A DNA stretch of 63,068 nt from a virus. The translations under genes were made by a program, and so were the position numbers. Shown in pieces: positions 1 to 63,068 of the stretch (positions are counted from its first letter, which is position 1; each line of letters begins with the position of its first letter). Location: positions 1-63,068 of the IMG/VR virus record IMGVR_UViG_3300025325_000021; one strand, 5' to 3'. Below the pieces are notes generated by a model. That model made no database searches, was not told the origin of the DNA, and was given only the letters and a program-made list of their open reading frames with translations.

Positions 1-441
1 CCCAGCCCCGCCCACGGTGGACATCTCAAGCTCGATGCGGTGTGCAAATGACTGTAAGGTCAGAGCAGGGGATGCCGAGCCAATCGCGCCGTCCTCGTCA
101 TACAGACGCAGCACGCCGGTATTGTCAAGCGTTACCCAGATGGCCGGAGTAGCCACACTCGGTGCGTCGTTCAGGACGATGATCGTGTTCTCAGCGGATG
201 GCAGCGTCTCCGGACGTAGATACACCCTATAAAAGAAAGGCCCTGTTCCGCCGCCCGCCGCATATTGGTACGCAAGCCACTTGGGAGTAGCGGAGGACAG
301 CGAGCTGATCTGCACGCTGTACGCGCCGCTGCGTTTGATGGTGCTGGAAATCGACGGCCAGGCACCCGAGCTGCGGGCTGTCCACTCAACGCCCGGCCCT
401 GTATCGTTTAGCTCTGCCCCCAGATACGCCATGCGAGCCAT
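1..441 (-). CDS. Repeat-rich tail protein, N-terminal part (gene continues at the right end)
   Basis: This is the N-terminal 147 residues of a large tail protein. The frame runs off the left edge and continues at 63068 on the same strand: residues IELEMSTVGGAG are encoded at both window ends with only synonymous differences. Joined, the protein is about 778 residues. The N-terminal part reads like a concanavalin/LamG-type beta-sandwich (a Trp/Tyr-rich ligand face and, just past the junction, WYFDDLAI). The ATG at 439-441 overlaps the upstream stop as TGATG, so translation is probably coupled. A role in host-surface or glycan binding is inferred. Confidence 0.8.
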   Translation of the reverse strand, partial: MARMAYLGAELNDTGPGVEWTARSSGAWPSISSTIKRSGAYSVQISSLSSATPKWLAYQYAAGGGTGPFFYRVYLRPETLPSAENTIIVLNDAPSVATPAIWVTLDNTGVLRLYDEDGAIGSASPALTLQSFAHRIELEMSTVGGAG

Positions 442-1052
442 CAGTCACTCTCCCAGTCGCGGGCAGCGATGCGCGCCCGCAGGTCGTCCAGAGCATCGGA
501 GAAGCTGAGATCCTCACGCAGTAAGGGTTGCCGATCTCTCACGAGGTCGGGAAACACCTCACGTAGCAGCCGTGACGAGCAGGCTATCCCCCACAACGGC
601 CTGACTAGCATGCGTCGATCAACCAGGCGGTTGATCTGGATTTGCAGCCCGGCCACCGTGAATTGCAGATGGTCGGTGACAATCGCGCAAATGTCCGCTC
701 CGTAATCGACCGGGCGCTTGATCAGCCAGTTCCAGAAGCGTGGGTGACTGCCAGTCTTGTCCGCGTTGTCAACCGGGCTGTATTGGACGTTTACGACATC
801 CAGAGCATAAAAGTTATTGGGTTGATTGACTCCGGTCGGGAGAACTTGGAAGAAGGTCACCTCATGCTGGGTAGATAACCCGGCAATCGTGTAATAGACG
901 CGGGAAATCTCTACCCCGTCCTGGACTGACGGGTCGAACTCCTCTCCTGCCAGATTCAGCACATGGCGAACGGCAACAGCCGCCAACGCGTTGATTTGGT
1001 TGCGATTGGCGGCTGGTGTCTTGTTATGGATCAGTCCCAGCGCCAGGAGCAT
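441..1052 (-). CDS. Unknown virion-block protein (203 aa)
   Basis: I do not recognise this protein. The ATG at 1050-1052 is preferred because GAGG lies just upstream; the frame is also open further upstream from a TTG. No membrane segment or catalytic motif is evident, and the C-terminus is charged. The stop overlaps the start of the repeat-rich tail gene as TGATG. A terminator hairpin just upstream (1094-1122) suggests it begins a transcription unit or depends on readthrough. A tail-fibre accessory role is possible from position alone. Confidence 0.65.
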   Translation of the reverse strand: MLLALGLIHNKTPAANRNQINALAAVAVRHVLNLAGEEFDPSVQDGVEISRVYYTIAGLSTQHEVTFFQVLPTGVNQPNNFYALDVVNVQYSPVDNADKTGSHPRFWNWLIKRPVDYGADICAIVTDHLQFTVAGLQIQINRLVDRRMLVRPLWGIACSSRLLREVFPDLVRDRQPLLREDLSFSDALDDLRARIAARDWESD

Positions 1053-1093
1053 ATCTGCCTCAAAAAAAGAAAATATAAAGTTGTTAAGGTGCG

Positions 1094-1122
1094 ACAAAAA
1101 GCAGCGGTTATTAACAACCGCT
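1094..1122 (-). terminator. Rho-independent terminator, minus strand
   Basis: A 7-bp perfect stem (AGCGGTT at 1103-1109 with AACCGCT at 1116-1122) is followed, on the minus strand, by a run of five T (complement of 1096-1100). It lies downstream of the sulfotransferase-like gene and would separate it from the tail genes that follow. Confidence 0.7.
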
Positions 1123-1181
1123 CATTGAAAGTATCAGGTGCAAAATGCGGGCAGCAAAGTCCCGGCAGGATCAGCCACAAG

Positions 1182-1877
1182 TCAGACTCCCCGCAGTTTT
1201 TCGTAAGCCTCCACGGATGGGCGTAGCTCGTCTGTCAAGGAGATCGGCTGGCGCTCGTCCTTCCTAGCAATGGTCTTGCTTTGCAGGGCAAGACCATCAC
1301 CGCGAAAGTTTTCCCCGACTACCAGTTCGACCTTGCCGCTGATAGTCAACCCAAATGCTTTGCTGGCATAAGCGAGGGGGTTGGCGACAAACATGTCATA
1401 GAAGAACGGCTCGATCTTCTTCCCTGTGTGCTTGATCATCCAGACGTAAGAAGCCGAGAACTCCGCGTCGCTGATCTCTAAGTTGCCCTTTGCCCGTAGC
1501 GCAGCCAGCACCTTGAGCGGATGGCGCAGGATCATGAACGCACCGTATGCCAGGTCAAAACTGGACGCAAGGTTCGCTCTCCATAGTTTCTCGACCTCCG
1601 GGAAGGGTGCCCAGATATCGCTAAACCCGTACATCGCCAGTCCAAGCGACTTCGCCAGCGCTCCGTAGTCCTTCAATTCCCAGTCATCTTCCAGCCTGAC
1701 CTCGCCGTACCGGGTCGATTCCAGGGTGATTGCCCTGTGTCCGCCGCGAAACATCTCCGCGATGAATAGGCATCTCTCGATGGAGTTGAAGAACTGCGTG
1801 ATGATCGTACTACCGGAGCAGGGAAACGAGAACAGGGCGACAAGCAAAGGCTTATCGCCCTTGGTCGCGATCTTCAT
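1182..1877 (-). CDS. Sulfotransferase-like protein (231 aa)
   Basis: This looks like a PAPS-dependent sulfotransferase-fold protein. Near the N-terminus, FSFPCSGSTII fits the 5'-phosphosulfate-binding loop (family pattern RSGSTLL). In the middle, AFMILRHPLKVLAAL fits the 3'-phosphate-binding region (RHP/RDPR followed by a helix). The length is near the lower end for the family, and the first loop lacks the usual Arg. It sits among virion genes, 2 bp after the 1880-2317 gene and before a terminator. The substrate is unknown; host surface glycan or virion protein are guesses. A generic P-loop kinase is the main alternative. Confidence 0.55.
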   Translation of the reverse strand: MKIATKGDKPLLVALFSFPCSGSTIITQFFNSIERCLFIAEMFRGGHRAITLESTRYGEVRLEDDWELKDYGALAKSLGLAMYGFSDIWAPFPEVEKLWRANLASSFDLAYGAFMILRHPLKVLAALRAKGNLEISDAEFSASYVWMIKHTGKKIEPFFYDMFVANPLAYASKAFGLTISGKVELVVGENFRGDGLALQSKTIARKDERQPISLTDELRPSVEAYEKLRGV

Positions 1878-1879
1878 GA

Positions 1880-2317
1880 CTACGTCTCGTCCCAGACCAT
1901 GTGTACGGACACGTTGGATGTGCCCACTGCCGAGCGCAGGCTGAGCTGGCCGGCGTTGCGCACGATGATCTCCTCGCCTGGTCGTGCCACCCAGCGGTAG
2001 ATGCCGCCGTTAGCATTGACCGGTAGACGGAGCATCGGTGTACCTGACAGGGTCGGTTGGGTAACCCAAGTCGTGTTGACGGTTTGGGCCGAGGCCGGAG
2101 CGTCCGGGTCGAGCTTCTCCGGGGTGATTGCGCCGCCGGGGGTAGCACCGCCCGTTGAACGCTGTACCATCAGCTCGTTTGCTGCACTGGCCGTGCCCAT
2201 CCCGCCGATGCTGACCTCGATGATCGCTGCCTTACGGCTTGCCGCTGTGACCAGGGTCATCGTATCATCGGTGGTGCTGAGTGCAACGTTGCTACGTGTT
2301 ACTGAAAATCTTGCCAT
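1880..2317 (-). CDS. Predicted virion protein (145 aa)
   Basis: An unrecognised small protein rich in Ala, Thr, Gly and Val with predicted beta structure, typical of head or tail decoration proteins. A strong GGAGG Shine-Dalgarno precedes the ATG, so high expression is likely. It lies between capsid-side genes and the sulfotransferase-like gene in the late minus operon. The structural role is inferred from composition and position. Confidence 0.65.
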   Translation of the reverse strand: MARFSVTRSNVALSTTDDTMTLVTAASRKAAIIEVSIGGMGTASAANELMVQRSTGGATPGGAITPEKLDPDAPASAQTVNTTWVTQPTLSGTPMLRLPVNANGGIYRWVARPGEEIIVRNAGQLSLRSAVGTSNVSVHMVWDET

Positions 2318-2531
2318 TTTTGTTATCCTCCGTAAGTTTTCCTATATGCTCGTATTGAACGTACAGGTCATAATGGATCGAGCCGTCATCATTCAGCCCG
2401 GGGACAAGGTGGATATTAGCCACGTAGTAGCCTGTGCGCTGGATGAAACGTTGAAGCGCATCGCCAAGAGCCTGGTTGAATTCCTGGGTGGCGATAGAGA
2501 AAGTTTCGCGATCTTCCATTGTCTCAGTCAT
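2292..2531 (-). CDS. Unknown small protein (79 aa)
   Basis: A short acidic frame that overlaps the next gene's start by 26 bp, so that gene's Shine-Dalgarno lies within its 3' end. The N-terminal half looks helical, and the middle has a YYVANIHLV beta-like stretch. It fits the tight packing of the late operon and starts 3 bp after the previous stop. No family recognised. Confidence 0.5.
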   Translation of the reverse strand: MTETMEDRETFSIATQEFNQALGDALQRFIQRTGYYVANIHLVPGLNDDGSIHYDLYVQYEHIGKLTEDNKNGKIFSNT

Positions 2532-2534
2532 GGT

Positions 2535-2921
2535 TCAATACTGAGCAATCAACAAAGTCACGTCAACAGAATCGTCGTCATTTGCCTGGGCTATCGTGAC
2601 CTTGACCTTGTCATGGATCACCACTGGGGCGAACTCACCCGTCACTGCAACCCCTGAGGTGTCATGGTTCTGCACCACGGGGTAGCGGACGACGTCCGTT
2701 GCCGCGTTTACCAGAGACAGGATCGTCTGCGCCGGGAAGGCTGACACTCCTGCAGTCTCGACCGTCACGTCCGTAGTGGCTGGGGGGCTATCAAGGTACT
2801 TGACGTACACAGCAAGTATCCTGCCGCGCACGATCTGATCTGTCGTCTTGTTAGACGTTGCAACGCCAGCTCCGCCAGCCGCGAGGCCGGAGTTGATCGG
2901 GCCGACCAGACTCATGATCAT
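2535..2921 (-). CDS. Predicted virion protein (128 aa)
   Basis: An unrecognised beta-rich protein with Val/Thr-rich strands (VKVTIAQANDDDSVDVTLLIAQY at the C-terminus, given here only as a landmark of the strand pattern). The ATG at 2921 overlaps the upstream TGA (ATGA), indicating translational coupling with the PSBD-domain gene. Probably a head or neck component by position. Confidence 0.6.
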   Translation of the reverse strand: MIMSLVGPINSGLAAGGAGVATSNKTTDQIVRGRILAVYVKYLDSPPATTDVTVETAGVSAFPAQTILSLVNAATDVVRYPVVQNHDTSGVAVTGEFAPVVIHDKVKVTIAQANDDDSVDVTLLIAQY

Positions 2922-3256
2922 TTTTCTGCCTCGCTTTCCGGTTCGCCCTGCTCCGGTTTTGCAGCCTTGCGGACGTCTGCAACGGTGACCAGTCCGTCCT
3001 TGCCCGTCCCTGATACCTGGGACAAATCGACGCCCGTCTCGGCAGCGAGCTTCTCTGCCGCTTCCGTAATCATCGGTTTTGTCTCCTCGGCCTCCGGCTC
3101 ACTGGAGGCGACCTCGATATCGAGAAACGGATTCGCCAGCGCCTCCGCGATCCTGTCCGGGGGCACGTCCGTCCAATGATGCTTGGAGAACTGCACCCCC
3201 GCACAGGCAGTGATCGCAGAGAGGCGCGAGTCTTGTTTGACTTTTGCGCGCATCAT
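2918..3256 (-). CDS. Head-region protein with a PSBD/E3-binding-like domain (112 aa)
   Basis: The C-terminal half (about residues 60-100) matches the peripheral-subunit-binding (E3-binding) fold of 2-oxoacid dehydrogenase acyltransferases: AAEKLAAETGVDLSQV, then GTGKDGLVTVADV. The N-terminal part (HHWTDVPPDRIAEAL) resembles small phage head-tail connector proteins, and an acidic Glu/Pro linker joins the halves. It follows the 3297-3701 gene and overlaps 2535-2921. The small three-helix domain probably serves as a protein-docking module in the virion; that role is inferred. Confidence 0.6.
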   Translation of the reverse strand: MMRAKVKQDSRLSAITACAGVQFSKHHWTDVPPDRIAEALANPFLDIEVASSEPEAEETKPMITEAAEKLAAETGVDLSQVSGTGKDGLVTVADVRKAAKPEQGEPESEAEK

Positions 3257-3296
3257 GTATTCCCTTCTTGCTCCCGAACAGTTGCCCGGGAGTCAG

Positions 3297-3701
3297 CTAC
3301 GCCACGGTGACGCCGGTATTGTTGACGATCAACCAAACCGCGTTGTGAGCAACCAGCAAAAGCCCACTACCGATTGCAGCCGCAAATGTACCTACGTCAC
3401 CCGTCGCACCTGCCCCGTTGAAGCCTGGAGTAGTCTGCGTCACAGTATGAGCCGCAGCAGTGGCGCTGATGATGCACAGGAGCGTCCCGTTCTGCGCCGC
3501 AGTCGGAGCAGCGAGGGTCATCGCAGCCGCTGTTCCTTTGGTAATGACTGCGATGGCGGATTCGATAGCGATTGCTCCATCGGCTCCGTACTCGGTAACC
3601 TTGAAACGTTCGCCGGACAAGACACCAGCCATCGTCAGAGCACCGCCGGACACGATTGCGCCCGTCACGTTGAGAGGGCCAGACAGATTAGTTTGAGCCA
3701 T
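3297..3701 (-). CDS. Capsid-associated or head-fibre-like protein (134 aa)
   Basis: A low-complexity protein rich in Ala, Gly and Thr with repeated short strands, beginning with an NLSGPLNVTGAI turn-like repeat as seen in head-fibre and decoration proteins. A strong AGGAGG lies just upstream of the ATG. It directly follows the major capsid gene (10-bp gap), the usual place for a decoration protein. Specific function unknown. Confidence 0.6.
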   Translation of the reverse strand: MAQTNLSGPLNVTGAIVSGGALTMAGVLSGERFKVTEYGADGAIAIESAIAVITKGTAAAMTLAAPTAAQNGTLLCIISATAAAHTVTQTTPGFNGAGATGDVGTFAAAIGSGLLLVAHNAVWLIVNNTGVTVA

Positions 3702-3710
3702 GCCAGCCTC

Positions 3711-4685
3711 CTACGTATTGCCCATAACAGCCAGCCGCCAATCCCCGTAGAATACCTGGTAACGGGCATGCCATTTAAAGTAGCGCACGCCGCCGCCGCC
3801 CTGGGTTTCATCATCCCAGATGATCAATTCGGGGTTTTTACGGTTTTGAAGGTTGACCGGTTTTTCGGGCATGGAGGTGTCGATAACAAACCATGCTGAG
3901 GTATCCAACCAGCCACCGGGGGCAACCAAATGACGCACGCTCCCGGCGTAGGGGTTGATACTGCGATCCGCAGTGGCGTAGTCCTCTCGGTTGGCTGAAA
4001 TCTGCGCAGCGATGCGCTCCAGGTCGGGCGGAACGATCAACAGGTTATGGTTGAAGCCGATTGGCTGCCCGCGATCATCCAGGAACTTTGCCGAGGCAAC
4101 TTTGACCGTCTCGAAGTTGTTCAGGGAAAGCGCCAGGGCGAACAGGTTGTCCTGTCCAGTCTGGTACTCCGCGCCTGGGTCGATGTGGGCGTTGTTAAAG
4201 AAGGTCAGATTGTCATAGCCGTTGCCGTAGGTCGCGCCGTCACCGGAGTTAAGGGCGGAGAAGGACAGATAATCCTTGTGGCGCTCGAAGTTCACTGCCG
4301 CGCCGCGCGCCCATCCTTCCAGGTCGCCTGCCCTGTCGTCGTCGATAGCGTTATGGAAAATGCCGACCGCGATCTCGTAGTCAACGTTGTAGACGCGCAC
4401 CGCGCGCTCGTTGCCGCCCACGATCCGGATCGACCTGCCCTCGTTGGACAGCCCGACCTTGACCGCGCCGGTCTCGCCATGCAGCCCGCCTGCGCCCTGT
4501 TTCCCGGCGTTCTGGACGGGCCAGGGGACGTTGCCCATGTCGGCGTAGTCTTCGAACGACCCGTCAGAGGTCACCTCGCGAACGAAAGCTGAGCGCATGG
4601 GAGTAAATGTCTTGCTGCCCAACAGGAAGCCAGTCCGCACCATGCGCTCCAGGTGCGCGGCGATGTCTTTGCGTGAGATTGCCAT
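3711..4685 (-). CDS. Major capsid protein, Mu gpT-like (324 aa)
   Basis: Recognised as the Mu-type major head subunit family from overall pattern and length: an N-terminal region followed by repeated aromatic/Gly strands, FFNNAHIDPG and YQTGQDN in the centre, then NLLIVPPDLERIA. It begins with an AGGAGG ribosome site and sits between the decoration-like gene at 4713-5210 and small head genes, as in other Mu-like heads. HK97-fold assembly of the procapsid shell is expected from the family. The protease for maturation is the 5273-7318 product. Confidence 0.85.
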   Translation of the reverse strand: MAISRKDIAAHLERMVRTGFLLGSKTFTPMRSAFVREVTSDGSFEDYADMGNVPWPVQNAGKQGAGGLHGETGAVKVGLSNEGRSIRIVGGNERAVRVYNVDYEIAVGIFHNAIDDDRAGDLEGWARGAAVNFERHKDYLSFSALNSGDGATYGNGYDNLTFFNNAHIDPGAEYQTGQDNLFALALSLNNFETVKVASAKFLDDRGQPIGFNHNLLIVPPDLERIAAQISANREDYATADRSINPYAGSVRHLVAPGGWLDTSAWFVIDTSMPEKPVNLQNRKNPELIIWDDETQGGGGVRYFKWHARYQVFYGDWRLAVMGNT

Positions 4686-4712
4686 TTGATTTTACCTCCT
4701 AGATTACGTTGA

Positions 4713-5210
4713 TTACGTCGCCGCGTTAGCCATCAAGAACGCTGGCTCGATGTTGACCCAGACGTAGCCGTCAGCAACATCCTCGATGTACCCGACCCAC
4801 AGGTTGTTTGTCGAAGTGGTGGTAATGGTGTCGTCATCCGAGGCGTAGGCTGCCGCGCCAATGTCGGTGATTGCCAATGATCCTGCGGCAAATCCCCATA
4901 CACCGTTGCGGGCAACGGTCACCTCGACCGCGCCGTCAGCCAGGTTAGAAGCCTTGACTTCCTGCTTCTCCACTGCGATGCCGCCAAAGATGTCACCTGC
5001 CGCCATAGCCACTGACGCGGTACTCGGGACAGCCCGGAAGTAACCATCGGTGTCGGAGACGTCGCACACCAGGAGCGAGCCTTTATAGACGGTATGTTCG
5101 AGGTTGCCCGCGCCAAAGTTGGTATAGCCGGCCAGCTTGAGTTTCTCGTAAGCCAGGTTCCCGTGGGCCAGCCGCGCGGGGCGCTGTTTGTTTGCAGATA
5201 GAACAGCCAT
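4713..5210 (-). CDS. Capsid decoration-like protein (165 aa)
   Basis: A Gly/Ala/Val-rich beta protein located between the scaffold/protease gene and the major capsid gene. Its pattern (GDIFGGIAVEK, then GVWGFAAGSLAITDIG) resembles DUF2190-type and lambda gpD-like decoration proteins of Mu-like heads. The ATG has a GGAGG site. Function by position and composition. Confidence 0.65.
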   Translation of the reverse strand: MAVLSANKQRPARLAHGNLAYEKLKLAGYTNFGAGNLEHTVYKGSLLVCDVSDTDGYFRAVPSTASVAMAAGDIFGGIAVEKQEVKASNLADGAVEVTVARNGVWGFAAGSLAITDIGAAAYASDDDTITTTSTNNLWVGYIEDVADGYVWVNIEPAFLMANAAT

Positions 5211-5272
5211 TTGTTAGACCCTCCGTATGTTTCTTGTAAGTTTACGCCTCGGCAGATTGCCTCCTGCCAGGG

Positions 5273-7318
5273 CTATTTGTTCCAGGCGCTCAGGTCATAC
5301 TGGGCCAGGTCGCCCAGCTCGTTAACCAGCAACGGGCTGCGCAGATCGACAAGAGTCAGCTCACCGGAGTCCAGCTTCTCTGCAAAGTATGCGGGGAGCT
5401 TCCCTGTGCCCTGCGGCCTCTTCTCGTTCCCGATCTCCGCGAACTCGACGATCCCGTCCTTGGCAACCTTCTGAACCAGATCGTTCCAGAAACCAGCCTG
5501 GTCTTGGGGAAGGCGCAACAGCGCTTCCGCGAGCTGATCTGCCTGGATTGGCAGGGCGTACGGATACTCCTCGCTGCCGATGGTGACCCTAGTTGCCAGC
5601 TCCTGGGCATCGCGCTTGCGCGTCACCTGGGCCAGGCGGCGCAGATACGTCTCCTCTGCCTGCTTCTGGATCTGCTCGTAGTGCTGAGCAAGAGCGGACT
5701 CGATGCGCTCCTGAGCTTCGCCTTCCAGGTGTTCCAGGTTGAGCAGTTTGACCAGGTCTACCACGGCATCCGGATTCCTGTCGTCACCGGGCGGGAGCTG
5801 ATCCGGGGGCGCGCCGATCTTGGTCACCAGCTTGGCAACCGCCCCGTCAACTGTCTTCGCGATCAAAGATTCCAATTCCTGCACGTCCATGTCTAAAACC
5901 TCCTGCGGCAGTGTATCTGCCGTGTCAAATTCTTGTTCCGCTTCCGCGGGCGGGGACTTCCCCGCGATCTTGTAAATACTTGCGGGTGCGGGTTTATCGA
6001 ACGCACCCCGCCACATGCTGATGATCTTGTTGGCTGCCGCCTTCCGCCTGCCAGCGAACCAGTCCTGGGGCACATCGGCTGGTTTCTTGACCGCGCCGAT
6101 TCCCCTGGCACCTGAGGCGGTCGCCCGTAGGGCGTTGCGGTTCGGGGCGCTTCCGGGTGATTTGCGAATCGGGAGATAGCACAATCCTTTGACGGGTTCA
6201 TCCTGGCCGGGGTATCCGTTCAGGTCAAGCAGCGAGACTTTGCGCAGGTCAGCCACGGTCAGATCGCGGCGCACCGCGCCGGCGTCCCACGGAGAATTGT
6301 CGAATTTAGCAAGCTCGGTTGGCTCGCCTAAATTAAGAGCGCGGCGAAACATATCCCGCATCGCCTCGATCCAGTCTTTACGCACCTTGACCCAATCGTC
6401 AAAGTCGGCAAACTCGATCCCGTCGTCCGTGCGTTCGTAGGGCACCTTGAAGTAATCCCCGTCCCTGCTGACGATGCAGTAATCGTCGAATACCTCTGTC
6501 ACCCAGCCCGGCGATTCCGTAACCGCCTCATGCTTGACCGGGTGCATCTTGTTCCACGCCTCGTACACGTCACGGATTTTCTCGTCATAGGATTCGTCAT
6601 CATCGTCCTGCAAATCCGAGATTACCAGGACCGATGACATCTCAACCGGGCGTAGCAGAACGTTCTGCTTGCCGTCACGAGAGGCGGGCCAGTTGGTCAA
6701 TGAGCCGCCGAGTATGACTTTGTTTTTCAAGTCCAGCGTGGGGGAGAACAGCTTGCGGATGCCCTTCGAGATCAGCTCCTTGCCGACTTCCGTCCAGCGA
6801 GCCACAAAACGAATGACGTTCATCTTCTTGCCGTCCGGCTTGTCCACCTCCGCCAGGAACACGTCGGTGATCCAGCCCGCGGCGTCGCCTTTGTCGTGGT
6901 TCTGTGCATCTATCGGCAGACCGAGCACGCCACCCGATTCCGAGCGAAGGAACTCGATTGCTTGTTTCGTGTTGTCAACGTATTTTTGTAGGTCAGCCTC
7001 CTTGATCACTACGTCGCGCCCGTACATATCCTCGAACTCTCCGGGCGCTACTCCGTCGAATGGTTTGCCGGGCAAATCCACCTCGCCCGTCATGTCGATG
7101 AACTGAAATTGTTTTGTCACATCTTCCCGTCCTTCCATTCGTTTTTTAACAATGCCGTTCGCGACCCTGAATGCCATCCCTTCACAGTCCTCGCCGCCCT
7201 CTTCCGTACACCTCGCATGGGTGCTGTTCCAGACCTTCACCCACTGCGAGCGCAGCCTGTCGGGGAGCTTCTTTATGTTAGACGGCAAGTCCGGGTCATT
7301 CTTGCCCGAGTATGGCAT
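5273..7318 (-). CDS. ChaB-domain / Mu I-like prohead protease and scaffold fusion (681 aa)
   Basis: Residues 1-60 match the ChaB fold (MPYSGKNDPDLPSNIKKLP, then a Trp/His helix and GMAFRVAN). Residues about 75-235 match the Mu protein I-like head protease region (LPIDAQNHDKGDAAGWITDV; GIRKLFSPTLDL; GSLTNWPAS), where NHD and the Ser/Thr-rich motif are the probable active region. The C-terminal third is acidic and coiled-coil-like, consistent with a scaffold. It lies just before the decoration and capsid genes in transcription order. The ChaB addition and the large middle region are unusual. Two hairpins precede its ribosome site. Confidence 0.75.
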   Translation of the reverse strand: MPYSGKNDPDLPSNIKKLPDRLRSQWVKVWNSTHARCTEEGGEDCEGMAFRVANGIVKKRMEGREDVTKQFQFIDMTGEVDLPGKPFDGVAPGEFEDMYGRDVVIKEADLQKYVDNTKQAIEFLRSESGGVLGLPIDAQNHDKGDAAGWITDVFLAEVDKPDGKKMNVIRFVARWTEVGKELISKGIRKLFSPTLDLKNKVILGGSLTNWPASRDGKQNVLLRPVEMSSVLVISDLQDDDDESYDEKIRDVYEAWNKMHPVKHEAVTESPGWVTEVFDDYCIVSRDGDYFKVPYERTDDGIEFADFDDWVKVRKDWIEAMRDMFRRALNLGEPTELAKFDNSPWDAGAVRRDLTVADLRKVSLLDLNGYPGQDEPVKGLCYLPIRKSPGSAPNRNALRATASGARGIGAVKKPADVPQDWFAGRRKAAANKIISMWRGAFDKPAPASIYKIAGKSPPAEAEQEFDTADTLPQEVLDMDVQELESLIAKTVDGAVAKLVTKIGAPPDQLPPGDDRNPDAVVDLVKLLNLEHLEGEAQERIESALAQHYEQIQKQAEETYLRRLAQVTRKRDAQELATRVTIGSEEYPYALPIQADQLAEALLRLPQDQAGFWNDLVQKVAKDGIVEFAEIGNEKRPQGTGKLPAYFAEKLDSGELTLVDLRSPLLVNELGDLAQYDLSAWNK

Positions 7319-7332
7319 TGTCCACCTGAAAC

Positions 7333-7382
7333 AAAAAAACCGGGCGCAAAATGCGTCCGGCCAGCCTGGAGACCCCTCCAGG
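7333..7382 (-). terminator. Tandem hairpins with T-run ahead of the protease/scaffold gene
   Basis: On the minus strand a hairpin CCTGGAG/CTCCAGG (7365-7371 with 7376-7382) is followed by CCGG-CGCA/TGCG-CCGG (7340-7348 with 7352-7360) and then seven T (complement of 7333-7339). This looks like a terminator or attenuator only about 15 bp upstream of the 7318 start codon. It may insulate the capsid genes from upstream transcription or set a readthrough level. Confidence 0.6.
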
Positions 7383-7467
7383 CGAGGGCGGTTATTAGAT
7401 TACCCAGTTTATAGCAAAAATCTTCCAACCTGTCAAGTGGTTCGCGGCAACTGTCAGAAATTGCCTC
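7383..7467. other. Intergenic spacer upstream of the moron-like cassette
   Basis: About 85 bp between the minus-strand attenuator and the early-type promoter. Apart from a locally AT-rich stretch I see no gene or further element here. Confidence 0.5.
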
Positions 7468-7496
7468 TTGACATATTTTCTAAACTAGGCTATAAT
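7468..7496 (+). promoter_or_regulatory. Early-type promoter P1
   Basis: TTGACA at 7468-7473 and TATAAT at 7491-7496 with a 17-bp spacer containing TTTTCT. It is followed by a leader close to AGGACAACAGATCA (here with AAA in place of AAC) and an AAAGGA ribosome site. It is one of six near-identical copies in the window and drives the rightward cassette inside the head block. Confidence 0.85.
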
Positions 7497-7532
7497 AAAT
7501 GCAGGACAAAAGATCAGAGAAAGGACAAAGAC

Positions 7533-7853
7533 GTGGATCACAATTTCGACCCCAACCGTATACAATTCAGCGACAACCTAATCCGGAGCTTATGGAACGA
7601 AGCATTGTACTGGCTCCAGCACGGGGCGAACCACTCGGAAGCTCGCAGGAAGCGTGAGATGCTCGAGGACTACCGGAATTACTGCTGGCAAGAATTCACA
7701 GAACGTTATCCCGGCGCATATTATTTTCTTCTAGGCAAAGCCCACGAAAACGAGAAGCGCATCCTCGCACATGAATTGGAGCAACCGTACACCAAGCCAG
7801 AGCGCAAGCGATGGATTGAATCAAGGTTGGCTGATCTGAGTTGGCTGATCTGA
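7533..7853 (+). CDS. Unknown cassette protein 1 (106 aa, GTG start)
   Basis: A GTG start at 7533 is chosen because it follows the conserved leader and AGAAAGGA at normal spacing. The protein is charged, helical and Tyr/Trp-rich (NYCWQEFTERYPGAYYFLLG), with Lys/Arg-rich ends. No family recognised. First gene of a rightward three-gene unit embedded in the leftward head operon, which suggests a moron acquired with its own early promoter. Confidence 0.6.
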   Translation: MDHNFDPNRIQFSDNLIRSLWNEALYWLQHGANHSEARRKREMLEDYRNYCWQEFTERYPGAYYFLLGKAHENEKRILAHELEQPYTKPERKRWIESRLADLSWLI

Positions 7854-7900
7854 CATACTTTGATACGTAACAACCAGTGATCAATCGGAAAGGAAATCAA

Positions 7901-8329
7901 ATGGACACAAATGAAAGCACAGACAAGATAATCGTCACCCTGGTTTACATCGGAACAGATCATGACGGAAAGCATGTGTACCGCGAGGTTGACGGCGAAG
8001 CCCTGGGGGAATACCGTGTGTTCGGCAAAAAAATCGGCAGCTATTCGTATCCGGGGATGATGTTCGAAATCCAGAAGATAAGCGGCGACGGGTTCAGCGT
8101 TTACTCCAACACAGTCAACAACGTCCGCCCCTTCCCGGACGAGGACAAGCGCGCAGAGTGGAGCGCGGCGCACAAAGCCAACGAAACCCTGCGTGACATG
8201 CAAAAAAACGCCATGAAAGTATGGATGCAGGAACAGTTGAGTCCGATCCGGGATGCCTACCATCAGCAAAGTACCGGGCGACGCAAGGCGGCATTCCTGG
8301 CGACAGTAATCGAGTATCTCACGAGGTAA
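7901..8329 (+). CDS. Unknown cassette protein 2 (142 aa)
   Basis: The start ATG at 7901 follows GGAAAGGAAA at good spacing. A mixed alpha/beta protein; the first half is beta-rich (IIVTLVYIGTDHDGKHVY) and the second half helical and basic. No recognised motif. It lies 47 bp after cassette protein 1 and 6 bp before the small membrane protein. Confidence 0.6.
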   Translation: MDTNESTDKIIVTLVYIGTDHDGKHVYREVDGEALGEYRVFGKKIGSYSYPGMMFEIQKISGDGFSVYSNTVNNVRPFPDEDKRAEWSAAHKANETLRDMQKNAMKVWMQEQLSPIRDAYHQQSTGRRKAAFLATVIEYLTR

Positions 8330-8335
8330 GCCAAT

Positions 8336-8506
8336 ATGGACGTGGTTTACTTGATAACCGCTTACTTGGTTGCCGGATTCATCACTGCCCTGCTTCTCCT
8401 GCTGGAGATATTCCTGTATCCAGATCCAAATATTCCCGAATGGAAATTACTTGGAATCACCATCATTGCCTGGCCCCTGGTCTGGTGGTGGTATCTCCGG
8501 GCGTAA
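8336..8506 (+). CDS. Small two-helix membrane protein (56 aa)
   Basis: A short frame beginning MDVVYLITAYLVAGF. It has two hydrophobic helices (about residues 4-23 and 37-53), the second Trp-rich (IIAWPLVWWWYL), separated by a PDPNIPEW loop. Third gene of the cassette; it ends 3 bp before the convergent minus gene stops. A membrane-acting superinfection or lysis modulator would fit a moron, but that is speculation. Confidence 0.55.
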   Translation: MDVVYLITAYLVAGFITALLLLLEIFLYPDPNIPEWKLLGITIIAWPLVWWWYLRA

Positions 8507-8509
8507 GCC

Positions 8510-8737
8510 TCACTTGCGAAACTCCGCATCGGCGTAATGGATGAGACGGTGAAGGTGTACCGTCCATCCATTGTCGCGTTTGACCAGGCGCAGATCGAAC
8601 GTGCCTTCGGGGAGTCTGTCCACCAGGCGAGCGATAGAAAGTGCCCGGCGTGACACATCCCCGCGGTCAGGCTCTTCCCTGACCTCTCCGAAGGGCGTGA
8701 AATCGACCTCGTTTCCATCCCCATCAAAGACTGTCAT
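8510..8737 (-). CDS. Unknown small protein (75 aa)
   Basis: Last gene of the leftward block that begins with the modification operon. A mixed-charge protein (RLVKRDNGWTVHLHRLIH) with no recognised family. It overlaps the upstream gene by 4 bp, so it is probably translated. It converges tail-to-tail with the rightward cassette. Confidence 0.55.
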   Translation of the reverse strand: MTVFDGDGNEVDFTPFGEVREEPDRGDVSRRALSIARLVDRLPEGTFDLRLVKRDNGWTVHLHRLIHYADAEFRK

Positions 8738-8982
8738 GCCGATTGTAGCGTCTCCCCGAGCAACTCAACTGAGCGGGTAATCATCGAGCGCACCAGCTCG
8801 TTCGCCTCTTCGTCAGCGCAGCCGTAACGCTCGACAAAGATTTCCTTCGCCGCGTTGCCGGCTGCCAACAGAATCGCTGTCCCGTACACGGAGTCGTATG
8901 TCGCGTTGAGCGCAGCCATCTTCTTGTTGACCGCCAGCATACGGTTCGACCGCCGCTTTCCTGACTTCGTATCATCCGTCAT
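8734..8982 (-). CDS. Unknown small helical protein (82 aa)
   Basis: A helical protein with an Ala-rich centre (VYGTAILLAAGNAAKEIFVERYG) and acidic C-terminal helices. It overlaps both neighbours by a few bases, which supports translation as part of the head operon. No family recognised. Confidence 0.55.
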   Translation of the reverse strand: MTDDTKSGKRRSNRMLAVNKKMAALNATYDSVYGTAILLAAGNAAKEIFVERYGCADEEANELVRSMITRSVELLGETLQSA

Positions 8983-9220
8983 CTGTCTGTACCTCCACGT
9001 CCGGGAATCGCTCCATCAGTTGAATGTACCTGGCGACCAACCGTTGTCCGTAGTCGATAGCCTTGGTCGCCTGTTTGAATTTCCGCCGCGCGCCGCGCTG
9101 CCGGCCACGTAGCACGACAATTGCCTTGTAGCGTTTGTCGCCGTTGTGCGTGCGCAGCTTCGCATATCCCTCGTAGCGGTTCTCCAATTCGTTCACGTTT
9201 ATTTGAACTCCATCGAACAT
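8972..9220 (-). CDS. Unknown small basic protein (82 aa)
   Basis: The ATG at 9220 is preferred over a longer frame because it keeps overlap with the head-morphogenesis gene to 22 bp. A very basic core (VLRGRQRGARRKFKQATK) suggests nucleic acid or scaffold binding. Located directly downstream of the gpF-like gene. Confidence 0.5.
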   Translation of the reverse strand: MFDGVQINVNELENRYEGYAKLRTHNGDKRYKAIVVLRGRQRGARRKFKQATKAIDYGQRLVARYIQLMERFPDVEVQTDDG

Positions 9221-9897
9221 GCGCAGTTGCCGTCGCAGCGTGAGCCTATCGTCGGCGGCGGGAAATAGCCGAGTGGTTGCCAGCCCTCCGCGGCGTAGCC
9301 CTCGCAATCGACGCAGTGCTCCACGGGTGAAAGCACCCGGCGTTCTTCGGTGTACTTCTCGGATTCCTTCTTGGCCTGGCGCTCCGCGTCGTGCCAGGAT
9401 GACACCACGCTATCCGCGATCTGCCTGAGCTGGTTGCGCATTTGAGCCTCCGAGATCTCCCCGTTGGCGACCTGCTGCGCCAGCAGGTCAATCCGCTTAT
9501 AGTCCTGCTTGAGGCGCGCTCCCATGCGCCCCCAGTCAGCGTAGGTAACCGCCTCCCTGCCACCGCGCCCGAACACGGTCAGCACCTGGCGTCCCTGGCG
9601 CAGCTCCAGGGCGACCCGCTCCTGCCAGTCAGGGAGTGAAAGCTGCCCGGAGATAAGGCGCTCGGTCAGCCGGGTCAAGTTCTTGCCAATCACCTGCTCG
9701 TGGTACGTCCGCACCCTGTCCAGGACGGTTCCCATCTTGACTGCTTTGCCTGTCCAGCGTGACACCCACTCGCCGAGCTTGCGCACGAACTTGTACCCGG
9801 ACAGGCGCACCAGGAATCGATCCCAGGTCAGCCCTTCCCGACGGGCGACCCTCCTGGCGGCAAGCGCCATTTCGAGAGCGTCTTGGACTGTCGTCAT
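9199..9897 (-). CDS. Phage head morphogenesis protein, Mu gpF / SPP1 gp7-like (232 aa)
   Basis: Helical N-terminal and central parts precede a C-terminal metal-binding motif characteristic of the family: HCVDCEGYAAEGW, then GSRCDGNCACSMEF, with four to five Cys placed as in gpF minor head proteins. It overlaps the portal stop by 4 bp, the usual portal-then-gpF order. Expected to be a minor head protein entering the procapsid with the portal. Confidence 0.8.
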   Translation of the reverse strand: MTTVQDALEMALAARRVARREGLTWDRFLVRLSGYKFVRKLGEWVSRWTGKAVKMGTVLDRVRTYHEQVIGKNLTRLTERLISGQLSLPDWQERVALELRQGRQVLTVFGRGGREAVTYADWGRMGARLKQDYKRIDLLAQQVANGEISEAQMRNQLRQIADSVVSSWHDAERQAKKESEKYTEERRVLSPVEHCVDCEGYAAEGWQPLGYFPPPTIGSRCDGNCACSMEFK

Positions 9898-12014
9898 TCC
9901 TCGACGACCTCCGCGTCCAGTAATTCCAGCAAGCCGGGGTCGTGCTCCTTTGCCCAGCGACGAAAGCGGTTGAGGGCCGTCTGGACTTTGCCAGCCGGGT
10001 CGTTGGCGATATACTCAACAGTAGTGGGGCGTTCATCCGGGGAGACTGTGAACGGGCGAAAAGCTAGTTCGCGTTTTACTCCAGATAGCTTGAAAGTTTC
10101 GTGCTTGCCTCCCCAAACGAGGTGTAGCGCGCCGAACTCCAGATCAATCCCAGCCTCCACTGGAGGGAGCGATGCGATCTCCGGGGCATACGCCAGAGTA
10201 ACATGAGGAATGAAACCGTGAGTACGGGAGTGGGCGATCCCAGCCCAACGCAGGGCGTCCACCAGGCGTTGACGGAATCCGGTGATGTCCGGGGAGTCTA
10301 CCAGGGCAACGTAGGCTTTGCCAGTCCCATTCCCGGCCAGATCAAATACAGCGCGCCCGGTCACCCTGCCTGTCACCGGGGGCATGCTTGCAGCAAAGGC
10401 AGCCAACGCCTTCGCTACCTCAGAACGTTTTACTTTGACATCCGCCTTGGGACCCAAAAACGCCAGGGTCAAATGCAGCTCATCCGCGGGGAGCGCCCCG
10501 TCGATCCCAACTGCCAGTTTTCCTGCCGCCTCGGGTTGAGGATAGAAGGCGATCATCACCCCGCCGTTCTGCTCCAATTCCGCCAGCCTCAGCCATCCCA
10601 GCGTTGTTGACGGCTCTTCCGGCGTCCCTTCATCGTCGAGCGATTCTTCGCCCTCCTCTTCCGGCGCGGGTTCTGTCTCCGGTACTGGAGAGGTTTCCTC
10701 AAGCTCGATAACGGGGAGCGCCTCGGGGAGGAAGTCCGACTTGCGGCGAACCTCGATCAGGTCGTCATCGCCCAGCGGGGCGATAGCGGCGTAAGCCTGG
10801 ATAAACGCGCCCAGGTTTGCCAAGTCGATCATCTTCTGCACCCGGCGTATGCCCAGCTTGGGGCGGCGCGTCATGTCCGGGAAAGCATCGCGGTTCACCG
10901 GGTAATCGAACAGACGGCGTCCGATCTGAGCGTCAGCCTGGTTGACGTATGATTCCGCCATAGCGTTGAACACAGCCAGGTAGAACTCGTTGGCGTCCTT
11001 GACCGAGGAATATGACCCGTAAGGCGACAGCGTTCCCAGCGCCGCCCACTGCATGGCAATCAGCGCCAGTTTCAGGATGCCGTAGTAACGAATCGTGTTG
11101 AGCAGCGATTCCGCAGCAGCGAACGGGGAGTCAACGACCTCGCCCTTGACGTTGCGCGGCCAGGCGGCGTAGTTGCCCTCCTGAGCGGTCAGCAGGGCGC
11201 GTACCATCTTCTTGATTTCCGTGTGGTCATCGGGAGTAAGCTGGCGATCCGTGGTCACCGAGACGTGACCGGCCGCGTGCTCAAAGCCGATCCCCATGAC
11301 CACCTCGAAGTTGTACTTGATGCGCTCCAACCGCCAGAGAGCTTCCATGACCGGCAGACCTTCCGGGGAGTCCGGGTCACCGTGTACCACATGTAACGAC
11401 CGTTCGAGTGGGATCGTCACGATCGGATTGGGGATGTCATATTGCGTAAATCCCCTGAGCCTGCCGCTCTTGTCGTCCAAGTCCCAAGCATAAAACGATT
11501 CGTAGTGGCGGAAGCCGAGCCGTCGGTAGCCGATCAGCCCGTCGTCATAGTCGCTGCGCCACGGGTCGTTGCCGGGAGGATGCCAGTCCTGCTTGCGCAG
11601 ACCGGGAACCGCTTCCCACCATCCCCAACCGTAGAAGGGGACGCGGGTCATCGCCGATTCGATCCAGCGCCCGATGCCGCCCTCCAGGTCGTTGAGCGTC
11701 TCGTTGGCGAAATCAACCGCCCGCTTGTCATCATCGGTCGGGTCATCTACCTGGGGATCGATGGAAAACTCCACGCCGAGACGGGAGGCCATCGACGATT
11801 GTACCAGCCGGGCGACGGCCACCTCCGGGTCGTTGCGCCAGATGCGATTGAACAAAGGGATGCAGGTCGGGTAGCGCAGCTCTGAATGGTAAGCCATCCT
11901 GATGTACCCGCTCCAGGCTTCAATGCCTGACGTCCCCGTCTCCGCCCAACGTCGCGTCGCTTCTTGTTGGAGATCTGCGTTTTCTTTGTAAGAGTTTTCT
12001 CTGTAATCAGCCAT
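9894..12014 (-). CDS. Portal protein (Mu gp29/DUF935-like) fused to a 2H phosphoesterase domain (706 aa)
   Basis: Residues about 1-425 are a gp29-type portal (position before gpF; IRMAYHSELRYPTCIPLFNRIW; later LIAMQWAALGTLSPYGS). An acidic Pro/Glu-rich linker (about 425-470) leads to a domain at about 485-645 with the two paired His motifs of 2H phosphoesterases, HLTL (His about 514) and HVTL (His about 604), 90 residues apart as in the LigT/2'-5' RNA ligase family. A further 60 residues follow. Portal activity forms the DNA vertex. The fused domain may act on 2',3'- or 3',5'-cyclic nucleotides or RNA ends; its role here is inferred. Confidence 0.8.
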   Translation of the reverse strand: MADYRENSYKENADLQQEATRRWAETGTSGIEAWSGYIRMAYHSELRYPTCIPLFNRIWRNDPEVAVARLVQSSMASRLGVEFSIDPQVDDPTDDDKRAVDFANETLNDLEGGIGRWIESAMTRVPFYGWGWWEAVPGLRKQDWHPPGNDPWRSDYDDGLIGYRRLGFRHYESFYAWDLDDKSGRLRGFTQYDIPNPIVTIPLERSLHVVHGDPDSPEGLPVMEALWRLERIKYNFEVVMGIGFEHAAGHVSVTTDRQLTPDDHTEIKKMVRALLTAQEGNYAAWPRNVKGEVVDSPFAAAESLLNTIRYYGILKLALIAMQWAALGTLSPYGSYSSVKDANEFYLAVFNAMAESYVNQADAQIGRRLFDYPVNRDAFPDMTRRPKLGIRRVQKMIDLANLGAFIQAYAAIAPLGDDDLIEVRRKSDFLPEALPVIELEETSPVPETEPAPEEEGEESLDDEGTPEEPSTTLGWLRLAELEQNGGVMIAFYPQPEAAGKLAVGIDGALPADELHLTLAFLGPKADVKVKRSEVAKALAAFAASMPPVTGRVTGRAVFDLAGNGTGKAYVALVDSPDITGFRQRLVDALRWAGIAHSRTHGFIPHVTLAYAPEIASLPPVEAGIDLEFGALHLVWGGKHETFKLSGVKRELAFRPFTVSPDERPTTVEYIANDPAGKVQTALNRFRRWAKEHDPGLLELLDAEVVEE

Positions 12015-12019
12015 GTCTT

Positions 12020-13375
12020 CTACCTCCAGGGGTTGACATAGTCGTCGTCCTGTCCCAGCCCCCGTACATCTCGCATTGACGGCTCGTCACCGAGCACGTA
12101 AGCAAACAGATAGCGGAGAGCGTCCAACAGGTGGAAACGTTCCTTATGCTCAATGGCGTCAGTAAAAACGCCGTTCTTGACAACGCGCCGATAGCTCCCG
12201 ATCTCTGAAATCAGGTTGGGGCAGGAGTCGTGTACTACCAGGCGATATGAACTAATCAGTCCAATGATGCGATCAATCCCTGCCCAGACGTCGGTAATAG
12301 TCGGCTCGATCAACGGAATACCGTGCGCGTCAAAATCCTTACGTTGCTGCCGTTCTGAACGTGCCCCGCCCACCCAAGCAAAGATGTTATCCGTGGCAGT
12401 GAGCGTCAAAACATTCGCTGCATGATTTTCCGTAGTCAATCCGAACGGTTCGTAGTATTCGCGATAGACGTGATAGACGTCTGACTTCGGATCGTACGCC
12501 ACCCACACCGCGGCAATGTACGCTCCGAATGGGTCAATGCCGACCCAGCGAGGCCACAGTTTGGGTAGTGGGACGGAGGCGACCTTGTGGCGTTTCTCGT
12601 CGAACGCCTCGTAGATTGCGCCCTCCGGGGCGACCCACGCCCCGCGATAAAGACGCTGACGGCGTGCCCCTGTCAGTTTCTTAAGCGGCTCCAGGCGCAA
12701 ACGTCCGTGCTTGGTCAGTCTGCCGTGAGTGTCATAAATTTCCGGGTTATCCCTGTGCACCGTCTCCAACAGCTTCAGAGACCCAGAGCGGGAGCGGGAG
12801 AGAATCCAATGCGTAGGGTGAGCCGGGTTGCAGTCACCCATCAAAAATGCAAAGGGAGCATTGCCGGCGCGCAACGTGGCGCGGGTGGAAAGGAACTCCC
12901 AGTCCCCGAGCCAAAGCTCCTCTGCCTGGTTGACGTAGATTACGTCGCGTTCGGAAGAAAGCACCTTACTGTCCTTGTCCATGCCAGCGACCCAGATCGT
13001 CGATCCGTTGGGGTAAATGAATCGCTCCGGGCGTTTGTCGCCGCCGTAAGTCTCCACGCCGTCAGTCGGGAGAAGAATCTTGCGGATCAGCGTCTGTACT
13101 GCTGAGGGGTACAGATCCGACTGCTGCTTGCGCGCCATAGTGATCTGGATACCGGGGTATTCCCAGCAGAGCCGATTGAGGAGGGAGAGGGCACCCAACG
13201 TCTTGCCGGTGTCGGCTGGGCCGGAAAGGATCACCTCGCCGCGGCGATGTTTCTGTATCTTTGCAATGTTACCCCGAAATTCGTATTTGCGGCCCTTCGT
13301 CCGGGTGTCGGAGGGAGCAAGCCACTCGACCACCTGGCGCACCACACTTTCCGTAGCTGATACGTAGTCGCTCAT
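12020..13375 (-). CDS. terL: Terminase large subunit (451 aa)
   Basis: The ATPase half has a Walker A at GPADTGKT (about residue 56), an adenine-side MARKQQSD, and a Walker B-like strand DVIYVNQAEEL. The nuclease half begins at RWVGIDPFG (first acidic residue) and ends with an acidic/His region, ERFHLLDALRY. Length is normal for TerL. It overlaps the upstream small-terminase candidate by 4 bp and precedes the portal by 5 bp. It packages DNA into proheads. Confidence 0.85.
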   Translation of the reverse strand: MSDYVSATESVVRQVVEWLAPSDTRTKGRKYEFRGNIAKIQKHRRGEVILSGPADTGKTLGALSLLNRLCWEYPGIQITMARKQQSDLYPSAVQTLIRKILLPTDGVETYGGDKRPERFIYPNGSTIWVAGMDKDSKVLSSERDVIYVNQAEELWLGDWEFLSTRATLRAGNAPFAFLMGDCNPAHPTHWILSRSRSGSLKLLETVHRDNPEIYDTHGRLTKHGRLRLEPLKKLTGARRQRLYRGAWVAPEGAIYEAFDEKRHKVASVPLPKLWPRWVGIDPFGAYIAAVWVAYDPKSDVYHVYREYYEPFGLTTENHAANVLTLTATDNIFAWVGGARSERQQRKDFDAHGIPLIEPTITDVWAGIDRIIGLISSYRLVVHDSCPNLISEIGSYRRVVKNGVFTDAIEHKERFHLLDALRYLFAYVLGDEPSMRDVRGLGQDDDYVNPWR

Positions 13376-14130
13376 TCTCTGCCGTTCCCGACCATGCCTG
13401 TCTGCAGGGCGAGTTGAGCAAAACGCTTCGCCAGGTTTGCCAGCTCAGCTTTATCAGAAACTGTCTGGTGGGCGGCGTCAGTCATCGCCCGAAACAGATT
13501 CAGCACCTGCTCGGAATGAATCATGGTCTGCATTTCCACACGTCGCCGGCGCTCTGATTCCTCGAGGCGTTGCAGGGTGAGCAGCCCGACCCGGATTTCG
13601 CTCCAGGCAGCGTAATCGGAGACGCCGCGGGCAAGGATTCTGTTAAGGGATGACAGCGAGTCTGCCACCGCCTCGTTATCCTTACGTTGCAGAGCTTTAA
13701 CAAGTTCAGAGTGCGCCGCCTGGGCTTGCTGCCAGTAAAACCCAGCTTCCCCAGTATCGACCCTGGAAAGCAGATCATAGATACGTGACTTCCATAGCGC
13801 AATTTCGCCGACCAGGGAAAGCAGATCCGGGTCTTTAGCTGCCGCAGTGTAATGATCCACCAGTCGGGAGGGAAGGTACTTCGAGTACCCGCCATGCTTC
13901 CAGGATGGCGCGGCAATTCCCACGGGCGTTGCTCCGCCGTGAGTATAGCAAAAGGTCTTGCCGCGCATGGCGTGCCCGAGACACTGGCGATTGTTCCGGG
14001 CTGACCATTTTTGACAACGCCGTCGGCCTTCGTACCTGTGCCCCTGGGGGAAATCGGGGACAGGCACGAAGTCCGATGGTTTCGGATAAAGTTTGACCCT
14101 TTGACTTGTACCCGGGTCATGGGGTTTCAT
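13372..14130 (-). CDS. terS: Probable terminase small subunit with zinc-binding HGG motif (252 aa)
   Basis: The N-terminal part has C-x7-C and C-x2-H spacing (RRCQKWSARNNRQC, then KTFCYTHGGATPVG) followed by KHGGYSKYLPSRL, a pattern seen in many phage proteins placed directly before TerL. The rest is helical, compatible with oligomerisation. It overlaps terL by 4 bp and starts 12 bp after the importer gene stop, so the packaging genes may be co-transcribed with the modification operon. Confidence 0.7.
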   Translation of the reverse strand: MKPHDPGTSQRVKLYPKPSDFVPVPDFPQGHRYEGRRRCQKWSARNNRQCLGHAMRGKTFCYTHGGATPVGIAAPSWKHGGYSKYLPSRLVDHYTAAAKDPDLLSLVGEIALWKSRIYDLLSRVDTGEAGFYWQQAQAAHSELVKALQRKDNEAVADSLSSLNRILARGVSDYAAWSEIRVGLLTLQRLEESERRRRVEMQTMIHSEQVLNLFRAMTDAAHQTVSDKAELANLAKRFAQLALQTGMVGNGRE

Positions 14131-14142
14131 TGAGCCATATCG

Positions 14143-14802
14143 TTATAGGCTCGACGGTGCAAGGATTGGCTTGTCTTCTCTCACCAAGTAGATGCCGGGC
14201 ATGGAAACGAGTGTGATGATCCCCTTGTATACAATCTGACCCCCGACCAGCGACAGCGCAGTGGCGAAAGGAATTGATTCTGCGCCGAATAACGGAGGCA
14301 AGACCACAAAAGCCAGCGAAGCAAAGACCAGAGAGTCTATCGGTAAACTGATTGCGTTTGATGTCAAGACGCGCGTCCACTGAGGCGCATTTGAGAAACG
14401 CTGTCGGTAGAAGTGATACACTTCGGTGTCGATCAGTTCGCTAATGATCTCAGCCGCGATGGACCCAACCGTGATTGCGGGGACAACTGCAAAGACAGCC
14501 GACCAGGCTTCACCCAGTTGATAGAATGGAGGCCAGGGCAGTCTTGCCATCCAAGCCAAGTACAGGGCTTGAACGATGTTGAATGCGCCCGCGCAAACGA
14601 TTGCGGCCTGCGACCATGTCTTGCCCAGCCGTTTATGAATCAGATCACGGATAGTAAACGTCAGGGCAAAGATCAATGATCCTGCTGGCATTGTGATCCC
14701 AGTAATGGAGATCAATTTTGTCGCTCCAATGTCTGCCACAGCCTGGCAAAGGATGTAGCTTCCAATCAATGCAACGACGATCCAGATAGTTTTCTTGTTC
14801 AT
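14143..14802 (-). CDS. yhhQ: YhhQ-type queuosine-precursor importer (219 aa)
   Basis: A VUT/YhhQ family membrane protein with about six hydrophobic helices. Family marks are seen: ADIGATKLISI in helix 1-2, FTIRDLIHKRLGK after helix 2, and SNAISLPIDSLVFASLAF near helix 5. Family members import preQ0, preQ1 or queuine. As the last gene of the modification operon, and with no folE, queE or queC in the window, it suggests that the phage salvages a 7-deazaguanine precursor rather than making it from GTP. Confidence 0.85.
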   Translation of the reverse strand: MNKKTIWIVVALIGSYILCQAVADIGATKLISITGITMPAGSLIFALTFTIRDLIHKRLGKTWSQAAIVCAGAFNIVQALYLAWMARLPWPPFYQLGEAWSAVFAVVPAITVGSIAAEIISELIDTEVYHFYRQRFSNAPQWTRVLTSNAISLPIDSLVFASLAFVVLPPLFGAESIPFATALSLVGGQIVYKGIITLVSMPGIYLVREDKPILAPSSL

Positions 14803-14804
14803 TT

Positions 14805-15146
14805 TTAACCTCGCTTGATGTTCGAAATGGATGCGCTCACCGGCGCGTGTACGGTTGACTCCGCGTGAACAGTCACGAACAGGAGTATGTCACCAAGCAC
14901 CGCTTTGAGTGTATCGAACACCAAGCGGGCCAGGTCTTCGATGGTCATTTGATCCAGAGCAATTGTTTTCAGCCATGATTCAAATGCTTCGAATTCGAGA
15001 AGTGTTTGTTGAGGATAGAATTCTATTTCAATTTTGCCATAGAAAGCCGCCTTCCCTATTGAACAGATAGTTGAGTAGGATGGAGAATAAAAGACCTTCG
15101 ACCCTGGGGGCAGGGAGTTATTGGGGATAGTCAAGCTCGATGTCAT
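14805..15146 (-). CDS. QueF-like T-fold protein lacking the catalytic Asp (113 aa)
   Basis: The ATG at 15146 follows GGAAG at 9 nt. Residues about 23-65 align with unimodular QueF without gaps: the Cys that forms the thioimide with preQ0 is present (STICSIGKAAFYG), the substrate-pocket Glu is present (MTIEDLARL), but the general-acid Asp seven residues after Cys is Phe and the His next to the Glu is Ile. I therefore infer a preQ0-binding enzyme that may not carry out the NADPH reduction, perhaps transferring the adduct to another nucleophile as QueF-L does. It overlaps the upstream gene by 29 bp. Confidence 0.7.
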   Translation of the reverse strand: MTSSLTIPNNSLPPGSKVFYSPSYSTICSIGKAAFYGKIEIEFYPQQTLLEFEAFESWLKTIALDQMTIEDLARLVFDTLKAVLGDILLFVTVHAESTVHAPVSASISNIKRG

Positions 15147-15570
15147 TTTGATAGTCTTCCGGTCTGGTAAACCAGGCGTTTTGTTGGGCGAAACCGATTG
15201 AATAAAACTCCCCAAAGGACAGCCTGATTTCATCGTTCAGCCTGATTAAGAGGAGATTCTGAAACCAGCCTGGGGGCAGATCGAGGGTGACCACCAGGCG
15301 CGACTTGTTGTCCCGTCTGAAAGGATGCATGCGTGAGTCCAGCTCGTCCGGAGTTGTTTCCACAGAAACGACCAGGTCGTTGTCCAGCAAAAACTGAGCC
15401 AGCTCCCATTTTTCGACAGTCTCTTTGCACAGCCAAACGTGGCCGAGATTGTGTTTCCGACAAACCGCCAAGATCATGTCAAATCTACCGCGGGTTGTTT
15501 TGCGCACAAAAAGGCTGGGAATACCGGCGAACCTGCCTTCTATCTCAATGCCTGTCCATAATTCAGCCAT
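15118..15570 (-). CDS. Unknown protein of the deazaguanine operon (150 aa)
   Basis: Not recognised. The ATG at 15570 overlaps the glycosyltransferase stop by 8 bp. An alternating helix/strand pattern (RGRFDMILAVCRKHNLGHVWLC, the longest clear helix-strand unit, is at about residues 28-48). No radical-SAM cysteine triad, Walker motif or membrane helix is present. Its place between the glycosyltransferase and QueF-like genes, with overlaps at both ends, ties it to base modification. It could be an adaptor or a new tailoring enzyme. Confidence 0.65.
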   Translation of the reverse strand: MAELWTGIEIEGRFAGIPSLFVRKTTRGRFDMILAVCRKHNLGHVWLCKETVEKWELAQFLLDNDLVVSVETTPDELDSRMHPFRRDNKSRLVVTLDLPPGWFQNLLLIRLNDEIRLSFGEFYSIGFAQQNAWFTRPEDYQNDIELDYPQ

Positions 15571-16687
15571 TCCAGATATTGACCTCCTGGGGTGATCTTC
15601 CGCTCTGCCGAGCAAAGAGGGGGTAGTAATACCTGCCACGATCACAAAGTCGAGCGATCTCAAAATGAGTGCGAGGTGAATCGATCACCTGATGAAACAG
15701 GCTCAAAGCGGATTCCAGGCTAAAAGCGGAGTATAACCGATCAGAAGGGACGCACTCCGGGAAACTGCGCCAATTCGGATACACCACGTCGCAACCGGCA
15801 ATGCAGCCTTCCAGTAACGTCCAAGAAACGTAGTCCTGGAGCGAGCAATTAAAAATAATCTTCGATTTAGCCAGTTCCTGATAATATTCGTCCTTCGTCA
15901 GCCCTGCTCTTAGAGCAAATCGCGGCTGCTCAGAAGCCAACTGTTTTAGTTGATCTATCATACCGGGAGCATTGCTTGCAAACTGAGTACGGGAAGTGGT
16001 CACCATCCAAGACCAGTCGGGGTAAACCTTCAAAAATTGACGGGCGACCTCCAGCATAAATACCGGTTGCTTCTCCCCGTCCAGCCGAGAGGCAAAGATG
16101 ACTTGGTTCTGTTTTTTTACGTCTGGAAGGCGACCGGCGACTTCGGCGTAATCTATGGGTAAGCCAATGACATGAATCGGCGCGCTAAAGCCAGCCTCCC
16201 GGAGTTGTTCTTTGTGGATCGAGCTCCCGACAAAAATCCCGGTCATCATCCCGTCATAGCTTATCTCGATAGGGCGCATCCAGTCACGCATCGGCCAGGT
16301 AAAATCGTATATGTCCACCGTCTGCGCCCATAACTGGGCATAGTAGTCCAGGGTGATGTTTTTAATATGCGCAGCGTAAAAGATGGCTTCGATCCCTGGG
16401 GTCCAAAAATCCTGCAAGACCACCACGTCCCCGTTGTTGACTCTGCCTTCGTCGACCAGGTGGAGAAACCGGGAGACCTGTGACAACGAGTAAACCCCCC
16501 TGCCAACCGCGTCCAAAACCACGCCGTCCCGGATGTCGTCTGCAAGCACAGCCCCTGGAATCGGGACAAAAGCAAGGTCGCTAAACTGGGCAAAGGCATT
16601 CGGAATCCACCACTGGCTAAGCTGAGTGGTGTAACGCGACTTGATCGGTTCCAAGCCAAAGTAAAAAACTTGCTTCTTAGTCAGCAT
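15563..16687 (-). CDS. GT-B fold glycosyltransferase, family 4-like (374 aa)
   Basis: The ATG at 16687 overlaps the QueD-like stop by 11 bp. The C-terminal half carries family marks: VIFASRLDGEKQP (start of the nucleotide-sugar domain) and SWTLLEGCIAGCDVVYPN (the acidic-Gly donor-binding motif). The N-terminal half has the GT-B acceptor-side pattern. No membrane helix or signal peptide, so it is cytoplasmic. Sitting inside an overlapping 7-deazaguanine operon, it most simply glycosylates the modified base or its precursor; host glycan modification is the alternative. Confidence 0.75.
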   Translation of the reverse strand: MLTKKQVFYFGLEPIKSRYTTQLSQWWIPNAFAQFSDLAFVPIPGAVLADDIRDGVVLDAVGRGVYSLSQVSRFLHLVDEGRVNNGDVVVLQDFWTPGIEAIFYAAHIKNITLDYYAQLWAQTVDIYDFTWPMRDWMRPIEISYDGMMTGIFVGSSIHKEQLREAGFSAPIHVIGLPIDYAEVAGRLPDVKKQNQVIFASRLDGEKQPVFMLEVARQFLKVYPDWSWMVTTSRTQFASNAPGMIDQLKQLASEQPRFALRAGLTKDEYYQELAKSKIIFNCSLQDYVSWTLLEGCIAGCDVVYPNWRSFPECVPSDRLYSAFSLESALSLFHQVIDSPRTHFEIARLCDRGRYYYPLFARQSGRSPQEVNIWNG

Positions 16688-17018
16688 AATAGTAAGCCCC
16701 GTTCTCGTTGTCCTCAAAGACACCGACGTAGAAAGCTGCCAGTTGATCGCATAATTCCCCGGCGATCATCTCACAAGACTTGCCTTGAAAATCATAGCCA
16801 AAACCGTTGTGTGGGTACAGACCGTCAAGAGCCGAGCGGATCTCGTTCTGGAGTTCAAAGAACTCGAGTTCCCGATCGCTGCCTCCCACTCTGAACCCGA
16901 CTTTGATGTGCAGGTTATGGCGGTGGGTATGGCGCAAGAAAGATAAGTGTTCCGGCGCTCCCAGCCAGTAATGAAATCCAGGGACGACCAAACGGGCTTG
17001 GATGATGATTCTAGACAT
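16677..17018 (-). CDS. QueD/PTPS-like T-fold protein without the catalytic Cys (113 aa)
   Basis: Matches the 6-pyruvoyl-tetrahydropterin synthase/QueD family in length and zinc ligands: an upstream His in APEHLSF, HRHNLHIKV equivalent to HGHNY-V, ELEFFELQNEI equivalent to the DF-LK stretch, and SCEMIAGEL with the pterin-binding Glu. The Cys normally four residues before HxH is Leu, so canonical CPH4 synthesis is doubtful. It overlaps dpdA and the glycosyltransferase by 8 and 11 bp. It probably binds a pterin or deazaguanine ligand. Confidence 0.7.
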   Translation of the reverse strand: MSRIIIQARLVVPGFHYWLGAPEHLSFLRHTHRHNLHIKVGFRVGGSDRELEFFELQNEIRSALDGLYPHNGFGYDFQGKSCEMIAGELCDQLAAFYVGVFEDNENGAYYYAD

Positions 17019-17886
17019 TTGTTTGATTGTAAAAATATTGCCAGTTATTGCTGTGCCAATTGTAAAGGCGGTAGCCTAACGCAGCCCCTGCCATGTAATT
17101 ATCACGGTCGCCCCGGCGAACCTGGAACCCGTCCGAAACCTGGTTGTGGAGCGTACAGCAGCCGCCTTCCCCCAGCCTGCCAAAACGAATCAACGCCGAG
17201 GACAAGGTCGTATCAATGCTATCGAATAAAGGGTAAGCCAACAAGTAGTAATGCACCCCAAGACCGAGGATGTGAATCCATACATCGGGGTACTTTAACT
17301 TGGCAACGTTTGCCAGGTCCAATATCGTGCGGCGTACGATGTCAGCCTCCATTGCCACGTTGCCAAAAGCAACCCGGTCGTAGTTCTGGAGCAGGTAATG
17401 GAGATACGCGCTGTCATCCCCGACCGGGTGGACAACCGGTATCGGGACGAGTCCTCTCGATTCCATCCGTTCGCGGAGCAGAGTTTTCTGTTCGGTGTTG
17501 CCTATGTCCAGCTCAACGTAACCCCACAGCTTGCCCTCGTATTTATGAAGGAACCTGCAATACTCGTCGAAATATTTAGTCAGTTCGGGGCTGTTTATGT
17601 CGATCCTTCTATCTGCCGACAAAATTGAAAAAGTCCCCTCCCGCGCCATCTTCATGTAAATGCCATGCGTCCCGGAGTCGATCAATATCCGATCTTCCCT
17701 GCGAATAGAATGTTCCAAGTACTCGAAATCTTTTGGAGAGTCAAGCTCGTAGTAGGAGTACAAGTAATTGTTCTGCAAACCCATGTCCGCCAGGTAGGTA
17801 AGGGTCGCGTTAAACACCAGTTTGCCGGGCGTGTCCGCTTTCCCGCCGCCAGTAACTTTCTTATTGCTTGACGATAGCTGATTCAC
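17011..17886 (-). CDS. dpdA: DpdA-like DNA guanine transglycosylase (291 aa)
   Basis: A TGT-superfamily paralogue of the DpdA group, which exchanges guanine in DNA for a 7-deazaguanine. Visible marks: RILIDSGTHGIY (active-site DSG near residue 70), WGYVELDIGN, a VHPVGD strand, RVAFGNVAM, and HILGLGVHYYLLAYPLFDSID (barrel strand with His-Gly-Gly and Asp-Ser; read as separate short motifs). A GTG start at 17886 with AGGGTG upstream is used; it overlaps the ParB-like gene by 26 bp. The length fits compact phage DpdA proteins. Confidence 0.8.
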   Translation of the reverse strand: MNQLSSSNKKVTGGGKADTPGKLVFNATLTYLADMGLQNNYLYSYYELDSPKDFEYLEHSIRREDRILIDSGTHGIYMKMAREGTFSILSADRRIDINSPELTKYFDEYCRFLHKYEGKLWGYVELDIGNTEQKTLLRERMESRGLVPIPVVHPVGDDSAYLHYLLQNYDRVAFGNVAMEADIVRRTILDLANVAKLKYPDVWIHILGLGVHYYLLAYPLFDSIDTTLSSALIRFGRLGEGGCCTLHNQVSDGFQVRRGDRDNYMAGAALGYRLYNWHSNNWQYFYNQTNV

Positions 17887-18778
17887 CGTACACCCTGAGC
17901 GCGCTTTGTAAGATCAATCCTGCCAGTTGCAGATCGGGCTGGACTAAAAAAAGATCGGTCGTCGCAGCTATCTTTGTAGTAAAGATCAAGGGACCTGGAA
18001 GGGGAATAAAGAGCATGTCCGGTTTCATCCGAACCGTATAGATCTGCCAGTCTCGAAAAACGTCGAGGATCGCCAAAAAATGCCGGCCTGCGATCAAGTA
18101 AATATCTCCCTGTTCTGCGTCCCCTTCGCTTGTATGTAAGCCAAAATCCTTGAATTTGTCCAGGAGCAGTCCGCGGGCTTCGTCCGGCGTCAATTCCTGG
18201 TTCATCGCCGCGATAATTGCAGCAATGTTGTTCAGGTCCTGCAAATCCACAGATACGGGCATCGTCGATCCAGTCGGGTCTTCCAGGGCAAGAGTTTCGA
18301 GCACCTTGTAATAGCCCTGCGCATCCCAGAGGCGCATGATCTCGGAGATTTCAAAGTCTCCACCAGACATCGTCAGGTTGTTTGCGTCGATGGCGTAACT
18401 GCGTGCAAGAGCCTTGCTGGCTGCGTCCGTGCCAACGACGAGAGGCATAGCCCAATCCCCTGTCTCGATTACCTTCGCTAATCCCCTGGGGAGAAGCATC
18501 CTTTGCTGCTCCATCTTGAAAAGAGCCTCGATCCTGCCATTGCCGGATTTAATCCCACCATCCCCGCCGGAGACGTTAGTCAACTGGCCGTCGAACTTCG
18601 GCAAGTCCTGGAACCCATGTTTGACGATAGAGGCGATCACCCCCCCAATGTCGTGCAGCTTCGGGTTTTCGTCCCACAGCAGACCAATAGCGTCCTTGAC
18701 CCTGACCCAGATCAATTGAGGGGGATCATTAAATTCCAGTGTCGAGATATCGAGTTGGCGATCCAACGAGGAAGCCAT
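17861..18778 (-). CDS. ParB/Srx-fold protein, DpdB-like partner (305 aa)
   Basis: The ATG at 18778 has GAAGGGAAA just upstream. An N-terminal ParB-type region: DIGGVIASIVKHGFQDLP, then GGIKSGNGRIEALFKM, where GNGR is the ParB/sulfiredoxin nucleotide-binding Gly-x-x-Arg motif. The remaining 170 residues are mixed alpha/beta. In bacterial dpd clusters the ParB-like ATPase DpdB works with DpdA to insert preQ0 into DNA; the overlap with dpdA here suggests the same partnership. First gene of the operon, behind a minus-strand promoter. Confidence 0.65.
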   Translation of the reverse strand: MASSLDRQLDISTLEFNDPPQLIWVRVKDAIGLLWDENPKLHDIGGVIASIVKHGFQDLPKFDGQLTNVSGGDGGIKSGNGRIEALFKMEQQRMLLPRGLAKVIETGDWAMPLVVGTDAASKALARSYAIDANNLTMSGGDFEISEIMRLWDAQGYYKVLETLALEDPTGSTMPVSVDLQDLNNIAAIIAAMNQELTPDEARGLLLDKFKDFGLHTSEGDAEQGDIYLIAGRHFLAILDVFRDWQIYTVRMKPDMLFIPLPGPLIFTTKIAATTDLFLVQPDLQLAGLILQSALRVYGESAIVKQ

Positions 18779-18808
18779 TTGTTTCCCTTCTCTGATGTGC
18801 CTCTCGGG

Positions 18809-18838
18809 ATGATACATCAGAAATGGGCAACCTGTCAA
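18809..18838 (-). promoter_or_regulatory. Promoter of the deazaguanine operon
   Basis: On the minus strand TTGACA (18833-18838) and TATCAT (18809-18814) are 18 bp apart, about 30 bp upstream of the ParB-like start codon. The promoter is divergent from early-type promoter P2, whose -35 begins 22 bp away. It differs from the six early copies in spacer and leader. Confidence 0.6.
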
Positions 18839-18859
18839 GAACTGCTGTCAGATTGATAC

Positions 18860-18888
18860 TTGACATATTTTCTCAAATGGGATACAAT
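18860..18888 (+). promoter_or_regulatory. Early-type promoter P2
   Basis: TTGACA at 18860-18865 and TACAAT at 18883-18888 with a 17-bp spacer containing TTTTCT, followed by AGGACAACAGATCA and AGAAAGGA. It starts the main rightward region. Confidence 0.85.
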
Positions 18889-18926
18889 ATTACCAGGACA
18901 ACAGATCAGAGAAAGGACAGAGACCA

Positions 18927-19202
18927 ATGACTTGCAAAAACGGTTTTTTAGAGGAAGACGGCTACTGCACCCAATGTGGACAGAACCATTGGAAGAACCA
19001 GAAGAAACGCAGCTACGCCCCCCCTGCCCCGTCTGCAAAGGAAAAAACCAATGAAAACAAGGAAACTCAAAATCCAACCAGCAGGCGACCTGTATCGCCA
19101 GGCTACCGGCCAGCAAGCGGAGAAGTCCAGCCTGACGCTCTCCGGGAACTGGCTCCGGGAGCTCGGTTTTTAACCAGGCGAATACGTCATCATAGAAACT
19201 AA
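18927..19202 (+). CDS. Small zinc-ribbon-like protein (up to 91 aa)
   Basis: Begins at the first ATG after promoter P2 with AAAGGA upstream. The first 20 residues hold three Cys (MTCKNGFLEEDGYCTQCGQ) that could form part of a zinc knuckle. From about residue 40 the frame overlaps the SymE-like frame and its composition degrades, so the natural C-terminus may have been lost. Function unknown. Confidence 0.45.
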   Translation: MTCKNGFLEEDGYCTQCGQNHWKNQKKRSYAPPAPSAKEKTNENKETQNPTSRRPVSPGYRPASGEVQPDALRELAPGARFLTRRIRHHRN

Positions 19203-19239
19203 GCCGGGAGAGGTTACCATCAAAAAAATTGCCCCTTGA
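19051..19239 (+). pseudogene. SymE-like toxin interrupted by one in-frame TAA
   Basis: From the ATG at 19051 (AAAGGA upstream) the frame reads 40 residues ending SLTLSGNWLRELGF, then TAA at 19171-19173, then continues PGEYVIIETKPGEVTIKKIAP to TGA at 19237-19239. Joined across the stop this is the SymE antitoxin-fold toxin pattern (LSGxWLxxxGFxxGxxVxV, then GxxxI) at its usual small size. The stop replaces a single residue between GF and PGE. A point nonsense mutation, strain variation or sequencing error are possible. The final stop overlaps the -35 box of promoter P3. Confidence 0.6.
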
Positions 19240-19264
19240 CAAATTTTCTCAAATGGGATACAAT
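19236..19264 (+). promoter_or_regulatory. Early-type promoter P3
   Basis: TTGACA at 19236-19241 and TACAAT at 19259-19264, 17-bp spacer with TTTTCT. Leader AGGACAACAGATCA followed by GAGAGGAGA. It lies only 376 bp after P2 and resembles it closely through the -10 region. Confidence 0.85.
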
Positions 19265-19304
19265 ATTACCAGGACAACAGATCAAACGAGAGGAGACAAC
19301 GACA

Positions 19305-19782
19305 ATGACCAAGAAATGCTACACCCTACCGACCGGAATGAGTTCCAAAGCTGATCAATGATCTCCTGGAGGCCGGACAGACCTACTCCGCCAGCCTGCT
19401 CAACAAGAACCTGTTCGATTGGGCACGCTACCAGATCCGCAATGACCTGGGATGCGATATCTTCGGCGCACTGGTGTACGAGTTGGAAACAGTCGCTACC
19501 CTGCATGGGGAAACAGCCGATCTCCGAAGGGAAATTGAAGTCTTCTCGACCCGTTACGATGAGCGTATAAAACTCTATGAGGAGCGCATCAAGCAATATG
19601 AGGATCGGATCGAAGCACAGAAAAGCAACAACAATTTCATCTCGGAGCAGTTCGAAAAATGGCGCGATATCGCAGAACAGAGATACGCCGAGGCCGTTGA
19701 AGCACAGCGACAGGTGCAAGACCTGGAGTTGGCAGTCATCCGGCTCAAAGCTAAGCTGTACGACCTGGAGGTGACCAAGTAA
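19305..19782 (+). pseudogene. Coiled-coil protein with an apparent frameshift
   Basis: The ATG at 19305 after P3 and GAGGAGA opens MTKKCYTLPTGM and then stops at 19359-19361. A second frame open from 19342 to 19782 reads VPKLINDLLEAGQTYSASLL and onward through a long coiled coil (about residues 60-150). Dropping one base near 19341 joins them into one protein of about 159 residues. This is either a real frameshift, a programmed +1 event or an assembly error. Without it, translation could start only at the internal ATG at 19474. Confidence 0.55.
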
Positions 19783-19795
19783 AGAGATACCAGAA

Positions 19796-19829
19796 GAGGA
19801 GCGCCGGAGCTGCCTTCCCGGCGCTCCTC
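19796..19829 (+). terminator. Strong 12-bp hairpin after the coiled-coil gene
   Basis: GAGGAGCGCCGG (19796-19807) pairs with CCGGCGCTCCTC (19818-19829) across a 10-nt loop. There is no T-run, so it may be a structural or processing element rather than a classical terminator. It directly precedes the three-way-junction candidate. Confidence 0.5.
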
Positions 19830-19843
19830 CTGGCTTCGCCGGT

Positions 19844-19913
19844 TCCTGCCCGCTGCCTCAGGGCGACAAAGAGGCGATGGGGATGAGAGCCACGACATCC
19901 CCGGCGGGCAGGA
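19844..19913 (+). ncRNA. Candidate three-way-junction structured RNA
   Basis: Three strong nested helices lie in 70 nt: P1 TCCTGCCCGC/GCGGGCAGGA (19844-19853 with 19904-19913), P2 GCCTC/GAGGC (19855-19859 with 19871-19875, 11-nt loop) and P3 GGGGAT/ATCCCC (19879-19884 with 19897-19902, 12-nt loop), joined by 1-3 nt linkers. Complementary GGC and GCC triplets in the two loops could form a kissing contact. It sits about 30 nt upstream of the 19944 start codon, so it could be a leader element, a small RNA or a packaging/replication structure. No known family recognised. Confidence 0.55.
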
Positions 19914-19943
19914 GCTTACGAGACTCCAGAAAGGGAGAACAAG

Positions 19944-20207
19944 ATGACAGAGAACGAAATGACGAATGGGGTAATAATCCTGGTCAAAGGAATGAGCTTT
20001 CCCCCGGGAACCAGAGTTGAGCGTGTCGGGGATTGGGTGTGGATCACCTTCCCCGAAAAGCCTTCCCTGGAGACCAGGGCAGCGTTGATCTCAGCCGGGT
20101 TTCACTGGATCGCCAAGCGCAGATCATGGGCGCATAACTGCGGCGTCAGGAGCGGCGGGAGCGAGAAAGATCCGAGGGAGAAATACGAAACGGAGGTAAT
20201 GCTATGA
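19944..20207 (+). CDS. Unknown protein with a HARP-like beta-beta-alpha-beta motif (87 aa)
   Basis: A GGGAGAAC ribosome site precedes the ATG. The core (DWVWITFPEKP, then ALISAGFHWIAKRRSWAH) resembles the repeat seen in the N-terminal part of the SNF2 helicase at 30875 (VKFPGKP, then PGWKWHPERNDKAWSVP). The shared motif may be a DNA-structure-binding fold. It overlaps the next gene by 4 bp. Function unknown. Confidence 0.6.
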   Translation: MTENEMTNGVIILVKGMSFPPGTRVERVGDWVWITFPEKPSLETRAALISAGFHWIAKRRSWAHNCGVRSGGSEKDPREKYETEVML

Positions 20208-20614
20208 AATTTCATGTCCTGGGAGAAAGACCCAAAATGACGCCGAATGGCATCGCCATCCCCGCGGAGTGGACCATCTTCAACGCCCCGCGACCGCTTT
20301 ATGCCGGGAGCGTGACCATCCAAAACGAGGCGGGTGTATCGGTAGAAAAATACCTGGAATGGCAAGGGAAATTCCTGCACGGCATTTTCTATGCAGCCGT
20401 GGGACCCAATAACAGTTACGCCATCAAGCGCAACCAGGAGCTTGACGGGTGGGAGATCGTTTATCACAGCCGCGATTACCTCATGGCCTGGGCGCAACGA
20501 TATTATGAAACCCACTATCAGATCGAGGATATCACCCAGCACGAGGCGTTCGACGAGCGCCATGTATTGAGCTTCGTACTCGATAAACTTCAAGAACAAG
20601 AAAGGGAAATGTAA
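20204..20614 (+). CDS. Unknown protein (136 aa)
   Basis: ATG overlaps the upstream TGA (ATGA), indicating coupled translation. An aromatic-rich alpha/beta protein (SYAIKRNQELDGWEIVYHSRDYLMAW as scattered landmarks) with a helical, charged C-terminus. No family recognised. It precedes the LPETG protein by 2 bp. Confidence 0.6.
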   Translation: MKFHVLGERPKMTPNGIAIPAEWTIFNAPRPLYAGSVTIQNEAGVSVEKYLEWQGKFLHGIFYAAVGPNNSYAIKRNQELDGWEIVYHSRDYLMAWAQRYYETHYQIEDITQHEAFDERHVLSFVLDKLQEQEREM

Positions 20615-20616
20615 AA

Positions 20617-21060
20617 ATGAATACCAGAGGGCGGATTCAAGCAACAATCCTGTTTATAGCAATCTTGATTTTGGCGGCGCAGAGTACGGTCAGCGCTGCC
20701 TGCCCCGGCTGTCCGGTTCCCACAAAAACCGTTCAGCCGAGCACGACCCATACGGAGACGCCGATCCCCAGCCTGACGGCAACGGAGACAGTCATCCCCA
20801 GTCTAACGGCAACAGCCAGTCCGGACCCAACAGCGACGGAAACGGTCGTTCCCAGCTTGACGGCGACGGCCACAGTAAGCGATAATCCAATCGGCGAAAC
20901 GCCGCAACCAAAAGCAACCGTCACTGCCCTGCCCGAGACCGGGATATTCGATGGTGACATCGGATTCAACGGGCTGGTACTGCTCGGACTGGCGTTTGCT
21001 GGACTGGCGCTGATTGCCAGGGCGATCAGGACAGAGGTAAATCGTGTACGTCGTAACTGA
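20617..21060 (+). CDS. Secreted Thr/Pro-repeat protein with LPETG sortase signal (147 aa)
   Basis: A signal peptide (about residues 1-28: Arg-rich start, ILFIAILILAA core, AxA-type end), then a CPGCP motif and a low-complexity wall-spanning stretch with three copies of PSLTAT. It ends with ALPETG, a hydrophobic helix (VLLGLAFAGLALIA) and a basic tail, the three-part sortase-anchoring signal. If processed, it would be displayed on the host cell wall during infection, for example to block receptors. The start is 2 bp after the upstream stop with AAAGGGAAA upstream. Confidence 0.75.
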   Translation: MNTRGRIQATILFIAILILAAQSTVSAACPGCPVPTKTVQPSTTHTETPIPSLTATETVIPSLTATASPDPTATETVVPSLTATATVSDNPIGETPQPKATVTALPETGIFDGDIGFNGLVLLGLAFAGLALIARAIRTEVNRVRRN

Positions 21061-21250
21061 GACTGCGTTCATTGCCATGTTCATCCTGGCAGGGATCGGG
21101 CTTTTGACGCTCATGGTCATCGCTGATCGCGAGCTTGCCCGTGTCGATTGGCACTCCCTGTTCCAAAAAATCCTAAAGCAGATAATTGAAACCCTCCTGA
21201 CTGTCGCTGATACTCTGGAGGAAAAAATCGACGAAAGGACAAAACCATGA
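21044..21250 (+). CDS. Small membrane protein (68 aa, GTG start)
   Basis: The GTG at 21044 overlaps the LPETG gene by 17 bp; AGAGGT lies upstream. One transmembrane helix (AMFILAGIGLLTLMVIA) followed by an amphipathic charged helix facing the cytoplasm. Overlap with the next gene is 4 bp. A partner of the surface protein is possible from gene order only. Confidence 0.6.
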   Translation: MYVVTETAFIAMFILAGIGLLTLMVIADRELARVDWHSLFQKILKQIIETLLTVADTLEEKIDERTKP

Positions 21251-21957
21251 ACCTGAGAAAAATAGCTCTTGAGGAATGGGCAAAAACCCAGCATGACCGC
21301 GAAGAACGGGACAGCGAGGATCGCGAAAGATTCCGAGCCTACGCTGCAAGGAAGCTCTCTGATATGCTGAGGGTAGATGCTCAAGAGATCATCAAGAACG
21401 TAAACCTGGACAACCAATTCCTGGTCGGGGAGCTGCTTATCCAGGCTAGGCGCGTCGCTTCGGGCGAAGTTGATTTCAGAATCCTTCTCCCCTGCCCCGA
21501 CTGTGGACTCAACGTCTGGTCACGCCCGTTCTACGGGCTGAGCGACCTGGGAGAGGTCATCGAGAACAGCATCACCGATTATACGCACGTCTGCAGAAGT
21601 GAAGCTGTCCACAAACCGAGCTGGATGATCACCAGCGATGAAATCGACATTGCGTATAACGAGCTGCTTACCGCAACCGTATCCCACCGCAAGGCGCAGA
21701 CGGAGTACCAGGATCACCGCGAGGCCCGTAAGAAAACCTACCTGCTCAAGCTCGCCTCCGGGGAGATCGTCGGCAAAAACGAGAACGAGCGCGAGGCTGC
21801 CCACCGAGCCTTCGATCCCCTGCTTTACGCGGACGAGGAAACTGCCCGCGAGTTCGCCGCCAATGCAGAATTGACTTACGAGATGGCAAAAATCCGTGTT
21901 GGGCGCATCCGCGCCCTGCTCGCCTTTGCCCGCCTTGATATCCTGCCGGAGCCATGA
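21247..21957 (+). CDS. Unknown protein with partial zinc site (236 aa)
   Basis: Highly charged helical ends flank a central LPCPDCGLNVW Cys pair with a later single Cys (HVCRSE), which may bind zinc. The C-terminal half is helical (EYQDHREARKKTYLLKLASG region). No family recognised. Last gene of its unit, followed by a terminator. Confidence 0.6.
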   Translation: MNLRKIALEEWAKTQHDREERDSEDRERFRAYAARKLSDMLRVDAQEIIKNVNLDNQFLVGELLIQARRVASGEVDFRILLPCPDCGLNVWSRPFYGLSDLGEVIENSITDYTHVCRSEAVHKPSWMITSDEIDIAYNELLTATVSHRKAQTEYQDHREARKKTYLLKLASGEIVGKNENEREAAHRAFDPLLYADEETAREFAANAELTYEMAKIRVGRIRALLAFARLDILPEP

Positions 21958-22007
21958 TATAATTACTGCCGTCTGTCTCCGTGGGGGCGAGACTGATCTG
22001 TGTCCTA

Positions 22008-22041
22008 GCCCGGCGGCTTGATCCCCGCCGGGCGCTTCTTT
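22008..22041 (+). terminator. Rho-independent terminator
   Basis: A 9-bp GC-only stem, GCCCGGCGG (22008-22016) with CCGCCGGGC (22025-22033), followed by GCTTCTTT. It ends the 19944-21957 unit just before promoter P4. Confidence 0.8.
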
Positions 22042-22055
22042 GTCAAGATTGCCCC

Positions 22056-22084
22056 TTGACATATTTTCTAATCTAGGCTATAAT
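22056..22084 (+). promoter_or_regulatory. Early-type promoter P4, now separated from its gene by an IS element
   Basis: TTGACA at 22056-22061 and TATAAT at 22079-22084, 17-bp spacer with TTTTCT, leader AGGACAACAGATCA and GAAGGAGA ribosome site. In the other five copies a start codon follows soon after; here an IS200/IS605-type element begins about 15 bp after the ribosome site. Confidence 0.85.
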
Positions 22085-22126
22085 AAATTCAGGACAACAG
22101 ATCAAACGAAGGAGACCTAAGTAAAC

Positions 22127-23333
22127 TACGTCCCCGCTGAAGCGGGGAGCATTTGGACCTAACCCGAAAGGATTGATCCCAACGGTTGGTTTACAACAGC
22201 CCTGGCTGCAATATTTACAGCCGCATTGTGGTCCGCTGGCGCAGAGTAACCACAGGACACACAGGAGAAAGTAGATTGATTGGGTCGATTTGCTTTATCA
22301 ACACAACCACATACCGGACAAGTCTGGCTTGTGTATTTCGGATCAACGAAGATCACCGGAACACCCGCCAGCTCAGCCTTGTAAGCAATATAGCTCCGAA
22401 GCTGATAGAACGACCAGTTAGCGTGCTTGCTTCTCTGCTTGCGTCTAACAGGAGCCTCACGGATTCCGCTCAAATCTTCAAGAGCGATAGCCCGTTGAGT
22501 GTCTTGCGCTTTTTGAACAAGACGCTTGCTGATCGTGTGGTTGGTATTACTTTGAAACCTGGCCTGCTTGCCGGAGATTTTCTTGAGTTTATGTTTTGCC
22601 GATTTGGTTTGCTTCTTCTGAAGGTTCTTACGGCGATGCTCGAATTTGCGGCGGTTATCATCGACTACCTCGCCGGTGAACTGCTCACCGTCGCTATCAA
22701 CTGCCAGATTGACTATTCCAAGATCACAACCGAGAACGTCGTGAACGTCCTGCGGTTCTGGCGTCTCAACGTCACAGGTGGCAAGCAAGTAGAAATCGCC
22801 TTTGATAAGAGCGAGATCGCTTTCTCCACGCTGGCCCTGAAGCATCTCTTTTTGTCTTGCCCCGCAAACAAACGAGACGCGCTGGCGACCTTCGACCGTC
22901 CAGATCGAGACCTCATACAGGTCAACGTACCACTTAAGAATACGACTATCGAAAGCAATCGCTCCGGTCGATTTAAAAGTCCGTCTCACTTTTCGGTCGA
23001 TCTTATAGCTGTCAACAACCTTGGAGATGCAGCGGATAACAACCTGAGCGGTGAGGTTGAATTGTTCACGAACGTCGTAGTAAACCAATTTGTGCAGCGG
23101 TACACGGGAAAATCTTTTATGCTCCCATGCCTGTTCGGAAATATAGTTGCAAGCAGCATTAGCCGTCTCAAGCGTTTGTTTGAGAGCAGAGAATTGTTCA
23201 GGTGTTGGTTGAAGCTTGACCTTTGCGGTGAGTTTCATACCCGTATTATATCACAGTTCGTCAATCTGTTGAAAGTAAAGGAGGCCGCTTTCCTCTCCCC
23301 CATGAATGGGGGAGTGTCCAGCGGAATTTTTCT
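22127..23333 (-). mobile_element. IS200/IS605-type element with tnpB, no tnpA (element 1)
   Basis: About 1.2 kb oriented on the minus strand. The right end (low coordinates) has the hairpin CCCCGCT-GA-AGCGGGG (22132-22147), the left end (high coordinates) has CTCCCCCAT-GA-ATGGGGGAG (23295-23314). The only gene is tnpB. The element abuts the ATG of the rightward gene at 23334 and lies between that gene and promoter P4 with its ribosome site. Exact ends are approximate. Two shorter relatives occur near 33.8 and 43.8 kb. Confidence 0.8.
22159..23238 (-). CDS. tnpB: TnpB RNA-guided nuclease (359 aa)
   Basis: Full-length IS605-family TnpB. RuvC residues are visible: Asp in GCDLGIVNLA, Glu in ALEDLSGIRE, Asp in PADHNAAVNIA. 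The zinc finger is CPVCG with CVSCG. The N-terminal region (MKLTAKVKLQPTPEQ) is the normal wedge/REC start. All active residues appear intact. No TnpA lies nearby, so movement would need a transposase in trans. TnpB proteins cut DNA matched by an omega-RNA made from the element's right end. It is antisense to surrounding early genes. Confidence 0.9.
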   Translation of the reverse strand: MKLTAKVKLQPTPEQFSALKQTLETANAACNYISEQAWEHKRFSRVPLHKLVYYDVREQFNLTAQVVIRCISKVVDSYKIDRKVRRTFKSTGAIAFDSRILKWYVDLYEVSIWTVEGRQRVSFVCGARQKEMLQGQRGESDLALIKGDFYLLATCDVETPEPQDVHDVLGCDLGIVNLAVDSDGEQFTGEVVDDNRRKFEHRRKNLQKKQTKSAKHKLKKISGKQARFQSNTNHTISKRLVQKAQDTQRAIALEDLSGIREAPVRRKQRSKHANWSFYQLRSYIAYKAELAGVPVIFVDPKYTSQTCPVCGCVDKANRPNQSTFSCVSCGYSAPADHNAAVNIAARAVVNQPLGSILSG

Positions 23334-23336
23334 ATG
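23277..23336 (+). promoter_or_regulatory. Shine-Dalgarno carried by element 1 and bridged by a hairpin to the next start codon
   Basis: AAAGGAGG (23277-23284) is followed by CCGCT (23285-23289), the 9-bp element hairpin, AGCGG (23320-23324), nine bases and the ATG (23334-23336). Linear spacing is 49 nt, too long for initiation; with the CCGCT/AGCGG helix folded, the effective spacing is 9 nt. Element 3 shows the same arrangement with a different helix. Confidence 0.6.
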
Positions 23337-23588
23337 ACTACCACAATCGAGTACCACCAGGCAATGATCAAAACCACTCTGGTCAACGTAAGTCTGGAGC
23401 TTCCCGAATACGAGGGGCGCTCCTGGAGCGATGCGGAGATCAAAGAGGTCCTGGCGGGCGTAAAGCTGCCGGAGAATTTAGAACTCGGCCAGGCCCGCTT
23501 AGTTAATCTGGCTATCGGCTTCGTTACGATCAAAGACAACCAGGCGCATGTGCCCTGTGCACTGCGCTTCGAGGAAATCATCGGGTAA
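23334..23588 (+). CDS. Unknown protein downstream of element 1 (84 aa)
   Basis: A small alpha/beta protein (IKTTLVNVSLELPEYEGR at the N-terminus) without recognised family. The ATG immediately abuts the element's end, so its ancestral ribosome site (GAAGGAGA at about 22108-22115) is now 1.2 kb away. Translation may depend on the element-borne site. Followed 10 bp later by the next gene. Confidence 0.6.
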   Translation: MTTTIEYHQAMIKTTLVNVSLELPEYEGRSWSDAEIKEVLAGVKLPENLELGQARLVNLAIGFVTIKDNQAHVPCALRFEEIIG

Positions 23589-23598
23589 GAGGCTTAAA

Positions 23599-23865
23599 AT
23601 GGACGCAGTAAAACTCTTGTGTGAAGAAACAATGAAAGCAGCAGTCCTGATCCTGCGTGATCGGGGAATTGCCAACGGAGCAGACCCCGCCAAGTTATCC
23701 GCTGACCTGCGATCCACGTTACGTGCAGAGATCGACCGGGTAATGGCTGAATGGCAAGAGGCTATTGGTGCTAACCTGGGTGAGGCCTGGCTGCGAGAGA
23801 TGATGAATATCCAGTGCAACGAACTGGCGCTCAAGGCGCTGCGTGCCGGGGAATGGATCAGTTGA
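23599..23865 (+). CDS. Unknown helical protein (88 aa)
   Basis: The ATG at 23599 has AAGAGG upstream. Mostly helical with mixed charge (LRSTLRAEIDRVMAEWQEAIG). No family recognised. It overlaps the zinc-ribbon gene by 13 bp. Confidence 0.6.
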   Translation: MDAVKLLCEETMKAAVLILRDRGIANGADPAKLSADLRSTLRAEIDRVMAEWQEAIGANLGEAWLREMMNIQCNELALKALRAGEWIS

Positions 23866-24323
23866 TCACTCCGTACAATCCCAAAGGTGACATGGTCAAA
23901 GAAATCCTGGGGCGTCCTGTCGAGCTCCGCATGGTCATATTCGTTCACTCCCTGACCTGCACCGAGAGGACAGCCCGAATGGAGATGGAGCGTGCCGAGT
24001 GGGAGGCGACCTGGCCTCGTTACTGCCGGTCATGTGGCGGCTACGGGACAATGGAGTCCGGCGGCGACTGGGTCCCTTACGGCTCAGGGAATACGCGACT
24101 TCCATCCTACCCTGAACCCTGCTCGACCTGCGGCGAAGCCGGTCTTTGCCCCCGCTGCGGAGAACAGGTTGCCCACGACGCCGAATCTTCGGAGAACTTC
24201 TTTGAAGGCGAGGCCGCCTGCCCGTTCTGCGGTTGGTGCTGGGGAAAGAATCCCGGCGATGTTCTCCCTGAGGAACCGGAGTGCCACTGCTTCGAAATGG
24301 CGCACGGGTTCAGGGATTATTAG
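23853..24323 (+). CDS. Multi-zinc-ribbon protein (156 aa)
   Basis: The ATG at 23853 has GGGG upstream. Several CxxC pairs: CRSCGG (about residue 55), CSTCG and CPRCG (about 90-105), CPFCGWCW (about 125) and CHCF near the end, as in DnaJ-type or TFIIB-like ribbons. Probably a zinc-stabilised nucleic-acid or protein adaptor. Phage early regions often carry such genes; no specific function known. Confidence 0.6.
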   Translation: MDQLITPYNPKGDMVKEILGRPVELRMVIFVHSLTCTERTARMEMERAEWEATWPRYCRSCGGYGTMESGGDWVPYGSGNTRLPSYPEPCSTCGEAGLCPRCGEQVAHDAESSENFFEGEAACPFCGWCWGKNPGDVLPEEPECHCFEMAHGFRDY

Positions 24324-24342
24324 AAACGAGAGGAGTCACGAC

Positions 24343-24450
24343 ATGTTTGAGGGATATTCCGTTATGCAGGTTGCCTGGCTGGGTTATTGCCTGATCGGGC
24401 TACTCGTCATCTGTGCCCTGGGCATCTATGCAGTCATCACCGGGCGATGA
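24343..24450 (+). CDS. Single-helix membrane peptide (35 aa)
   Basis: A GAGAGGAG site precedes the ATG. The peptide begins MFEGYSVMQVAWLGY and continues with a hydrophobic helix ending in a basic residue. The stop overlaps the next ATG (ATGA), which supports real translation. Function unknown. Confidence 0.5.
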   Translation: MFEGYSVMQVAWLGYCLIGLLVICALGIYAVITGR

Positions 24451-24824
24451 GCAAGTACAACCGCAGGGGAGGCGCTCCGGTCACGATGGGGTATGTCCAG
24501 GGAGTGCGGGAGAATTACCCGCCCCAGTACCTGCATCCAAAATATCTAGTCTTCATCGAGCGGGCGCTGAATCTGAACCTCGAAGTCATCCTATACATGC
24601 CACAAGACAGCGTGTCCAAGTACGTGACCGTGAGACGCAAAGGAAAACGATTCAAAGTCAGGTTCAGCAACCATGTTCCAATCAAGTACCTTGAAGCGCA
24701 AAAATCCTGCGACTTCTTCGTCGGGGTAACGAACTTCGGCGTAACCAATACCGACCAGGCATGGACAGCCATGCTTAAGCATTTCAAGATCAAGGAGCAT
24801 ACGAATGAAAGTGACAAGCAGTAA
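24447..24824 (+). CDS. Unknown basic protein (125 aa)
   Basis: Starts at the ATGA overlap. Basic N-terminus and a strand-rich centre (SVSKYVTVRRKGKRFKVRF). No family recognised. It overlaps the next gene by 20 bp. Confidence 0.6.
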   Translation: MSKYNRRGGAPVTMGYVQGVRENYPPQYLHPKYLVFIERALNLNLEVILYMPQDSVSKYVTVRRKGKRFKVRFSNHVPIKYLEAQKSCDFFVGVTNFGVTNTDQAWTAMLKHFKIKEHTNESDKQ

Positions 24825-25020
24825 CTTCAAAGATTCAAAGTACAGCAAAGCCATTGTGGGGCGGCGCAGGGATAGGGAATATCCCCTGTGTTCTTCCGCC
24901 TCCGGCTGCCCCACTGCACGATACGTGGGCGGCACCAGCCGGTACCTGTGCGAGTGCAAAGACCCAACAAGCTGCCCGGGCGTCCTGCTGGCAGCCAGCC
25001 TGTACGAGGAGGCGGTCTGA
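24805..25020 (+). CDS. Small Cys-containing protein (71 aa)
   Basis: Contains five Cys spaced CSSASGC, then CECKDPTSC, which may bind zinc. The gene contains a strong nested inverted repeat (GTGGGGC at about 24856 with GCCCCAC at about 24911, around AGGGATA/TATCCCCT), so the mRNA is probably structured. The stop overlaps the methyltransferase ATG as TGATG. Confidence 0.5.
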   Translation: MKVTSSNFKDSKYSKAIVGRRRDREYPLCSSASGCPTARYVGGTSRYLCECKDPTSCPGVLLAASLYEEAV

Positions 25021-26030
25021 TGTTAAAACTCACAAAAGCACAAATGAAGGACCGTGACCGGATCGAAGCCTGGCTCAAGGGCGAGCCGTTCCGGGAGAAC
25101 AGCCGGGACAAGAACCCCAAAGTCCCCGAGTTGAGCGCAGATCAAATCCTGGAAACCTACGTCCCGGAGTGGATCTCCGATGGTGCCAAGTATTACACCC
25201 CGCGGGAAATGGCCTTGTGGTTAGGCCAGAGCACGGACGTCGCCATTGATCCGCGTTATCCGTTCCACCTACTCGAACCCTGCGCGGGGATCGGCAACCT
25301 GCTCCAGCCGTGGGCTGACCAGACTTCCGCCAGCATCTTCGCTTATGACCTTGACCCGGAAGCCGTCGAAATTGGACGCAAGCTCTTCCCCTTGGTTGAA
25401 TGGCATCGTGCGTCCGTGTTGGACGATTTTGAGGCGCACCGGTCGAAATATGACATGGTGGTGATGAACCCGCCGATTGGCATCTCCTGGGGGACGGCAG
25501 GCGGGATGGCGAACAGCGCAACCGGAGCAGTCAAGTCCGAGCATTTGTTTCTGGAGTTCGCCGTCCATGCCCTGAAACCTGGAGGCGTCCTTGCCGCTCT
25601 GGCTACCTACAATTGGATAGACCGACTCCCCAAGAAACTGCGGGCATGGTTCGATGAGCGGGTCGAGACAGTAGATATTGATGACCTGGGAGAAGCGCCG
25701 GGCGAATTCCGCTTCACCAAGATCACGGTTCACGGCTGGGTCATCCGGCGCAACGAAAGACATCACCCGCAAATGAAGCAGTTCCGGGAAACCGAGGTAA
25801 AAGCAGCCATTCCCCCGAACGCGGTGCATGTCCCTCATTCAGTCTACGACGCGCTGGCAACCGTCGAGCGAGGCGAATACCTGGCGTCTGTCAAACGAAC
25901 CACCGCTATACTTAAAGCCAGTGGCTTCCGGAAGATCGCCAAGTGGGTCGAAAGTCACCCCCTGGAGTATGGCCAGGGGTATTGGATGGGATTCGTGTCC
26001 GATGACAAGCCGCTGCTTTTGCTGAGCTAA
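25020..26030 (+). CDS. N6-adenine DNA methyltransferase-like protein (336 aa)
   Basis: Class I SAM methyltransferase with the order of gamma/HsdM-type enzymes: KYYTPREMALWL, HLLEPCAGIGNLL (motif I), SIFAYDLDPEAVEIG (motif II), YDMVVMNPPIG (motif IV, NPP followed by I rather than the usual Y/F/W). GGVLAALATYNWI follows. The Ile at the fourth catalytic position is unusual and may alter base specificity. No restriction partner nearby, so a protective or regulatory orphan methylase is likely. Confidence 0.75.
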   Translation: MLKLTKAQMKDRDRIEAWLKGEPFRENSRDKNPKVPELSADQILETYVPEWISDGAKYYTPREMALWLGQSTDVAIDPRYPFHLLEPCAGIGNLLQPWADQTSASIFAYDLDPEAVEIGRKLFPLVEWHRASVLDDFEAHRSKYDMVVMNPPIGISWGTAGGMANSATGAVKSEHLFLEFAVHALKPGGVLAALATYNWIDRLPKKLRAWFDERVETVDIDDLGEAPGEFRFTKITVHGWVIRRNERHHPQMKQFRETEVKAAIPPNAVHVPHSVYDALATVERGEYLASVKRTTAILKASGFRKIAKWVESHPLEYGQGYWMGFVSDDKPLLLLS

Positions 26031-26037
26031 AGCACTT

Positions 26038-26062
26038 CCCCGCCTGAGGGGGGCAGGCGGGG
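26038..26062 (+). terminator. GC-rich hairpin after the methyltransferase
   Basis: CCCCGCCT (26038-26045) pairs with AGGCGGGG (26055-26062). No T-run follows, so termination is uncertain. The hairpin resembles the IS200/IS605-type end hairpins in the window but lacks the short loop and a partner end. Confidence 0.4.
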
Positions 26063-26118
26063 ATAGGGAGAACACGACGTATCGGGTTCTGTGCTGATAA
26101 TAGCACTGGACTCACGTT

Positions 26119-26135
26119 TTGTCAATAATTGACAA
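26119..26135. promoter_or_regulatory. Palindromic operator candidate
   Basis: TTGTCAATAATTGACAA is a perfect 8-bp inverted repeat around one base, 32 bp upstream of the wHTH gene's start. A related site is at 30686-30702. Autoregulation by the wHTH protein is an inference. Confidence 0.5.
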
Positions 26136-26166
26136 GAGAGGAAAATTTGATGGAAAGGAAAATTTG

Positions 26167-26484
26167 ATGGAAAAAGGAAGCAAATCAGACAGCTACAAAG
26201 CCGGCATTGAGATGCGCGCCCGCATCCTCACCGTAATCGAGCAATGGTGGAAAGAGCGCAACCGACCCCCGTCTCGCCAGGAGCTTGCCGATACCCTGGA
26301 AACCGTCCCGCAGAACGTGAATCATCACCTGCGAATCATGCGCCGCCTGGGGATAATCACCATGACCGGCAAAAAACTGAACATAATCAAGCCAGTTACA
26401 GGCGACGCCGTTGTCCCAACTGACGGAGAACAACCGACGCCAAATGATGGATGGATGAGATCCTCTTTGCCCTGGTTGTCCTAG
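26167..26484 (+). CDS. Winged-helix regulator, LexA-N-like (105 aa)
   Basis: Residues about 15-70 form a LexA-type winged helix: RILTVIEQWWKERNRPPSRQELADTL, then VNHHLRIMRRLGIITMTGKKLNI. No LexA protease domain follows, so it is a stand-alone DNA-binding protein. The ribosome site plus start codon (about 17 bp) is tandemly duplicated; the first ATG (26150) opens only five codons. A palindrome upstream suggests autoregulation. Confidence 0.7.
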   Translation: MEKGSKSDSYKAGIEMRARILTVIEQWWKERNRPPSRQELADTLETVPQNVNHHLRIMRRLGIITMTGKKLNIIKPVTGDAVVPTDGEQPTPNDGWMRSSLPWLS

Positions 26485-26555
26485 CGATCCGGTCAGCGCA
26501 GATCAGCCGGGAGGAAGAAGCCAAAAATAACTTGCCTGAAAGTCAGAAAACATAA
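26451..26555 (+). CDS. Possible small membrane peptide (34 aa)
   Basis: Overlaps the end of the wHTH gene in another frame. Begins MDEILFALVVLAI with a short hydrophobic stretch, then a charged tail. Its stop lies in the -10 region of the next promoter. Ribosome site weak, so confidence is low. Confidence 0.3.
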   Translation: MDEILFALVVLAIRSAQISREEEAKNNLPESQKT

Positions 26556-26561
26556 TATAAT
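26532..26561 (+). promoter_or_regulatory. Promoter upstream of the replication unit
   Basis: TTGCCT (26532-26537) and TATAAT (26556-26561) with an 18-bp spacer. It lacks the TTTTCT spacer and leader of the six early promoters. The transcript would begin with the structured region below. Confidence 0.5.
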
Positions 26562-26573
26562 ATGAGCACAAGT

Positions 26574-26731
26574 AAATGCGGAGTGGCAACCGAAAAGAAG
26601 CCGCACGGGAGTAGCGCCCCGGATAGTACCGCAAATCAGGCCGCCTTTTGGGTGAGCCTGTCGCCTTCAATCTTTCTACTATGAAGAAGCGCTACAGGCG
26701 GACAGGTTTACCCCAAAGGCGGCCTGTATTT
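26574..26731 (+). ncRNA. Structured leader with a 26-bp imperfect hairpin
   Basis: The arms 26637-26662 and 26701-26726 pair with 23 Watson-Crick pairs, two G-U and one mismatch, around a 38-nt loop. Upstream, GCGG/CCGC segments (26578-26624) may form smaller helices. The region separates the promoter from the small basic protein gene at 26748. It may be a regulatory leader, an antitermination structure or a replication-origin feature; no known riboswitch recognised. Confidence 0.5.
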
Positions 26732-26747
26732 CAGAAGGGAGAATAGT

Positions 26748-26894
26748 ATGCCAAGAATCAAGCTACGGTCAAAACTTTATCGAGCAGCCCGGCTCCTGGG
26801 TGACGTGCAAGCCGTATCGCGTGGCCCCGTCGCCATCATCAAAAGAGCAATACGCAAAAGAGCCTGGAAAGCCTGGGGGAAACTATGGAAATAA
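26748..26894 (+). CDS. Small basic protein (48 aa)
   Basis: Preceded by AGAAGGGAGAA at good spacing. Very basic and helical (MPRIKLRSKLYRAARLLG start, RAIRKRAWKAWGKLWK end), a pattern seen in short phage and plasmid proteins next to replication genes. It overlaps the replication initiator start by 10 bp. Probably binds nucleic acid. Confidence 0.55.
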   Translation: MPRIKLRSKLYRAARLLGDVQAVSRGPVAIIKRAIRKRAWKAWGKLWK

Positions 26895-27823
26895 AGACTC
26901 TCAGCAATCGGGAATTGATTAGCCTGGTAATCCGGAAATTCTCAGGGCATGAGAGGCTCCTTACCTGTCCGAGAATTTATATAGAAATGGCCGATGGCGA
27001 CCTGTACTCCGCGGTGTTCCTCAACCAGTGCGTGTACTGGTCCGACAGGGGAAAGCACGGCTGGTTCTACAAGTCAGTAAACGAATGGCAGACTGAACTG
27101 GGATCTGGATACACCCAGTACCGAGTAAACAAGATAACCGAGTTTTGGAAAGACCGCTTCATCCTGGAAACCCAGTTACGAAAAGCGCGGGGTGTCCCAA
27201 CGCAGCATTACCGCGTAAACGTCCATGCCATCGCCGCCCTGATCCTGTGGGTAAACGAGTTCGGGTTATCAAATTTTTTAATAATGGATTTTGAAAAATT
27301 TTTACAATCTGATTATGAAAAAATTTCACAATCCATTAACATAGATTACACAAAGATTACTCCAGGGAGCGCAGGCGCTCCGGAAGTCCTCACTCCTAAG
27401 GAGTTGGGGTTTGGAGATCCGGTTCCTGATTCCGGGAAGCGCGGCCCAAAAAACGCTGCCGAGGCAAAGGAGCGTATCGCCGCGGCGCTGGCGCGCAGCC
27501 AGGCTACCCAAGCCTCCGGCGCTCCTGACCTGTCCTGGCTCTCGGAGAACGTCCGCCACCTTGCCGCTGCCTTCATCCAGGCAGCAGGTGAACAGCACCG
27601 CCCGGTCAAGGATGACCGCAGCAAGTGGCGCAAGATACTGGCGCAGTGGACGGAGCTGGGGCTTACCGCTGAACAGATCGGGGAGGCAGTACTGGAGATG
27701 CGCGATAAGGGGCTGACCATCGGCGGCCCGGAGTCGGTCACCAAGACCGCCCGGGACTTACCTGCAAAAGAGCGCCAGGACGAAAAGAGTTTATTGCCGT
27801 TATTCTCTGCAAGGAGGGATTGA
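26885..27823 (+). CDS. Replication initiator / helicase-loader-like protein (312 aa)
   Basis: The N-terminal winged-helix part (FLNQCVYWSDRG, WFYKSVNEWQTELGSGYTQY) is typical of phage replication initiators and DnaD-like proteins. A low-complexity linker at about 150-200 follows, then a helical C-terminal domain (WRKILAQWTELGLTAEQIGEAV). Placed directly before dnaB, as expected for an origin-binding helicase loader. The central AT-rich stretch (about 27260-27360) stands out from its neighbours. Confidence 0.7.
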   Translation: MEIKTLSNRELISLVIRKFSGHERLLTCPRIYIEMADGDLYSAVFLNQCVYWSDRGKHGWFYKSVNEWQTELGSGYTQYRVNKITEFWKDRFILETQLRKARGVPTQHYRVNVHAIAALILWVNEFGLSNFLIMDFEKFLQSDYEKISQSINIDYTKITPGSAGAPEVLTPKELGFGDPVPDSGKRGPKNAAEAKERIAAALARSQATQASGAPDLSWLSENVRHLAAAFIQAAGEQHRPVKDDRSKWRKILAQWTELGLTAEQIGEAVLEMRDKGLTIGGPESVTKTARDLPAKERQDEKSLLPLFSARRD

Positions 27824-29175
27824 TGGACGCACCAATGTTTCCCCACAATGCCGAAGCCGAAGAGGCTTTGATCGGGTCAGTGATAATCCACCCTGCTGCT
27901 TACTGGCAGGTCGCCGGCGATGTCCAGGCGTCAGACTTTTACATCGAGCGCAACCGCTGGATGTGGGAGGCAGTTACTGTCCTGATAAAAAAGAACGTCC
28001 CCGTTGACATCATCAGCCTGTGCGACCAGATGCAGAAAGCCGGGACGCTCACCGATTCCGGGGGCGAGACCCGCATCGCTCAACTAATAAATGCCGTGCC
28101 GTCATCCATGCACGCTCAACAGTATGCGGAGATCGTCCTGGAGATGGCGCAGCGGAGGAAGATGATCGAAGTCGCCTCCGAGCTTGCCCGCACCGCGCAC
28201 CGCATGGATGAGGACTACCACGCCGGGGCAGTCAAAGCCATCGACTCCCTTGCCCCCGCTGCCGGTGCGGGCGGGGAGACGGTCACCCTGGGTGAGGCGC
28301 TTAGTGCGCTGTATGACCAGGTTCACGAGCGGATGCAAAGTCCAAGACGCGTCGGATTGCCTACCGGCTTAGTCGATCTTGACGGCCTGCTACACGGGGG
28401 TTTCGAGCCTGGATATAACATGCTGGTCGGCAGGCCCAAGATCGGCAAAAGCAAGCTGGCAAAGCAGATCGCGGTCGCCTGGGCGGAGGCCAACCATCCG
28501 GGAGCTATATTCTCGATGGAAATGAGAGCGGAAGCTGTTGTCCGGCGAATCGCCTCCGCGCGTTCCGGCGTCCAGACCTGGAAACTCAAGTCCGGGGAGC
28601 TTGACCCAGAGGACATCCCAGCGTTCATCAATGCAGTCGGGGAGCTGTCCGACCTCCCGTTGTATATCGACGACACCCCGATGATCACCGCCCCCCAGTT
28701 GCGGGGAAAGATCGCCAAGCTCAAAGCCCGACAGGGGATCGAATGGTTCGTCCTGGATTACCTGCTGCTGATGGGCGGGAAAGGCAAAAGCCAGGACGAG
28801 GAGGAGTTCTCGCAGGAGGTCTCACGCCAGATCAAGGCTATCTGCCAGGGAGAAAACCTGGTCGGGCTGATAATCAATTCAGTCACCAAAGACCAGATGG
28901 GCAACGTCACTCCCGGCCTGCGAACGCCAAGGGGCAGCGGCCAGCTAATCCATGACGTCGATGTCATGATGGTGCTGACCGAGCATCTTGCGGAGAAAGC
29001 AGCTTACTCCGATTCCCGCCTCGCCACGTTATCAGTTATCGCCAACCGAGACGGAAACGAGGGGCGAATAGACTTGGTCCGCGATCCTGACTTCCCTGTT
29101 TTCCATAGCGTCGAACTGCGAACCATGAGCAGTCCGAGCTACGGCGATGTATCACACTGGAGCAATGATCGATGA
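27823..29175 (+). CDS. dnaB: Replicative DNA helicase, DnaB-like (450 aa)
   Basis: ATG at 27823 with AAGGAGG upstream. N-terminal domain (MFPHNAEAEEALIGSVI), then RecA-type motor: PTGLVDLDGLLHGGFEPG, Walker A MLVGRPKIGKSKLA, IFSMEM, and a strand EWFVLDYLLLMGG as motif H2/B. Walker A has GRPKIGKS in place of the usual GRPSMGKT. The C-terminus has NRDGNEGRIDLV. Unwinds DNA at the phage fork. Confidence 0.9.
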   Translation: MDAPMFPHNAEAEEALIGSVIIHPAAYWQVAGDVQASDFYIERNRWMWEAVTVLIKKNVPVDIISLCDQMQKAGTLTDSGGETRIAQLINAVPSSMHAQQYAEIVLEMAQRRKMIEVASELARTAHRMDEDYHAGAVKAIDSLAPAAGAGGETVTLGEALSALYDQVHERMQSPRRVGLPTGLVDLDGLLHGGFEPGYNMLVGRPKIGKSKLAKQIAVAWAEANHPGAIFSMEMRAEAVVRRIASARSGVQTWKLKSGELDPEDIPAFINAVGELSDLPLYIDDTPMITAPQLRGKIAKLKARQGIEWFVLDYLLLMGGKGKSQDEEEFSQEVSRQIKAICQGENLVGLIINSVTKDQMGNVTPGLRTPRGSGQLIHDVDVMMVLTEHLAEKAAYSDSRLATLSVIANRDGNEGRIDLVRDPDFPVFHSVELRTMSSPSYGDVSHWSNDR

Positions 29176-30005
29176 CTAGCGACAGAAATACTGCTGAGCG
29201 CATCCTCACCCCGCTTGAGGTCCGGAAATGGCTCGCCCATTATTTGAAGGAATGGGAGAAAGATGAACCAGAGATCAGCGAGGGACGCAGGAAAGCCATA
29301 GTCGGTGACCTCAACCGGGCGCTGTCTGCCCCGAACCGGGAGCCGAACCGGGAGCGGCGTCTTCTCCTGGGGTGGGTCTTCTGCCGTGCAGACAAAGCGC
29401 CTCAAGAATTCTCCTCGAAGCTGCTCTCGCTTGCGGAATGGTTCGCCCTCAACCGCTGGACAGGATCACGGAAAGTAGGTGACCGATGGTCTGTGCGCTC
29501 CACCTTCCCCGCTGAGGCGCGCTGGATCGCTAACTGTGCCCTGTATGACGCCGGGCGGGTCAAGGAAAACCCCGCCTTGACGATGGCGGAGATCGAACAG
29601 TTCTGGCAGGCGCACATGTACGACATCAACCAGGACGAGGATTTTTTTATAGCCGCGATGGAGATCGGGGGCATTCCTACTGCGGCAATCACAGTCACCG
29701 TTGCGCGCTGGGTACAGCTTGACCAGGCGGGGATGGCACCTCCGGTAGCCTACGGGGGACGCGAGATCATCGCTGTTGCCAGAGACAACACGTACCCCAA
29801 CGAACAGCCGATCCGCTATATTCTGTGGTTCGGAGACAACAAAGAACCCGAAGCCCTGGGCGTGCCGGGGAATACCGTCCTGGACACTGTCCGTCAGCCC
29901 GGGGAGCTAATCGACCTTGCCGAGATCGCAAACGAGGCACCAGAAATGCTACCGGCAGTACCTCTGCCGAGGGAGACGGAGAATGAACACGTTCCTGACT
30001 GGTAA
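29172..30005 (+). CDS. Unknown replication-region protein (277 aa)
   Basis: Overlaps dnaB by 4 bp, so probably made with it. Helical N-terminus, then a mixed domain (LSLAEWFALNRWTGSRK; RWVQLDQAGMAPPVAYGG). No polymerase, primase or nuclease motif seen. A helicase accessory or primase-like role is only suggested by position. Confidence 0.6.
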   Translation: MTSDRNTAERILTPLEVRKWLAHYLKEWEKDEPEISEGRRKAIVGDLNRALSAPNREPNRERRLLLGWVFCRADKAPQEFSSKLLSLAEWFALNRWTGSRKVGDRWSVRSTFPAEARWIANCALYDAGRVKENPALTMAEIEQFWQAHMYDINQDEDFFIAAMEIGGIPTAAITVTVARWVQLDQAGMAPPVAYGGREIIAVARDNTYPNEQPIRYILWFGDNKEPEALGVPGNTVLDTVRQPGELIDLAEIANEAPEMLPAVPLPRETENEHVPDW

Positions 30006-30684
30006 CAAGGTTGGCGTCGCTTTGCTGTTCGATGCCATCCCGGAGTCCGAGCAACAGGAGTTTCAGGCAATCGGCGACCGCTGGGAGTACGATTACTGGC
30101 GCATCGGCGACAAGGTCAACGAATGGAAAGAAAAAGTCCGTGATCAATATCTGCCAGTCACGGATGAGCATGTGTACCGATTCATGGCGTACCTATTGGG
30201 TGACCGGATCAGGGCGCGCACCGTGCGCTACTATGCTGACGTCGCCCGCTTCTATTCCGGGGTACGATTCCAGACTAGGGACGATTATGATGTACTGACA
30301 TTTACGCATTTTGCGATCGCATCCAGAGGAGAATCATGGCTGATACTGCTCGACGCCTGCGTGGAGTATATGCACTTCCACGGCGGCAGGCGACCGACCG
30401 TGGGATGGTTGGAAAAACTGCTCGGCCAGCCAACGTCTCAACCGGAGCCGCCAAATGAATGGCGTGACGGGGACATCCTGGCGCTAGCAAATTCCGATGA
30501 CGCTATGGCGTATGATGTCATGGGGACGGGGACGATCATCCCCGCCGTCCTTGCCTCGTTTCAAAGCGCCGTGCAGCGCCTAGTCGCTAACCTGCACCGA
30601 TTCCCGATCAGCGACGAAGCCAGGCAACGCATCCAGGCTGCATCCGAGACGCTACTGGATGAGCTGAGCAAAGCACTAAGCTGA
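29983..30684 (+). CDS. Unknown replication-region protein (233 aa)
   Basis: Start at 29983 overlaps the upstream gene by 23 bp, with GGAGA nearby. Predominantly helical (RWEYDYWRIGDKVNEWKEK; RTVRYYADVARFYSGV). No motif recognised. Followed by the operator-like palindrome and a terminator. Confidence 0.6.
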   Translation: MNTFLTGNKVGVALLFDAIPESEQQEFQAIGDRWEYDYWRIGDKVNEWKEKVRDQYLPVTDEHVYRFMAYLLGDRIRARTVRYYADVARFYSGVRFQTRDDYDVLTFTHFAIASRGESWLILLDACVEYMHFHGGRRPTVGWLEKLLGQPTSQPEPPNEWRDGDILALANSDDAMAYDVMGTGTIIPAVLASFQSAVQRLVANLHRFPISDEARQRIQAASETLLDELSKALS

Positions 30685-30685
30685 A

Positions 30686-30702
30686 TTGTCAATTATTGCC
30701 AT
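30686..30702. promoter_or_regulatory. Second palindromic operator candidate
   Basis: TTGTCAATTATTGCCAT matches the 26119 palindrome in the whole left half and six of eight bases of the right half. It lies just after the 30684 stop and ahead of a TATAAT at 30721-30726. Confidence 0.4.
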
Positions 30703-30761
30703 GCGCGCCCCTCCGCGGGGTATAATCCTGGCGATGCTTCCCAGTGGAGCATTTTCGTGAC

Positions 30762-30794
30762 AAGAACCGACGCGCCTCCCTCGCGCCGGTTCTT
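30762..30794 (+). terminator. Rho-independent terminator
   Basis: AAGAACCGaCGCG (30762-30774) pairs with CGCGcCGGTTCTT (30782-30794), with a single mismatch. It ends the replication unit ahead of promoter P5. A short hairpin (GATGCT/AGCATT near 30734-30754) upstream, and a TATAAT at 30721, leave open a small RNA. Confidence 0.65.
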
Positions 30795-30807
30795 ATCATA
30801 TTGCCTC

Positions 30808-30836
30808 TTGACAATTTTTCTCAAATGGGCTATAAT
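30808..30836 (+). promoter_or_regulatory. Early-type promoter P5
   Basis: TTGACA at 30808-30813 and TATAAT at 30831-30836, 17-bp spacer with TTTTCT, leader AGGACAACAGATCA and GCGGAGAAA before the helicase start. Confidence 0.85.
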
Positions 30837-30874
30837 AAACGCATAGGACAACAGATCACAAGCGGAGAAAATCA

Positions 30875-33058
30875 ATGATTGACAAAGACACAATCTCGAA
30901 AGCCCTTCAATACCTGGCCCGGATTTGCGATTATGCTGAGTCGCAGGACGGGCAGGGTTTCAACAAGTTTGATGCTGCGTTCGGCCACAGCCTGGCTGAA
31001 TATACCGCCACCGGTGGAACGCTCACCGACCGGCAGGCGACGGCGGCTCTGAGGATGCTCCTGAAATACCGGGGGCAGTTGGAGCAGGTCGGGATCAAGC
31101 TCACCACCGCCCCGGACGAACAGCCCGTGGAGCGAGTAGACCCTGGGGTAGAGCCTATCACCCCTGAGCGTTCCGCCCCTAAAAGCCCCACTACATCAAA
31201 CGCCACTGTCTGGACGGAAAACGGCAGGGCGTACGTAAAGTTTCCCGGCAAGCCGGATGAGGCGGTGCGGTCAGCGATAAAATCCATCCCCGGATGGAAA
31301 TGGCATCCTGAGCGCAATGACAAAGCCTGGTCAGTCCCGGAAGCCTCCGCCGTTGCACTGGCAGAGGTAGCCGCGGGAAAAGCGCCGGACAGCTCTCCCC
31401 AATATCAGCCACAGCCAGGAACGAAACTCCCCGCGGTGATCCTGAGCAGGGAGAACGGCACCATACTGGTACAGTTCCCGGACCCCGATGGACGGAGCGA
31501 GCGGGTCGCCAAAGTCAAGGCGCTCCCCGAGCGCAAATGGAACCCAGACAAGCCCGGTTTACCCTGGTCGGTTCCCAACCGCTACACCCTGGACTTAATC
31601 GCCATGTTCCCCGAGGCGACGGTCGATGAGGGCGTTCGGGAACTTGCCGAGCAGCAACGGGAGCTACGGGCGATGAGCAATAAAGCGCAGGGATCGAGCC
31701 TGACGGAGATCGACGGCTTGGGTGGAGTTCCTTACCCCTTCCAGTACGTCGGGGTGGAGTTCCTTGACCGGGCGAACGGACGAGCTTTAATCGCTGACCA
31801 GATGGGGCTGGGCAAGACCATCCAGGCATTGGCATGGCTGCAATTGCATCCCGAGCTGCGCCCTGCGGTGATCGTAGTCCCGGCCTCGCTCAAACTGAAC
31901 TGGCAACGGGAGATCATCCGCTGGATGAGCAAGCGGGACAAAGTCGCTATACTTGAGGGGCGCAAGACGTTCGACCCGGCGCTCACCGGCGCAGACATTT
32001 TCATCATCAATTATGACGTGTTATCACCCTGGGTCGATACTCTGGTAAAAATGAGACCCGCAGTGATGATCGCAGACGAAGCCCATTATGCCAAGAATTA
32101 TAAAGCGCAGCGCACAAAGGCGCTGGCAAAATTCGCAAAAGCGGTCGAGCGAGTGATCCTTCTCACCGGGACACCGGTCACCAACCGGCCCATTGAACTG
32201 TTCCCCCTGTTGAACATGATCGACCCTGAGGGCTGGCCCTCGTTCTTCCGCTACGCGAAGGAGTATTGCGGCGGCTACAATGACGACTACGGTTTCAACG
32301 TGGGCGGGGCGACCAACCTGGAAGACCTGCACCAGAGAATAAAGCCCTACGTAATCCGGCGCACGAAAGACCAAGTCCTGAAAGAGCTTCCACCTAAACA
32401 GCGGAACACCCTGGTAGTTCGGTTCGACGAGGCGCACCGCAAAGAATACAATGAAATGATCTATGAGGCGGCAATGGCCGCAGCCCGGACGAGCGCTGAG
32501 GCGTTGGTGTTCATCGAGAAAGCCAAGCAGGTGACCATGCGAGCCAAGATGGCGGACACCCTGGAGTGGATCAAAAACTTCTTGGAGGGCGGCGACAAAC
32601 TGGTAGTCTTCGCAGTACACCACGAGACGGTTGACGCTATTATGCGAGAATTCCCCGGCAGCGCAGTCAGACTCACTGGACGGGAGAATCTCCAGGAGCG
32701 GCAGGAAGCGGTTGACGCCTTCCAGAACGACCCGAGAATCCAGCTCTTCGTCGGCAACATCAAAGCCGCCGGGGTAGGAATCACGCTCACTGCTGCCAGC
32801 GATGTAGCATTTGTCGAGTTTGTATGGACGCCCGGAGATCACGACCAGGCCGAGGACCGGACGCACCGCATTGGTCAGACAGGCAGTGTCACAGCATGGT
32901 ACATCGTAGCTGAGGGCACCATCGAGGAAACAATCGTCAGATTGATCGAGAGCAAACGGCAGGTGATTGACACCATCCACGACGGCAAAGTCGGGGAGCT
33001 GGAGTTCTCGGTCGCCGGGGAGCTAATCAAGGAAATTGCAAGCGAGGCCAAACGATGA
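30875..33058 (+). CDS. SNF2-family helicase with HARP-like repeats, SMARCAL1-like (727 aa)
   Basis: Two N-terminal HARP-like units (about residues 108-160 and 190-245: VKFPGKP with WSVP, and VQFPDPDG with WSVP), then SNF2 motifs: ALIADQMGLGKTIQA (I), VVPASLKLNWQ (Ia), IADEAHYAKN (II, DEAH), ILLTGTPVTNRP (III), then the helicase C-lobe with AEDRTHRIGQ (VI). This is the architecture of SMARCAL1 annealing helicases, which rewind stalled forks. It starts right after promoter P5. Confidence 0.9.
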   Translation: MIDKDTISKALQYLARICDYAESQDGQGFNKFDAAFGHSLAEYTATGGTLTDRQATAALRMLLKYRGQLEQVGIKLTTAPDEQPVERVDPGVEPITPERSAPKSPTTSNATVWTENGRAYVKFPGKPDEAVRSAIKSIPGWKWHPERNDKAWSVPEASAVALAEVAAGKAPDSSPQYQPQPGTKLPAVILSRENGTILVQFPDPDGRSERVAKVKALPERKWNPDKPGLPWSVPNRYTLDLIAMFPEATVDEGVRELAEQQRELRAMSNKAQGSSLTEIDGLGGVPYPFQYVGVEFLDRANGRALIADQMGLGKTIQALAWLQLHPELRPAVIVVPASLKLNWQREIIRWMSKRDKVAILEGRKTFDPALTGADIFIINYDVLSPWVDTLVKMRPAVMIADEAHYAKNYKAQRTKALAKFAKAVERVILLTGTPVTNRPIELFPLLNMIDPEGWPSFFRYAKEYCGGYNDDYGFNVGGATNLEDLHQRIKPYVIRRTKDQVLKELPPKQRNTLVVRFDEAHRKEYNEMIYEAAMAAARTSAEALVFIEKAKQVTMRAKMADTLEWIKNFLEGGDKLVVFAVHHETVDAIMREFPGSAVRLTGRENLQERQEAVDAFQNDPRIQLFVGNIKAAGVGITLTAASDVAFVEFVWTPGDHDQAEDRTHRIGQTGSVTAWYIVAEGTIEETIVRLIESKRQVIDTIHDGKVGELEFSVAGELIKEIASEAKR

Positions 33059-33366
33059 AAATCCCCTGCCTTAGCTTGACGCTCGGACAACAAGGCGGGA
33101 TCGGTAATCCGCCAGTAATCGTCCGTCTCCGGGGACGCTGGTACGCAGTGATCGATAGCCGCGATACCCGGCCACCTGCTGAGCTTGCCGAAAGGCTGGA
33201 TTATCAGCAACGGCGAAAGTCACCCTATGACCACAGTCCAGACCCTTACTGGCACCCGCAGGGGTGGGTATGGCGCAAGTGGAATAACGCTCAAGAAATC
33301 ACCTGGGCGGAGCTAGAAAGGATGGTTGACAAACATGGAAGTAAGATTGATCAAAAAAGTCGATGA
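33055..33366 (+). CDS. Unknown small protein (103 aa)
   Basis: Overlaps the helicase stop (ATGA). A Trp/Pro-rich protein (DPYWHPQGWVWRKWNNAQ). No family recognised. Overlaps the next gene by 32 bp. Confidence 0.55.
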   Translation: MKIPCLSLTLGQQGGIGNPPVIVRLRGRWYAVIDSRDTRPPAELAERLDYQQRRKSPYDHSPDPYWHPQGWVWRKWNNAQEITWAELERMVDKHGSKIDQKSR

Positions 33367-33541
33367 GGTCACCGGGGAAGTAACCTGGTTCGCCCAGCAT
33401 AGAGAGAAGGCCGGGCGCTGGTCTGCTGGCGTCCCGGCCAGCCCCTTCACCATCGCAGTATGGGAGGAACTGGAGCGGGTCGAAAAACTCCTGGCAGGAG
33501 TCGAGCAGGTCCTAAAAAAGAAACTCGGAGACAGACCGTGA
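33335..33541 (+). CDS. Unknown small protein (68 aa)
   Basis: ATG at 33335. A beta-like first half and a helical C-terminus (WEELERVEKLLAGVEQVLKKK). No family recognised. The stop overlaps the next gene's GTG start. Confidence 0.5.
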   Translation: MEVRLIKKVDEVTGEVTWFAQHREKAGRWSAGVPASPFTIAVWEELERVEKLLAGVEQVLKKKLGDRP

Positions 33542-33741
33542 ACAAAGCTGGTTGCCCGATCTGCACTACCGATAAAGTCGCCCTTGCTGATCTGCGCCAC
33601 CACGAGCGGATCGAAAGTTGCGAGGTACACGGGAATTGGTTCGTCACCGTCTGCGATCGATGCGGACGTGCAGTTGTGAGCGACTGCGTCAATTCCTGCC
33701 GAGATTGCTATCCAGCAGGCAGTGACTACTCCACCCCGTGA
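33538..33741 (+). CDS. Zinc-ribbon protein whose end lies in element 2 (67 aa, GTG start)
   Basis: GTG at 33538 overlaps the upstream TGA. Cys pairs CPIC, then CDRCG, CVNSC and CRDC give a double zinc ribbon. The last few codons and the stop fall inside the right-end hairpin of IS element 2, so the insertion changed the natural C-terminus. Confidence 0.55.
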   Translation: MNKAGCPICTTDKVALADLRHHERIESCEVHGNWFVTVCDRCGRAVVSDCVNSCRDCYPAGSDYSTP

Positions 33742-33850
33742 ACGGGGTGGCTTCTAGGGATTGCGCCCAAGCTCTGTAGTCCCAGAGCTAAAATGTTTAT
33801 TGCGGCGTTTTCGTCTCGGTCGATTACGAGACCACAAATAACAATATTAT
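33726..33850 (-). pseudogene. C-terminal remnant of tnpB
   Basis: Minus-strand codons read CGLVIDRDENAAINILALG and end HPVHGVE-stop at 33726-33728. This is the last zinc-finger Cys, the third RuvC Asp and the C-terminal helix of a TnpB. Everything upstream is deleted up to the left-end region. Confidence 0.7.
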
Positions 33851-33924
33851 AACACAGATTTGCGTAATATTCGCTATTCATCTCCCCCCTTTAAGGGGGG
33901 AGCCTTCTAGCATTTTTTCTGTAA
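33726..33924 (-). mobile_element. IS200/IS605-type remnant, about 200 bp (element 2)
   Basis: The right-end hairpin CCACCCCGT-GA-ACGGGGTGG (33731-33750) and left-end hairpin CTCCCCCCT-TTA-AGGGGGGAG (33882-33902) are intact, with only the last codons of a tnpB between them. It shares the motif ATTATAACACAG (33846-33857) with TATATCACAG in element 1. It abuts (4 bp) the ATG of the 33925 gene. Non-autonomous, possibly movable in trans. Confidence 0.75.
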
Positions 33925-34188
33925 ATGACTACTTCGGAGACCATGAGTAACCCTGCACGCTACAATGTCCGTGTACGGGTGAGGGTCAATATCCCCACAG
34001 TAAACGGGAGGATAATCCGGCGCATCACAATTCGCAAGACCCTGCGCTGCGCCTTCGCAGACCTGTTCGGGGAGGTCAGGGACTGGATGTCCGCCAGGCA
34101 TCCAAAATACACCTGCTGGTACGTGCGTTCTGTCTGGCAGCACCACGGAACGTACACCAGACGCGTGTATCTTGCCCGGGGGTTCTAA
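33925..34188 (+). CDS. Unknown basic protein downstream of element 2 (87 aa)
   Basis: The ATG lies 4 bp from the element's end. A strongly basic strand-rich N-terminus (RYNVRVRVRVNIPTVNGRIIRRITIRK region) and an aromatic C-terminus. No Shine-Dalgarno near the start; element 2 does not carry the AAAGGAGG seen in elements 1 and 3. It may therefore be poorly translated now. Confidence 0.5.
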   Translation: MTTSETMSNPARYNVRVRVRVNIPTVNGRIIRRITIRKTLRCAFADLFGEVRDWMSARHPKYTCWYVRSVWQHHGTYTRRVYLARGF

Positions 34189-34197
34189 GATTGACTA

Positions 34198-34226
34198 TTG
34201 ACAAATTTTCTAATCCAGGCTATAAT
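34198..34226 (+). promoter_or_regulatory. Early-type promoter P6
   Basis: TTGACA at 34198-34203 and TATAAT at 34221-34226, 17-bp spacer with TTTTCT. The leader AAGACACAGATCA is a slightly shorter variant. GAGAGG precedes the SWIM-like gene. Confidence 0.85.
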
Positions 34227-34268
34227 AAATGCGTAAGACACAGATCAGATCAAACGAGAGGCACAGAC

Positions 34269-34805
34269 ATGGCACAAGCACAGTTCACAAAGTCGGAAAT
34301 TTTCTCCTGGTTCAACCGAGCCAGGAGCGCCGCCCGCAAGGGCAACGGCGGGCTGGAAATCAAGCGCACCAACCGGGCGCTTGGCTACCTGCTCTCAGGG
34401 AAGGCGCAGGAGCACTGGGGGAAGTACGGGACGACGCTGCGCTCCTGTGGATGCCCCGACCGGGAGCATAATCGCAATATCCCCTGCAAGGGGATGGTCG
34501 CAAAAATGATCGCCAGCCGGATCGAAAGCCACCGGCCACAGCCCGAGACGATGACCGTCCGGGCGTTGATGCGGAGTTACGATCCGGTCAGCGTCTTAAA
34601 TTCACAGAACCCGCAAGAAATATTCGAACGATTGATCTGCGGCGTCGAAACCCCCAACGGCCCAATGAACGCCAACTGGCCAGCAACAGAATGGCTGGTC
34701 GATACAGTCTCCAGCGGTTGGACAGCGACCGGGGCGACGTTGCTCTCGAAGCAAGGCAGCCGGGCAGGGTTCGCCGGGTACTTCGAGATCACACTCGAGA
34801 GGTAA
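34269..34805 (+). CDS. SWIM-type zinc-finger-like protein (178 aa)
   Basis: The central SCGCPDREH, then PCKGMVAKMI resembles the SWIM finger (CxC, then CxH) with the last His not obvious. The N-terminal part (FNRARSAARKGNGGLEI) fits DNA-associated SWIM proteins of phages. ATG at 34269, first gene after P6. Confidence 0.6.
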   Translation: MAQAQFTKSEIFSWFNRARSAARKGNGGLEIKRTNRALGYLLSGKAQEHWGKYGTTLRSCGCPDREHNRNIPCKGMVAKMIASRIESHRPQPETMTVRALMRSYDPVSVLNSQNPQEIFERLICGVETPNGPMNANWPATEWLVDTVSSGWTATGATLLSKQGSRAGFAGYFEITLER

Positions 34806-34821
34806 TCATGAAAGGACATCG

Positions 34822-35256
34822 ATGAAAATCACGCGTGAATACCTCGTTGGCCTTGGCGCAAGCTGCAAACAATTGGACACATTCTCGGGCGAATGGCCGG
34901 ATGGCGCTGAGGTTACATTGGATAACTGCCTGAGGGCAGCAGAGTTGGGACTTGACCTGGATTGGCTGGCGGAGAAAATGTTTCCCGCTCGGGCGTTGGA
35001 AGCCTACCTACAGGCCACAGCCCCGGCGTTGGAAGCCTACGAGCAGGCAAAAGCCCAGGCATTGGAAGCCTACCGACAGGCAAGAGCCACGGCGTTGGAA
35101 GCCTACCGACAGGCCACAGCCCCGGCGTGGGAAGCCTTCGAGAAGGCAAGAGCCACGGCGTTGGAAGCCTACGAGCAGGCCACAGCCCCGGCGTTGGAAG
35201 CCTACCGACAGGCAAGAGCCACGGCATTTTATAAAATTTATGATGAGATCTACTAA
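34822..35256 (+). CDS. Protein with seven tandem 11-residue repeats (144 aa)
   Basis: Residues 1-57 form a small globular head (MKITREYLVGLGASC). Residues 58-134 are seven exact-length 11-residue repeats (ALEAYRQARAT and close variants), then AFYKIYDEIY. Such hendecads form long straight coiled coils. Repeats alternate TAP and RAT/KAQ endings. Function unknown; similar Ala-rich repeat proteins appear in phages without assigned roles. Confidence 0.65.
   Translation: MKITREYLVGLGASCKQLDTFSGEWPDGAEVTLDNCLRAAELGLDLDWLAEKMFPARALEAYLQATAPALEAYEQAKAQALEAYRQARATALEAYRQATAPAWEAFEKARATALEAYEQATAPALEAYRQARATAFYKIYDEIY
34993..35223 (+). repeat. Seven tandem 33-bp repeats
   Basis: Seven in-frame units each starting GCG TTG GAA GCC TAC (one starts GCG TGG GAA GCC TTC). 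The high DNA identity suggests recent duplication and easy length change by slippage. Confidence 0.85.
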
Positions 35257-35315
35257 CAAATTGGCGGCAGGTTGACACTCGCCGTGAGACCCGCCGCCAA
35301 AAAGGAGATGATGCA

Positions 35316-35438
35316 ATGCAGAGTATACCACAACTGACCTGGGACTACATCCGATTTATCATCGCCATTCCGCTGCTCACCGGGCTTTGCCTGCTGGCGG
35401 ATTGGATTTACTGGCAGGCGAAGGGAGGCAAGCCATGA
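35316..35438 (+). CDS. Small membrane peptide (40 aa)
   Basis: AAAGGAG precedes the ATG. One helix (FIIAIPLLTGLCLLADWIYW). The stop overlaps the next ATG (ATGA). Function unknown. Confidence 0.5.
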   Translation: MQSIPQLTWDYIRFIIAIPLLTGLCLLADWIYWQAKGGKP

Positions 35439-35665
35439 CCCTGACAATCACAAACACCTGGGACTATGGATTATGGCCGCTTGAGCGAGCGCACCTGCGT
35501 TTCGAGATCGACCAGACGGGACGCAGGGTGTTGATCGACTTCAACGGGGCAGAGCGAATCGTAGAAACCAGGCCGGTCAAAAAGCCGCGCGGCGGCAATA
35601 CTCGGAGACTCGGAAAGTATGATTGGGAATGGTTGAACGGACGATGGGTGCGAAAGTTCCTCTAA
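35435..35665 (+). CDS. Unknown basic protein (76 aa)
   Basis: ATG in the ATGA overlap, GGAGG upstream. Beta-rich (HLRFEIDQTGRRVLIDFNG) with a basic C-terminus. No family recognised. Overlaps the next gene by 22 bp. Confidence 0.55.
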   Translation: MTLTITNTWDYGLWPLERAHLRFEIDQTGRRVLIDFNGAERIVETRPVKKPRGGNTRRLGKYDWEWLNGRWVRKFL

Positions 35666-35934
35666 GCCTCTATGATCTCGCCTCCAGGGTAAATCCCTGG
35701 GAGATACTACCCGATTCCGGGCGTGTAATCTGGAAGGGCAAGAACGGGGCGTTCGCATTTTTGTTTCATCGTCCGAACGGGACGATAAAGTTATACGTCC
35801 CCACCTACGGGTACGATAACGGACTATTGTTTTGGCAGCTCGATGACAGTAAACCGGTCTTTCGTAAGGCAGACCGGGACGAATATGAAGAATGGAGGCG
35901 AAGGTGTCTTACCAGTCAGAACACAGAAGAATGA
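35644..35934 (+). CDS. Unknown protein (96 aa)
   Basis: Aromatic beta-rich domain (NGAFAFLFHRPNGTIKLYV; NGLLFWQLDDSKPVF) and an acidic helical end. Start at 35644 is preferred for minimal overlap; the ribosome site is weak. No family recognised. Confidence 0.5.
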   Translation: MGAKVPLSLYDLASRVNPWEILPDSGRVIWKGKNGAFAFLFHRPNGTIKLYVPTYGYDNGLLFWQLDDSKPVFRKADRDEYEEWRRRCLTSQNTEE

Positions 35935-36332
35935 AGCCAGTCCTGAGAAAAGCCGAGGAGCTTGACATCGGGACTAATTCAGTCCCTGAGGCGATCTATG
36001 AAGGTCATCTCGCCGCGGTGTCAGTGTGGTGTACGCCGGAAGATCATCCCGAGGGCTGGGATGGTGTAATGATGACCGCCATCGCCGGGATGTTCACCAA
36101 GAAAAGCGCATACGTTGGCTGCGCATCCTGGGTGTGGGCTGATGAGGAAATCGACAACCCAAAAATCATTGCCGTCAGAATCGAGACGGATGCCTACGCG
36201 TTACAGGATCGCTATGGTGGACCTTATAAACAGTGGAAAAACCGACCCGGCGACATTGCATGGATCACCCAAAAGATCACCGAGTTGTTTCAACTGGCTG
36301 GCGTGGAAATGCTGCCGGTCATCACCGATTGA
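35931..36332 (+). CDS. Unknown protein (133 aa)
   Basis: ATGA overlap with the upstream stop; a longer start at 35892 is possible. Alpha/beta protein with WCTPEDHPEGWDGVMMTAIAG near residue 40 and an acidic C-terminus. No family recognised. Last gene of the P6 unit before a new promoter. Confidence 0.55.
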   Translation: MKPVLRKAEELDIGTNSVPEAIYEGHLAAVSVWCTPEDHPEGWDGVMMTAIAGMFTKKSAYVGCASWVWADEEIDNPKIIAVRIETDAYALQDRYGGPYKQWKNRPGDIAWITQKITELFQLAGVEMLPVITD

Positions 36333-36334
36333 TC

Positions 36335-36363
36335 TTTACAGAAGATCATTATTATATTATAAT
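36335..36363 (+). promoter_or_regulatory. Promoter of a different type
   Basis: TTTACA (36335-36340) and TATAAT (36358-36363) with a 17-bp spacer. The spacer lacks TTTTCT, but a partial leader AGCAGGACAGGAGG follows. It drives the 36386-38512 genes. Confidence 0.6.
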
Positions 36364-36385
36364 ATCAGCAGGACAGGAGGCAGGC

Positions 36386-36889
36386 ATGGAACTAAAGCTC
36401 CCGGAAGAAATCAGGATGGACACATCTTACGATGAATTGTATGTCATCGAAAACGATTGGTTAGTATGGGCTGACAGCGTTGGCATCTATCGCCGGTTGG
36501 CTGACATCGTACTGTATCTCGGAGATGATGTAACCTTCAAACAGCCCTACGGCTGGAATATCATGCCGGTGCTTGAGGTAATCAAGAGGGATAAGTTTTC
36601 CGTGACAGTTGTTACCCTGGCGTTCAGGATTGGGGAGCACATCAAGGGAAATGAATATGACAGGTACTTTGCCTTGACGGTAACATCGAATGACTTGACC
36701 GTTTGCCGTGTGCATCTGCGCGAGAACCGTCCCGTCCAGGTAGCGACCTTTGTTTACGGCAAATGGATCGCTCTGCTCCTGAAGCTTGAGGAGCAAGCAA
36801 CAGCGATCAAAGACAAAAACGCTGTAATAAACGCCGAACAGCAACAGCAGGTCAAGCTCCGGCAAATGTTGGCCGGGCAGGAGGTGTAG
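36386..36889 (+). CDS. Unknown protein (167 aa)
   Basis: GGAGG ribosome site. Beta-rich domain of 135 residues followed by a Gln-rich coiled coil (NAVINAEQQQQVKLRQML). No family recognised. First gene of a unit ending in the SSB-like gene, so a recombination or replication role is possible. Confidence 0.6.
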   Translation: MELKLPEEIRMDTSYDELYVIENDWLVWADSVGIYRRLADIVLYLGDDVTFKQPYGWNIMPVLEVIKRDKFSVTVVTLAFRIGEHIKGNEYDRYFALTVTSNDLTVCRVHLRENRPVQVATFVYGKWIALLLKLEEQATAIKDKNAVINAEQQQQVKLRQMLAGQEV

Positions 36890-37288
36890 GTGTCCGAAAT
36901 AGGTTACGTTATCCATCCCCCCGTTATGCTCCCCGCGGCGTTGTACGCCAAGTTCGAACAGACGAGGGCGGAGCTACGGGCTAAGCGATCAGGGTTTACC
37001 AGGGCGATCGTTTACCAGATGAATCTCAATGGTGCGATCAAGGAAATCCCATCCTGGCTGAAATCTGGATGGGGACGTTTTCCGGCAAAGCTCAGCGCGT
37101 TCCTGGTTGCGGAGAATTTCCTGGAAGCAGAGGACAAGGCCGCCGCCAGGATCGGGGCAAACCGGTCGGAGTACGTCCGAGCTTGTTTGGCTATGTATCT
37201 ATCAGTAAAGGAGGAACTATCAGAGACAAAAGAAGAAGACAAAGAATTGACCATTGGACAGCAAAAATCTTATGAAAAGGAACAGTGA
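36890..37288 (+). CDS. Unknown protein (132 aa, GTG start)
   Basis: GTG directly follows the upstream stop with GGAGGTG before it. The region IGANRSEYVRACLAMYLSV resembles the helix pair of ribbon-helix-helix regulators. The C-terminus is highly acidic. DNA binding is possible. Confidence 0.55.
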   Translation: MSEIGYVIHPPVMLPAALYAKFEQTRAELRAKRSGFTRAIVYQMNLNGAIKEIPSWLKSGWGRFPAKLSAFLVAENFLEAEDKAAARIGANRSEYVRACLAMYLSVKEELSETKEEDKELTIGQQKSYEKEQ

Positions 37289-37289
37289 A

Positions 37290-38132
37290 ATGACAATCCA
37301 GGTAACTCAAGATCAAATAAATGCGATCAACGAAGGATTCGCACAGGGCGGGGTAAGGTTGCCCTTCCCGGTGTTGTACCTGCGTTGGCGCAACGGCAAG
37401 CAGGAACTATCCGATCTTAAAGACGCCCGCCACTTTGGCGGGTGGGAAGTGGACGGCGAGGCCGTGGGTGAATACCTCGCCATGACCGGGCTTTCCGGCT
37501 TACCACATGGCTTCTCTGCCATAACAGCCGTCCCCAAGTCGGGCGGAGAATACACAGCCTACGTTAGCCGATGGATTGGGTTCGCCCCAATCGGACAGCG
37601 AAAACGCTGGCGCAAGAACGAGCAAGGAAGGGCATACAGCCACGTACAGATCCTGGGATTGGTGGCTGACTTCGAGCCAAAAAAGAAAGTCTATTCCGCC
37701 TGGGGAAACGTGGTGCTAACTGCAACCGGACTGAGCGCCCAAGCTATCGAGGACGCGTTGCAGAAGTTCTCCGCCGCAACCGCGGTGTCACGGCAGCAAC
37801 ACGCACCAGGCGTCCCGGCGTACTTCTTTTGGCATCCCCTGGGTACGTTCGGGGAGTTCCAAGCAAAGCTGGTTGGCAAAGGCAACAACCGCTCGCCGAT
37901 CACGCCATGCCAGGTTCACCTCCCTGACCAGGTCGGAGAGGATCACCTGAGCAAGTGGTTCGTGGGTGCCGAGTCCGTCGAGGCTATGGTGGCGCTCAAA
38001 CGCCAGGCTGACAGTTGGCTCTCAGCCGATTCCTGGAAGCGGGGCGAGGAGGGCGAGGGCGGCGAAAGCGGCCCGGAGAACTTCCCAGCCGAGTACGATG
38101 ACCACTACCAGGGCGATGAGGTGCCGTTCTAA
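37290..38132 (+). CDS. SSB-like single-strand DNA-binding protein (280 aa)
   Basis: The C-terminus EYDDHYQGDEVPF matches the acidic tail of SSB proteins (consensus DDxxPF), which recruits repair and replication partners. The N-terminal 200 residues are beta-rich with Gly/Trp loops (WRNGKQELSDL; YVSRWIGFAPIGQ; QILGLVADFEPKKKV) compatible with an OB-type fold. It overlaps the next gene by 1 bp. Long for SSB, so a phage-specific version. Confidence 0.65.
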   Translation: MTIQVTQDQINAINEGFAQGGVRLPFPVLYLRWRNGKQELSDLKDARHFGGWEVDGEAVGEYLAMTGLSGLPHGFSAITAVPKSGGEYTAYVSRWIGFAPIGQRKRWRKNEQGRAYSHVQILGLVADFEPKKKVYSAWGNVVLTATGLSAQAIEDALQKFSAATAVSRQQHAPGVPAYFFWHPLGTFGEFQAKLVGKGNNRSPITPCQVHLPDQVGEDHLSKWFVGAESVEAMVALKRQADSWLSADSWKRGEEGEGGESGPENFPAEYDDHYQGDEVPF

Positions 38133-38512
38133 TGGCCGCCACAGTCATGCCAAAGACTATCCAGGTTACCTATGAACGAAAAGTAAACCTGGGCAATTAC
38201 AATAGCGTAACCTTTGGTGGTACAGTTTGGGCTGATATTGTCCATGACCTGAGCAATAACCCAAAGGAGGCGGTGTCCGTGACGGAGCAGGCATTTCGGG
38301 AGCTTCAAGAATCCATGCGCGAGCTGGTCAAGATTGAGGCCATGAAGCTCTGGACCACAATTGCCAGGAGCCGGGCAACTAACGGAATGACCCCCGTCCA
38401 GATGGAGAAGGAGGGGATCGACCCCAAGCTCGCCCTCTGCTACCTAGCGGAGCATGTCGGGATGTTTGATGAGGAGGGAGAGCCAATCCCACCAATAGAC
38501 AACCCGGCATAG
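38132..38512 (+). CDS. Unknown protein after SSB (126 aa)
   Basis: Overlaps the SSB-like stop by one base (TAATG). N-terminal strands (IQVTYERKVNLGNYNSVTFGG) then a helical domain. Found as a partner of ssDNA-binding genes by position only. No family recognised. Confidence 0.6.
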   Translation: MAATVMPKTIQVTYERKVNLGNYNSVTFGGTVWADIVHDLSNNPKEAVSVTEQAFRELQESMRELVKIEAMKLWTTIARSRATNGMTPVQMEKEGIDPKLALCYLAEHVGMFDEEGEPIPPIDNPA

Positions 38513-38527
38513 AACCTTAACAAAACA

Positions 38528-38640
38528 TGCGGGGCGGCGTGGTGCGAACATGCTGAAAAGCTCAAGGGATAGACTTCGGCTTACGCAGACTTGGCTTGAC
38601 ATGCAGTCTATCTAAGCAGGTTCAAATCCTGCCCCCGCAA
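38528..38640 (+). tRNA. tRNA-like element without a recognisable anticodon arm
   Basis: A perfect 7-bp acceptor (TGCGGGG with CCCCGCA), a D-like stem (GCGT/ATGC) and a canonical T-arm (GCAGG-TTCAAAT-CCTGC) are present. The element is 113 nt, and I find no 5-bp/7-nt anticodon arm between D and T arms. Instead there is an 8-bp helix GATAGACT/AGTCTATC (38568-38575 with 38605-38612) enclosing 29 nt, plus a GCT-GAAA-AGC tetraloop. No CCA is encoded. Either a decayed tRNA, a tRNA with inserted RNA, or a tRNA mimic. Confidence 0.5.
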
Positions 38641-38842
38641 CTTGGCGGGCATCGTACTTCAGGATGGGATGGTGAGGAGTGGGGCTACGAAGAACCGAGC
38701 ATCCAGGAGATCATGGCGCTCGGGATTCGTCCCAACCTGGTACCGGCAAAAACTGGACAGCCATCAATGTTTTGACCCCCCCCTACCCCAATGACGTGTC
38801 GGGGCAGGTGAGAATCCACGAAGGAATGAGGACGGACACAAG
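38641..38842 (+). other. Intergenic region after the tRNA-like element
   Basis: About 200 bp without a convincing gene. A frame ending TGA at about 38776 (WGYEEPSIQEIMALGI) has protein-like composition but lacks a clear start, so it may be a gene fragment or leader. No strong hairpin or promoter seen. Confidence 0.4.
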
Positions 38843-39079
38843 ATGCAAAAGATATATTCGAAAGACCGCGTGATCGAAAGCATAGTAAGTCTGGTCGCCT
38901 TAATGGGTAACCAGGCAAAAGCCGCTGAGCGCCTGGGCGTCTCAGATTCGTATCTATCCGAGGTCATCCGGGGAACGCGTGACCCGGGTTATAAAATCCT
39001 GACCGGCCTGGGGTGGCGCAAAGTCGTCGGGTACGTCCCGGAGTCAATCGCACAGGCTAAAGAGGCCAAACTGAAATGA
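38843..39079 (+). CDS. XRE-type helix-turn-helix protein (78 aa)
   Basis: Residues 18-55 hold a Cro/CI-like HTH: MGNQAKAAERLGVSDSYLSEV then IRGTRDPGYKIL. Small size fits a Cro-like or YdaS-like regulator. It overlaps the next membrane protein gene by 4 bp. Confidence 0.7.
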   Translation: MQKIYSKDRVIESIVSLVALMGNQAKAAERLGVSDSYLSEVIRGTRDPGYKILTGLGWRKVVGYVPESIAQAKEAKLK

Positions 39080-39711
39080 TCGAAGAACCCCGGCTGGGTG
39101 CGCTCCTGATGCTCTGGCTCGCTGCATTGACCTTCACGGGGATCGGGTGGAGGACAGACATCCCCGATTCGCTGGATTGGCTGCGCTTCGTTCTCCGGGG
39201 GTTTGCCGTTATCCTGGCTATCCTTGCAGTGATGATGACAGTCGATGCGTTTTGGGGTCGGGCAATCCGGAGGGCGCAGTCCTGGAACTACGCAAAGACA
39301 TCCCACCTGGTAAACCTGAGCAAGTCCCTCAAAGGATTGACGCCGCGCCAGACCGAGATCGTGACGCGCTATGACCCACTGTCTGTTGAGGGTTTATTGG
39401 GGTCGGACCGTGTTGTCGAATGGTTTCTCCGGGGAGAGCGTTTCTCAGTCCCCCTGGGGTTGGTGCAGGACTTCTTGGTCGCCAGCTACCCGACCAGCCC
39501 GCGTCTGTTCCCGATCCGCAGACACCCTGAGTTCAGCCGGGAGTATAACTGGACAAGCGCCGAGGACATGCTGACCGAGATCACCCGCCTACTGGTCAAT
39601 GCGGGGATGGCGGAGTATGACCGGGCAAACGCCTCCGCGGTGTTGATCGAAGGCATTACCTGGGACATACTGGCAGAGGGGTTCGGCGTGGAAAAGAATT
39701 GGTTGAGCTGA
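39076..39711 (+). CDS. Membrane-anchored protein (211 aa)
   Basis: Two N-terminal helices (about residues 8-24 and 38-58) then a soluble helical domain with RQTEIVTRYDPLSVEGL. Translation coupled to the HTH gene (ATGA). No family recognised. A membrane sensor or superinfection factor is conceivable. Confidence 0.6.
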   Translation: MIEEPRLGALLMLWLAALTFTGIGWRTDIPDSLDWLRFVLRGFAVILAILAVMMTVDAFWGRAIRRAQSWNYAKTSHLVNLSKSLKGLTPRQTEIVTRYDPLSVEGLLGSDRVVEWFLRGERFSVPLGLVQDFLVASYPTSPRLFPIRRHPEFSREYNWTSAEDMLTEITRLLVNAGMAEYDRANASAVLIEGITWDILAEGFGVEKNWLS

Positions 39712-39720
39712 GAGGCAAAA

Positions 39721-39897
39721 ATGCGACAAAGGAAACGGTTATCAGGTACCAGGAAAATCAAAGTCTCCACTACATCTTTGTGGTGCGACGTGTGCTACCG
39801 CCAGCAAAATTTCGTCTTGCTCCGTTCCAGCCCTGGAAGCAGGATTGAAAAGTATAAGTGTCCAGAGTGCAGATTTGTAAAGGAATATCATGTCTGA
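39721..39897 (+). CDS. Small zinc-ribbon protein (58 aa)
   Basis: Starts at 39721 after AGAGGC. Two CxxC knuckles (CDVC, CPEC) about 29 residues apart form a ribbon, with a basic N-terminus. The stop overlaps the next gene by 8 bp. Likely nucleic acid binding. Confidence 0.55.
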   Translation: MRQRKRLSGTRKIKVSTTSLWCDVCYRQQNFVLLRSSPGSRIEKYKCPECRFVKEYHV

Positions 39898-40090
39898 GAC
39901 GATGATCATAGCAATTTTTGTTTCGAGCATCTTGTTTTTGTTAATGGGATCAGTGCTCCGTGTAAGGTGGCTCGAAAAGTTTAGCAAGGAATTGTTGTCA
40001 GACCTAAAAAAAGAATACGACTCTCACGGAGAGGCCAGGCATAAGTTATGGAGGCTGCGCAACTTCGGGAATGTCGAGGAGAAAAACTGA
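39890..40090 (+). CDS. Small membrane protein (66 aa)
   Basis: One N-terminal helix (IIAIFVSSILFLLMGSVL) and a basic amphipathic C-terminus. The TGATG overlap links it to the next gene. Function unknown. Confidence 0.55.
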   Translation: MSETMIIAIFVSSILFLLMGSVLRVRWLEKFSKELLSDLKKEYDSHGEARHKLWRLRNFGNVEEKN

Positions 40091-40524
40091 TGGAACCGGG
40101 ACACGGGCCACGAAATGAGATACGCCGCGGAATCTGGCGCAGCATGGTCGAGAAATATTACGGGACCGAGGATGCTGACCAAGTAAGATTCCGCACATTG
40201 GATGAGGCCGCCGTTGCGCGTATGAAGGTTGACATGGAAACCGATGCCCGCTGGCGATGGATGCAAATGTGGGTCTTCCGCCTTCTCCTGTTGGGAGTGG
40301 TAGGCTACCTGGCAGTTTTCGTCAAAGTGTTTCTATTTCCAGACATGGGATCAATGTGGTTCTACCAGTTAGCCCTCGATCCGCCGGTTTGCGATGCCGC
40401 AGGTAATTGCATCGGTACTCCGGGAGCGATCGGGGCATTCCTTTGTCTGGTCATCCCATTGGTCGGCGCAACACTGGCGTTTTGGCTGGTCAGCGTTTTC
40501 GGCGGAGGCGATAGCGATGCCTAG
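40090..40524 (+). CDS. Membrane protein (144 aa)
   Basis: Soluble N-terminal 60 residues, then two transmembrane helices (about 70-90 and 120-140) with a loop containing two Cys (CDAAGNC), possibly an external disulfide. ATG in the TGATG overlap. Function unknown. Confidence 0.6.
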   Translation: MEPGHGPRNEIRRGIWRSMVEKYYGTEDADQVRFRTLDEAAVARMKVDMETDARWRWMQMWVFRLLLLGVVGYLAVFVKVFLFPDMGSMWFYQLALDPPVCDAAGNCIGTPGAIGAFLCLVIPLVGATLAFWLVSVFGGGDSDA

Positions 40525-40834
40525 ACGAATCCAACGTAAACGCACAAAGGGTTGGAGGATGCCCGCAAATACGGTCTACGTTGGCAGGCCAACGAAATGG
40601 GGTAATCCTTACAACAGCCAAAAAATGGGAATTGAACAAAGCGTAAAAGCCTTCCGTTTAGCGATTGAGGAAGTATCATGGTCAAACCACGTGGAAAAGT
40701 CATCTATCAGGGTAAAAGCCCTGGCACAGTCGGTCTGGGGGCGACAGGGATCAGGATTGGGGCATGGTGTCCTGACGAGAGAGCAGAAGCTCCGCCCGAG
40801 CAGGTGCATCTGCATTTCACACTTGAGGGATTAG
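40517..40834 (+). CDS. DUF4326-like protein, probably truncated (105 aa)
   Basis: RIQRKRTKGWRMPANTVYVG then RPTKWGNPY is the signature of DUF4326 phage proteins. The family's C-terminal Cys-Trp-Cys and CHAD motifs are absent; from about residue 54 the frame overlaps the 40678 gene and looks random. The domain seems to have lost its second half. Confidence 0.55.
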   Translation: MPRRIQRKRTKGWRMPANTVYVGRPTKWGNPYNSQKMGIEQSVKAFRLAIEEVSWSNHVEKSSIRVKALAQSVWGRQGSGLGHGVLTREQKLRPSRCICISHLRD

Positions 40835-40962
40835 AGGACATGCCGATGATCCTGCGTTTCAAAAGCCCGGATACGCTCGGGTTCCTGATCGAGGAATTGG
40901 AACGCTACCGGCGTTATGTCTGGCCGGAGGCCGAGCCTGTAAATTTAGAGGAAAGGAGGTGA
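40678..40962 (+). CDS. Unknown protein (94 aa)
   Basis: GAGGAAG precedes the ATG. Beta-rich (HLHFTLEGLEDMPMILRF) with a charged helical end. Its coding signal is better than that of the overlapping DUF4326 tail. No family recognised. Confidence 0.55.
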   Translation: MVKPRGKVIYQGKSPGTVGLGATGIRIGAWCPDERAEAPPEQVHLHFTLEGLEDMPMILRFKSPDTLGFLIEELERYRRYVWPEAEPVNLEERR

Positions 40963-40967
40963 GAGCT

Positions 40968-41207
40968 ATGAAGGTGATCTGCCGTTTCAGGGTGAACGAG
41001 AAAGCCGAGGTCGAGCATTATCAACACGGCAACGCGTTCCGCATCAAGCTGCAAGGCGCTAAGTCCGAACCGTTCGGTTCGGCAACGCCCTCGGCTAACT
41101 GTGAAATGCTGATCGTTCCCCCGGATACCGCGGCCGAGTTTGAAGTAGGCAAATATTACCTTGCCACTTTTGAGCTTGACCTGGATCAAGAGCATCCGAA
41201 ATATTAA
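40968..41207 (+). CDS. Unknown protein (79 aa)
   Basis: AAAGGAGGTGA gives a very strong ribosome site before the ATG at 40968. A compact beta protein (FRIKLQGAKSEPFGS; YYLATFELDLD). No family recognised. Confidence 0.6.
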   Translation: MKVICRFRVNEKAEVEHYQHGNAFRIKLQGAKSEPFGSATPSANCEMLIVPPDTAAEFEVGKYYLATFELDLDQEHPKY

Positions 41208-41253
41208 TCAAGATTTGCCAAGCCCATCGAGGCAGAGGCAGATTGAAAGGCGA

Positions 41254-41496
41254 ATGAAACCAATTAACTTTCCGCAAGCCAACAAGACACTTTTGAAACC
41301 TGAGGGTATGACCGATGAAGAGTGTGGATCATTGCCGATCCATACGGACGGCGGAAAATGTTTGTCATTGTGGCATCTCTCATGGAGGGAGCGGCTCTCG
41401 GCTTTGTTTTTTGGCAAGGTTTGGCTGTGGGTTTACTCGGGGCAGACACAACCGCCGGTTGCGTTGATGGCCTATAGAGATGTGTTCGAAGAATAG
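41254..41496 (+). CDS. Conserved small phage protein (80 aa)
   Basis: The core CLSLWHLSWRERLSALFFG, then VWLWVYSGQTQPPVAL, matches a widespread phage protein of unknown function (SWRERL, WLWV, TQPPV). The N-terminal half contributes a DDE-like acidic stretch. ATG at 41254 with AAAGG upstream. Confidence 0.6.
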   Translation: MKPINFPQANKTLLKPEGMTDEECGSLPIHTDGGKCLSLWHLSWRERLSALFFGKVWLWVYSGQTQPPVALMAYRDVFEE

Positions 41497-41515
41497 ATTG
41501 AGAGGAGGTGAAACA

Positions 41516-41725
41516 ATGAAAACTATGATTGTTCTTGAATTTGGAGATGACGAGGTTTTTATCTCAAAATTGACTAAAAAAGGTCAGGAGATCGTTTATG
41601 CGGATGATTATGAGGCATCCGAGGAAGCCAAAAAGATCTGGACTGATTGGGAAATAATAGATTTACCTCCCGTGGCAATCGAATTCTTAAAAAATACAAT
41701 TAATCAGCATCCGCAAAAAGAATGA
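41516..41725 (+). CDS. Unknown AT-rich small protein (69 aa)
   Basis: GGAGGTGA before the ATG. Acidic alpha/beta protein (VYADDYEASEEAKKIWTDW). Its base composition is clearly more AT-rich than its neighbours, suggesting separate origin. No family recognised. Confidence 0.6.
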   Translation: MKTMIVLEFGDDEVFISKLTKKGQEIVYADDYEASEEAKKIWTDWEIIDLPPVAIEFLKNTINQHPQKE

Positions 41726-41777
41726 CCTCGGGGCTATTGCTGAACGGTTGATAACTGCGATTATCGATTGAGGAATC

Positions 41778-42539
41778 ATGGGCGATAAATCAACGATCGA
41801 ATGGACAGACGCGACCTGGAATCCCTGGCGGGGCTGTCATAAGGTCAGCCAAGGCTGCAAGCATTGCTACATGTTCCGGGAGCAACGGATGTATGGCGCC
41901 GACCCGAACGTGGTGATGCGCTCGAAGACCACCTTCGAAGCGCCGCTGAAATGGAAAGATCCAAAAATGATCTTTACCTGCTCCTGGTCGGACTTCTTCA
42001 TCGAGGAGGCGGACGTGTGGCGCGATGAGGCCTGGGAAATCATCCGCCAAACCCCGCAGCATACTTACCAGATCTTGACAAAACGCCCGGAGCGGATACG
42101 AGATTGTTTGCCAGCAGCAACTTGCCAAGGGGATTGGTTCCCGCGCAACGTGTGGTGGGGTGTGTCGATCGAGAGCCAGGAGCACATCGAGCGCTGGTCT
42201 ATCCTGGACAGCGAGCTGCACTATCATATACCGGCGGTGATGTTCATTTCTGCTGAGCCATTGCTGGGACCACTTGACCTCTCCGGCGAGATGCAGGAGA
42301 TCGACGTGGGTGATGAAGAGCACAACTGGTGGACGCGGACACCGGACTGGATCATCGTCGGCGGGGAATCGGGACCGGATTACCGATCGATGGACCTGGA
42401 GTGGGCGCGCTCGATCCTGGCGCAGTGTAGAGAATACGAAGTTGCCTGCTTCGTCAAGCAGCTCGGTGGGTGGCCTAATAAACGGACGGACCTGTCAGAA
42501 TGGCCCGAGGATTTGCGAGTGAGAGAATGGCCGGAGTAA
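41778..42539 (+). CDS. Radical-SAM-like DUF5131 protein, phage gp37/gp68 family (253 aa)
   Basis: Begins with the family signature STIEWTDATWNPWRGCHKVS then QGCKHCYM, whose three Cys resemble a radical SAM iron-sulfur site. Later marks: MIFTCSWSDFF, YQILTKRPERI, VWWGVSIESQ, ISAEPLLGPLDL, WIIVGGESGP. The family is common in phages, related to spore photoproduct lyase-like proteins, but its reaction is unknown. A link to the base-modification operon is possible but not shown. Confidence 0.8.
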   Translation: MGDKSTIEWTDATWNPWRGCHKVSQGCKHCYMFREQRMYGADPNVVMRSKTTFEAPLKWKDPKMIFTCSWSDFFIEEADVWRDEAWEIIRQTPQHTYQILTKRPERIRDCLPAATCQGDWFPRNVWWGVSIESQEHIERWSILDSELHYHIPAVMFISAEPLLGPLDLSGEMQEIDVGDEEHNWWTRTPDWIIVGGESGPDYRSMDLEWARSILAQCREYEVACFVKQLGGWPNKRTDLSEWPEDLRVREWPE

Positions 42540-42895
42540 ACAAATGGCCTGGCTGCCCAAAATGCCGGCATCGGGTCGTGGTTCTCTATGAAGTGCATGA
42601 GGTTATTGTCGTGTGGGAGGCAGATAACACATGCCATGAGATCCCACCATCAAAGTCGCACGTTAGGGGTTTGTGCCGCAATTGCGGGCATGAATGGCGG
42701 CTGCGTGGCGTTCATTCAGTGAGCGAGAAATGGTTCAATCTATCCGTCAGCAGCGATCTTCCACAGGGATACGTAACCTGTCCTGTCTGCAAGGGAAGGT
42801 ACAAACGGACGAAAGATGGAAATCCTCGTCTCCACCGCCTGGATAAATTGATATGCCAGGGAGTTGGCAGTACGAGACGCTCAGGGTATTTTTAG
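42527..42895 (+). CDS. Zinc-ribbon protein (122 aa)
   Basis: Start at 42527 overlaps the upstream stop. Cys pairs CPKC, CRNCG, CPVC and one further Cys form two ribbons; RGLCRNCGHEWRLRG is a typical nucleic-acid-binding ribbon. No specific function recognised. Confidence 0.6.
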   Translation: MAGVNKWPGCPKCRHRVVVLYEVHEVIVVWEADNTCHEIPPSKSHVRGLCRNCGHEWRLRGVHSVSEKWFNLSVSSDLPQGYVTCPVCKGRYKRTKDGNPRLHRLDKLICQGVGSTRRSGYF

Positions 42896-42952
42896 CCAAT
42901 GCTCAAAAACGCGCCTTCTGGACAAGCTCTGGACAGGGTGGAAAGGATTTAT

Positions 42953-43357
42953 ATGGTTTCCCTGGATAGTTACGGGTTGGGTGAGATTTTAGAGGCAATG
43001 GGGCTTCCGCCTACGATGCGCTCATTCGAGGTAATCGCTGTCGATCTGAGCATGCTTGCAGGGAAACGTCCGCCCTGGACCAAGAAGTACGTGCATAGCG
43101 TTTACCGGGGAGTCATCAATCCGAGCCAGGTTTTTCTCGCCGCGGTGTCGGCACTTGCCCAGGTAGTGGACGGCGTACCTCCGGGTGTTGCCGGGACAAG
43201 TCAGGTCACGGTCTTTGCAGATGTTACCGCCATTCCTGAGGGCGTCTTGATCCCGCGCGGGGCAAAGGTTATCAAGTGCGCCCGGCCAGGTTGCCCGGTG
43301 TGGTTCATCAGGATTCACCCACGGCAAAAATATCACGACCGGAGTTGTAGGCTATGA
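42953..43357 (+). CDS. Unknown protein with C-terminal zinc motif (134 aa)
   Basis: ATG at 42953 is chosen for GGAAAGG upstream; an earlier ATG at 42899 is possible. The helical centre looks like a phage regulator, and the C-terminus CARPGCPVWFIRIHPRQKYH followed by SCR suggests a zinc site. Overlaps rusA (ATGA). Confidence 0.55.
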   Translation: MVSLDSYGLGEILEAMGLPPTMRSFEVIAVDLSMLAGKRPPWTKKYVHSVYRGVINPSQVFLAAVSALAQVVDGVPPGVAGTSQVTVFADVTAIPEGVLIPRGAKVIKCARPGCPVWFIRIHPRQKYHDRSCRL

Positions 43358-43824
43358 TCTTCATCGTTGAAGGGTATGTAGTGCCGTACGTGCGCATGAC
43401 GCATCGGAGCAAGTTCGCCAGTGACCGGGCGAAGCGTTATCTCAATTCCAAAGAGGCCACCGGATGGCAGATTAAAATGCAAATGATTCAAAATGGATGG
43501 TCGATGATCCCGAAGGGCACTCCCCTGGAAGTAAGTGTAGCTTTCCACGGATACGATCACACGTCTGACCTGTCCAACCTATACAAAGCGGTCGAGGACG
43601 CAATGAACGGCATAGTGTACTCAGATGACCGCTGGGTGGATAAGCAGTCAGCAGACCGCTATGCTCAACCTGAGAATCAGCGGGCGATAATCAAGGTCGG
43701 GGTCCTGCACGAATTTTCAACCGATCAATATGTGACAACTCTCCCCGCTAAAGCGGGGGAGCATCCCCGGAAACGCTCGCCCCAACGGGCCACGTTACCT
43801 CCGGGAGCCTGCGTCCCAGGCTGA
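43354..43824 (+). CDS. rusA: RusA family Holliday junction resolvase, C-terminus altered by element 3 (156 aa)
   Basis: RusA signature: VPYVRMTHR at the N-terminus, then DLSNLYKAVEDAMNGIVYSDDRWV with the catalytic Asp set, then AIIKVGVL. The natural end is probably near residue 125; the last 30 residues (from about TTLPAKAGEH) are encoded inside IS element 3. The catalytic core is complete, so the enzyme may still resolve branched DNA. Confidence 0.8.
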   Translation: MIFIVEGYVVPYVRMTHRSKFASDRAKRYLNSKEATGWQIKMQMIQNGWSMIPKGTPLEVSVAFHGYDHTSDLSNLYKAVEDAMNGIVYSDDRWVDKQSADRYAQPENQRAIIKVGVLHEFSTDQYVTTLPAKAGEHPRKRSPQRATLPPGACVPG

Positions 43825-43908
43825 GAATAAACTAATTTTATCACAGAAAGGAGGAGTGCGCAATTCCCCATCCCCCCTGAAGGGGGGAGTACCCTTGCGC
43901 AATTTTCT
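43737..43908 (-). mobile_element. IS200/IS605-type mini-element, about 170 bp (element 3)
   Basis: The right-end hairpin CCCCGCT-AA-AGCGGGG (43743-43758) is nearly identical to that of element 1; the left-end hairpin is CCCCCCT-GA-AGGGGGG (43872-43887). It shares TTTTATCACAG (43836-43846) with element 1. No tnpB codons are seen. It ends exactly at the ATG of the 43909 gene and carries AAAGGAGG. The internal 43760-43835 may still encode an omega-RNA-like hairpin set. Confidence 0.7.
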
Positions 43909-43911
43909 ATG
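43847..43911 (+). promoter_or_regulatory. Shine-Dalgarno carried by element 3 and bridged by a hairpin to the next start codon
   Basis: AAAGGAGG (43847-43854), AG, TGCGCAA (43857-43863), element hairpin, TTGCGCA (43895-43901), seven bases, then ATG (43909). Linear spacing is 54 nt; with the 7-bp helix folded it is 9 nt, the same as in element 1 although the helix sequence differs. Confidence 0.6.
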
Positions 43912-44124
43912 GCGATGACATCGGCAACTTTGCCGCACGACTTCATTCCCTCCGACGATGGGCGACTGCGCATCTGCAAGGTTTGCGGGTATGCCGTGTT
44001 CTGGACTGACGGCGTGCTGACCGTCCTGGCAGAGGGCGAGCCGGAGAAGCACGACGACCCGTTCGGCAGTCTGCCGCCCGAATTTGTGAGCTGGGCGGAG
44101 AGGTACTTCGATGGGCGGGAGTGA
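43909..44124 (+). CDS. Small CxxC protein downstream of element 3 (71 aa)
   Basis: HDFIPSDDGRLRICKVCGYAVFW is a short zinc-knuckle-like pattern; the rest is acidic. The start codon abuts element 3. The stop overlaps the methyltransferase start region. No family recognised. Confidence 0.6.
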   Translation: MAMTSATLPHDFIPSDDGRLRICKVCGYAVFWTDGVLTVLAEGEPEKHDDPFGSLPPEFVSWAERYFDGRE

Positions 44125-44984
44125 TGGTCTATTACAACGATAACGATCCATATGTCTGTGAATGGACCCGGAACCTGATAAAAGCCGGGCTGGTTACAGG
44201 CGGTATCGTAGATGGGAGATCGATAAAAGATGTCAAGCCAGAAGACCTTACAGGATACAGGCGGGTACACATGTTCAGCGGCATCGCCGTATGGGACTAC
44301 GCCCTCCGCCTCGCAGGCTGGCCCGACGATAGACCGGTCTGGACAGGCTCCTGCCCTTGCCAGCCATTCTCAGCAGCAGGAAAACGCGGCGGTACAGATG
44401 ACCCTCGCCATCTCTGGCCTGACTGGTTCAGGCTCATCCGAGAGTGCCGCCCTCCAGTCATCTTTGGTGAGCAGGTTGCGAGCAAAAATGGACTTGCATG
44501 GCTCGATCTGGTATACGCTGACCTGGAAGGTGCGGGTTACGCCGTCGCAGCGGTCGATCTATGCGCTGCGAGCGTCGGCGCGCCGCATATCAGGCAAAGG
44601 CTTTACTTCGTGGCCCACGCCGAAAGCGGCAACGGGAGATTATCAATACTCACGGGGGAATCACGACAATCCGGTATTGAATCTGAGCGGGGCGGCGAAA
44701 CTGGCCTCCTGGGCGACACCCGCGGGGCGGGACTGGAGGGACGGGCGAGCCTCGGAAGAGACAATGGACAGGAACAGCAGGCCATTGAACGAGCAGGCGG
44801 TTTCTGGTCTGATCTCGAATGGCTCCCCTGCCGGGACGGAAAGCTCAGGCCAACTCAACCCGGCCTTTTCCCGCTGGCTCATGGGGTTGCCTCCAGAGTG
44901 GGACGATTGCGCGCCTACGGCAACGCGATAGTGGCTCCGCTGGCGGCCGAGTTCATCCGAGCATACATGGAGATGATATCGTGA
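44124..44984 (+). CDS. dcm: C5-cytosine DNA methyltransferase (286 aa)
   Basis: Dcm-type enzyme: motif I HMFSGIAVWDYALRLAGW, motif IV TGSCPCQPFSAAGK (catalytic Cys in PCQ), motif VI FGEQVAS, motif VIII IRQRLYFVAH, motif X LRAYGNAIVAPLAAEFI. The target-recognition region between VIII and X is short. No cognate nuclease nearby; likely protects phage DNA. A second long frame overlaps most of the gene. Confidence 0.85.
   Translation: MVYYNDNDPYVCEWTRNLIKAGLVTGGIVDGRSIKDVKPEDLTGYRRVHMFSGIAVWDYALRLAGWPDDRPVWTGSCPCQPFSAAGKRGGTDDPRHLWPDWFRLIRECRPPVIFGEQVASKNGLAWLDLVYADLEGAGYAVAAVDLCAASVGAPHIRQRLYFVAHAESGNGRLSILTGESRQSGIESERGGETGLLGDTRGAGLEGRASLGRDNGQEQQAIERAGGFWSDLEWLPCRDGKLRPTQPGLFPLAHGVASRVGRLRAYGNAIVAPLAAEFIRAYMEMIS
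44230..44931 (+). CDS. Overlapping second-frame protein inside the dcm gene (233 aa)
   Basis: Wholly inside the methyltransferase gene in another frame. Its sequence (SLVSRLRAKMDLHGSIWYTL; SWPTPKAATGDYQYS; WATPAGRDWRDGR; LNPAFSRWLMGLPPEWDDCA) matches, from memory, a recurrent phage protein family typically seen overlapping Dcm genes. Both frames keep family-like motifs, so either real dual coding or a composition-driven open frame. Ribosome site not obvious. Confidence 0.45.
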   Translation: MSSQKTLQDTGGYTCSAASPYGTTPSASQAGPTIDRSGQAPALASHSQQQENAAVQMTLAISGLTGSGSSESAALQSSLVSRLRAKMDLHGSIWYTLTWKVRVTPSQRSIYALRASARRISGKGFTSWPTPKAATGDYQYSRGNHDNPVLNLSGAAKLASWATPAGRDWRDGRASEETMDRNSRPLNEQAVSGLISNGSPAGTESSGQLNPAFSRWLMGLPPEWDDCAPTATR

Positions 44985-45042
44985 GCGCAGAAAGTTGCGG
45001 CTGGCGCAATCTATTGCACTTGTGGTATAAGGAGTGCTGAGG

Positions 45043-45171
45043 ATGGCGCATAATGTAATCCTCTCCGGCGGTCCCATGAACAGTAAGGTGCAGGCTGTTG
45101 ACCATCTGCCCCTGGTATTGATCGTGGTGCGGCATGGTATAATTTCATCGCTTGCGACGGAGCGCTTTTGA
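45043..45171 (+). CDS. Possible small protein (42 aa)
   Basis: AAGGAG lies 11 nt upstream of the ATG. The sequence starts MAHNVILSGGPMNSKVQAVD and contains LPLVLIVV, resembling small phage proteins of the ILxGGPxDG type. Last plus-strand frame before the terminators. Confidence 0.4.
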   Translation: MAHNVILSGGPMNSKVQAVDHLPLVLIVVRHGIISSLATERF

Positions 45172-45179
45172 GCTACGGC

Positions 45180-45211
45180 AAAACATCCTGCCCCAAAAAG
45201 CAGGGTGTTTT
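45180..45211 (+). terminator. Rho-independent terminator at the end of the early region
   Basis: AAAACATCCTGC (45180-45191) pairs with GCAGGGTGTTTT (45200-45211), one G-U, followed by GTTG. The stem itself ends in T4. Confidence 0.75.
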
Positions 45212-45412
45212 GTTGTATAATAAGCCTACTCCGCGTGAGTAGGGTTGACAACCTGAGGGGCGCGGCGCAATGCTGGGAGAACACGGGGCCGTCCTGTGCC
45301 AGCCTGGCGATGTACCTTCGGGTTCTGCTTAAAGTGCTAGCCAAAAAAAGCAGAATTCCCGCGCAGGTCAAAGCGCGAGAGGTTTTCCGCCGGTCGGACG
45401 GACTGGAATCAT
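45212..45412. other. Intergenic region between early and late blocks
   Basis: About 200 bp with no convincing gene. It is GC-rich with several weak inverted segments (GCGCGGCGC near 45260; GCGCAGGTCAAAGCGC near 45361). I find no tRNA. It could hold a small RNA or replication feature, but nothing is clear. Confidence 0.4.
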
Positions 45413-45438
45413 AAAGCTCCCCTGGGAAGGGGAGCTTT
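45413..45438. terminator. Bidirectional terminator between convergent blocks
   Basis: AAAGCTCCCC (45413-45422) pairs with GGGGAGCTTT (45429-45438), a 10-bp stem with A/T tracts on both sides, placed between the rightward early genes and leftward late genes. Confidence 0.8.
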
Positions 45439-45493
45439 TATTGTCTTTACGGTTTCATGCTTTCGATAACTATTCTTATAGCAATCAATAAGA

Positions 45494-45520
45494 GGGGCTG
45501 GAAACGCATCATCCAGCCCC
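45494..45520 (-). terminator. Second hairpin after the endolysin gene
   Basis: GGGGCTGG (45494-45501) pairs with CCAGCCCC (45513-45520) about 18 bp downstream of the endolysin stop. The T-run is weak, so it may support the bidirectional terminator nearby. Confidence 0.5.
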
Positions 45521-45537
45521 CCCCTCTGCCGTCCTTG

Positions 45538-46713
45538 TCAACCGGAGATTACGCCGTCCGTTTCCCGGAGGTACAGGTCCGGGTAGCCAAGCCCGGGAAC
45601 TGTCACCAGTTTATAGAAACCTATTCCGCCGTCTGCGACCACCCTACCGGGATAAACCAGGGGTAGGGTGCCGTTGGCGTACTGAACGCGCTGGTTGACC
45701 GGCGAGGTGTCCGATGGATAGATCTCCATGATCGGGCGTCCTGCCTGGTTGACATCTTTGATAAACCGGGCATTCGCTCTTTCCGCAGTGATGCTGAATT
45801 GTCGATAATCGGGATCGGTTTCGCCGTCATTACCCGAGCCAGATTCCAGGGCTTCGACCCTGGTCTCCAGTGTAGTAACCCTGGCCTGTATATCTGCTGT
45901 TGTCACTTCCAGGGCTTCGACCCTAGACGTCAAATCATCCGGGGGCGGCATTAGTTCCGGGGTTCCCATGATTTCCCCGATGACCTGGCGAAACTCCGCT
46001 TCGTTGCCAATCTCAGCCCGTTCCCATGTTGCAGTAACGGTACCACCTGCGCCGTTTTCACCGGGGAAAGCCGGCTTCTTGTCAGCAGTTTGGTGAACCA
46101 GGACGCGATCCCTTTGTACTCCTGCTGGCAGCGTTGGGGGGCCTGGGTGCTCGCGTGTCCTGTCGGTCAGGTATTGAGCCAGCCACCACCAGACGATATT
46201 GAGCATGTCCAGAGTCCAGAACGGTGAGAGCCACTTGTTGACCAGGAGATGGCGGCAGTAAATCAAGGGGTACATCCCGTCACGGGCTTTTACGACCTCG
46301 CACATCTGCCAGGTGGCGTCAGCGTACCGGGCGTCGTCGATGTAGCGATTGACCTCCAGGTCTATTGTCCGGGGTGCATTGGTTGGCTCGGGCTGGACTT
46401 GATACCAGTTATCAGCCTGGCGAATGACAGGTTGGTCGCAAAAGATCACATGATAGGTAGCATACAGAAACTGATCCCCATACGCTGCTGCCCTGACCAG
46501 GAATGGCACGGCGTATTCGTCCTGGTAGCCCCAACTGATCCCGGCGCGGTGCCATGCTCCAATGACGCCATTCGCTATTGCAACGTCCAGGTTCGGGCCG
46601 CGCTGGTAGACGGAGTAGCTACGCAGCAGAGGTCGGTCAAGCCCCGTGGGGTCCTCGAACGGAGCAAGTATGGCGTATGCAACCCTGGAGTACAGGTCAG
46701 CGAGGCGTGCCAT
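45538..46713 (-). CDS. GH25-type endolysin with coiled coil and C-terminal domain (391 aa)
   Basis: Residues about 35-215 show the GH25 muramidase pattern: WHRAGISWGYQDEY, ATYHVIF, APRTIDLEVNRYID (catalytic Asp-x-Glu), YPLIYCRHLL, WWLAQYL, RVLVHQTADKK. A coiled coil follows at about 260-295 (SRVEALEVTTADIQARVTTL), then a 95-residue C-terminal domain of unknown type, probably wall binding. Cleaves peptidoglycan for lysis. It overlaps the upstream holin-like gene by 17 bp. Confidence 0.8.
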   Translation of the reverse strand: MARLADLYSRVAYAILAPFEDPTGLDRPLLRSYSVYQRGPNLDVAIANGVIGAWHRAGISWGYQDEYAVPFLVRAAAYGDQFLYATYHVIFCDQPVIRQADNWYQVQPEPTNAPRTIDLEVNRYIDDARYADATWQMCEVVKARDGMYPLIYCRHLLVNKWLSPFWTLDMLNIVWWWLAQYLTDRTREHPGPPTLPAGVQRDRVLVHQTADKKPAFPGENGAGGTVTATWERAEIGNEAEFRQVIGEIMGTPELMPPPDDLTSRVEALEVTTADIQARVTTLETRVEALESGSGNDGETDPDYRQFSITAERANARFIKDVNQAGRPIMEIYPSDTSPVNQRVQYANGTLPLVYPGRVVADGGIGFYKLVTVPGLGYPDLYLRETDGVISG

Positions 46714-47050
46714 CGGGATTGCCCTTTGCCAACTGTTCGACAGTCAATTTTCTCCGAGACAACCGCTCGACTAACCGGTCCAGGATCAGGTTGTAGATGA
46801 TCGTGCCAGCACCGACCCAGCCGGAGAAGATCACCAGCCATGCCGCGGCGTACTGGAACGGGTCGATGAAAGTCGGGAATTCCGGAGGGGCGAAGATGAC
46901 CGATAGGATCAGGCTGATTGCAGCTACTATAACGGTCATCGGACCCTTACCGAGTACGATGCCCTTCCATGCTGCGAGAAAGCGCAATCCCATAGCCAGG
47001 CCAGAGGCGATCCAGCCAACGATAAGGATTTGTTCAGGCGTGAGTTCCAT
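46697..47050 (-). CDS. Holin candidate (117 aa)
   Basis: Three hydrophobic helices (about residues 9-28, 36-54, 66-88) and a basic C-terminal tail, directly upstream of the endolysin, fit a holin. ATG with GGGAGACTTAA upstream. Which of the two membrane proteins forms the lethal pore is not known. Confidence 0.65.
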   Translation of the reverse strand: MELTPEQILIVGWIASGLAMGLRFLAAWKGIVLGKGPMTVIVAAISLILSVIFAPPEFPTFIDPFQYAAAWLVIFSGWVGAGTIIYNLILDRLVERLSRRKLTVEQLAKGNPDGTPR

Positions 47051-47062
47051 TTAAGTCTCCCT

Positions 47063-47407
47063 TCATGTCAGCAAATTGCCGCTATTGCCGTTTACGAGCT
47101 TGTCAAGCTCCGTCGTTGCCTTATAGACCTGTTGGTGCTGTTCCCTGAGCAGATTGATCCAGATGGCAACGGTAATTGTTATCAGGATCGGCGTGAGCGC
47201 GTAATTCCTGATCAATATATGCAGATCATTGTACCCTATGAGAGTTGTAAGCGCCAGCGTAAACAATACGCCGAGCAGCACGATTAACCCGATGAACGAT
47301 CTTCTGATGGACTTTTGCGTATCCTTACAAGTTACCATTATAGCCAGGGAGTACATCAGTAAGGGGTACGTAATCAGGCGAATGTAAAGCAAAACGATCT
47401 CGGTCAT
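47063..47407 (-). CDS. Second membrane protein of the lysis cassette (114 aa)
   Basis: Three helices (about 5-24, 38-58, 70-88) and a helical, charged C-terminus. It overlaps the XhlA-like gene by 4 bp (ATGA). Either a holin or an antiholin. Confidence 0.6.
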   Translation of the reverse strand: MTEIVLLYIRLITYPLLMYSLAIMVTCKDTQKSIRRSFIGLIVLLGVLFTLALTTLIGYNDLHILIRNYALTPILITITVAIWINLLREQHQQVYKATTELDKLVNGNSGNLLT

Positions 47408-47658
47408 ATTTGAATCCTCCCGAGGATCGTCGCGATAGCCGAGGCAACCGATGAAAAGGCGGCCTGGAATATCTGCGACATAGTCAGACGTTCTGACATC
47501 CTTGCTATCAATTTACTGTTTTCGGCAATGGATTCTTTTAGTTTGTCATTTATGTCATCCAACCGTTGCACCTCCTTTGCCAGCCGCTCCAAGTCACGTT
47601 CCAGGTATGCCAGCCTTACTTGTGTGCCATTCGTCGGTTGTGTCGGGATTTCCGTCAT
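47404..47658 (-). CDS. XhlA-like coiled-coil lysis protein (84 aa)
   Basis: ATG at 47658 with AGAGGTGG upstream. A heptad coiled coil (LAYLERDLERLAKEVQRLDD onward) and a C-terminal hydrophobic helix (FSSVASAIATILG), the layout of XhlA-type proteins that act with a holin. Confidence 0.6.
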   Translation of the reverse strand: MTEIPTQPTNGTQVRLAYLERDLERLAKEVQRLDDINDKLKESIAENSKLIARMSERLTMSQIFQAAFSSVASAIATILGRIQI

Positions 47659-47799
47659 TGTACCACCTCTAATTGCAGTGTCCGACACCGGGGCGAGTTA
47701 CCCGCGCCGTGGTCTTGTTTTCTCAGCACGGATTAATCTGTTCATCTCTGTACTTGTCAACTGCTGCCATACTGTCCACAGGCATCACGATAAAAGCTA

Positions 47800-49542
47800 T
47801 CATGTCCAGCCCCCCCATTTAGGATATTTTTTACGCAGACGAATCCGCTCAGAGTGCGATAACTGGCGAAATGCCTTCCAGCTAAGTTTCTCAGCTTTGA
47901 GGATCTTCCCCCAACGAATACGCCCAGCCCCGCCTCTTTCGGGAGTTGCTTCCGCAATCATAGATGCCAGCGTTTCGATAGGTTCCGGGTGAGCAAAGGA
48001 GAGCAGCGTCAATCCGGGTGCAGGCCCTGAGGACATCGTTGTGACCTGCTCAGCGTCATTGTAGCTCGTGGCTGAGAGCAACAAGATAGGATCGCCGCCC
48101 AGCGAGGGGTCAGGGTAATTCTCGATCTTAAGCCTCAATTTGGCATGGACTTGGCTGGCGGGAATGATCTGTGTGCCCTTGCCGCGGATGTATCCTTTAA
48201 TGCCGATAGCTTGTGTGGGGACGATCTCCGGGTCTTTGTAGCGCGCCAAAAAACGCCGCCCATAGTTGATCGCCATTGCCTGCGTCGCCTCGCCTACCGA
48301 CAAGGGATAGTCGCGCTGATCCCAATCGGTGATGCTGTTGGTATCCTTGAGCGTTGAGTCGTCGTCGGGCGTAACCCACTGAGTAAACCCGCGCTCGTCA
48401 ATATATTGCACCATGATCCAATTCCAGATATTTGTATAGTCACGGCGCAGCCCGAAAGGAGCGACCAGATTGGCTTCATCCACGCGCACGATCAGGTCAT
48501 AGTCAGTCAAGGCAGGCCGCGCCTCTACGTACAGTACGGGTTTGCCATTGGGCGTAGCTGCGCTCTCGCTATCCAGCAGCCCGACGTACCAGGGGTTCTG
48601 CGAGCCATCCCCGAATTCTGCGGCGCGCACCAGGATGTCTGCCATGCTCTCCCAATCTGCGATAAAAGGCACCAAGCTATATGTGTTGCTGTTGATATTC
48701 GTCTGGTCGGCGTTTAGCTCGCTCATCGAGCCGGCGACGTCCTTGGCAATCTCAGTTAGATTGATCGCTCCCGTCTCGCTGTACATCGTGATATTGCTGA
48801 ACTCCCCGAAATAAGTGCCATCCGAGGTGGGAGTCTGGTCTGCCCGGGCGTAAAAGCGGAGCTCGATCATCCGGCTGGGCGTGGCCAGGATAGCCGATTG
48901 GCCGGTTGCTGATCCACTGGCAGTAATGCTCCATCCGTCTGAAGAGGTCTGTACGTTGAAGATCGTCATCTCCCAGGCCTGGCCTCCTTCCCGGAAGTTA
49001 TAATCCCAGGTGATCTTCTTGACTGTCTCGCCGACCGGCATGGTGTAGAGCACCGCCGCGAACTCGCCGCTGGTCCAGGCCTCCGCTTTCGGGGTGAAGC
49101 GGATGCGCTGGTTGCGGTCCACCTCGCACTTCTCCTGCCCAAAGGCCGGGTCCGTCGACGCCTTACGCCACACGTCCTCGGAGATACGCTGGTCCGCCCA
49201 GTATTTGCGCAATTTGCGCCGCGCCATAACTGTATCCCAAAAGCCATTGGCGGCCACGCTCACACCTTGCCCAGGCTGCCTCAGTTGGGCTTCGAGATCG
49301 TCGATCTTGCCCTCGTAGACGATTAAACCGTTGTTATGGAACGCCACGCGCTGAGCGCCCTTGACCGCCCACCATTCAGCCAGGTCACGCTCCACCCAGA
49401 ACGAAGCCGGTCCGTACAGCCCACCGGGGTAGTAGGTCGCGAATTCCAAGCTCCCAGCATGTCTCAGTTGATTGCGCGGGTCAGCAACCGGCGTAGTGCC
49501 GGAGGCGTATACCGTGATAGTCAGATTATTGTAGTTTCTCAT
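47800..49542 (-). CDS. Tail tip / baseplate hub-like protein (580 aa)
   Basis: N-terminal strands typical of gp27/gp44-like hubs (NLTITVYASG; GSLEFATYYPGG; VAFHNNGLIVYEGKIDDL), a central beta-sandwich (residues about 160-270) and a C-terminal part with repeated strands. It overlaps the distal tail gene by 4 bp. Acts at the tail tip by position after tape measure and distal tail genes. Confidence 0.65.
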   Translation of the reverse strand: MRNYNNLTITVYASGTTPVADPRNQLRHAGSLEFATYYPGGLYGPASFWVERDLAEWWAVKGAQRVAFHNNGLIVYEGKIDDLEAQLRQPGQGVSVAANGFWDTVMARRKLRKYWADQRISEDVWRKASTDPAFGQEKCEVDRNQRIRFTPKAEAWTSGEFAAVLYTMPVGETVKKITWDYNFREGGQAWEMTIFNVQTSSDGWSITASGSATGQSAILATPSRMIELRFYARADQTPTSDGTYFGEFSNITMYSETGAINLTEIAKDVAGSMSELNADQTNINSNTYSLVPFIADWESMADILVRAAEFGDGSQNPWYVGLLDSESAATPNGKPVLYVEARPALTDYDLIVRVDEANLVAPFGLRRDYTNIWNWIMVQYIDERGFTQWVTPDDDSTLKDTNSITDWDQRDYPLSVGEATQAMAINYGRRFLARYKDPEIVPTQAIGIKGYIRGKGTQIIPASQVHAKLRLKIENYPDPSLGGDPILLLSATSYNDAEQVTTMSSGPAPGLTLLSFAHPEPIETLASMIAEATPERGGAGRIRWGKILKAEKLSWKAFRQLSHSERIRLRKKYPKWGGWT

Positions 49543-52022
49543 TCCAGCGCCCAGCGCGGCGTCACACTCAAACGATTGAGCTTCCCCGTAAACGTGATCT
49601 GCGTGCTATCTTTATCCGCTCCGGGGAGCAGAACCAGGTGATTGAGAGTCTCGGGGCGCAGCTCGATCACCTGCCCCGTGTTCTGCCGCCAGCCTTTCAC
49701 GGTATAGACGCCGCCTGTAAATTCCAACTGCGTGACTAGCCTGCCATCAAAAATCTGATAGTTGGCGTTGGCATGGTCGTTTTGAGCGAAGGCTAGATCT
49801 CCAACCAGCAGCCGGAGATAGTCCACCAACACGTCGTTGTTTGCTGTGCCTGGCTTGCGGCGCAGCGCCAGCGCCACTTTTAGAGTTGCAGCCGCAGCGC
49901 TCAGCCAGGGGTAGCTAGTGTGCCTCCTATCTGGCAGCATGACCGGCTTGGTGCGATATAGGTTATAAGTGGCGACTGACGATATAGATTGCCAGTCAGA
50001 GAAGTAGTATTGCAGAAAGATGTCCGTGCCGAACTCCACCCGCGACGCGATCTCCAGGTTTGTTCCCGAGGGGTCGCGCAGGCTGACGTGGATGACCACG
50101 TTCTGCTCGCCACTCAGGTTGATGGGGATGGAGATGGCTTGCGGTGCCAGAACCGCCGTAATGGTTGTCACTGTCACCGTTGCAGCCTGACCGCCCAGTG
50201 CAGCGGCGTCCACTGTGCCAGAGGCGTCTACGAACATATCACCGGGATTGACGTACTGCTCCTGATGGTAGTTGCTCAGCATGACGTTCCTTGCCCCCGA
50301 ACTGTTGTCTAACACCTCGATCAGGGTTTCGGCAGGTAAGTTGCCCGGCACACCGCCCGCCAGCAGCCAGTCGCGGTGCGTGCTATCCACGTAAGCGTCC
50401 ACCACCGCGTCGCCATCCACCGAGTAGAGCCAGGGCAGCGTTTCGACGCGCATCCCGTAGCCGTCGCCACTTCCTGCTAGCTCTGTCAGGTTTGTGTGTT
50501 CCGCCAACCCCTGCGTGTTGCTCAAGGCGCGTGCATAGGTGTGAAAGTCCAGGAAAGTCCCTCCCACATGCTGCGTTGACGTGGTAGTCGAGCCAACCGT
50601 AAAGTCCGCCCCAAAGGCGCGTGGCGTGTAAGAAGTGTTGCTGGCATATAGCGCGCCGTTGCGCAAGATGCGCAGCCCACTAGGGCCGGCGATGAAGTGC
50701 AGCACTTCAATGTCGCCAGCCGAGAATGTGACAGTAGCGCCCGTGATCGTTGCCGTCCCATCGGAGAAGGTGTAGGCTGGCGCAGTAGTCAAGCCGCCGA
50801 ACAGTGTGCCGTCGTGGAACATGCGCGTCGCCGCTCCGGTGAACTCCGAGCTATCCCGGTCCGGCATCCAGATCAGTACAGCCGTAAACTCGCCAATGTC
50901 CAGCACATCTGTGGAGACATACTTGAGGATCGACGCGGTGCGCGTGCTGGTCGAGTTGTGCGCCGTGCCCGTCCAGGCGCATCCCACCAAGTCACCCCAA
51001 CAAGGCAGGGTGGGATAAGTCTTTTCTTCCACCTGATAGGCCAGCAGATATATAGTGATTCCCAGTGTCATTAGCGATACGCCGGTAGCAGTATTGCTGG
51101 CTATGCCTGCGCCCGTCCAGTGTACGCGGGTGATCCCGTTGCCCATGTAGCGGTAAGTGGAGGTCTGCGCCGAGCCGTAGTAGATGCGCACCTCCGAAGC
51201 GGTGGCGATACTCCCATCCGCCTTCTTCACGTAGGCCGTGTGGGTGTGCTGGTTAGTGTTGCCCAGGTTGAGCGTAAGGGTAAAGGCGATATTCGTATTG
51301 CCAATCCGTGACAGCTTAGCGGAGGCAACTGCGCCTGGCAGGATAAAATCCTTGTCCGTGTTCTTGGAGGCAATCAGGTCGCTGCCAGCCGACCAGCCCG
51401 TATTCCAGGTGGAATGCCCAAATACCGGATTTGTCGCCTTATTGGTGGTGGCTTCCGGGATGTTCAAGCCGCGGGAAATCCCGTTGGGGGAGAAAAACAC
51501 GTCGTCCTTGATGCCCCCACTCGCCAGGCCGAAGGTAATCCTCTGAGTCCGCACTGGGAAGTTGAGCAATAGAGGGACAGCGATAAATGTCCCCTGCTCG
51601 AACGTTGAGGTGTATAAGTCCCATTTGTTGTAGTTAGAAGCGCCGAGGATTTCCAACTGGTACAGCGCGCCATAGCCGCTGCCGTGTTTCGGCTCGAAAG
51701 GCACGCTGTTGTTCGAGCGCCATTCCAGGTAAGTCGGGTCGGCGGGGTTGCCAGCCTCTGCCAGGAATGAGGCCAGGGCCTGAATATTACCTTCTACTTC
51801 TGCATTGGTTACCCCGATTACCTTAAGATGCAGCGAATAACCTTCCGGGGCGCTGCGCGCATCCACCAAAAGTCCGCCGCCGTAGCGGTTGGCGGAAGTG
51901 CCGAAGGCGATAGTATGTTCAATTTGCGTTGACGGAGGCACAAAGTCAAGCGCCAAGTCAAAGTTAGCTCCGCTCAACGGAAAGATTTTTTTGCCTCTAC
52001 GAAGTTGTGCGATAAATCCCAT
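49539..52022 (-). CDS. Distal tail protein with LamG-like lectin domain (827 aa)
   Basis: ATG at 52022, 3 bp after the tape-measure stop. The N-terminal 190 residues fit a distal tail ring protein (SANRYGGGLLVDARS; TYLEWRSNNSVPFEP). Residues about 200-500 look like concanavalin/LamG domains (ATNKATNPVFG; LDIGEFTAVLIWMPD; LRILRNGALYASNTSY; FLDFHTYARALSNTQ). The C-terminal beta domain (about 500-827) is unrecognised. Likely binds host glycans. Confidence 0.65.
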   Translation of the reverse strand: MGFIAQLRRGKKIFPLSGANFDLALDFVPPSTQIEHTIAFGTSANRYGGGLLVDARSAPEGYSLHLKVIGVTNAEVEGNIQALASFLAEAGNPADPTYLEWRSNNSVPFEPKHGSGYGALYQLEILGASNYNKWDLYTSTFEQGTFIAVPLLLNFPVRTQRITFGLASGGIKDDVFFSPNGISRGLNIPEATTNKATNPVFGHSTWNTGWSAGSDLIASKNTDKDFILPGAVASAKLSRIGNTNIAFTLTLNLGNTNQHTHTAYVKKADGSIATASEVRIYYGSAQTSTYRYMGNGITRVHWTGAGIASNTATGVSLMTLGITIYLLAYQVEEKTYPTLPCWGDLVGCAWTGTAHNSTSTRTASILKYVSTDVLDIGEFTAVLIWMPDRDSSEFTGAATRMFHDGTLFGGLTTAPAYTFSDGTATITGATVTFSAGDIEVLHFIAGPSGLRILRNGALYASNTSYTPRAFGADFTVGSTTTSTQHVGGTFLDFHTYARALSNTQGLAEHTNLTELAGSGDGYGMRVETLPWLYSVDGDAVVDAYVDSTHRDWLLAGGVPGNLPAETLIEVLDNSSGARNVMLSNYHQEQYVNPGDMFVDASGTVDAAALGGQAATVTVTTITAVLAPQAISIPINLSGEQNVVIHVSLRDPSGTNLEIASRVEFGTDIFLQYYFSDWQSISSVATYNLYRTKPVMLPDRRHTSYPWLSAAAATLKVALALRRKPGTANNDVLVDYLRLLVGDLAFAQNDHANANYQIFDGRLVTQLEFTGGVYTVKGWRQNTGQVIELRPETLNHLVLLPGADKDSTQITFTGKLNRLSVTPRWALE

Positions 52023-52024
52023 AC

Positions 52025-54958
52025 TTAACTCCCTGCATAGAATGCCGAAGTGGTAGATGAGCGACGCCGCCACTCGGTCAGCCTGGTCAGTACCATCTCA
52101 GCGATAGATCGTTCATCCGCGCCGTTCGGAGCAACGATAATAATATCGCCGACATCCAGGATATCCACGCGCCCCGCGCCTGCGCCAGGCAGTCCGGTGA
52201 CGTCAGCAGCGTTGGCTTGAGAGATCGCGTCCCTGCCCGATACAGGTATGACGTACCCGGGCCGGTCAAAAACGACCGTCTCGTCACGGTGTACCTTGTA
52301 TGGGATACCAGGAGCAACCGGGCCGCCGGTCTGCCTTCCGGGGACTTGCCCCTCGACGTACACCACGTTTACGGTCACAGTCCGTGTCGTCGGGATGTTA
52401 TTAATGGCCGCCGTCACATTGTTGACCGCCGTCTGCGCCGCTCCTGCGCTTGTTTCGATGCCGGACATCATTGATTCGACTTTCGGCTTTGCAACTTCCG
52501 CAGCAGTGCCGACAGTATCGACTTTTGCCTTGAGTTCATCCACGGAAGCGTCAACAGTATCGGGCACTCCGGGGAGAGCAGAGAGCTTCTCCGCTACACC
52601 AGTGATAGAAGTCTCCACCTCGCCCGCTTTACCGATGGTGTCGCCCATGTCAGTGAGAATCGCATCAAAATTCGCCTCGGGGAGCGTCCAGACGTCGTAC
52701 GCCTCTGCTTTCTGACTTAACAGATCGAATGCGCCGGCGATGTTCTCAACAGTCGTGGGAATGCCAAGGCGCTCCATAGCCTCCACAACCTTATTCAGTT
52801 CGTCCAGCTTACCTGCCGCCAGCCCGATCAAGGTCGGGTCGATGGGCAAACTGAGCGCCTGCAACCCGCTCACCGTCTCGTGGAGATTCAGGACAGAATC
52901 GACGTACTTCTGATTGGAGATCGCGCCAGCGTCACGCATCCGGTTGAGCTGTTCGATTATCGCGGCGATGTTGTAATCGGCTTCGGAGATCAGTCCCATT
53001 GCCCGAGCAAGCTGGAGGGCGTATTCGGCGTCCAGGTCTGCCGAGGCCTGCTGGTAAATCATCTGTGCAGTCGCCTCTGCTAAGGCTTCCGCAGCCTCCC
53101 GTTCATCATCCGCCAGCCCGGCGATCTGTTCGCGCAGCTCCTTTGCCTTCTCGGAGTTCTTCCCGTAACGGCGCTCAGTCTTCTTGAGCTTGTCCAGCAG
53201 TTCGTCTTTCTTCTCCAACAGGTCTGCAACGGTTTCGGTGTACTGCTCCGTCGCTTTAGCGAGTTCACCGCGCAGCCCTGCAGCCAGACCTGCTTGAACC
53301 TGGGCGACGTGGTCCATCCGATCTGCTACGTTCGTCAGAGTGCGTACCCGTTCGCCCTCGATCTCCACTGCGTCACGGCTCGTCTGATTGCCGAGCTTGG
53401 TTTGCATTGTATTCTTTCGTTGTGCGGCCTCGAAGGTAGCGCTTGCCTGGGTCAACTGTTGATGTAAGATAATGTTCTTGTTACGCTGATCGGCGAGCAA
53501 TTTTTCGACATCCAGGTTTTCAAGTTCGGACTGAGTGAGCTTCTTGACCTCGTCGTTAATAATGGTTATTCCTGCTGAACCTGATCGTCCGCCTCCTCGA
53601 ACGCCCGGACGAATGACACCCTGTTCAGTCAGTTTGAATCCGCCCTCCTGAGCCTTATTAGCTTCATCAATTGCAGCAGCGTACTCCTCGTACGACTTTG
53701 CCGTTTCCCGCGCCTGCAACTCCGCTGCTTTGAGGGCATTCGTTGCTTCCATGTTGCGCTGACTTTGCGCAATCCAAAGCGCGCCAAGAGCGACTATCAC
53801 CGCCGCAAGGACTGTTATCCCGGCAAACAACGCTCCTGCGGCAATTGTTGTCGCCCCCAAAGTCAATGTCAGTCCCTGTAATCCTGCAATGACCTTAGGG
53901 AGCAGGGCGACCATGCCCAGCAAAGTAGCCTCCACAGCAGAGAAGGCAGTGATCACGCCCAGCGTCCCGGAGACGATGTTCTGCTGCTCCGTGTCTAGCT
54001 TCTCCCACCATTCCAGCGATTCGGTGACCGAGGCGATGACAGCGGCGAAGGCAGGAAGCCACATCTCGCCGAGCATACGGCGTGATTCCTCCAGGTGACG
54101 ATCCAGGGAGAGCAGCTGCTTTCCTGCAGTTGACATCGCTGCCTCGTATGAGCCGGCGATGTTCTTCCCGGCTTCCAAAACCACATTGACGCGGGCCTGG
54201 ACGCGCTCCTGGTCGGTCAGGGCATCTGTGTTCTTGCCGAGCGTCTCCGCCATCTTGGAGTAGGCATCCTCGAATAGAACCTGGATACCGAGGGTGCGTA
54301 ACATGCGCACATTACCACTGGAGATAGCGTAAACCAGGGTGTTGAACGCCTCCGAGGAGTTCATGTTGGCGATAACCGCCGCGTCCTGAGCGATACGGGC
54401 TAACTGCGTAGCATGGGCAAGGTCGATCTCCGCCTGGATCATCAAGGCGATTGACTGACGGGCTGCCTGCGTGGTAATGCCCTTCTTCTTGATCGCCTCT
54501 TCCAAGCCACGGACTTGAACCTCAGTCATGCCAACGTTCTGCCCGAGGCGGGCAGTGACTACCCCGAGCGTCTCCACCCTGGCTGCCAGGCGGATCGAGG
54601 AGCCGAGCAGGACGCCTCCAGCCGCGGCGACCGCGCCAAAACCAACCGCCAGCTTGGTCGCGGTCGAGGAAAGCGCTTCCATCTCTTTACGCTGTTCTTC
54701 GTACTTCTGCCTTGCCAGGTTGGAGGCCAGCTCCATCCGCTTCGACATATCCTCGAACGCTCTTGCCTGGGCATCCGCAGACTTCTTGACGTCTGCCCCT
54801 GTCTGCGCGGATACCGTCCTGACCTTACCTGAGGCATCAACGATCAGTTGGGCGCTCTTGTCGAATCCCTTCCCGAGGCCATCGACGCTCTGCAAGACCG
54901 CCTCGAAGCCTTCGGAGATAGCTTTTACGATCATTTCGACGGAAAGTTGTTCAGCCAA
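52025..54958 (-). CDS. Tape measure protein (977 aa)
   Basis: Long helical protein downstream of the G/GT chaperones. N-terminal coiled coil, a hydrophobic segment near residues 375-395 (ALFAGITVLAAVIVALGALW), further coiled coils at about 530-620, and a C-terminal Gly/Pro part. Typical of a siphovirus tape measure that sets tail length. It overlaps the GT stop by 8 bp. Confidence 0.85.
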   Translation of the reverse strand: MAEQLSVEMIVKAISEGFEAVLQSVDGLGKGFDKSAQLIVDASGKVRTVSAQTGADVKKSADAQARAFEDMSKRMELASNLARQKYEEQRKEMEALSSTATKLAVGFGAVAAAGGVLLGSSIRLAARVETLGVVTARLGQNVGMTEVQVRGLEEAIKKKGITTQAARQSIALMIQAEIDLAHATQLARIAQDAAVIANMNSSEAFNTLVYAISSGNVRMLRTLGIQVLFEDAYSKMAETLGKNTDALTDQERVQARVNVVLEAGKNIAGSYEAAMSTAGKQLLSLDRHLEESRRMLGEMWLPAFAAVIASVTESLEWWEKLDTEQQNIVSGTLGVITAFSAVEATLLGMVALLPKVIAGLQGLTLTLGATTIAAGALFAGITVLAAVIVALGALWIAQSQRNMEATNALKAAELQARETAKSYEEYAAAIDEANKAQEGGFKLTEQGVIRPGVRGGGRSGSAGITIINDEVKKLTQSELENLDVEKLLADQRNKNIILHQQLTQASATFEAAQRKNTMQTKLGNQTSRDAVEIEGERVRTLTNVADRMDHVAQVQAGLAAGLRGELAKATEQYTETVADLLEKKDELLDKLKKTERRYGKNSEKAKELREQIAGLADDEREAAEALAEATAQMIYQQASADLDAEYALQLARAMGLISEADYNIAAIIEQLNRMRDAGAISNQKYVDSVLNLHETVSGLQALSLPIDPTLIGLAAGKLDELNKVVEAMERLGIPTTVENIAGAFDLLSQKAEAYDVWTLPEANFDAILTDMGDTIGKAGEVETSITGVAEKLSALPGVPDTVDASVDELKAKVDTVGTAAEVAKPKVESMMSGIETSAGAAQTAVNNVTAAINNIPTTRTVTVNVVYVEGQVPGRQTGGPVAPGIPYKVHRDETVVFDRPGYVIPVSGRDAISQANAADVTGLPGAGAGRVDILDVGDIIIVAPNGADERSIAEMVLTRLTEWRRRSSTTSAFYAGS

Positions 54959-55585
54959 GTGCCAGTTCCTTCTCAGCCCAGGTTATGAAATCGAGCTGAG
55001 TCCGGGAGAACTTCGACCAGTTGAAATTCTCCTGCCTGTAATTGCGCCAAGTGCTTTCAGCAAAAGAGAGCACCGCGAACGTCACCAGCAAGGGGAGCGG
55101 TTGATCTTCCCAACCTCCCGAGCGCGGCATTGTCCCGTAATCCACGTAGCCGCGCCACATCTGGATGACGGGATGGATGCGCATGACCACGTCATCGCCC
55201 GAAGTCAGCCAGCCCGACGCCCGCTCCCTGTCCTCGTCATCCTCGTCGGTGTCCGCGTCTAGCCAGCGGGGGACGGCGAGGACAAGGCTTTTGGGATCGC
55301 GTAGCAGAGGTTGTAATCCCCGATCGTCACGCTGTTGACCCATGCGATCAGGCGCAGGTCGATCTGCGTGAAGTCCCACTTCTCCGGGTTGCCGTTCAGA
55401 CCGGGGAGGTGCCAATCCTCGAGTACCGCCAGCGAGGCGGCAAATGTCATCAGGGTCGGGCCAAACTCCTCTGCTTTGCGGACCGCCTCGTCATGGCGCT
55501 GAGCGTGCGCGCCAAACCAGGCGTCGGGGAGATCGATCCAGGCTTCCGAAAATTCCGGCCACGGGCAGGGAATGCGTCTTGCCAT
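54951..55585 (-). CDS. Tail assembly chaperone GT, made by -1 frameshifting (about 211 aa)
   Basis: Joins the G frame (55585-55289) to a second frame (55289-54951) by slipping back one base at CCCAAAA. The T part reads SLVLAVPRWLDADTDEDDED, then a helical region rich in Trp/Arg. The layout G, then GT, then tape measure is the siphovirus norm. Without slippage only the short G protein is made. Confidence 0.75.
55259..55585 (-). CDS. Tail assembly chaperone G (108 aa)
   Basis: Short product of the unshifted frame, ending ALSSPSPAG. Helical with an acidic N-terminal part (WPEFSEAWIDLPDAWFG). Placed between tail-tube genes and the tape measure as expected for G. Most ribosomes should make this form. 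Confidence 0.75.
   Translation of the reverse strand: MARRIPCPWPEFSEAWIDLPDAWFGAHAQRHDEAVRKAEEFGPTLMTFAASLAVLEDWHLPGLNGNPEKWDFTQIDLRLIAWVNSVTIGDYNLCYAIPKALSSPSPAG
55289..55295 (-). promoter_or_regulatory. Programmed -1 frameshift site
   Basis: CCCAAAA on the minus strand is read C CCA AAA in the G frame and CCC AAA A after slippage, an exact X XXY YYZ heptamer. The shifted frame continues open for 112 codons to the tape measure gene. Confidence 0.8.
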
Positions 55586-55603
55586 CCATGTCCCTGCTTT
55601 CTC

Positions 55604-56056
55604 TTAAGTGACCGTACCGAATGCCGGATCGGGGTTGCCCGAGGCGGGTTGCCAGTTGACGTCCATGACCATCTTGCCCCCGTCGGGGACGATGTTCATT
55701 GACAGCAGCACGTACTCGCCCTCCCACTCCGGGTCGCCGGTCACTGGAGCTGCCCCGTTCTGGCCCCATTGGAGGGTCAGCGTTCCGATTTTACCGATCT
55801 GCCCGGACAGGACAGTAAAAGCGCCGGTCGCAGCGGTGTCGTTAAGGTGAAATCGACCAGAAACCGGAGAGGTCGAGTAACCGCCCAGGTATTTGCGGAC
55901 GGAGTCCGAAACGCCTGTCATGTCAACTTCTTCCAGGTTCTTGCCGCCTCCGCTCACGCTTCCGGGGATCAGGTCTGCGGTCAGGTCCCGCGCCGTTGCA
56001 CCGGTGTCGTCGAAGAGGATCCTAAAGCCGCGTTCGATTTTGTTTTTTCCTGCCAT
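55604..56056 (-). CDS. Tail tube protein paralogue B (150 aa)
   Basis: Shares NLEEVDMTGVSDSVRKYLGG with GEVDMTGWSNTIRQLLSD of the next gene, as well as the NDTAATGAF/NDTAASGSY turn. The length fits a tail-tube subunit domain. Two adjacent tube-like genes may give a main tube protein and a terminating ring or decorated variant. Confidence 0.7.
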   Translation of the reverse strand: MAGKNKIERGFRILFDDTGATARDLTADLIPGSVSGGGKNLEEVDMTGVSDSVRKYLGGYSTSPVSGRFHLNDTAATGAFTVLSGQIGKIGTLTLQWGQNGAAPVTGDPEWEGEYVLLSMNIVPDGGKMVMDVNWQPASGNPDPAFGTVT

Positions 56057-56075
56057 TTTTCAAGCCTCCTAGTTT

Positions 56076-56819
56076 TTAGTTCCTGGCGAATGAAACGACG
56101 GGTGTAACAGTCCCGCTAGTCCTTGTCGCCTCGAAGCGCACATATTGGTTGACCGTGCCAGTTCCACCGATATGCTCGCTGCCTATTACTGATCCATTCA
56201 GGACGAATGTGCCCAGGTCAGCCCATACACTGTTGTCAACGCTATGGCGCACCTTGAACACCCACGTCCCGCCGGATGAGGCGATCACCTGCAAGATCGC
56301 GTGCCAGCCGTTGGTTGAGGCTGCGCCGTTGTTGATGCTGGGTGCCAGCGTCGTCGCTGACAGACTCGTTTCACCGTGGAGCACATAACCGAGCGGATTA
56401 TCCGCATTGGCGACCGCGGAGTCGATCCGGAAATCGGCGTTGATCAGCCCGGCCTGAGCATCCCATGAGATATTGGACGTCATCTGCTGCGCCGCCATCA
56501 TGTAGGATGGGTCGCCGTTCTCCGGCTCTGCATCGCCGCCGAAGTTGATCATCACCTCCATACCTGCTTGAGGGTTGTTCAGGCGGGGGTAAGACCCACT
56601 TGCAGCGGTGTCATTGAAGAAAGCCTGGAATCCACTGATCGCCGCGTCGATGCGCCTGTCCGAGAGCAGTTGACGGATGGTGTTCGACCAACCGGTCATG
56701 TCCACCTCGCCCAGACTGACACCGAGCGAGCTAAACGTCCGGGCGTCGCCGGAGATGTTGTACCCATCCACGTACAAACGCATAAAGCGCATAAGTTTAT
56801 TCTTGCCCGGGTTCGCCAT
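56076..56819 (-). CDS. Tail tube protein paralogue A (247 aa)
   Basis: N-terminal 150 residues align with paralogue B. An extra C-terminal domain of about 90 residues (HAILQVIASSGGTWVFKVRH) has a beta-sandwich pattern and may be exposed on the tail surface. Probably the major tail protein. Confidence 0.7.
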   Translation of the reverse strand: MANPGKNKLMRFMRLYVDGYNISGDARTFSSLGVSLGEVDMTGWSNTIRQLLSDRRIDAAISGFQAFFNDTAASGSYPRLNNPQAGMEVMINFGGDAEPENGDPSYMMAAQQMTSNISWDAQAGLINADFRIDSAVANADNPLGYVLHGETSLSATTLAPSINNGAASTNGWHAILQVIASSGGTWVFKVRHSVDNSVWADLGTFVLNGSVIGSEHIGGTGTVNQYVRFEATRTSGTVTPVVSFARN

Positions 56820-56991
56820 TTTCTGTCACCTCCTCTGTATAGGGTGCAAGGACGCCGATCTCCAGGAAGTTTGCCGTCACTTCCGCGGAAAACTCCTTCC
56901 CCGAGACGACCTCGCCGACCTCGTAATCCCTGCGCTTCGGTTTGTCCCTGGTTATAGGGATCAAGACTTTGTACTTGTCAATTTTTGCCAA
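56797..56991 (-). CDS. Small tail-region protein (64 aa)
   Basis: Overlaps the tube gene start by 23 bp. Mixed charge (YKVLIPITRDKPKRRDYEVG), compact beta-like, similar in position to small connector-adjacent proteins. No family recognised. Confidence 0.5.
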   Translation of the reverse strand: MAKIDKYKVLIPITRDKPKRRDYEVGEVVSGKEFSAEVTANFLEIGVLAPYTEEVTENGEPGQE

Positions 56992-57001
56992 GCCGCACCT
57001 C

Positions 57002-57475
57002 CTAATATTGTTCGATCTCCAGCCCGATAAACTGCGCCACGTAGTCAGGGATAGCGTCGGGCTGATTGTCCGGGTCCACGTTGGGCGGATAGATGTACCC
57101 GATGTCCGAGATAGAAAAAATGCGGGTAACGTTCACCCCGTCCAGCCCGCCCAGTGAACGGTTCGTGCCCTCTTCGTTGAACTTGTCAATGATCTGTTGG
57201 CGGTAATCCCTGAACTCGTCATAAGCTGCCTTCCAGTCCGCGTTCGCCAGGGCGACGATCAACCAGAGACGGAGCGTGTATCCCGTTGTCGCCGTAACCG
57301 TTACCTGGGTGCTGTTGAAATCGTCGGCATTGACGATCAGCACGAATGGCGCATCGACCATTGGCCTGTCCAGGATCGACCAGTCATTGACGACAACCGA
57401 GATGGGCTGTAATCCTTCGATCCCCTGGAGAACCGTCTGCGCCCCTTCTTGCAATTGAAGCTCTGTTGCCGCCAT
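57002..57475 (-). CDS. Tail terminator-like protein (157 aa)
   Basis: ATG at 57475. An alpha/beta protein with an extended N-terminal helix (ATELQLQEGAQTVLQGIEG), central strands (FVLIVNADDF; TLRLWLIVALANADW) and an acidic C-terminus. Placed after the gp10-like and before the tube genes, the normal place of the tail terminator. Confidence 0.6.
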   Translation of the reverse strand: MAATELQLQEGAQTVLQGIEGLQPISVVVNDWSILDRPMVDAPFVLIVNADDFNSTQVTVTATTGYTLRLWLIVALANADWKAAYDEFRDYRQQIIDKFNEEGTNRSLGGLDGVNVTRIFSISDIGYIYPPNVDPDNQPDAIPDYVAQFIGLEIEQY

Positions 57476-57477
57476 CT

Positions 57478-58014
57478 TCAAGACCCTTTCAAGTCGATCA
57501 CGAATTGCGAGGCCAGTTTGCGCAGCGTCGCCACTGCGCCGGGTCGCCATTTACGCTGCGCCCTAGCCAAGTAGTCATTGGGCTTCGTCCCTGGGTGCCA
57601 AACGAAACCTTTGCCGACCCACAGCACGTTGCCGGAAACATGCGTCTTGAACCCGCCGCCCTTGGGAACCACGACCTGCATACCGATCTTCGGCCAAAAA
57701 AATGCCAGCGCGCCGGCTTGCCGCGCCGCAATCGAGTGGGGCCGGGTCCCGAAGCGGATAAAACGGGAGAGCGGCTGGGGAGCGTACAGTCGCATCTCCA
57801 CTGCGCTGCCGACATCGTAGGTGCGATAAAAATGCTTCTTGGCAAATGTCCCCGATCCGGGCGCTTCTTCGCGGACGTACTGCACCAATTCCCTGCCCAC
57901 CTCGCGAGCTGTCTCCCGGCGTCGCTCCGCCTGCTTGGCATTTGCCGACCGGAATTTGCGCCCGATCTGTTGAAACGGGGGACGGATAGTCAGCGTCAGG
58001 GAAATCTTGGTCAT
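57478..58014 (-). CDS. HK97 gp10-like tail completion protein (178 aa)
   Basis: Basic protein with helix and strand pattern (RRETAREVGRELVQYVREEAP; RFIRFGTRPHSIAARQ; WVGKGFVWHPGTKP) typical of HK97 gp10/head-tail joining proteins. Overlaps the connector gene by 4 bp. Confidence 0.7.
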   Translation of the reverse strand: MTKISLTLTIRPPFQQIGRKFRSANAKQAERRRETAREVGRELVQYVREEAPGSGTFAKKHFYRTYDVGSAVEMRLYAPQPLSRFIRFGTRPHSIAARQAGALAFFWPKIGMQVVVPKGGGFKTHVSGNVLWVGKGFVWHPGTKPNDYLARAQRKWRPGAVATLRKLASQFVIDLKGS

Positions 58015-58835
58015 GTGTCCCAGTCCTGGTAACGCTCGTTGAAAGCCTCGCGTTGAAACAGCGGAGGGACTTCATCCCCGCTGGCATCCGTCTTGCGGTA
58101 ACCGATCTCCGAGCCTATTGACTGCGAGCGCGCTGCGCCGAGGCGTTCCAGCCCGAGGTAGAACGTCTGGATAAAAGCCCTCGCATCCTCGTTGAGCAGC
58201 TCCCAGCGTGATTTTGACCGCTTCCCAGTTGGGCCAAAGCGACCGCTGCCGTTCACCCCTTCGACCATCGAGGCGATCTCCTGCTCGACAAATGCCTTCA
58301 CCGCTGCCACTGCGTCAGTGTCAGTCAAGGGGATCGTAAACCCTTCTGAGGCCAGCATAGCGTTGAGGATGGCGCTCACCTGGTCGATCCAGGCGACCAG
58401 TTGTTTAAGCGAAGGACGGGTGGTGTCATCGAATGAGCCGGACTTGTTGGCGTAACGGGGCACGTAAGCTGCTACACCTATTGCACTGCCGTAAGAGTTC
58501 ACCCCAACCGCGTAAGTCGCCGGGATGATGGGAAGAACTTCCACCTGGACGATCCCGTACGCCGCCGACCCACCGATAGTCACACTGGCGACCAGGCGAT
58601 AGGAATCCGCCGCGGTTGGGGTGAATTTCTGCATCGTCACGATGTCGCCAGAAATAGTATTGCTCCCGGAAAGCATCGCTGATGCACTATCCCCGTTGCT
58701 CTTGTAAGCCAGAGTAGTGCCCGCAGAGTCAGGCGTGCCGAGTTTGGTAAAGTTCACGCTGAACGGGCGCGCTTCGCCGAAGGCAAGCGTCTTCGGTGAT
58801 TCAAACACGAACAGTTCTTTTGGCAAAGTCGTCAT
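58011..58835 (-). CDS. Connector-like protein with N-terminal Ig-like domain (274 aa)
   Basis: Residues 1-105 look like an immunoglobulin-type beta domain (VFESPKTLAFGEARPFSV; YRLVASVTIGGSAAYGIVQV). Residues about 120-275 are helical with acidic loops, compatible with a gp6/gp15-type head-tail connector. It overlaps the repeat-rich gene at its start by 4 bp. Confidence 0.55.
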   Translation of the reverse strand: MTTLPKELFVFESPKTLAFGEARPFSVNFTKLGTPDSAGTTLAYKSNGDSASAMLSGSNTISGDIVTMQKFTPTAADSYRLVASVTIGGSAAYGIVQVEVLPIIPATYAVGVNSYGSAIGVAAYVPRYANKSGSFDDTTRPSLKQLVAWIDQVSAILNAMLASEGFTIPLTDTDAVAAVKAFVEQEIASMVEGVNGSGRFGPTGKRSKSRWELLNEDARAFIQTFYLGLERLGAARSQSIGSEIGYRKTDASGDEVPPLFQREAFNERYQDWDT

Positions 58836-60805
58836 CGGGTTCTCACATTCGTATCGTCATCCCTGGATACGCTGCTGTCAAAGGAACGCTCCGCGCCGGC
58901 TTTTGCCTGCGAACCGGAAGGACGCGCGCCTGCATGCACCAGCCATAGAATATCTGCCGGGGTCTGAAAAGTTTGCCATCCATCGTACATGTAAACCACA
59001 TCGTACACCTCGTTGATGATCGGGAATTCAGGCAGGGGTTGAAAGTCCTCAACCGCTGCGTCTGCCGATAGCGGCCCGATCTGCCAGCCGTCAAATGTAT
59101 GCCCCGCAAAAGCATCGAACGAATCGTCGGTCGGGGGCAGTTCAGGGAGATGGTAAGGTTCGACGACATCGCCGGGGAGCAACCAGGTCTGCCAGCCCTG
59201 GAAATCATGCAGCCACGTCCCGTCGTAGCTCTGGTCAACCTGCGGCAGTTCAGGAAGCGCCTGAAAGTCCTGGACGTCCGCCGAAATTTGCCATGTCTGC
59301 CAACCGGCAAAATCATATTGCCACGTCCCGTCGTAGCTTTCATCGACCTGCGTCAGTTCAGGAAGATGATATGGCTCAGCGATGTCACCCGGTATCTGCC
59401 ATGCCTGCCAGCCGGAGTAGTCTGCTTCCTGCTCCGGCTGGAATTCGGGCAGGCTGGAGACGGGCGGCTGAACTGCTACATCGGCGGGCGTCTGCCACGT
59501 TTGCCAGCCGTCAAACGTATGTCCCTGGGCGGCGTCGAACGTCCCGTCAACTTCGGGCAGTTCAGCGAGCGACTGAAAGTCCTGGACTTCGGCGTCTGCG
59601 GAGAGCGGCCCGGCCTGGACGCCCTGGAAGTCATGCCCCTGGCTCTCGTCAAATACCTCGTCAGTTGGCGGCAGTTCGGGGAGAGCCTGGAAGTCCTCCA
59701 CCATCTGAGCGGGCTGCTGCCAGCCGGTGAAGTCATGTTCCGCCGTTTCGTCATAGACCTCGTCGATGATCGGCGTCTCAGGGAGATGGTAAGGTTCAAC
59801 GATGTCTGCCGGTGTTTGCCACGCTGCCCAACCTGCGAAGTCATGGGCGTGGTCAATATCGTATCCCTGGTCGATTGCGGGCGCTTCGGGCTGTGGGAGT
59901 TGAGGTTCCGCCGCGGCCTCCTCGAACTGCCGCTCCTGCCAACCGCCGTAGCTCTCCAGGTCAAAGGGGAGATCATAGCTCTCGTCAACCTGGGGAAACT
60001 CACGGGGAGCCTGGAAGTCTACCGAAGCCGGGACCTGAAGCCAGGCCCATGACACGGATACTGCCGTCCCCTCCACGGGGGATGACTGCTGGCCCTCGTA
60101 ATATTGTGGATGGTAAGGTTCAAATGCCCCGTCAATCTCGGGCAGCTCTGGCGCGGGCTGCTCGGTCGGAGGCAGAACGTCAGCGGCGAGCGGTGCTGCC
60201 TGGTACCCCCGGAAATCATGGCCCAGCGCGGCGTCGAAGTGCTCGTCGATCTCCGGCAGCGTCCTGCCCCGCGCCATCGGACTAGGCACGTCAGCGGTAA
60301 TTGCCGGGATGCTCGTGTAGCTGTTCAGGACAGTGCTCGGCGAGAGGATCACCCGCAGGTTGACCGTCTGCCCATTGCTGACCTGCGAACTGTCGATCTG
60401 TAGCGTGATCTCGATCTCGGTGTTGCCGTTTGCGGGGACGGTGATGCTCCCAGATGTTGGCAGCGTGTTATCGAGATCGTCGCCTACGCCAGCCTGGAAC
60501 GTGCCGGTGCCGTCGAGGAGCTTGCTGGTAGCGTCATCGTCCGCGAAGTTGCCGCTGCCCACTACCTTGACCGCGCTGCCCGTGGTGACATCCAGGTAGC
60601 CGCCTCCGGCTACCTGGTACTGCACCTTGAACGTCTGGGCGGCAGCCTTATTGTTCGATTCCTGGACGACGAAACGCACCCGAAAATTGACGTCGGCGAG
60701 CTGCGTCCAGTTGGCGTTGAGGGCATGGGTGAACGTCGCGCTGTTCAGTGCGACATCGTCATTCCGGCCGCGAAACGACTTCTGGTCGTAGATCGGACTG
60801 GTCAC
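58832..60805 (-). CDS. Tail protein with about 12 repeats of 36 residues (657 aa)
   Basis: An N-terminal beta domain (residues 1-175) is followed by about 12 degenerate repeats to residue 640. A typical unit reads PELPQVDQSYDGTW then HDFQGWQTWLLPGDV. Pro, Asp, Trp and Gln positions are kept while the rest varies. The same repeat occurs in the 61137-63068 protein. Unlikely to be globular enzyme; a fibrous or collar structure is inferred. Overlaps its neighbours by 4 bp. Confidence 0.7.
   Translation of the reverse strand: MTSPIYDQKSFRGRNDDVALNSATFTHALNANWTQLADVNFRVRFVVQESNNKAAAQTFKVQYQVAGGGYLDVTTGSAVKVVGSGNFADDDATSKLLDGTGTFQAGVGDDLDNTLPTSGSITVPANGNTEIEITLQIDSSQVSNGQTVNLRVILSPSTVLNSYTSIPAITADVPSPMARGRTLPEIDEHFDAALGHDFRGYQAAPLAADVLPPTEQPAPELPEIDGAFEPYHPQYYEGQQSSPVEGTAVSVSWAWLQVPASVDFQAPREFPQVDESYDLPFDLESYGGWQERQFEEAAAEPQLPQPEAPAIDQGYDIDHAHDFAGWAAWQTPADIVEPYHLPETPIIDEVYDETAEHDFTGWQQPAQMVEDFQALPELPPTDEVFDESQGHDFQGVQAGPLSADAEVQDFQSLAELPEVDGTFDAAQGHTFDGWQTWQTPADVAVQPPVSSLPEFQPEQEADYSGWQAWQIPGDIAEPYHLPELTQVDESYDGTWQYDFAGWQTWQISADVQDFQALPELPQVDQSYDGTWLHDFQGWQTWLLPGDVVEPYHLPELPPTDDSFDAFAGHTFDGWQIGPLSADAAVEDFQPLPEFPIINEVYDVVYMYDGWQTFQTPADILWLVHAGARPSGSQAKAGAERSFDSSVSRDDDTNVRTR
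58890..60265 (-). repeat. Degenerate 36-residue coding repeats, about 12 copies
   Basis: Period of about 100-120 bp in frame. Conserved core: P-E-x-P-x-x-D-x-x-Y/F-D, then H-D-F-x-G-W-Q. DNA similarity is low to moderate, so the array is old rather than a recent slippage product. Confidence 0.7.
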
Positions 60806-61140
60806 TGCCGTTCTCCGGGCCTGTATGCCGAGCGCGGCGGAAAATCGGGATCTGCCTCTGCTAGATTGTTAATGTGCCGGTACTGCTCGTTGGGGATGGT
60901 GCGCCCAAATTTTACGGTCCGCGCGCCGGGTCGGATCAGGTAATCGAATAGCCCAAAAATATCCACGCCGCGCCAGGTTTCGCCATCCCAGACGTAGTAG
61001 TCAGAGCCAGACTGGTTGTAACGCCCGGTCTGAGGATCAACCTGGACGATTACCTGCACGTCCAGAGCGGGGGCGTCAAACGGCGAACCGTCCCGGTCGG
61101 AGTAGCACGATCCGTCGCCGTACCAGATGCGCCACCTCAC
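60802..61140 (-). CDS. Small virion protein between the repeat proteins (112 aa)
   Basis: Begins MRWRIWYGDGSCYSDRDG with a beta-rich pattern (VQVIVQVDPQTGRYNQSG; YYVWDGETWRGVDIFG). It overlaps both neighbours by 4 bp. Similar short proteins sit near fibres in some siphophages, but no family is recognised. Confidence 0.6.
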   Translation of the reverse strand: MRWRIWYGDGSCYSDRDGSPFDAPALDVQVIVQVDPQTGRYNQSGSDYYVWDGETWRGVDIFGLFDYLIRPGARTVKFGRTIPNEQYRHINNLAEADPDFPPRSAYRPGERQ

Positions 61141-63068
61141 GATACGCTCTCCACTGTAAAGCGCAGACGCAGGTTACGCCAGTCATTGACCGCAGCCTTC
61201 TCTGCCGCCGAGAGCATCAGCACGTAGGTGGTGTCCACGTCGCTAAGCGCCTGCGATTGCTGAGCGATCACCGTGCCGTCCTCGCGCAACTCTGCTCGAA
61301 CTGTGACCGTCTGCGTCCCGCTCCGCCGCCTGCCTCGCCAGATCAACCCCTCGACCAGGTCAGGGCCGGGTGTGCCGGGCGGGTCGGTCAGAGCAGTTTC
61401 GAAGTACTCGCCTCCGGCTACGTTCTCATGCCAGACGTAATCGGCGTCCGATGGCTGGTTAGGCTCGTCGAGGGACAGGTACAGGTCAACCGCTGATCCA
61501 TTCTCACGCTTCCAATTCCCGGACTGACCCACGTCGCCGGAGGGCAGCAGGGCATCCGTGGGGTGCTGCTTGAAGTCGTAGCCGTAGAACCTGCCGTAGT
61601 CCGGGTCATACAGCTCGTCGATCTGCGGCAACTCTGGCTGAGCATAGGCCTCCGTGACCACCTCGAAGGGCGTCTGCCAGGTCTGCCAACCGCTAAACTC
61701 GCTCCCGTGGTCAGCGTCATATCCCTGGTCGATGGATGGAAATTCCGGCTGCGTAAGCGGCTCGGCAACCTCGAAGGGGATATTCCATGCCTGCCAGCCG
61801 GTGAAGTCATGCCCAAAGTCAGGATTGTAGCTTTGATCGACCTGAGGGATTTCGGGGAGCGGCTGAAAGTCCTGCACGTCACCCGGCGTCTGCCATGCGC
61901 TCCATCCGGTAAAGTCGTGACCGGTTGTCTCGTCGTAGCTTTCATCGACGGGAGTCGTCTCCGGTAGGGGTTGCGGTTCGACCACATCTCCGGGGAGTGG
62001 AGCGGATTGCAAGCCAGCAAAGTCGTGATCCAGGGAAGCATCAAAACTGAAGTCGACTGCGGGCAGCTCTGCCAGCGGCTGGAAGTCCTGTACGTCGCCA
62101 GAAAGCGGTTGCTGTTGCCATCCGGCGAAGTCATGGCCCTGGGAGGCATCGTAGCTGTCCTCGATTGGAGTGATTTCGGGAAGAGGCTGTATCTCAACCA
62201 GATCGCCTGCAAGTGGCGCAGATTGCCAGCCGACAAAGTTATGTCCCTGAGCTTCGTCGAATGTCTCGTCAACCTGGGGGAGTTCTGAGAGTGGTTGTTG
62301 AGCAGGTGCGGCTGATGGCACATAGTCCACCAGCGCCAAGAGCGTCGAAACCCATACCTGGTCAGCGTCGTCAACCGCGATGCGCACCCCGATCTGCATT
62401 GCATCCAGATCCGCCTGCGTCCAGGCTGTGGTAGACGCCCCCGGCAGGTCGTACAGGATGAGCTTGAGGTTAGAGGGTAATGTCCCGTCCGCGTTGGAGA
62501 ACCAGGCGGTTGAGTTGAGGACGTGTTGGGCCGATTCCTCGACCGTTCCTCCCGCGCTAGCCTTGATGCGGGTGACGAAACGCGGATCGGTACCTGTGGC
62601 GGATGACAGGGTATGCCGCGCAAACACGCCGACAACGTTGACAGTACCCACATCGGCGGGCGAGGCCGCGCAGTTGTAGTCATCTACATGGTCTAACGTG
62701 CCACTGGACACATAATCCCCGACATCATTGGGGACAATCTCATCGGTCTGAGACCAGTTAGCTCCGCTGTCCGTCCCGCCGCGGGCGAACTGGGCGCTAT
62801 CTCCCGTCGCGTTGGGGCGTATCGCCACCACGCTGCCTGCGCCAGGGTAGCTGTTCTGGATCGAGCCGATGCTGCTGTTGATCGCCAGGTCATCGAAATA
62901 CCACTCGCCCTGCGTCTGCGCCTCGGATTGCAGGTTGCCGCCGACGATGATCGAGTTAGCCCCAGTGGATAACGATCTGGTACTCGATCCGGCGAACTCC
63001 GACCCATTCAGGCGAGCGCGCACGATGCACGCCCCCGCTCCGCCCACGGTGGACATCTCGAGCTCGAT
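61137..63068 (-). CDS. Repeat-rich tail protein, C-terminal part (continues at the left end)
   Basis: The frame is open to the right edge and continues at 36-1 on the same strand. It contains the rest of the LamG-like domain, a beta domain (residues about 60-250 of this part), seven 36-residue repeats, then a C-terminal beta domain (SGNWKRENGSAVDLYLSLDE; TVTVRAELREDGTVIAQQS). Host binding or tail sheath decoration is inferred. Full length is about 778 residues with the left-end part. Confidence 0.8.
   Translation of the reverse strand: MELEMSTVGGAGACIVRARLNGSEFAGSSTRSLSTGANSIIVGGNLQSEAQTQGEWYFDDLAINSSIGSIQNSYPGAGSVVAIRPNATGDSAQFARGGTDSGANWSQTDEIVPNDVGDYVSSGTLDHVDDYNCAASPADVGTVNVVGVFARHTLSSATGTDPRFVTRIKASAGGTVEESAQHVLNSTAWFSNADGTLPSNLKLILYDLPGASTTAWTQADLDAMQIGVRIAVDDADQVWVSTLLALVDYVPSAAPAQQPLSELPQVDETFDEAQGHNFVGWQSAPLAGDLVEIQPLPEITPIEDSYDASQGHDFAGWQQQPLSGDVQDFQPLAELPAVDFSFDASLDHDFAGLQSAPLPGDVVEPQPLPETTPVDESYDETTGHDFTGWSAWQTPGDVQDFQPLPEIPQVDQSYNPDFGHDFTGWQAWNIPFEVAEPLTQPEFPSIDQGYDADHGSEFSGWQTWQTPFEVVTEAYAQPELPQIDELYDPDYGRFYGYDFKQHPTDALLPSGDVGQSGNWKRENGSAVDLYLSLDEPNQPSDADYVWHENVAGGEYFETALTDPPGTPGPDLVEGLIWRGRRRSGTQTVTVRAELREDGTVIAQQSQALSDVDTTYVLMLSAAEKAAVNDWRNLRLRFTVESVS
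61550..62294 (-). repeat. Degenerate 36-residue coding repeats, seven copies
   Basis: Same repeat as at 58890-60265 (for example PETTPVDESYDETTGHDFTG). Two separate genes sharing it suggests duplication or domain exchange within the tail module. Confidence 0.7.

Follow-up and report, generated by a model that had tools for sequence, protein, structure and literature searches.

The DpdA and DpdA2 systems of phages such as 9g, CAjan and nt-1 insert dPreQ0, dPreQ1, dADG and dG+ into their DNA (PMC6884629). Within the 63,068-base virus record analysed here, the whole of which we refer to as the window, genes related to those of such systems share an operon with a gene for a putative glycosyltransferase (GT), raising the question of whether this virus might carry a sugar on a 7-deazaguanine in its DNA, as an earlier note on the sequence had suggested. 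Our comparisons of sequences and structural models lead us to think it quite likely that the operon is the salvage form of a system, widespread among viruses, in which a 7-deazaguanine takes the place of guanine in DNA and receives a sugar.

The operon consists of seven open reading frames that run on the same strand from position 18778 to position 14143 (Table 1). Their coordinates match the tight packing that had been described, in which the first six genes overlap (by 26 nt between the ParB-like gene and DpdA, 8 nt between DpdA and T2, 11 nt between T2 and GT, 8 nt between GT and U150, and 29 nt between U150 and the small T-fold gene) and the YhhQ gene starts 2 bp past the small T-fold gene; a small terminase gene lies 12 bp past YhhQ. 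The earlier note had also proposed looking for the same gene order in viral metagenomes, and all seven genes were found on two IMG/VR contigs from other samples at 99-100% identity. In other viruses, homologues of GT, T2 and U150 are 46-54%, 30-41% and 20-29% identical, respectively, to the proteins of the window, and the conservation of these three frames indicates that they are coding.

Table 1. The seven genes of the operon in gene order, with the basis of each assignment.
Feature	Length (aa)	Coordinates	Strand	Basis or remark
First gene, ParB-like by eye	305	17861..18778	-	GNGRIEAL motif; candidate DNA-binding partner of DpdA
DpdA-type DNA guanine transglycosylase, GTG start	291	17011..17886	-	phrog_887, conserved residues
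T2, QueD-like T-fold protein	113	16677..17018	-	family alignment, PDB profile, hhalign
GT, GT4-fold glycosyltransferase	374	15563..16687	-	alignments, AlphaFold model, Pfam of relatives, hydropathy
U150, orphan alpha/beta protein	150	15118..15570	-	GxEVEGR motif; recurrent GT neighbour; structure model
Small T-fold protein, FolE/QueF type, ATG at 15146	113	14805..15146	-	weak QueF and FolE matches
YhhQ/QPTR-type queuosine-precursor transporter	219	14143..14802	-	Vut_1, TIGR00697

Both fold and family allow a firm assignment of GT to GT4, as had been proposed from the sequence. Its AlphaFold model (pLDDT 93.5) has a GT-B fold and, when compared with known structures, gave GT4 fold matches with E-values down to 1.6e-12, the closest folds being of all kinds. 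Family alignments revealed that the GT4 donor and catalytic residues are retained (R201, E205/K206 and D285-x7-E293), and 17 of 20 GT relatives match the Pfam domain of GT group 1. As a class, GT4 enzymes have lipids, proteins and small molecules among their acceptors. QTMAN is itself GT4-like, and a kinship between it and GT had been suggested by eye; this was rejected, since none of the 20 members of the GT family matches the QTMAN_N domain (PF12038). For a GT4-conflict Pfam match in two of the 20, the literature gave no bearing on GT.

The company that this gene keeps in other viruses speaks strongly for its proposed role. A tblastn search of 50,697 phage records with GT yielded 16 matches, each covering more than 80% of the protein, which fall in Synechococcus phage BUCT-ZZ01, Xanthomonas phage X1, Acidovorax phage ACP17, Sinorhizobium phage Phosso and the PA5oct/Paride group; in the annotated regions, taking one representative per isolate group, GT is surrounded by genes for FolE, QueD, QueE or a transglycosylase. 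T2 was matched in 25 of the same 50,697 records, among them all 16 that match GT. A scan of IMG/VR with a GT profile confirmed at least 573 viral relatives; the profile was found at seven places in 84,980 species genomes, at least three of which are short contigs of metagenome-assembled genomes with viral gene content. The same GT neighbours recurred throughout 188 loci in a profile scan. To count neighbours, we used non-redundant copies of loci fetched with GT alone and having 1.5 kb of sequence on either side, which avoids the bias of loci fetched with U150. Within 1.5 kb of GT, T2 was found on the same strand at 42 of 51 loci, DpdA/TGT on the same strand at 35, U150 at 20 and FolE at 14; T2 and/or TGT was present on the same strand within this distance at 47 of the 51 and, at 5 kb, one or the other at 32 of 32 loci. 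In 33 cases a TGT gene comes after GT, no more than 150 nt away, and 26 have T2 ahead of GT. The transglycosylase partner is mostly DpdA2 of the KVP40/phi-ST2 family; the window and some other loci have a small DpdA instead, so that the linkage of GT persists across DpdA types. With its homologues almost always beside DpdA/TGT, T2 and FolE, QueD or QueE, the earlier reading of GT as a working member of a deazaguanine DNA-modification operon is well supported. The same note held the combination of genes to be undescribed: we found no description in the literature that we searched, and the seven-gene set proves to be a single form of a module that many viruses share. As a whole, this module is without queC, with folE and queE kept in most of its members.

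T2 is by sequence a member of the QueD superfamily. It has a PDB profile match to PH0634 (2dj6, annotated as hypothetical; E 0.0019), and it aligned with phage QueD in hhalign (88.8%, 2.5e-6). Across 17 aligned T2 sequences the zinc-binding His triad (H16, H32 and H34) and the substrate-type Glu residues E83 and E102 are kept; neither the catalytic Cys of QueD (before HxH) nor its Asp-His pair is conserved at those places, and an SCE motif is invariant, the Cys of which differs from the QueD catalytic Cys. This combination suggests that T2 binds a related base and probably performs different chemistry from QueD. T2 may correspond to DpdL, the predicted decarboxylase of Cui et al. (2023), in which case GT would work in a decarboxylated branch. 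The kinship of T2 with pterin synthases, the frequency of FolE in GT neighbourhoods and the presence among the GT fold matches of 5ze7, a GT4 that glucosylates tetrahydrobiopterin, would all fit a system in which the substrate of GT is the free base or nucleotide, or its product a soluble pterin or deazaguanine glycoside, while the DNA carries a simpler 7-deazaguanine with no sugar. We regard this as unlikely, because DpdA/TGT is, with T2, the most constant neighbour of GT, because the window has no FolE, and because 5ze7 falls outside the best sequence-profile matches.

The transglycosylase itself bears on the choice between DNA and tRNA as the target. The window protein matches phrog_887 (queuine tRNA-ribosyltransferase; E 2.1e-19) and, in tblastn, DpdA of Erebus and of the Seurat type (3e-4 to 3e-3). 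Its D70-S71-G72, D127, H205 and D225, which include the catalytic Asp and the DpdA histidine, are invariant in eight proteins, Seurat and Me-ZS1 among them. These matches and residues firmly uphold, by sequence, the reading of this gene as DpdA-like and place it with the Seurat/Me-ZS1 kind. That DpdA works on DNA in phages has been established (PMC6884629). Since DpdA and TGT are related, the set might instead modify tRNA and yield a glycosylated, queuosine-like nucleoside; mannosyl- and galactosyl-queuosine are found in animal tRNAs (PMC12518689), and islands of YhhQ, GT and TGT genes exist in bacteria. This we consider distinctly improbable, as the transglycosylases found with GT are of the DNA-acting phage DpdA/DpdA2 type (PMC6884629), and the QTMAN_N domain that none of the 20 GT members matches is that of the tRNA-queuosine mannosyltransferase. 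The target, we infer, is DNA and not tRNA.

The 150-residue product of the fifth gene had been listed as an unknown protein; it is an orphan that recurs beside GT. Its model (pLDDT 87.6, pTM 0.81), built from an alignment from which one row from an annotated phage record was left out, had no match in the PDB below E 0.19; in a library of viral folds it matched an uncharacterized protein of phage ACP17 (5.6e-4). A short resemblance of motifs, EGRxxGIPSLFVR, brought up the idea that U150 is a degenerate QueE, in which case the operon would hold three cast-off deazaguanine enzymes; this is very hard to maintain, given that hhalign aligned U150 with QueE over just 21 columns at 34% probability, that QueE does not appear among the fold matches listed, and that the radical-SAM CxxxCxxC cluster is not conserved across 37 aligned U150 sequences. 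Weakest of all is the idea that GT modifies the host surface (O-antigen or wall) and sits in the operon by chance, since, although its profile matches in the PDB are polysaccharide mannosyltransferases (2f9f, 2.9e-5), its gene neighbourhood recurs in many viruses of diverse kinds and almost always contains deazaguanine genes, and hydropathy reveals no membrane segment in GT.

The last two genes of the operon point to how its base may be obtained. YhhQ is firmly assigned from its sequence (TIGR00697 at 3.8e-26, 92.1 bits against a cut-off of 50.95; Vut_1 at 1.4e-29), in agreement with its earlier reading as an importer. With YhhQ present and no folE, QueD proper, queE or queC in the window, the base is probably imported or made by the host, which fits the salvage that had been put forward. 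The small T-fold protein is harder to place. It had been called QueF-like. Its match to QueF is weak (E about 0.003-0.03, under all cut-offs) and no better than that to FolE; its Cys28 aligns with the QueF catalytic Cys, and the Asp and the ESKSxK NADPH motif are absent. By sequence it appears, weakly, equally near to FolE and QueF. Of the two altered T-fold proteins that had been described for this operon, T2 fits the description, being QueD-like and without the catalytic Cys, and the second is only weakly placed. The small T-fold protein has one independent relative, which adjoins U150 and YhhQ in a locus (L071) where these three genes stand in the same order as in the window, ahead of a terminase gene. 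This repetition suggests that the salvage form is recurrent.

Additional evidence comes from the distribution of QueC. Seventeen isolate phages that carry deazaguanine genes, a small, related and partly chosen set, were searched over their whole records: T2 was present in 10 and QueC in seven, with no overlap, and the seven with QueC are also without GT; phage X1 has one QueC match, below the cut-off. GT is present in five of the 10 T2-bearing phages, and the five without it indicate that T2 does not depend on GT. Moby and pf16 are examples of phages with QueC, and Cellulophaga phiST of one with T2 and no GT. None of the 11 IMG/VR records tested contains QueC. This pattern can be seen at a single site in ACP17 and Moby, which are related phages (PMC9025141). 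In Moby, the gene order is DNA polymerase, recA, FolE, QueC, DpdA2, QueE and helicase, with unnamed genes and one other gene interspersed; in ACP17, it is DNA polymerase, recA, QueD, FolE, U150-like, DpdA2, GT, T2, QueE and helicase. Thus, between neighbours common to both, the slot of QueC in Moby corresponds to GT, T2 and a U150-like gene in ACP17. It has been suggested that a phage lacking QueC alone might carry 7-carboxy-7-deazaguanine (PMC6884629).

Taken together, these data suggest how the system may operate. In most viruses with GT, FolE, QueD and QueE would lead to 7-carboxy-7-deazaguanine rather than preQ0, and in the simplest scheme T2 would then modify this base, DpdA insert it and GT glycosylate it. 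In the window, YhhQ would import a 7-deazaguanine precursor, and the small FolE/QueF-type protein and T2 would tailor the free base at its 7-substituent, the former perhaps, if we may speculate, turning an imported nitrile into a form that suits T2. DpdA would swap the modified base for guanine in DNA, and GT, with a nucleotide-sugar as donor, would glycosylate the 7-substituent, probably once the base is in DNA, in the manner of T4 glucosyltransferases. Both U150 and the ParB-like protein may have helper roles, possibly the binding of DNA or substrate. For the module at large we lean slightly towards hundreds of viruses having glycosylated 7-deazaguanine DNA made independently of QueC, in which a base at the level of 7-carboxy-deazaguanine would be reshaped by a repurposed QueD (T2); DpdA or DpdA2 would insert it, and a dedicated viral GT4 partnered by U150 would glycosylate it. 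The earlier claim of a glycosylated deazaguanine draws support from the linkage of GT to deazaguanine genes; that the sugar is placed on the deazaguanine, in DNA, is what we infer. The weakest point of the model is the group that would accept the sugar, as the assigned enzymes supply no known handle, such as a hydroxyl.

Like the phages with DpdA or DpdA2, these viruses encode the system themselves, have DpdA residues in common with them and carry related genes for base supply. Unlike them, as they pass through QueC to preQ0 and onwards, the GT-bearing viruses are without QueC and have T2, GT and often U150, and the window is additionally without folE and queE and has YhhQ. Cui et al. (2023) reportedly described carboxy, unsubstituted, methylated and formylated 7-deazaguanines in phages, with the 7-carboxy or 7-unsubstituted base in phages that lack QueC; to our knowledge, their work contains no glycosyl derivative and no glycosyltransferase. 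Sugar coats on DNA have been described for hydroxymethylated pyrimidines. The DNA glucosyltransferases of the T4 type are likewise virus-encoded and of GT-B type, and transfer sugar to a modified DNA base as a counter-defence (PMC13216743), but they act on hydroxymethylcytosine, whereas GT is GT4-like and linked to deazaguanine genes. QTMAN and QTGAL also place a sugar on a 7-deazaguanine nucleoside, but do so in animal tRNA, and QTMAN_N was not found in the 20 members of the GT family.

Our full-text literature search, with preprints and Cui et al. (2023) outside its scope, found neither a glycosyltransferase for, nor a glycosylated form of, deazaguanine in phage DNA, so that within this scope the module appears to represent an undescribed form of DNA camouflage. 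A jumbo-phage survey names no GT in its account of the PA5oct deazaguanine system, and the main text of the paper on Paride does not mention DNA modification. If our reading is correct, glycosylation of a purine-like base would bring hypermodification of DNA to guanine positions as well, where the bulk of the sugar could protect viruses from restriction and CRISPR nucleases. It would also hint at what two viral protein families without a name do and offer new base-modifying enzymes. Because the module is present in isolates held in laboratories, including Pseudomonas phage Paride, a killer of dormant cells, the prediction is directly testable.

The earlier reading of the first gene of the operon was not confirmed. 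A ParB-like, DpdB-type protein had been proposed from a motif seen by eye, and searches of Pfam, NCBIfam, PHROGs and PADLOC found no ParB domain in it, nor did a pairwise comparison with ParB proteins confirm the likeness. An iterated profile of this gene was discarded, as it caught one unrelated, low-scoring protein in another locus (L153). Elsewhere, a ParB-like gene lies just upstream of DpdA in one viral locus (L130), and phage Roos has a ParB-like gene upstream of T2 and DpdA.

The GT4-fold glycosyltransferase (GT) of the window's predicted 7-deazaguanine operon occurs as a pair of mutually paralogous genes on each of two contigs, L013 and L014, the second lying in both immediately after T2, the QueD-like T-fold gene. 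Such pairing may mean that two sites receive a sugar, or that a disaccharide is built. L183, a contig assigned to an Altiarchaeales bin, carries GT and T2 together with a DpdA-like protein of 785 aa, which has a long C-terminal extension.

In the alphaproteobacterial genomes of Thalassobius, Pseudooctadecabacter and Azospirillum, genes for the queuosine-precursor transporter YhhQ, GT and a TGT-like protein are consecutive, and T2 and U150 (the orphan 150-aa protein) are absent from these rows. The TGT-like gene lies on the opposite strand in Azospirillum, and an integrase-like gene is found near the row in Thalassobius.

Chryseobacterium phage MA9V-3 and Vibrio phage Bakedbeans, both of which lack GT, encode T2 fused to other N-terminal domains. 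In L071, a cluster of U150, the small FolE/QueF-type T-fold gene and YhhQ precedes the terminase, with no DpdA, T2 or GT seen within 4 kb upstream of the cluster.

The window's portal-like gene, a large one that lies upstream of its terminase gene, codes in its C-terminal part for two HxT motifs of the kind seen in 2H phosphoesterases (HLTLAF and HVTLAY), and another protein has a sulfotransferase-like N-terminal start (LFSFPCSGSTIITQFF).

Coordinates of the features described
Locus	Feature	Position
L013	GT paralogs	6859-8061; 12081-13193
L014	GT paralogs	8001-9185; 13230-14324
L183	GT, T2, DpdA-like	2608-7331
L184 (Thalassobius)	YhhQ/GT/TGT-like row	6498-9590
L185 (Pseudooctadecabacter)	YhhQ/GT/TGT-like row	6272-9398
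L187 (Azospirillum)	YhhQ/GT/TGT-like row	6325-7961
L026 (MA9V-3)	T2 fusion	5461-6342
L029 (Bakedbeans)	T2 fusion	7098-8279
L071	U150/small T-fold/YhhQ cluster	4016-5240
Window	Portal-like	9894-12014
Window	Sulfotransferase-like start	1182-1877
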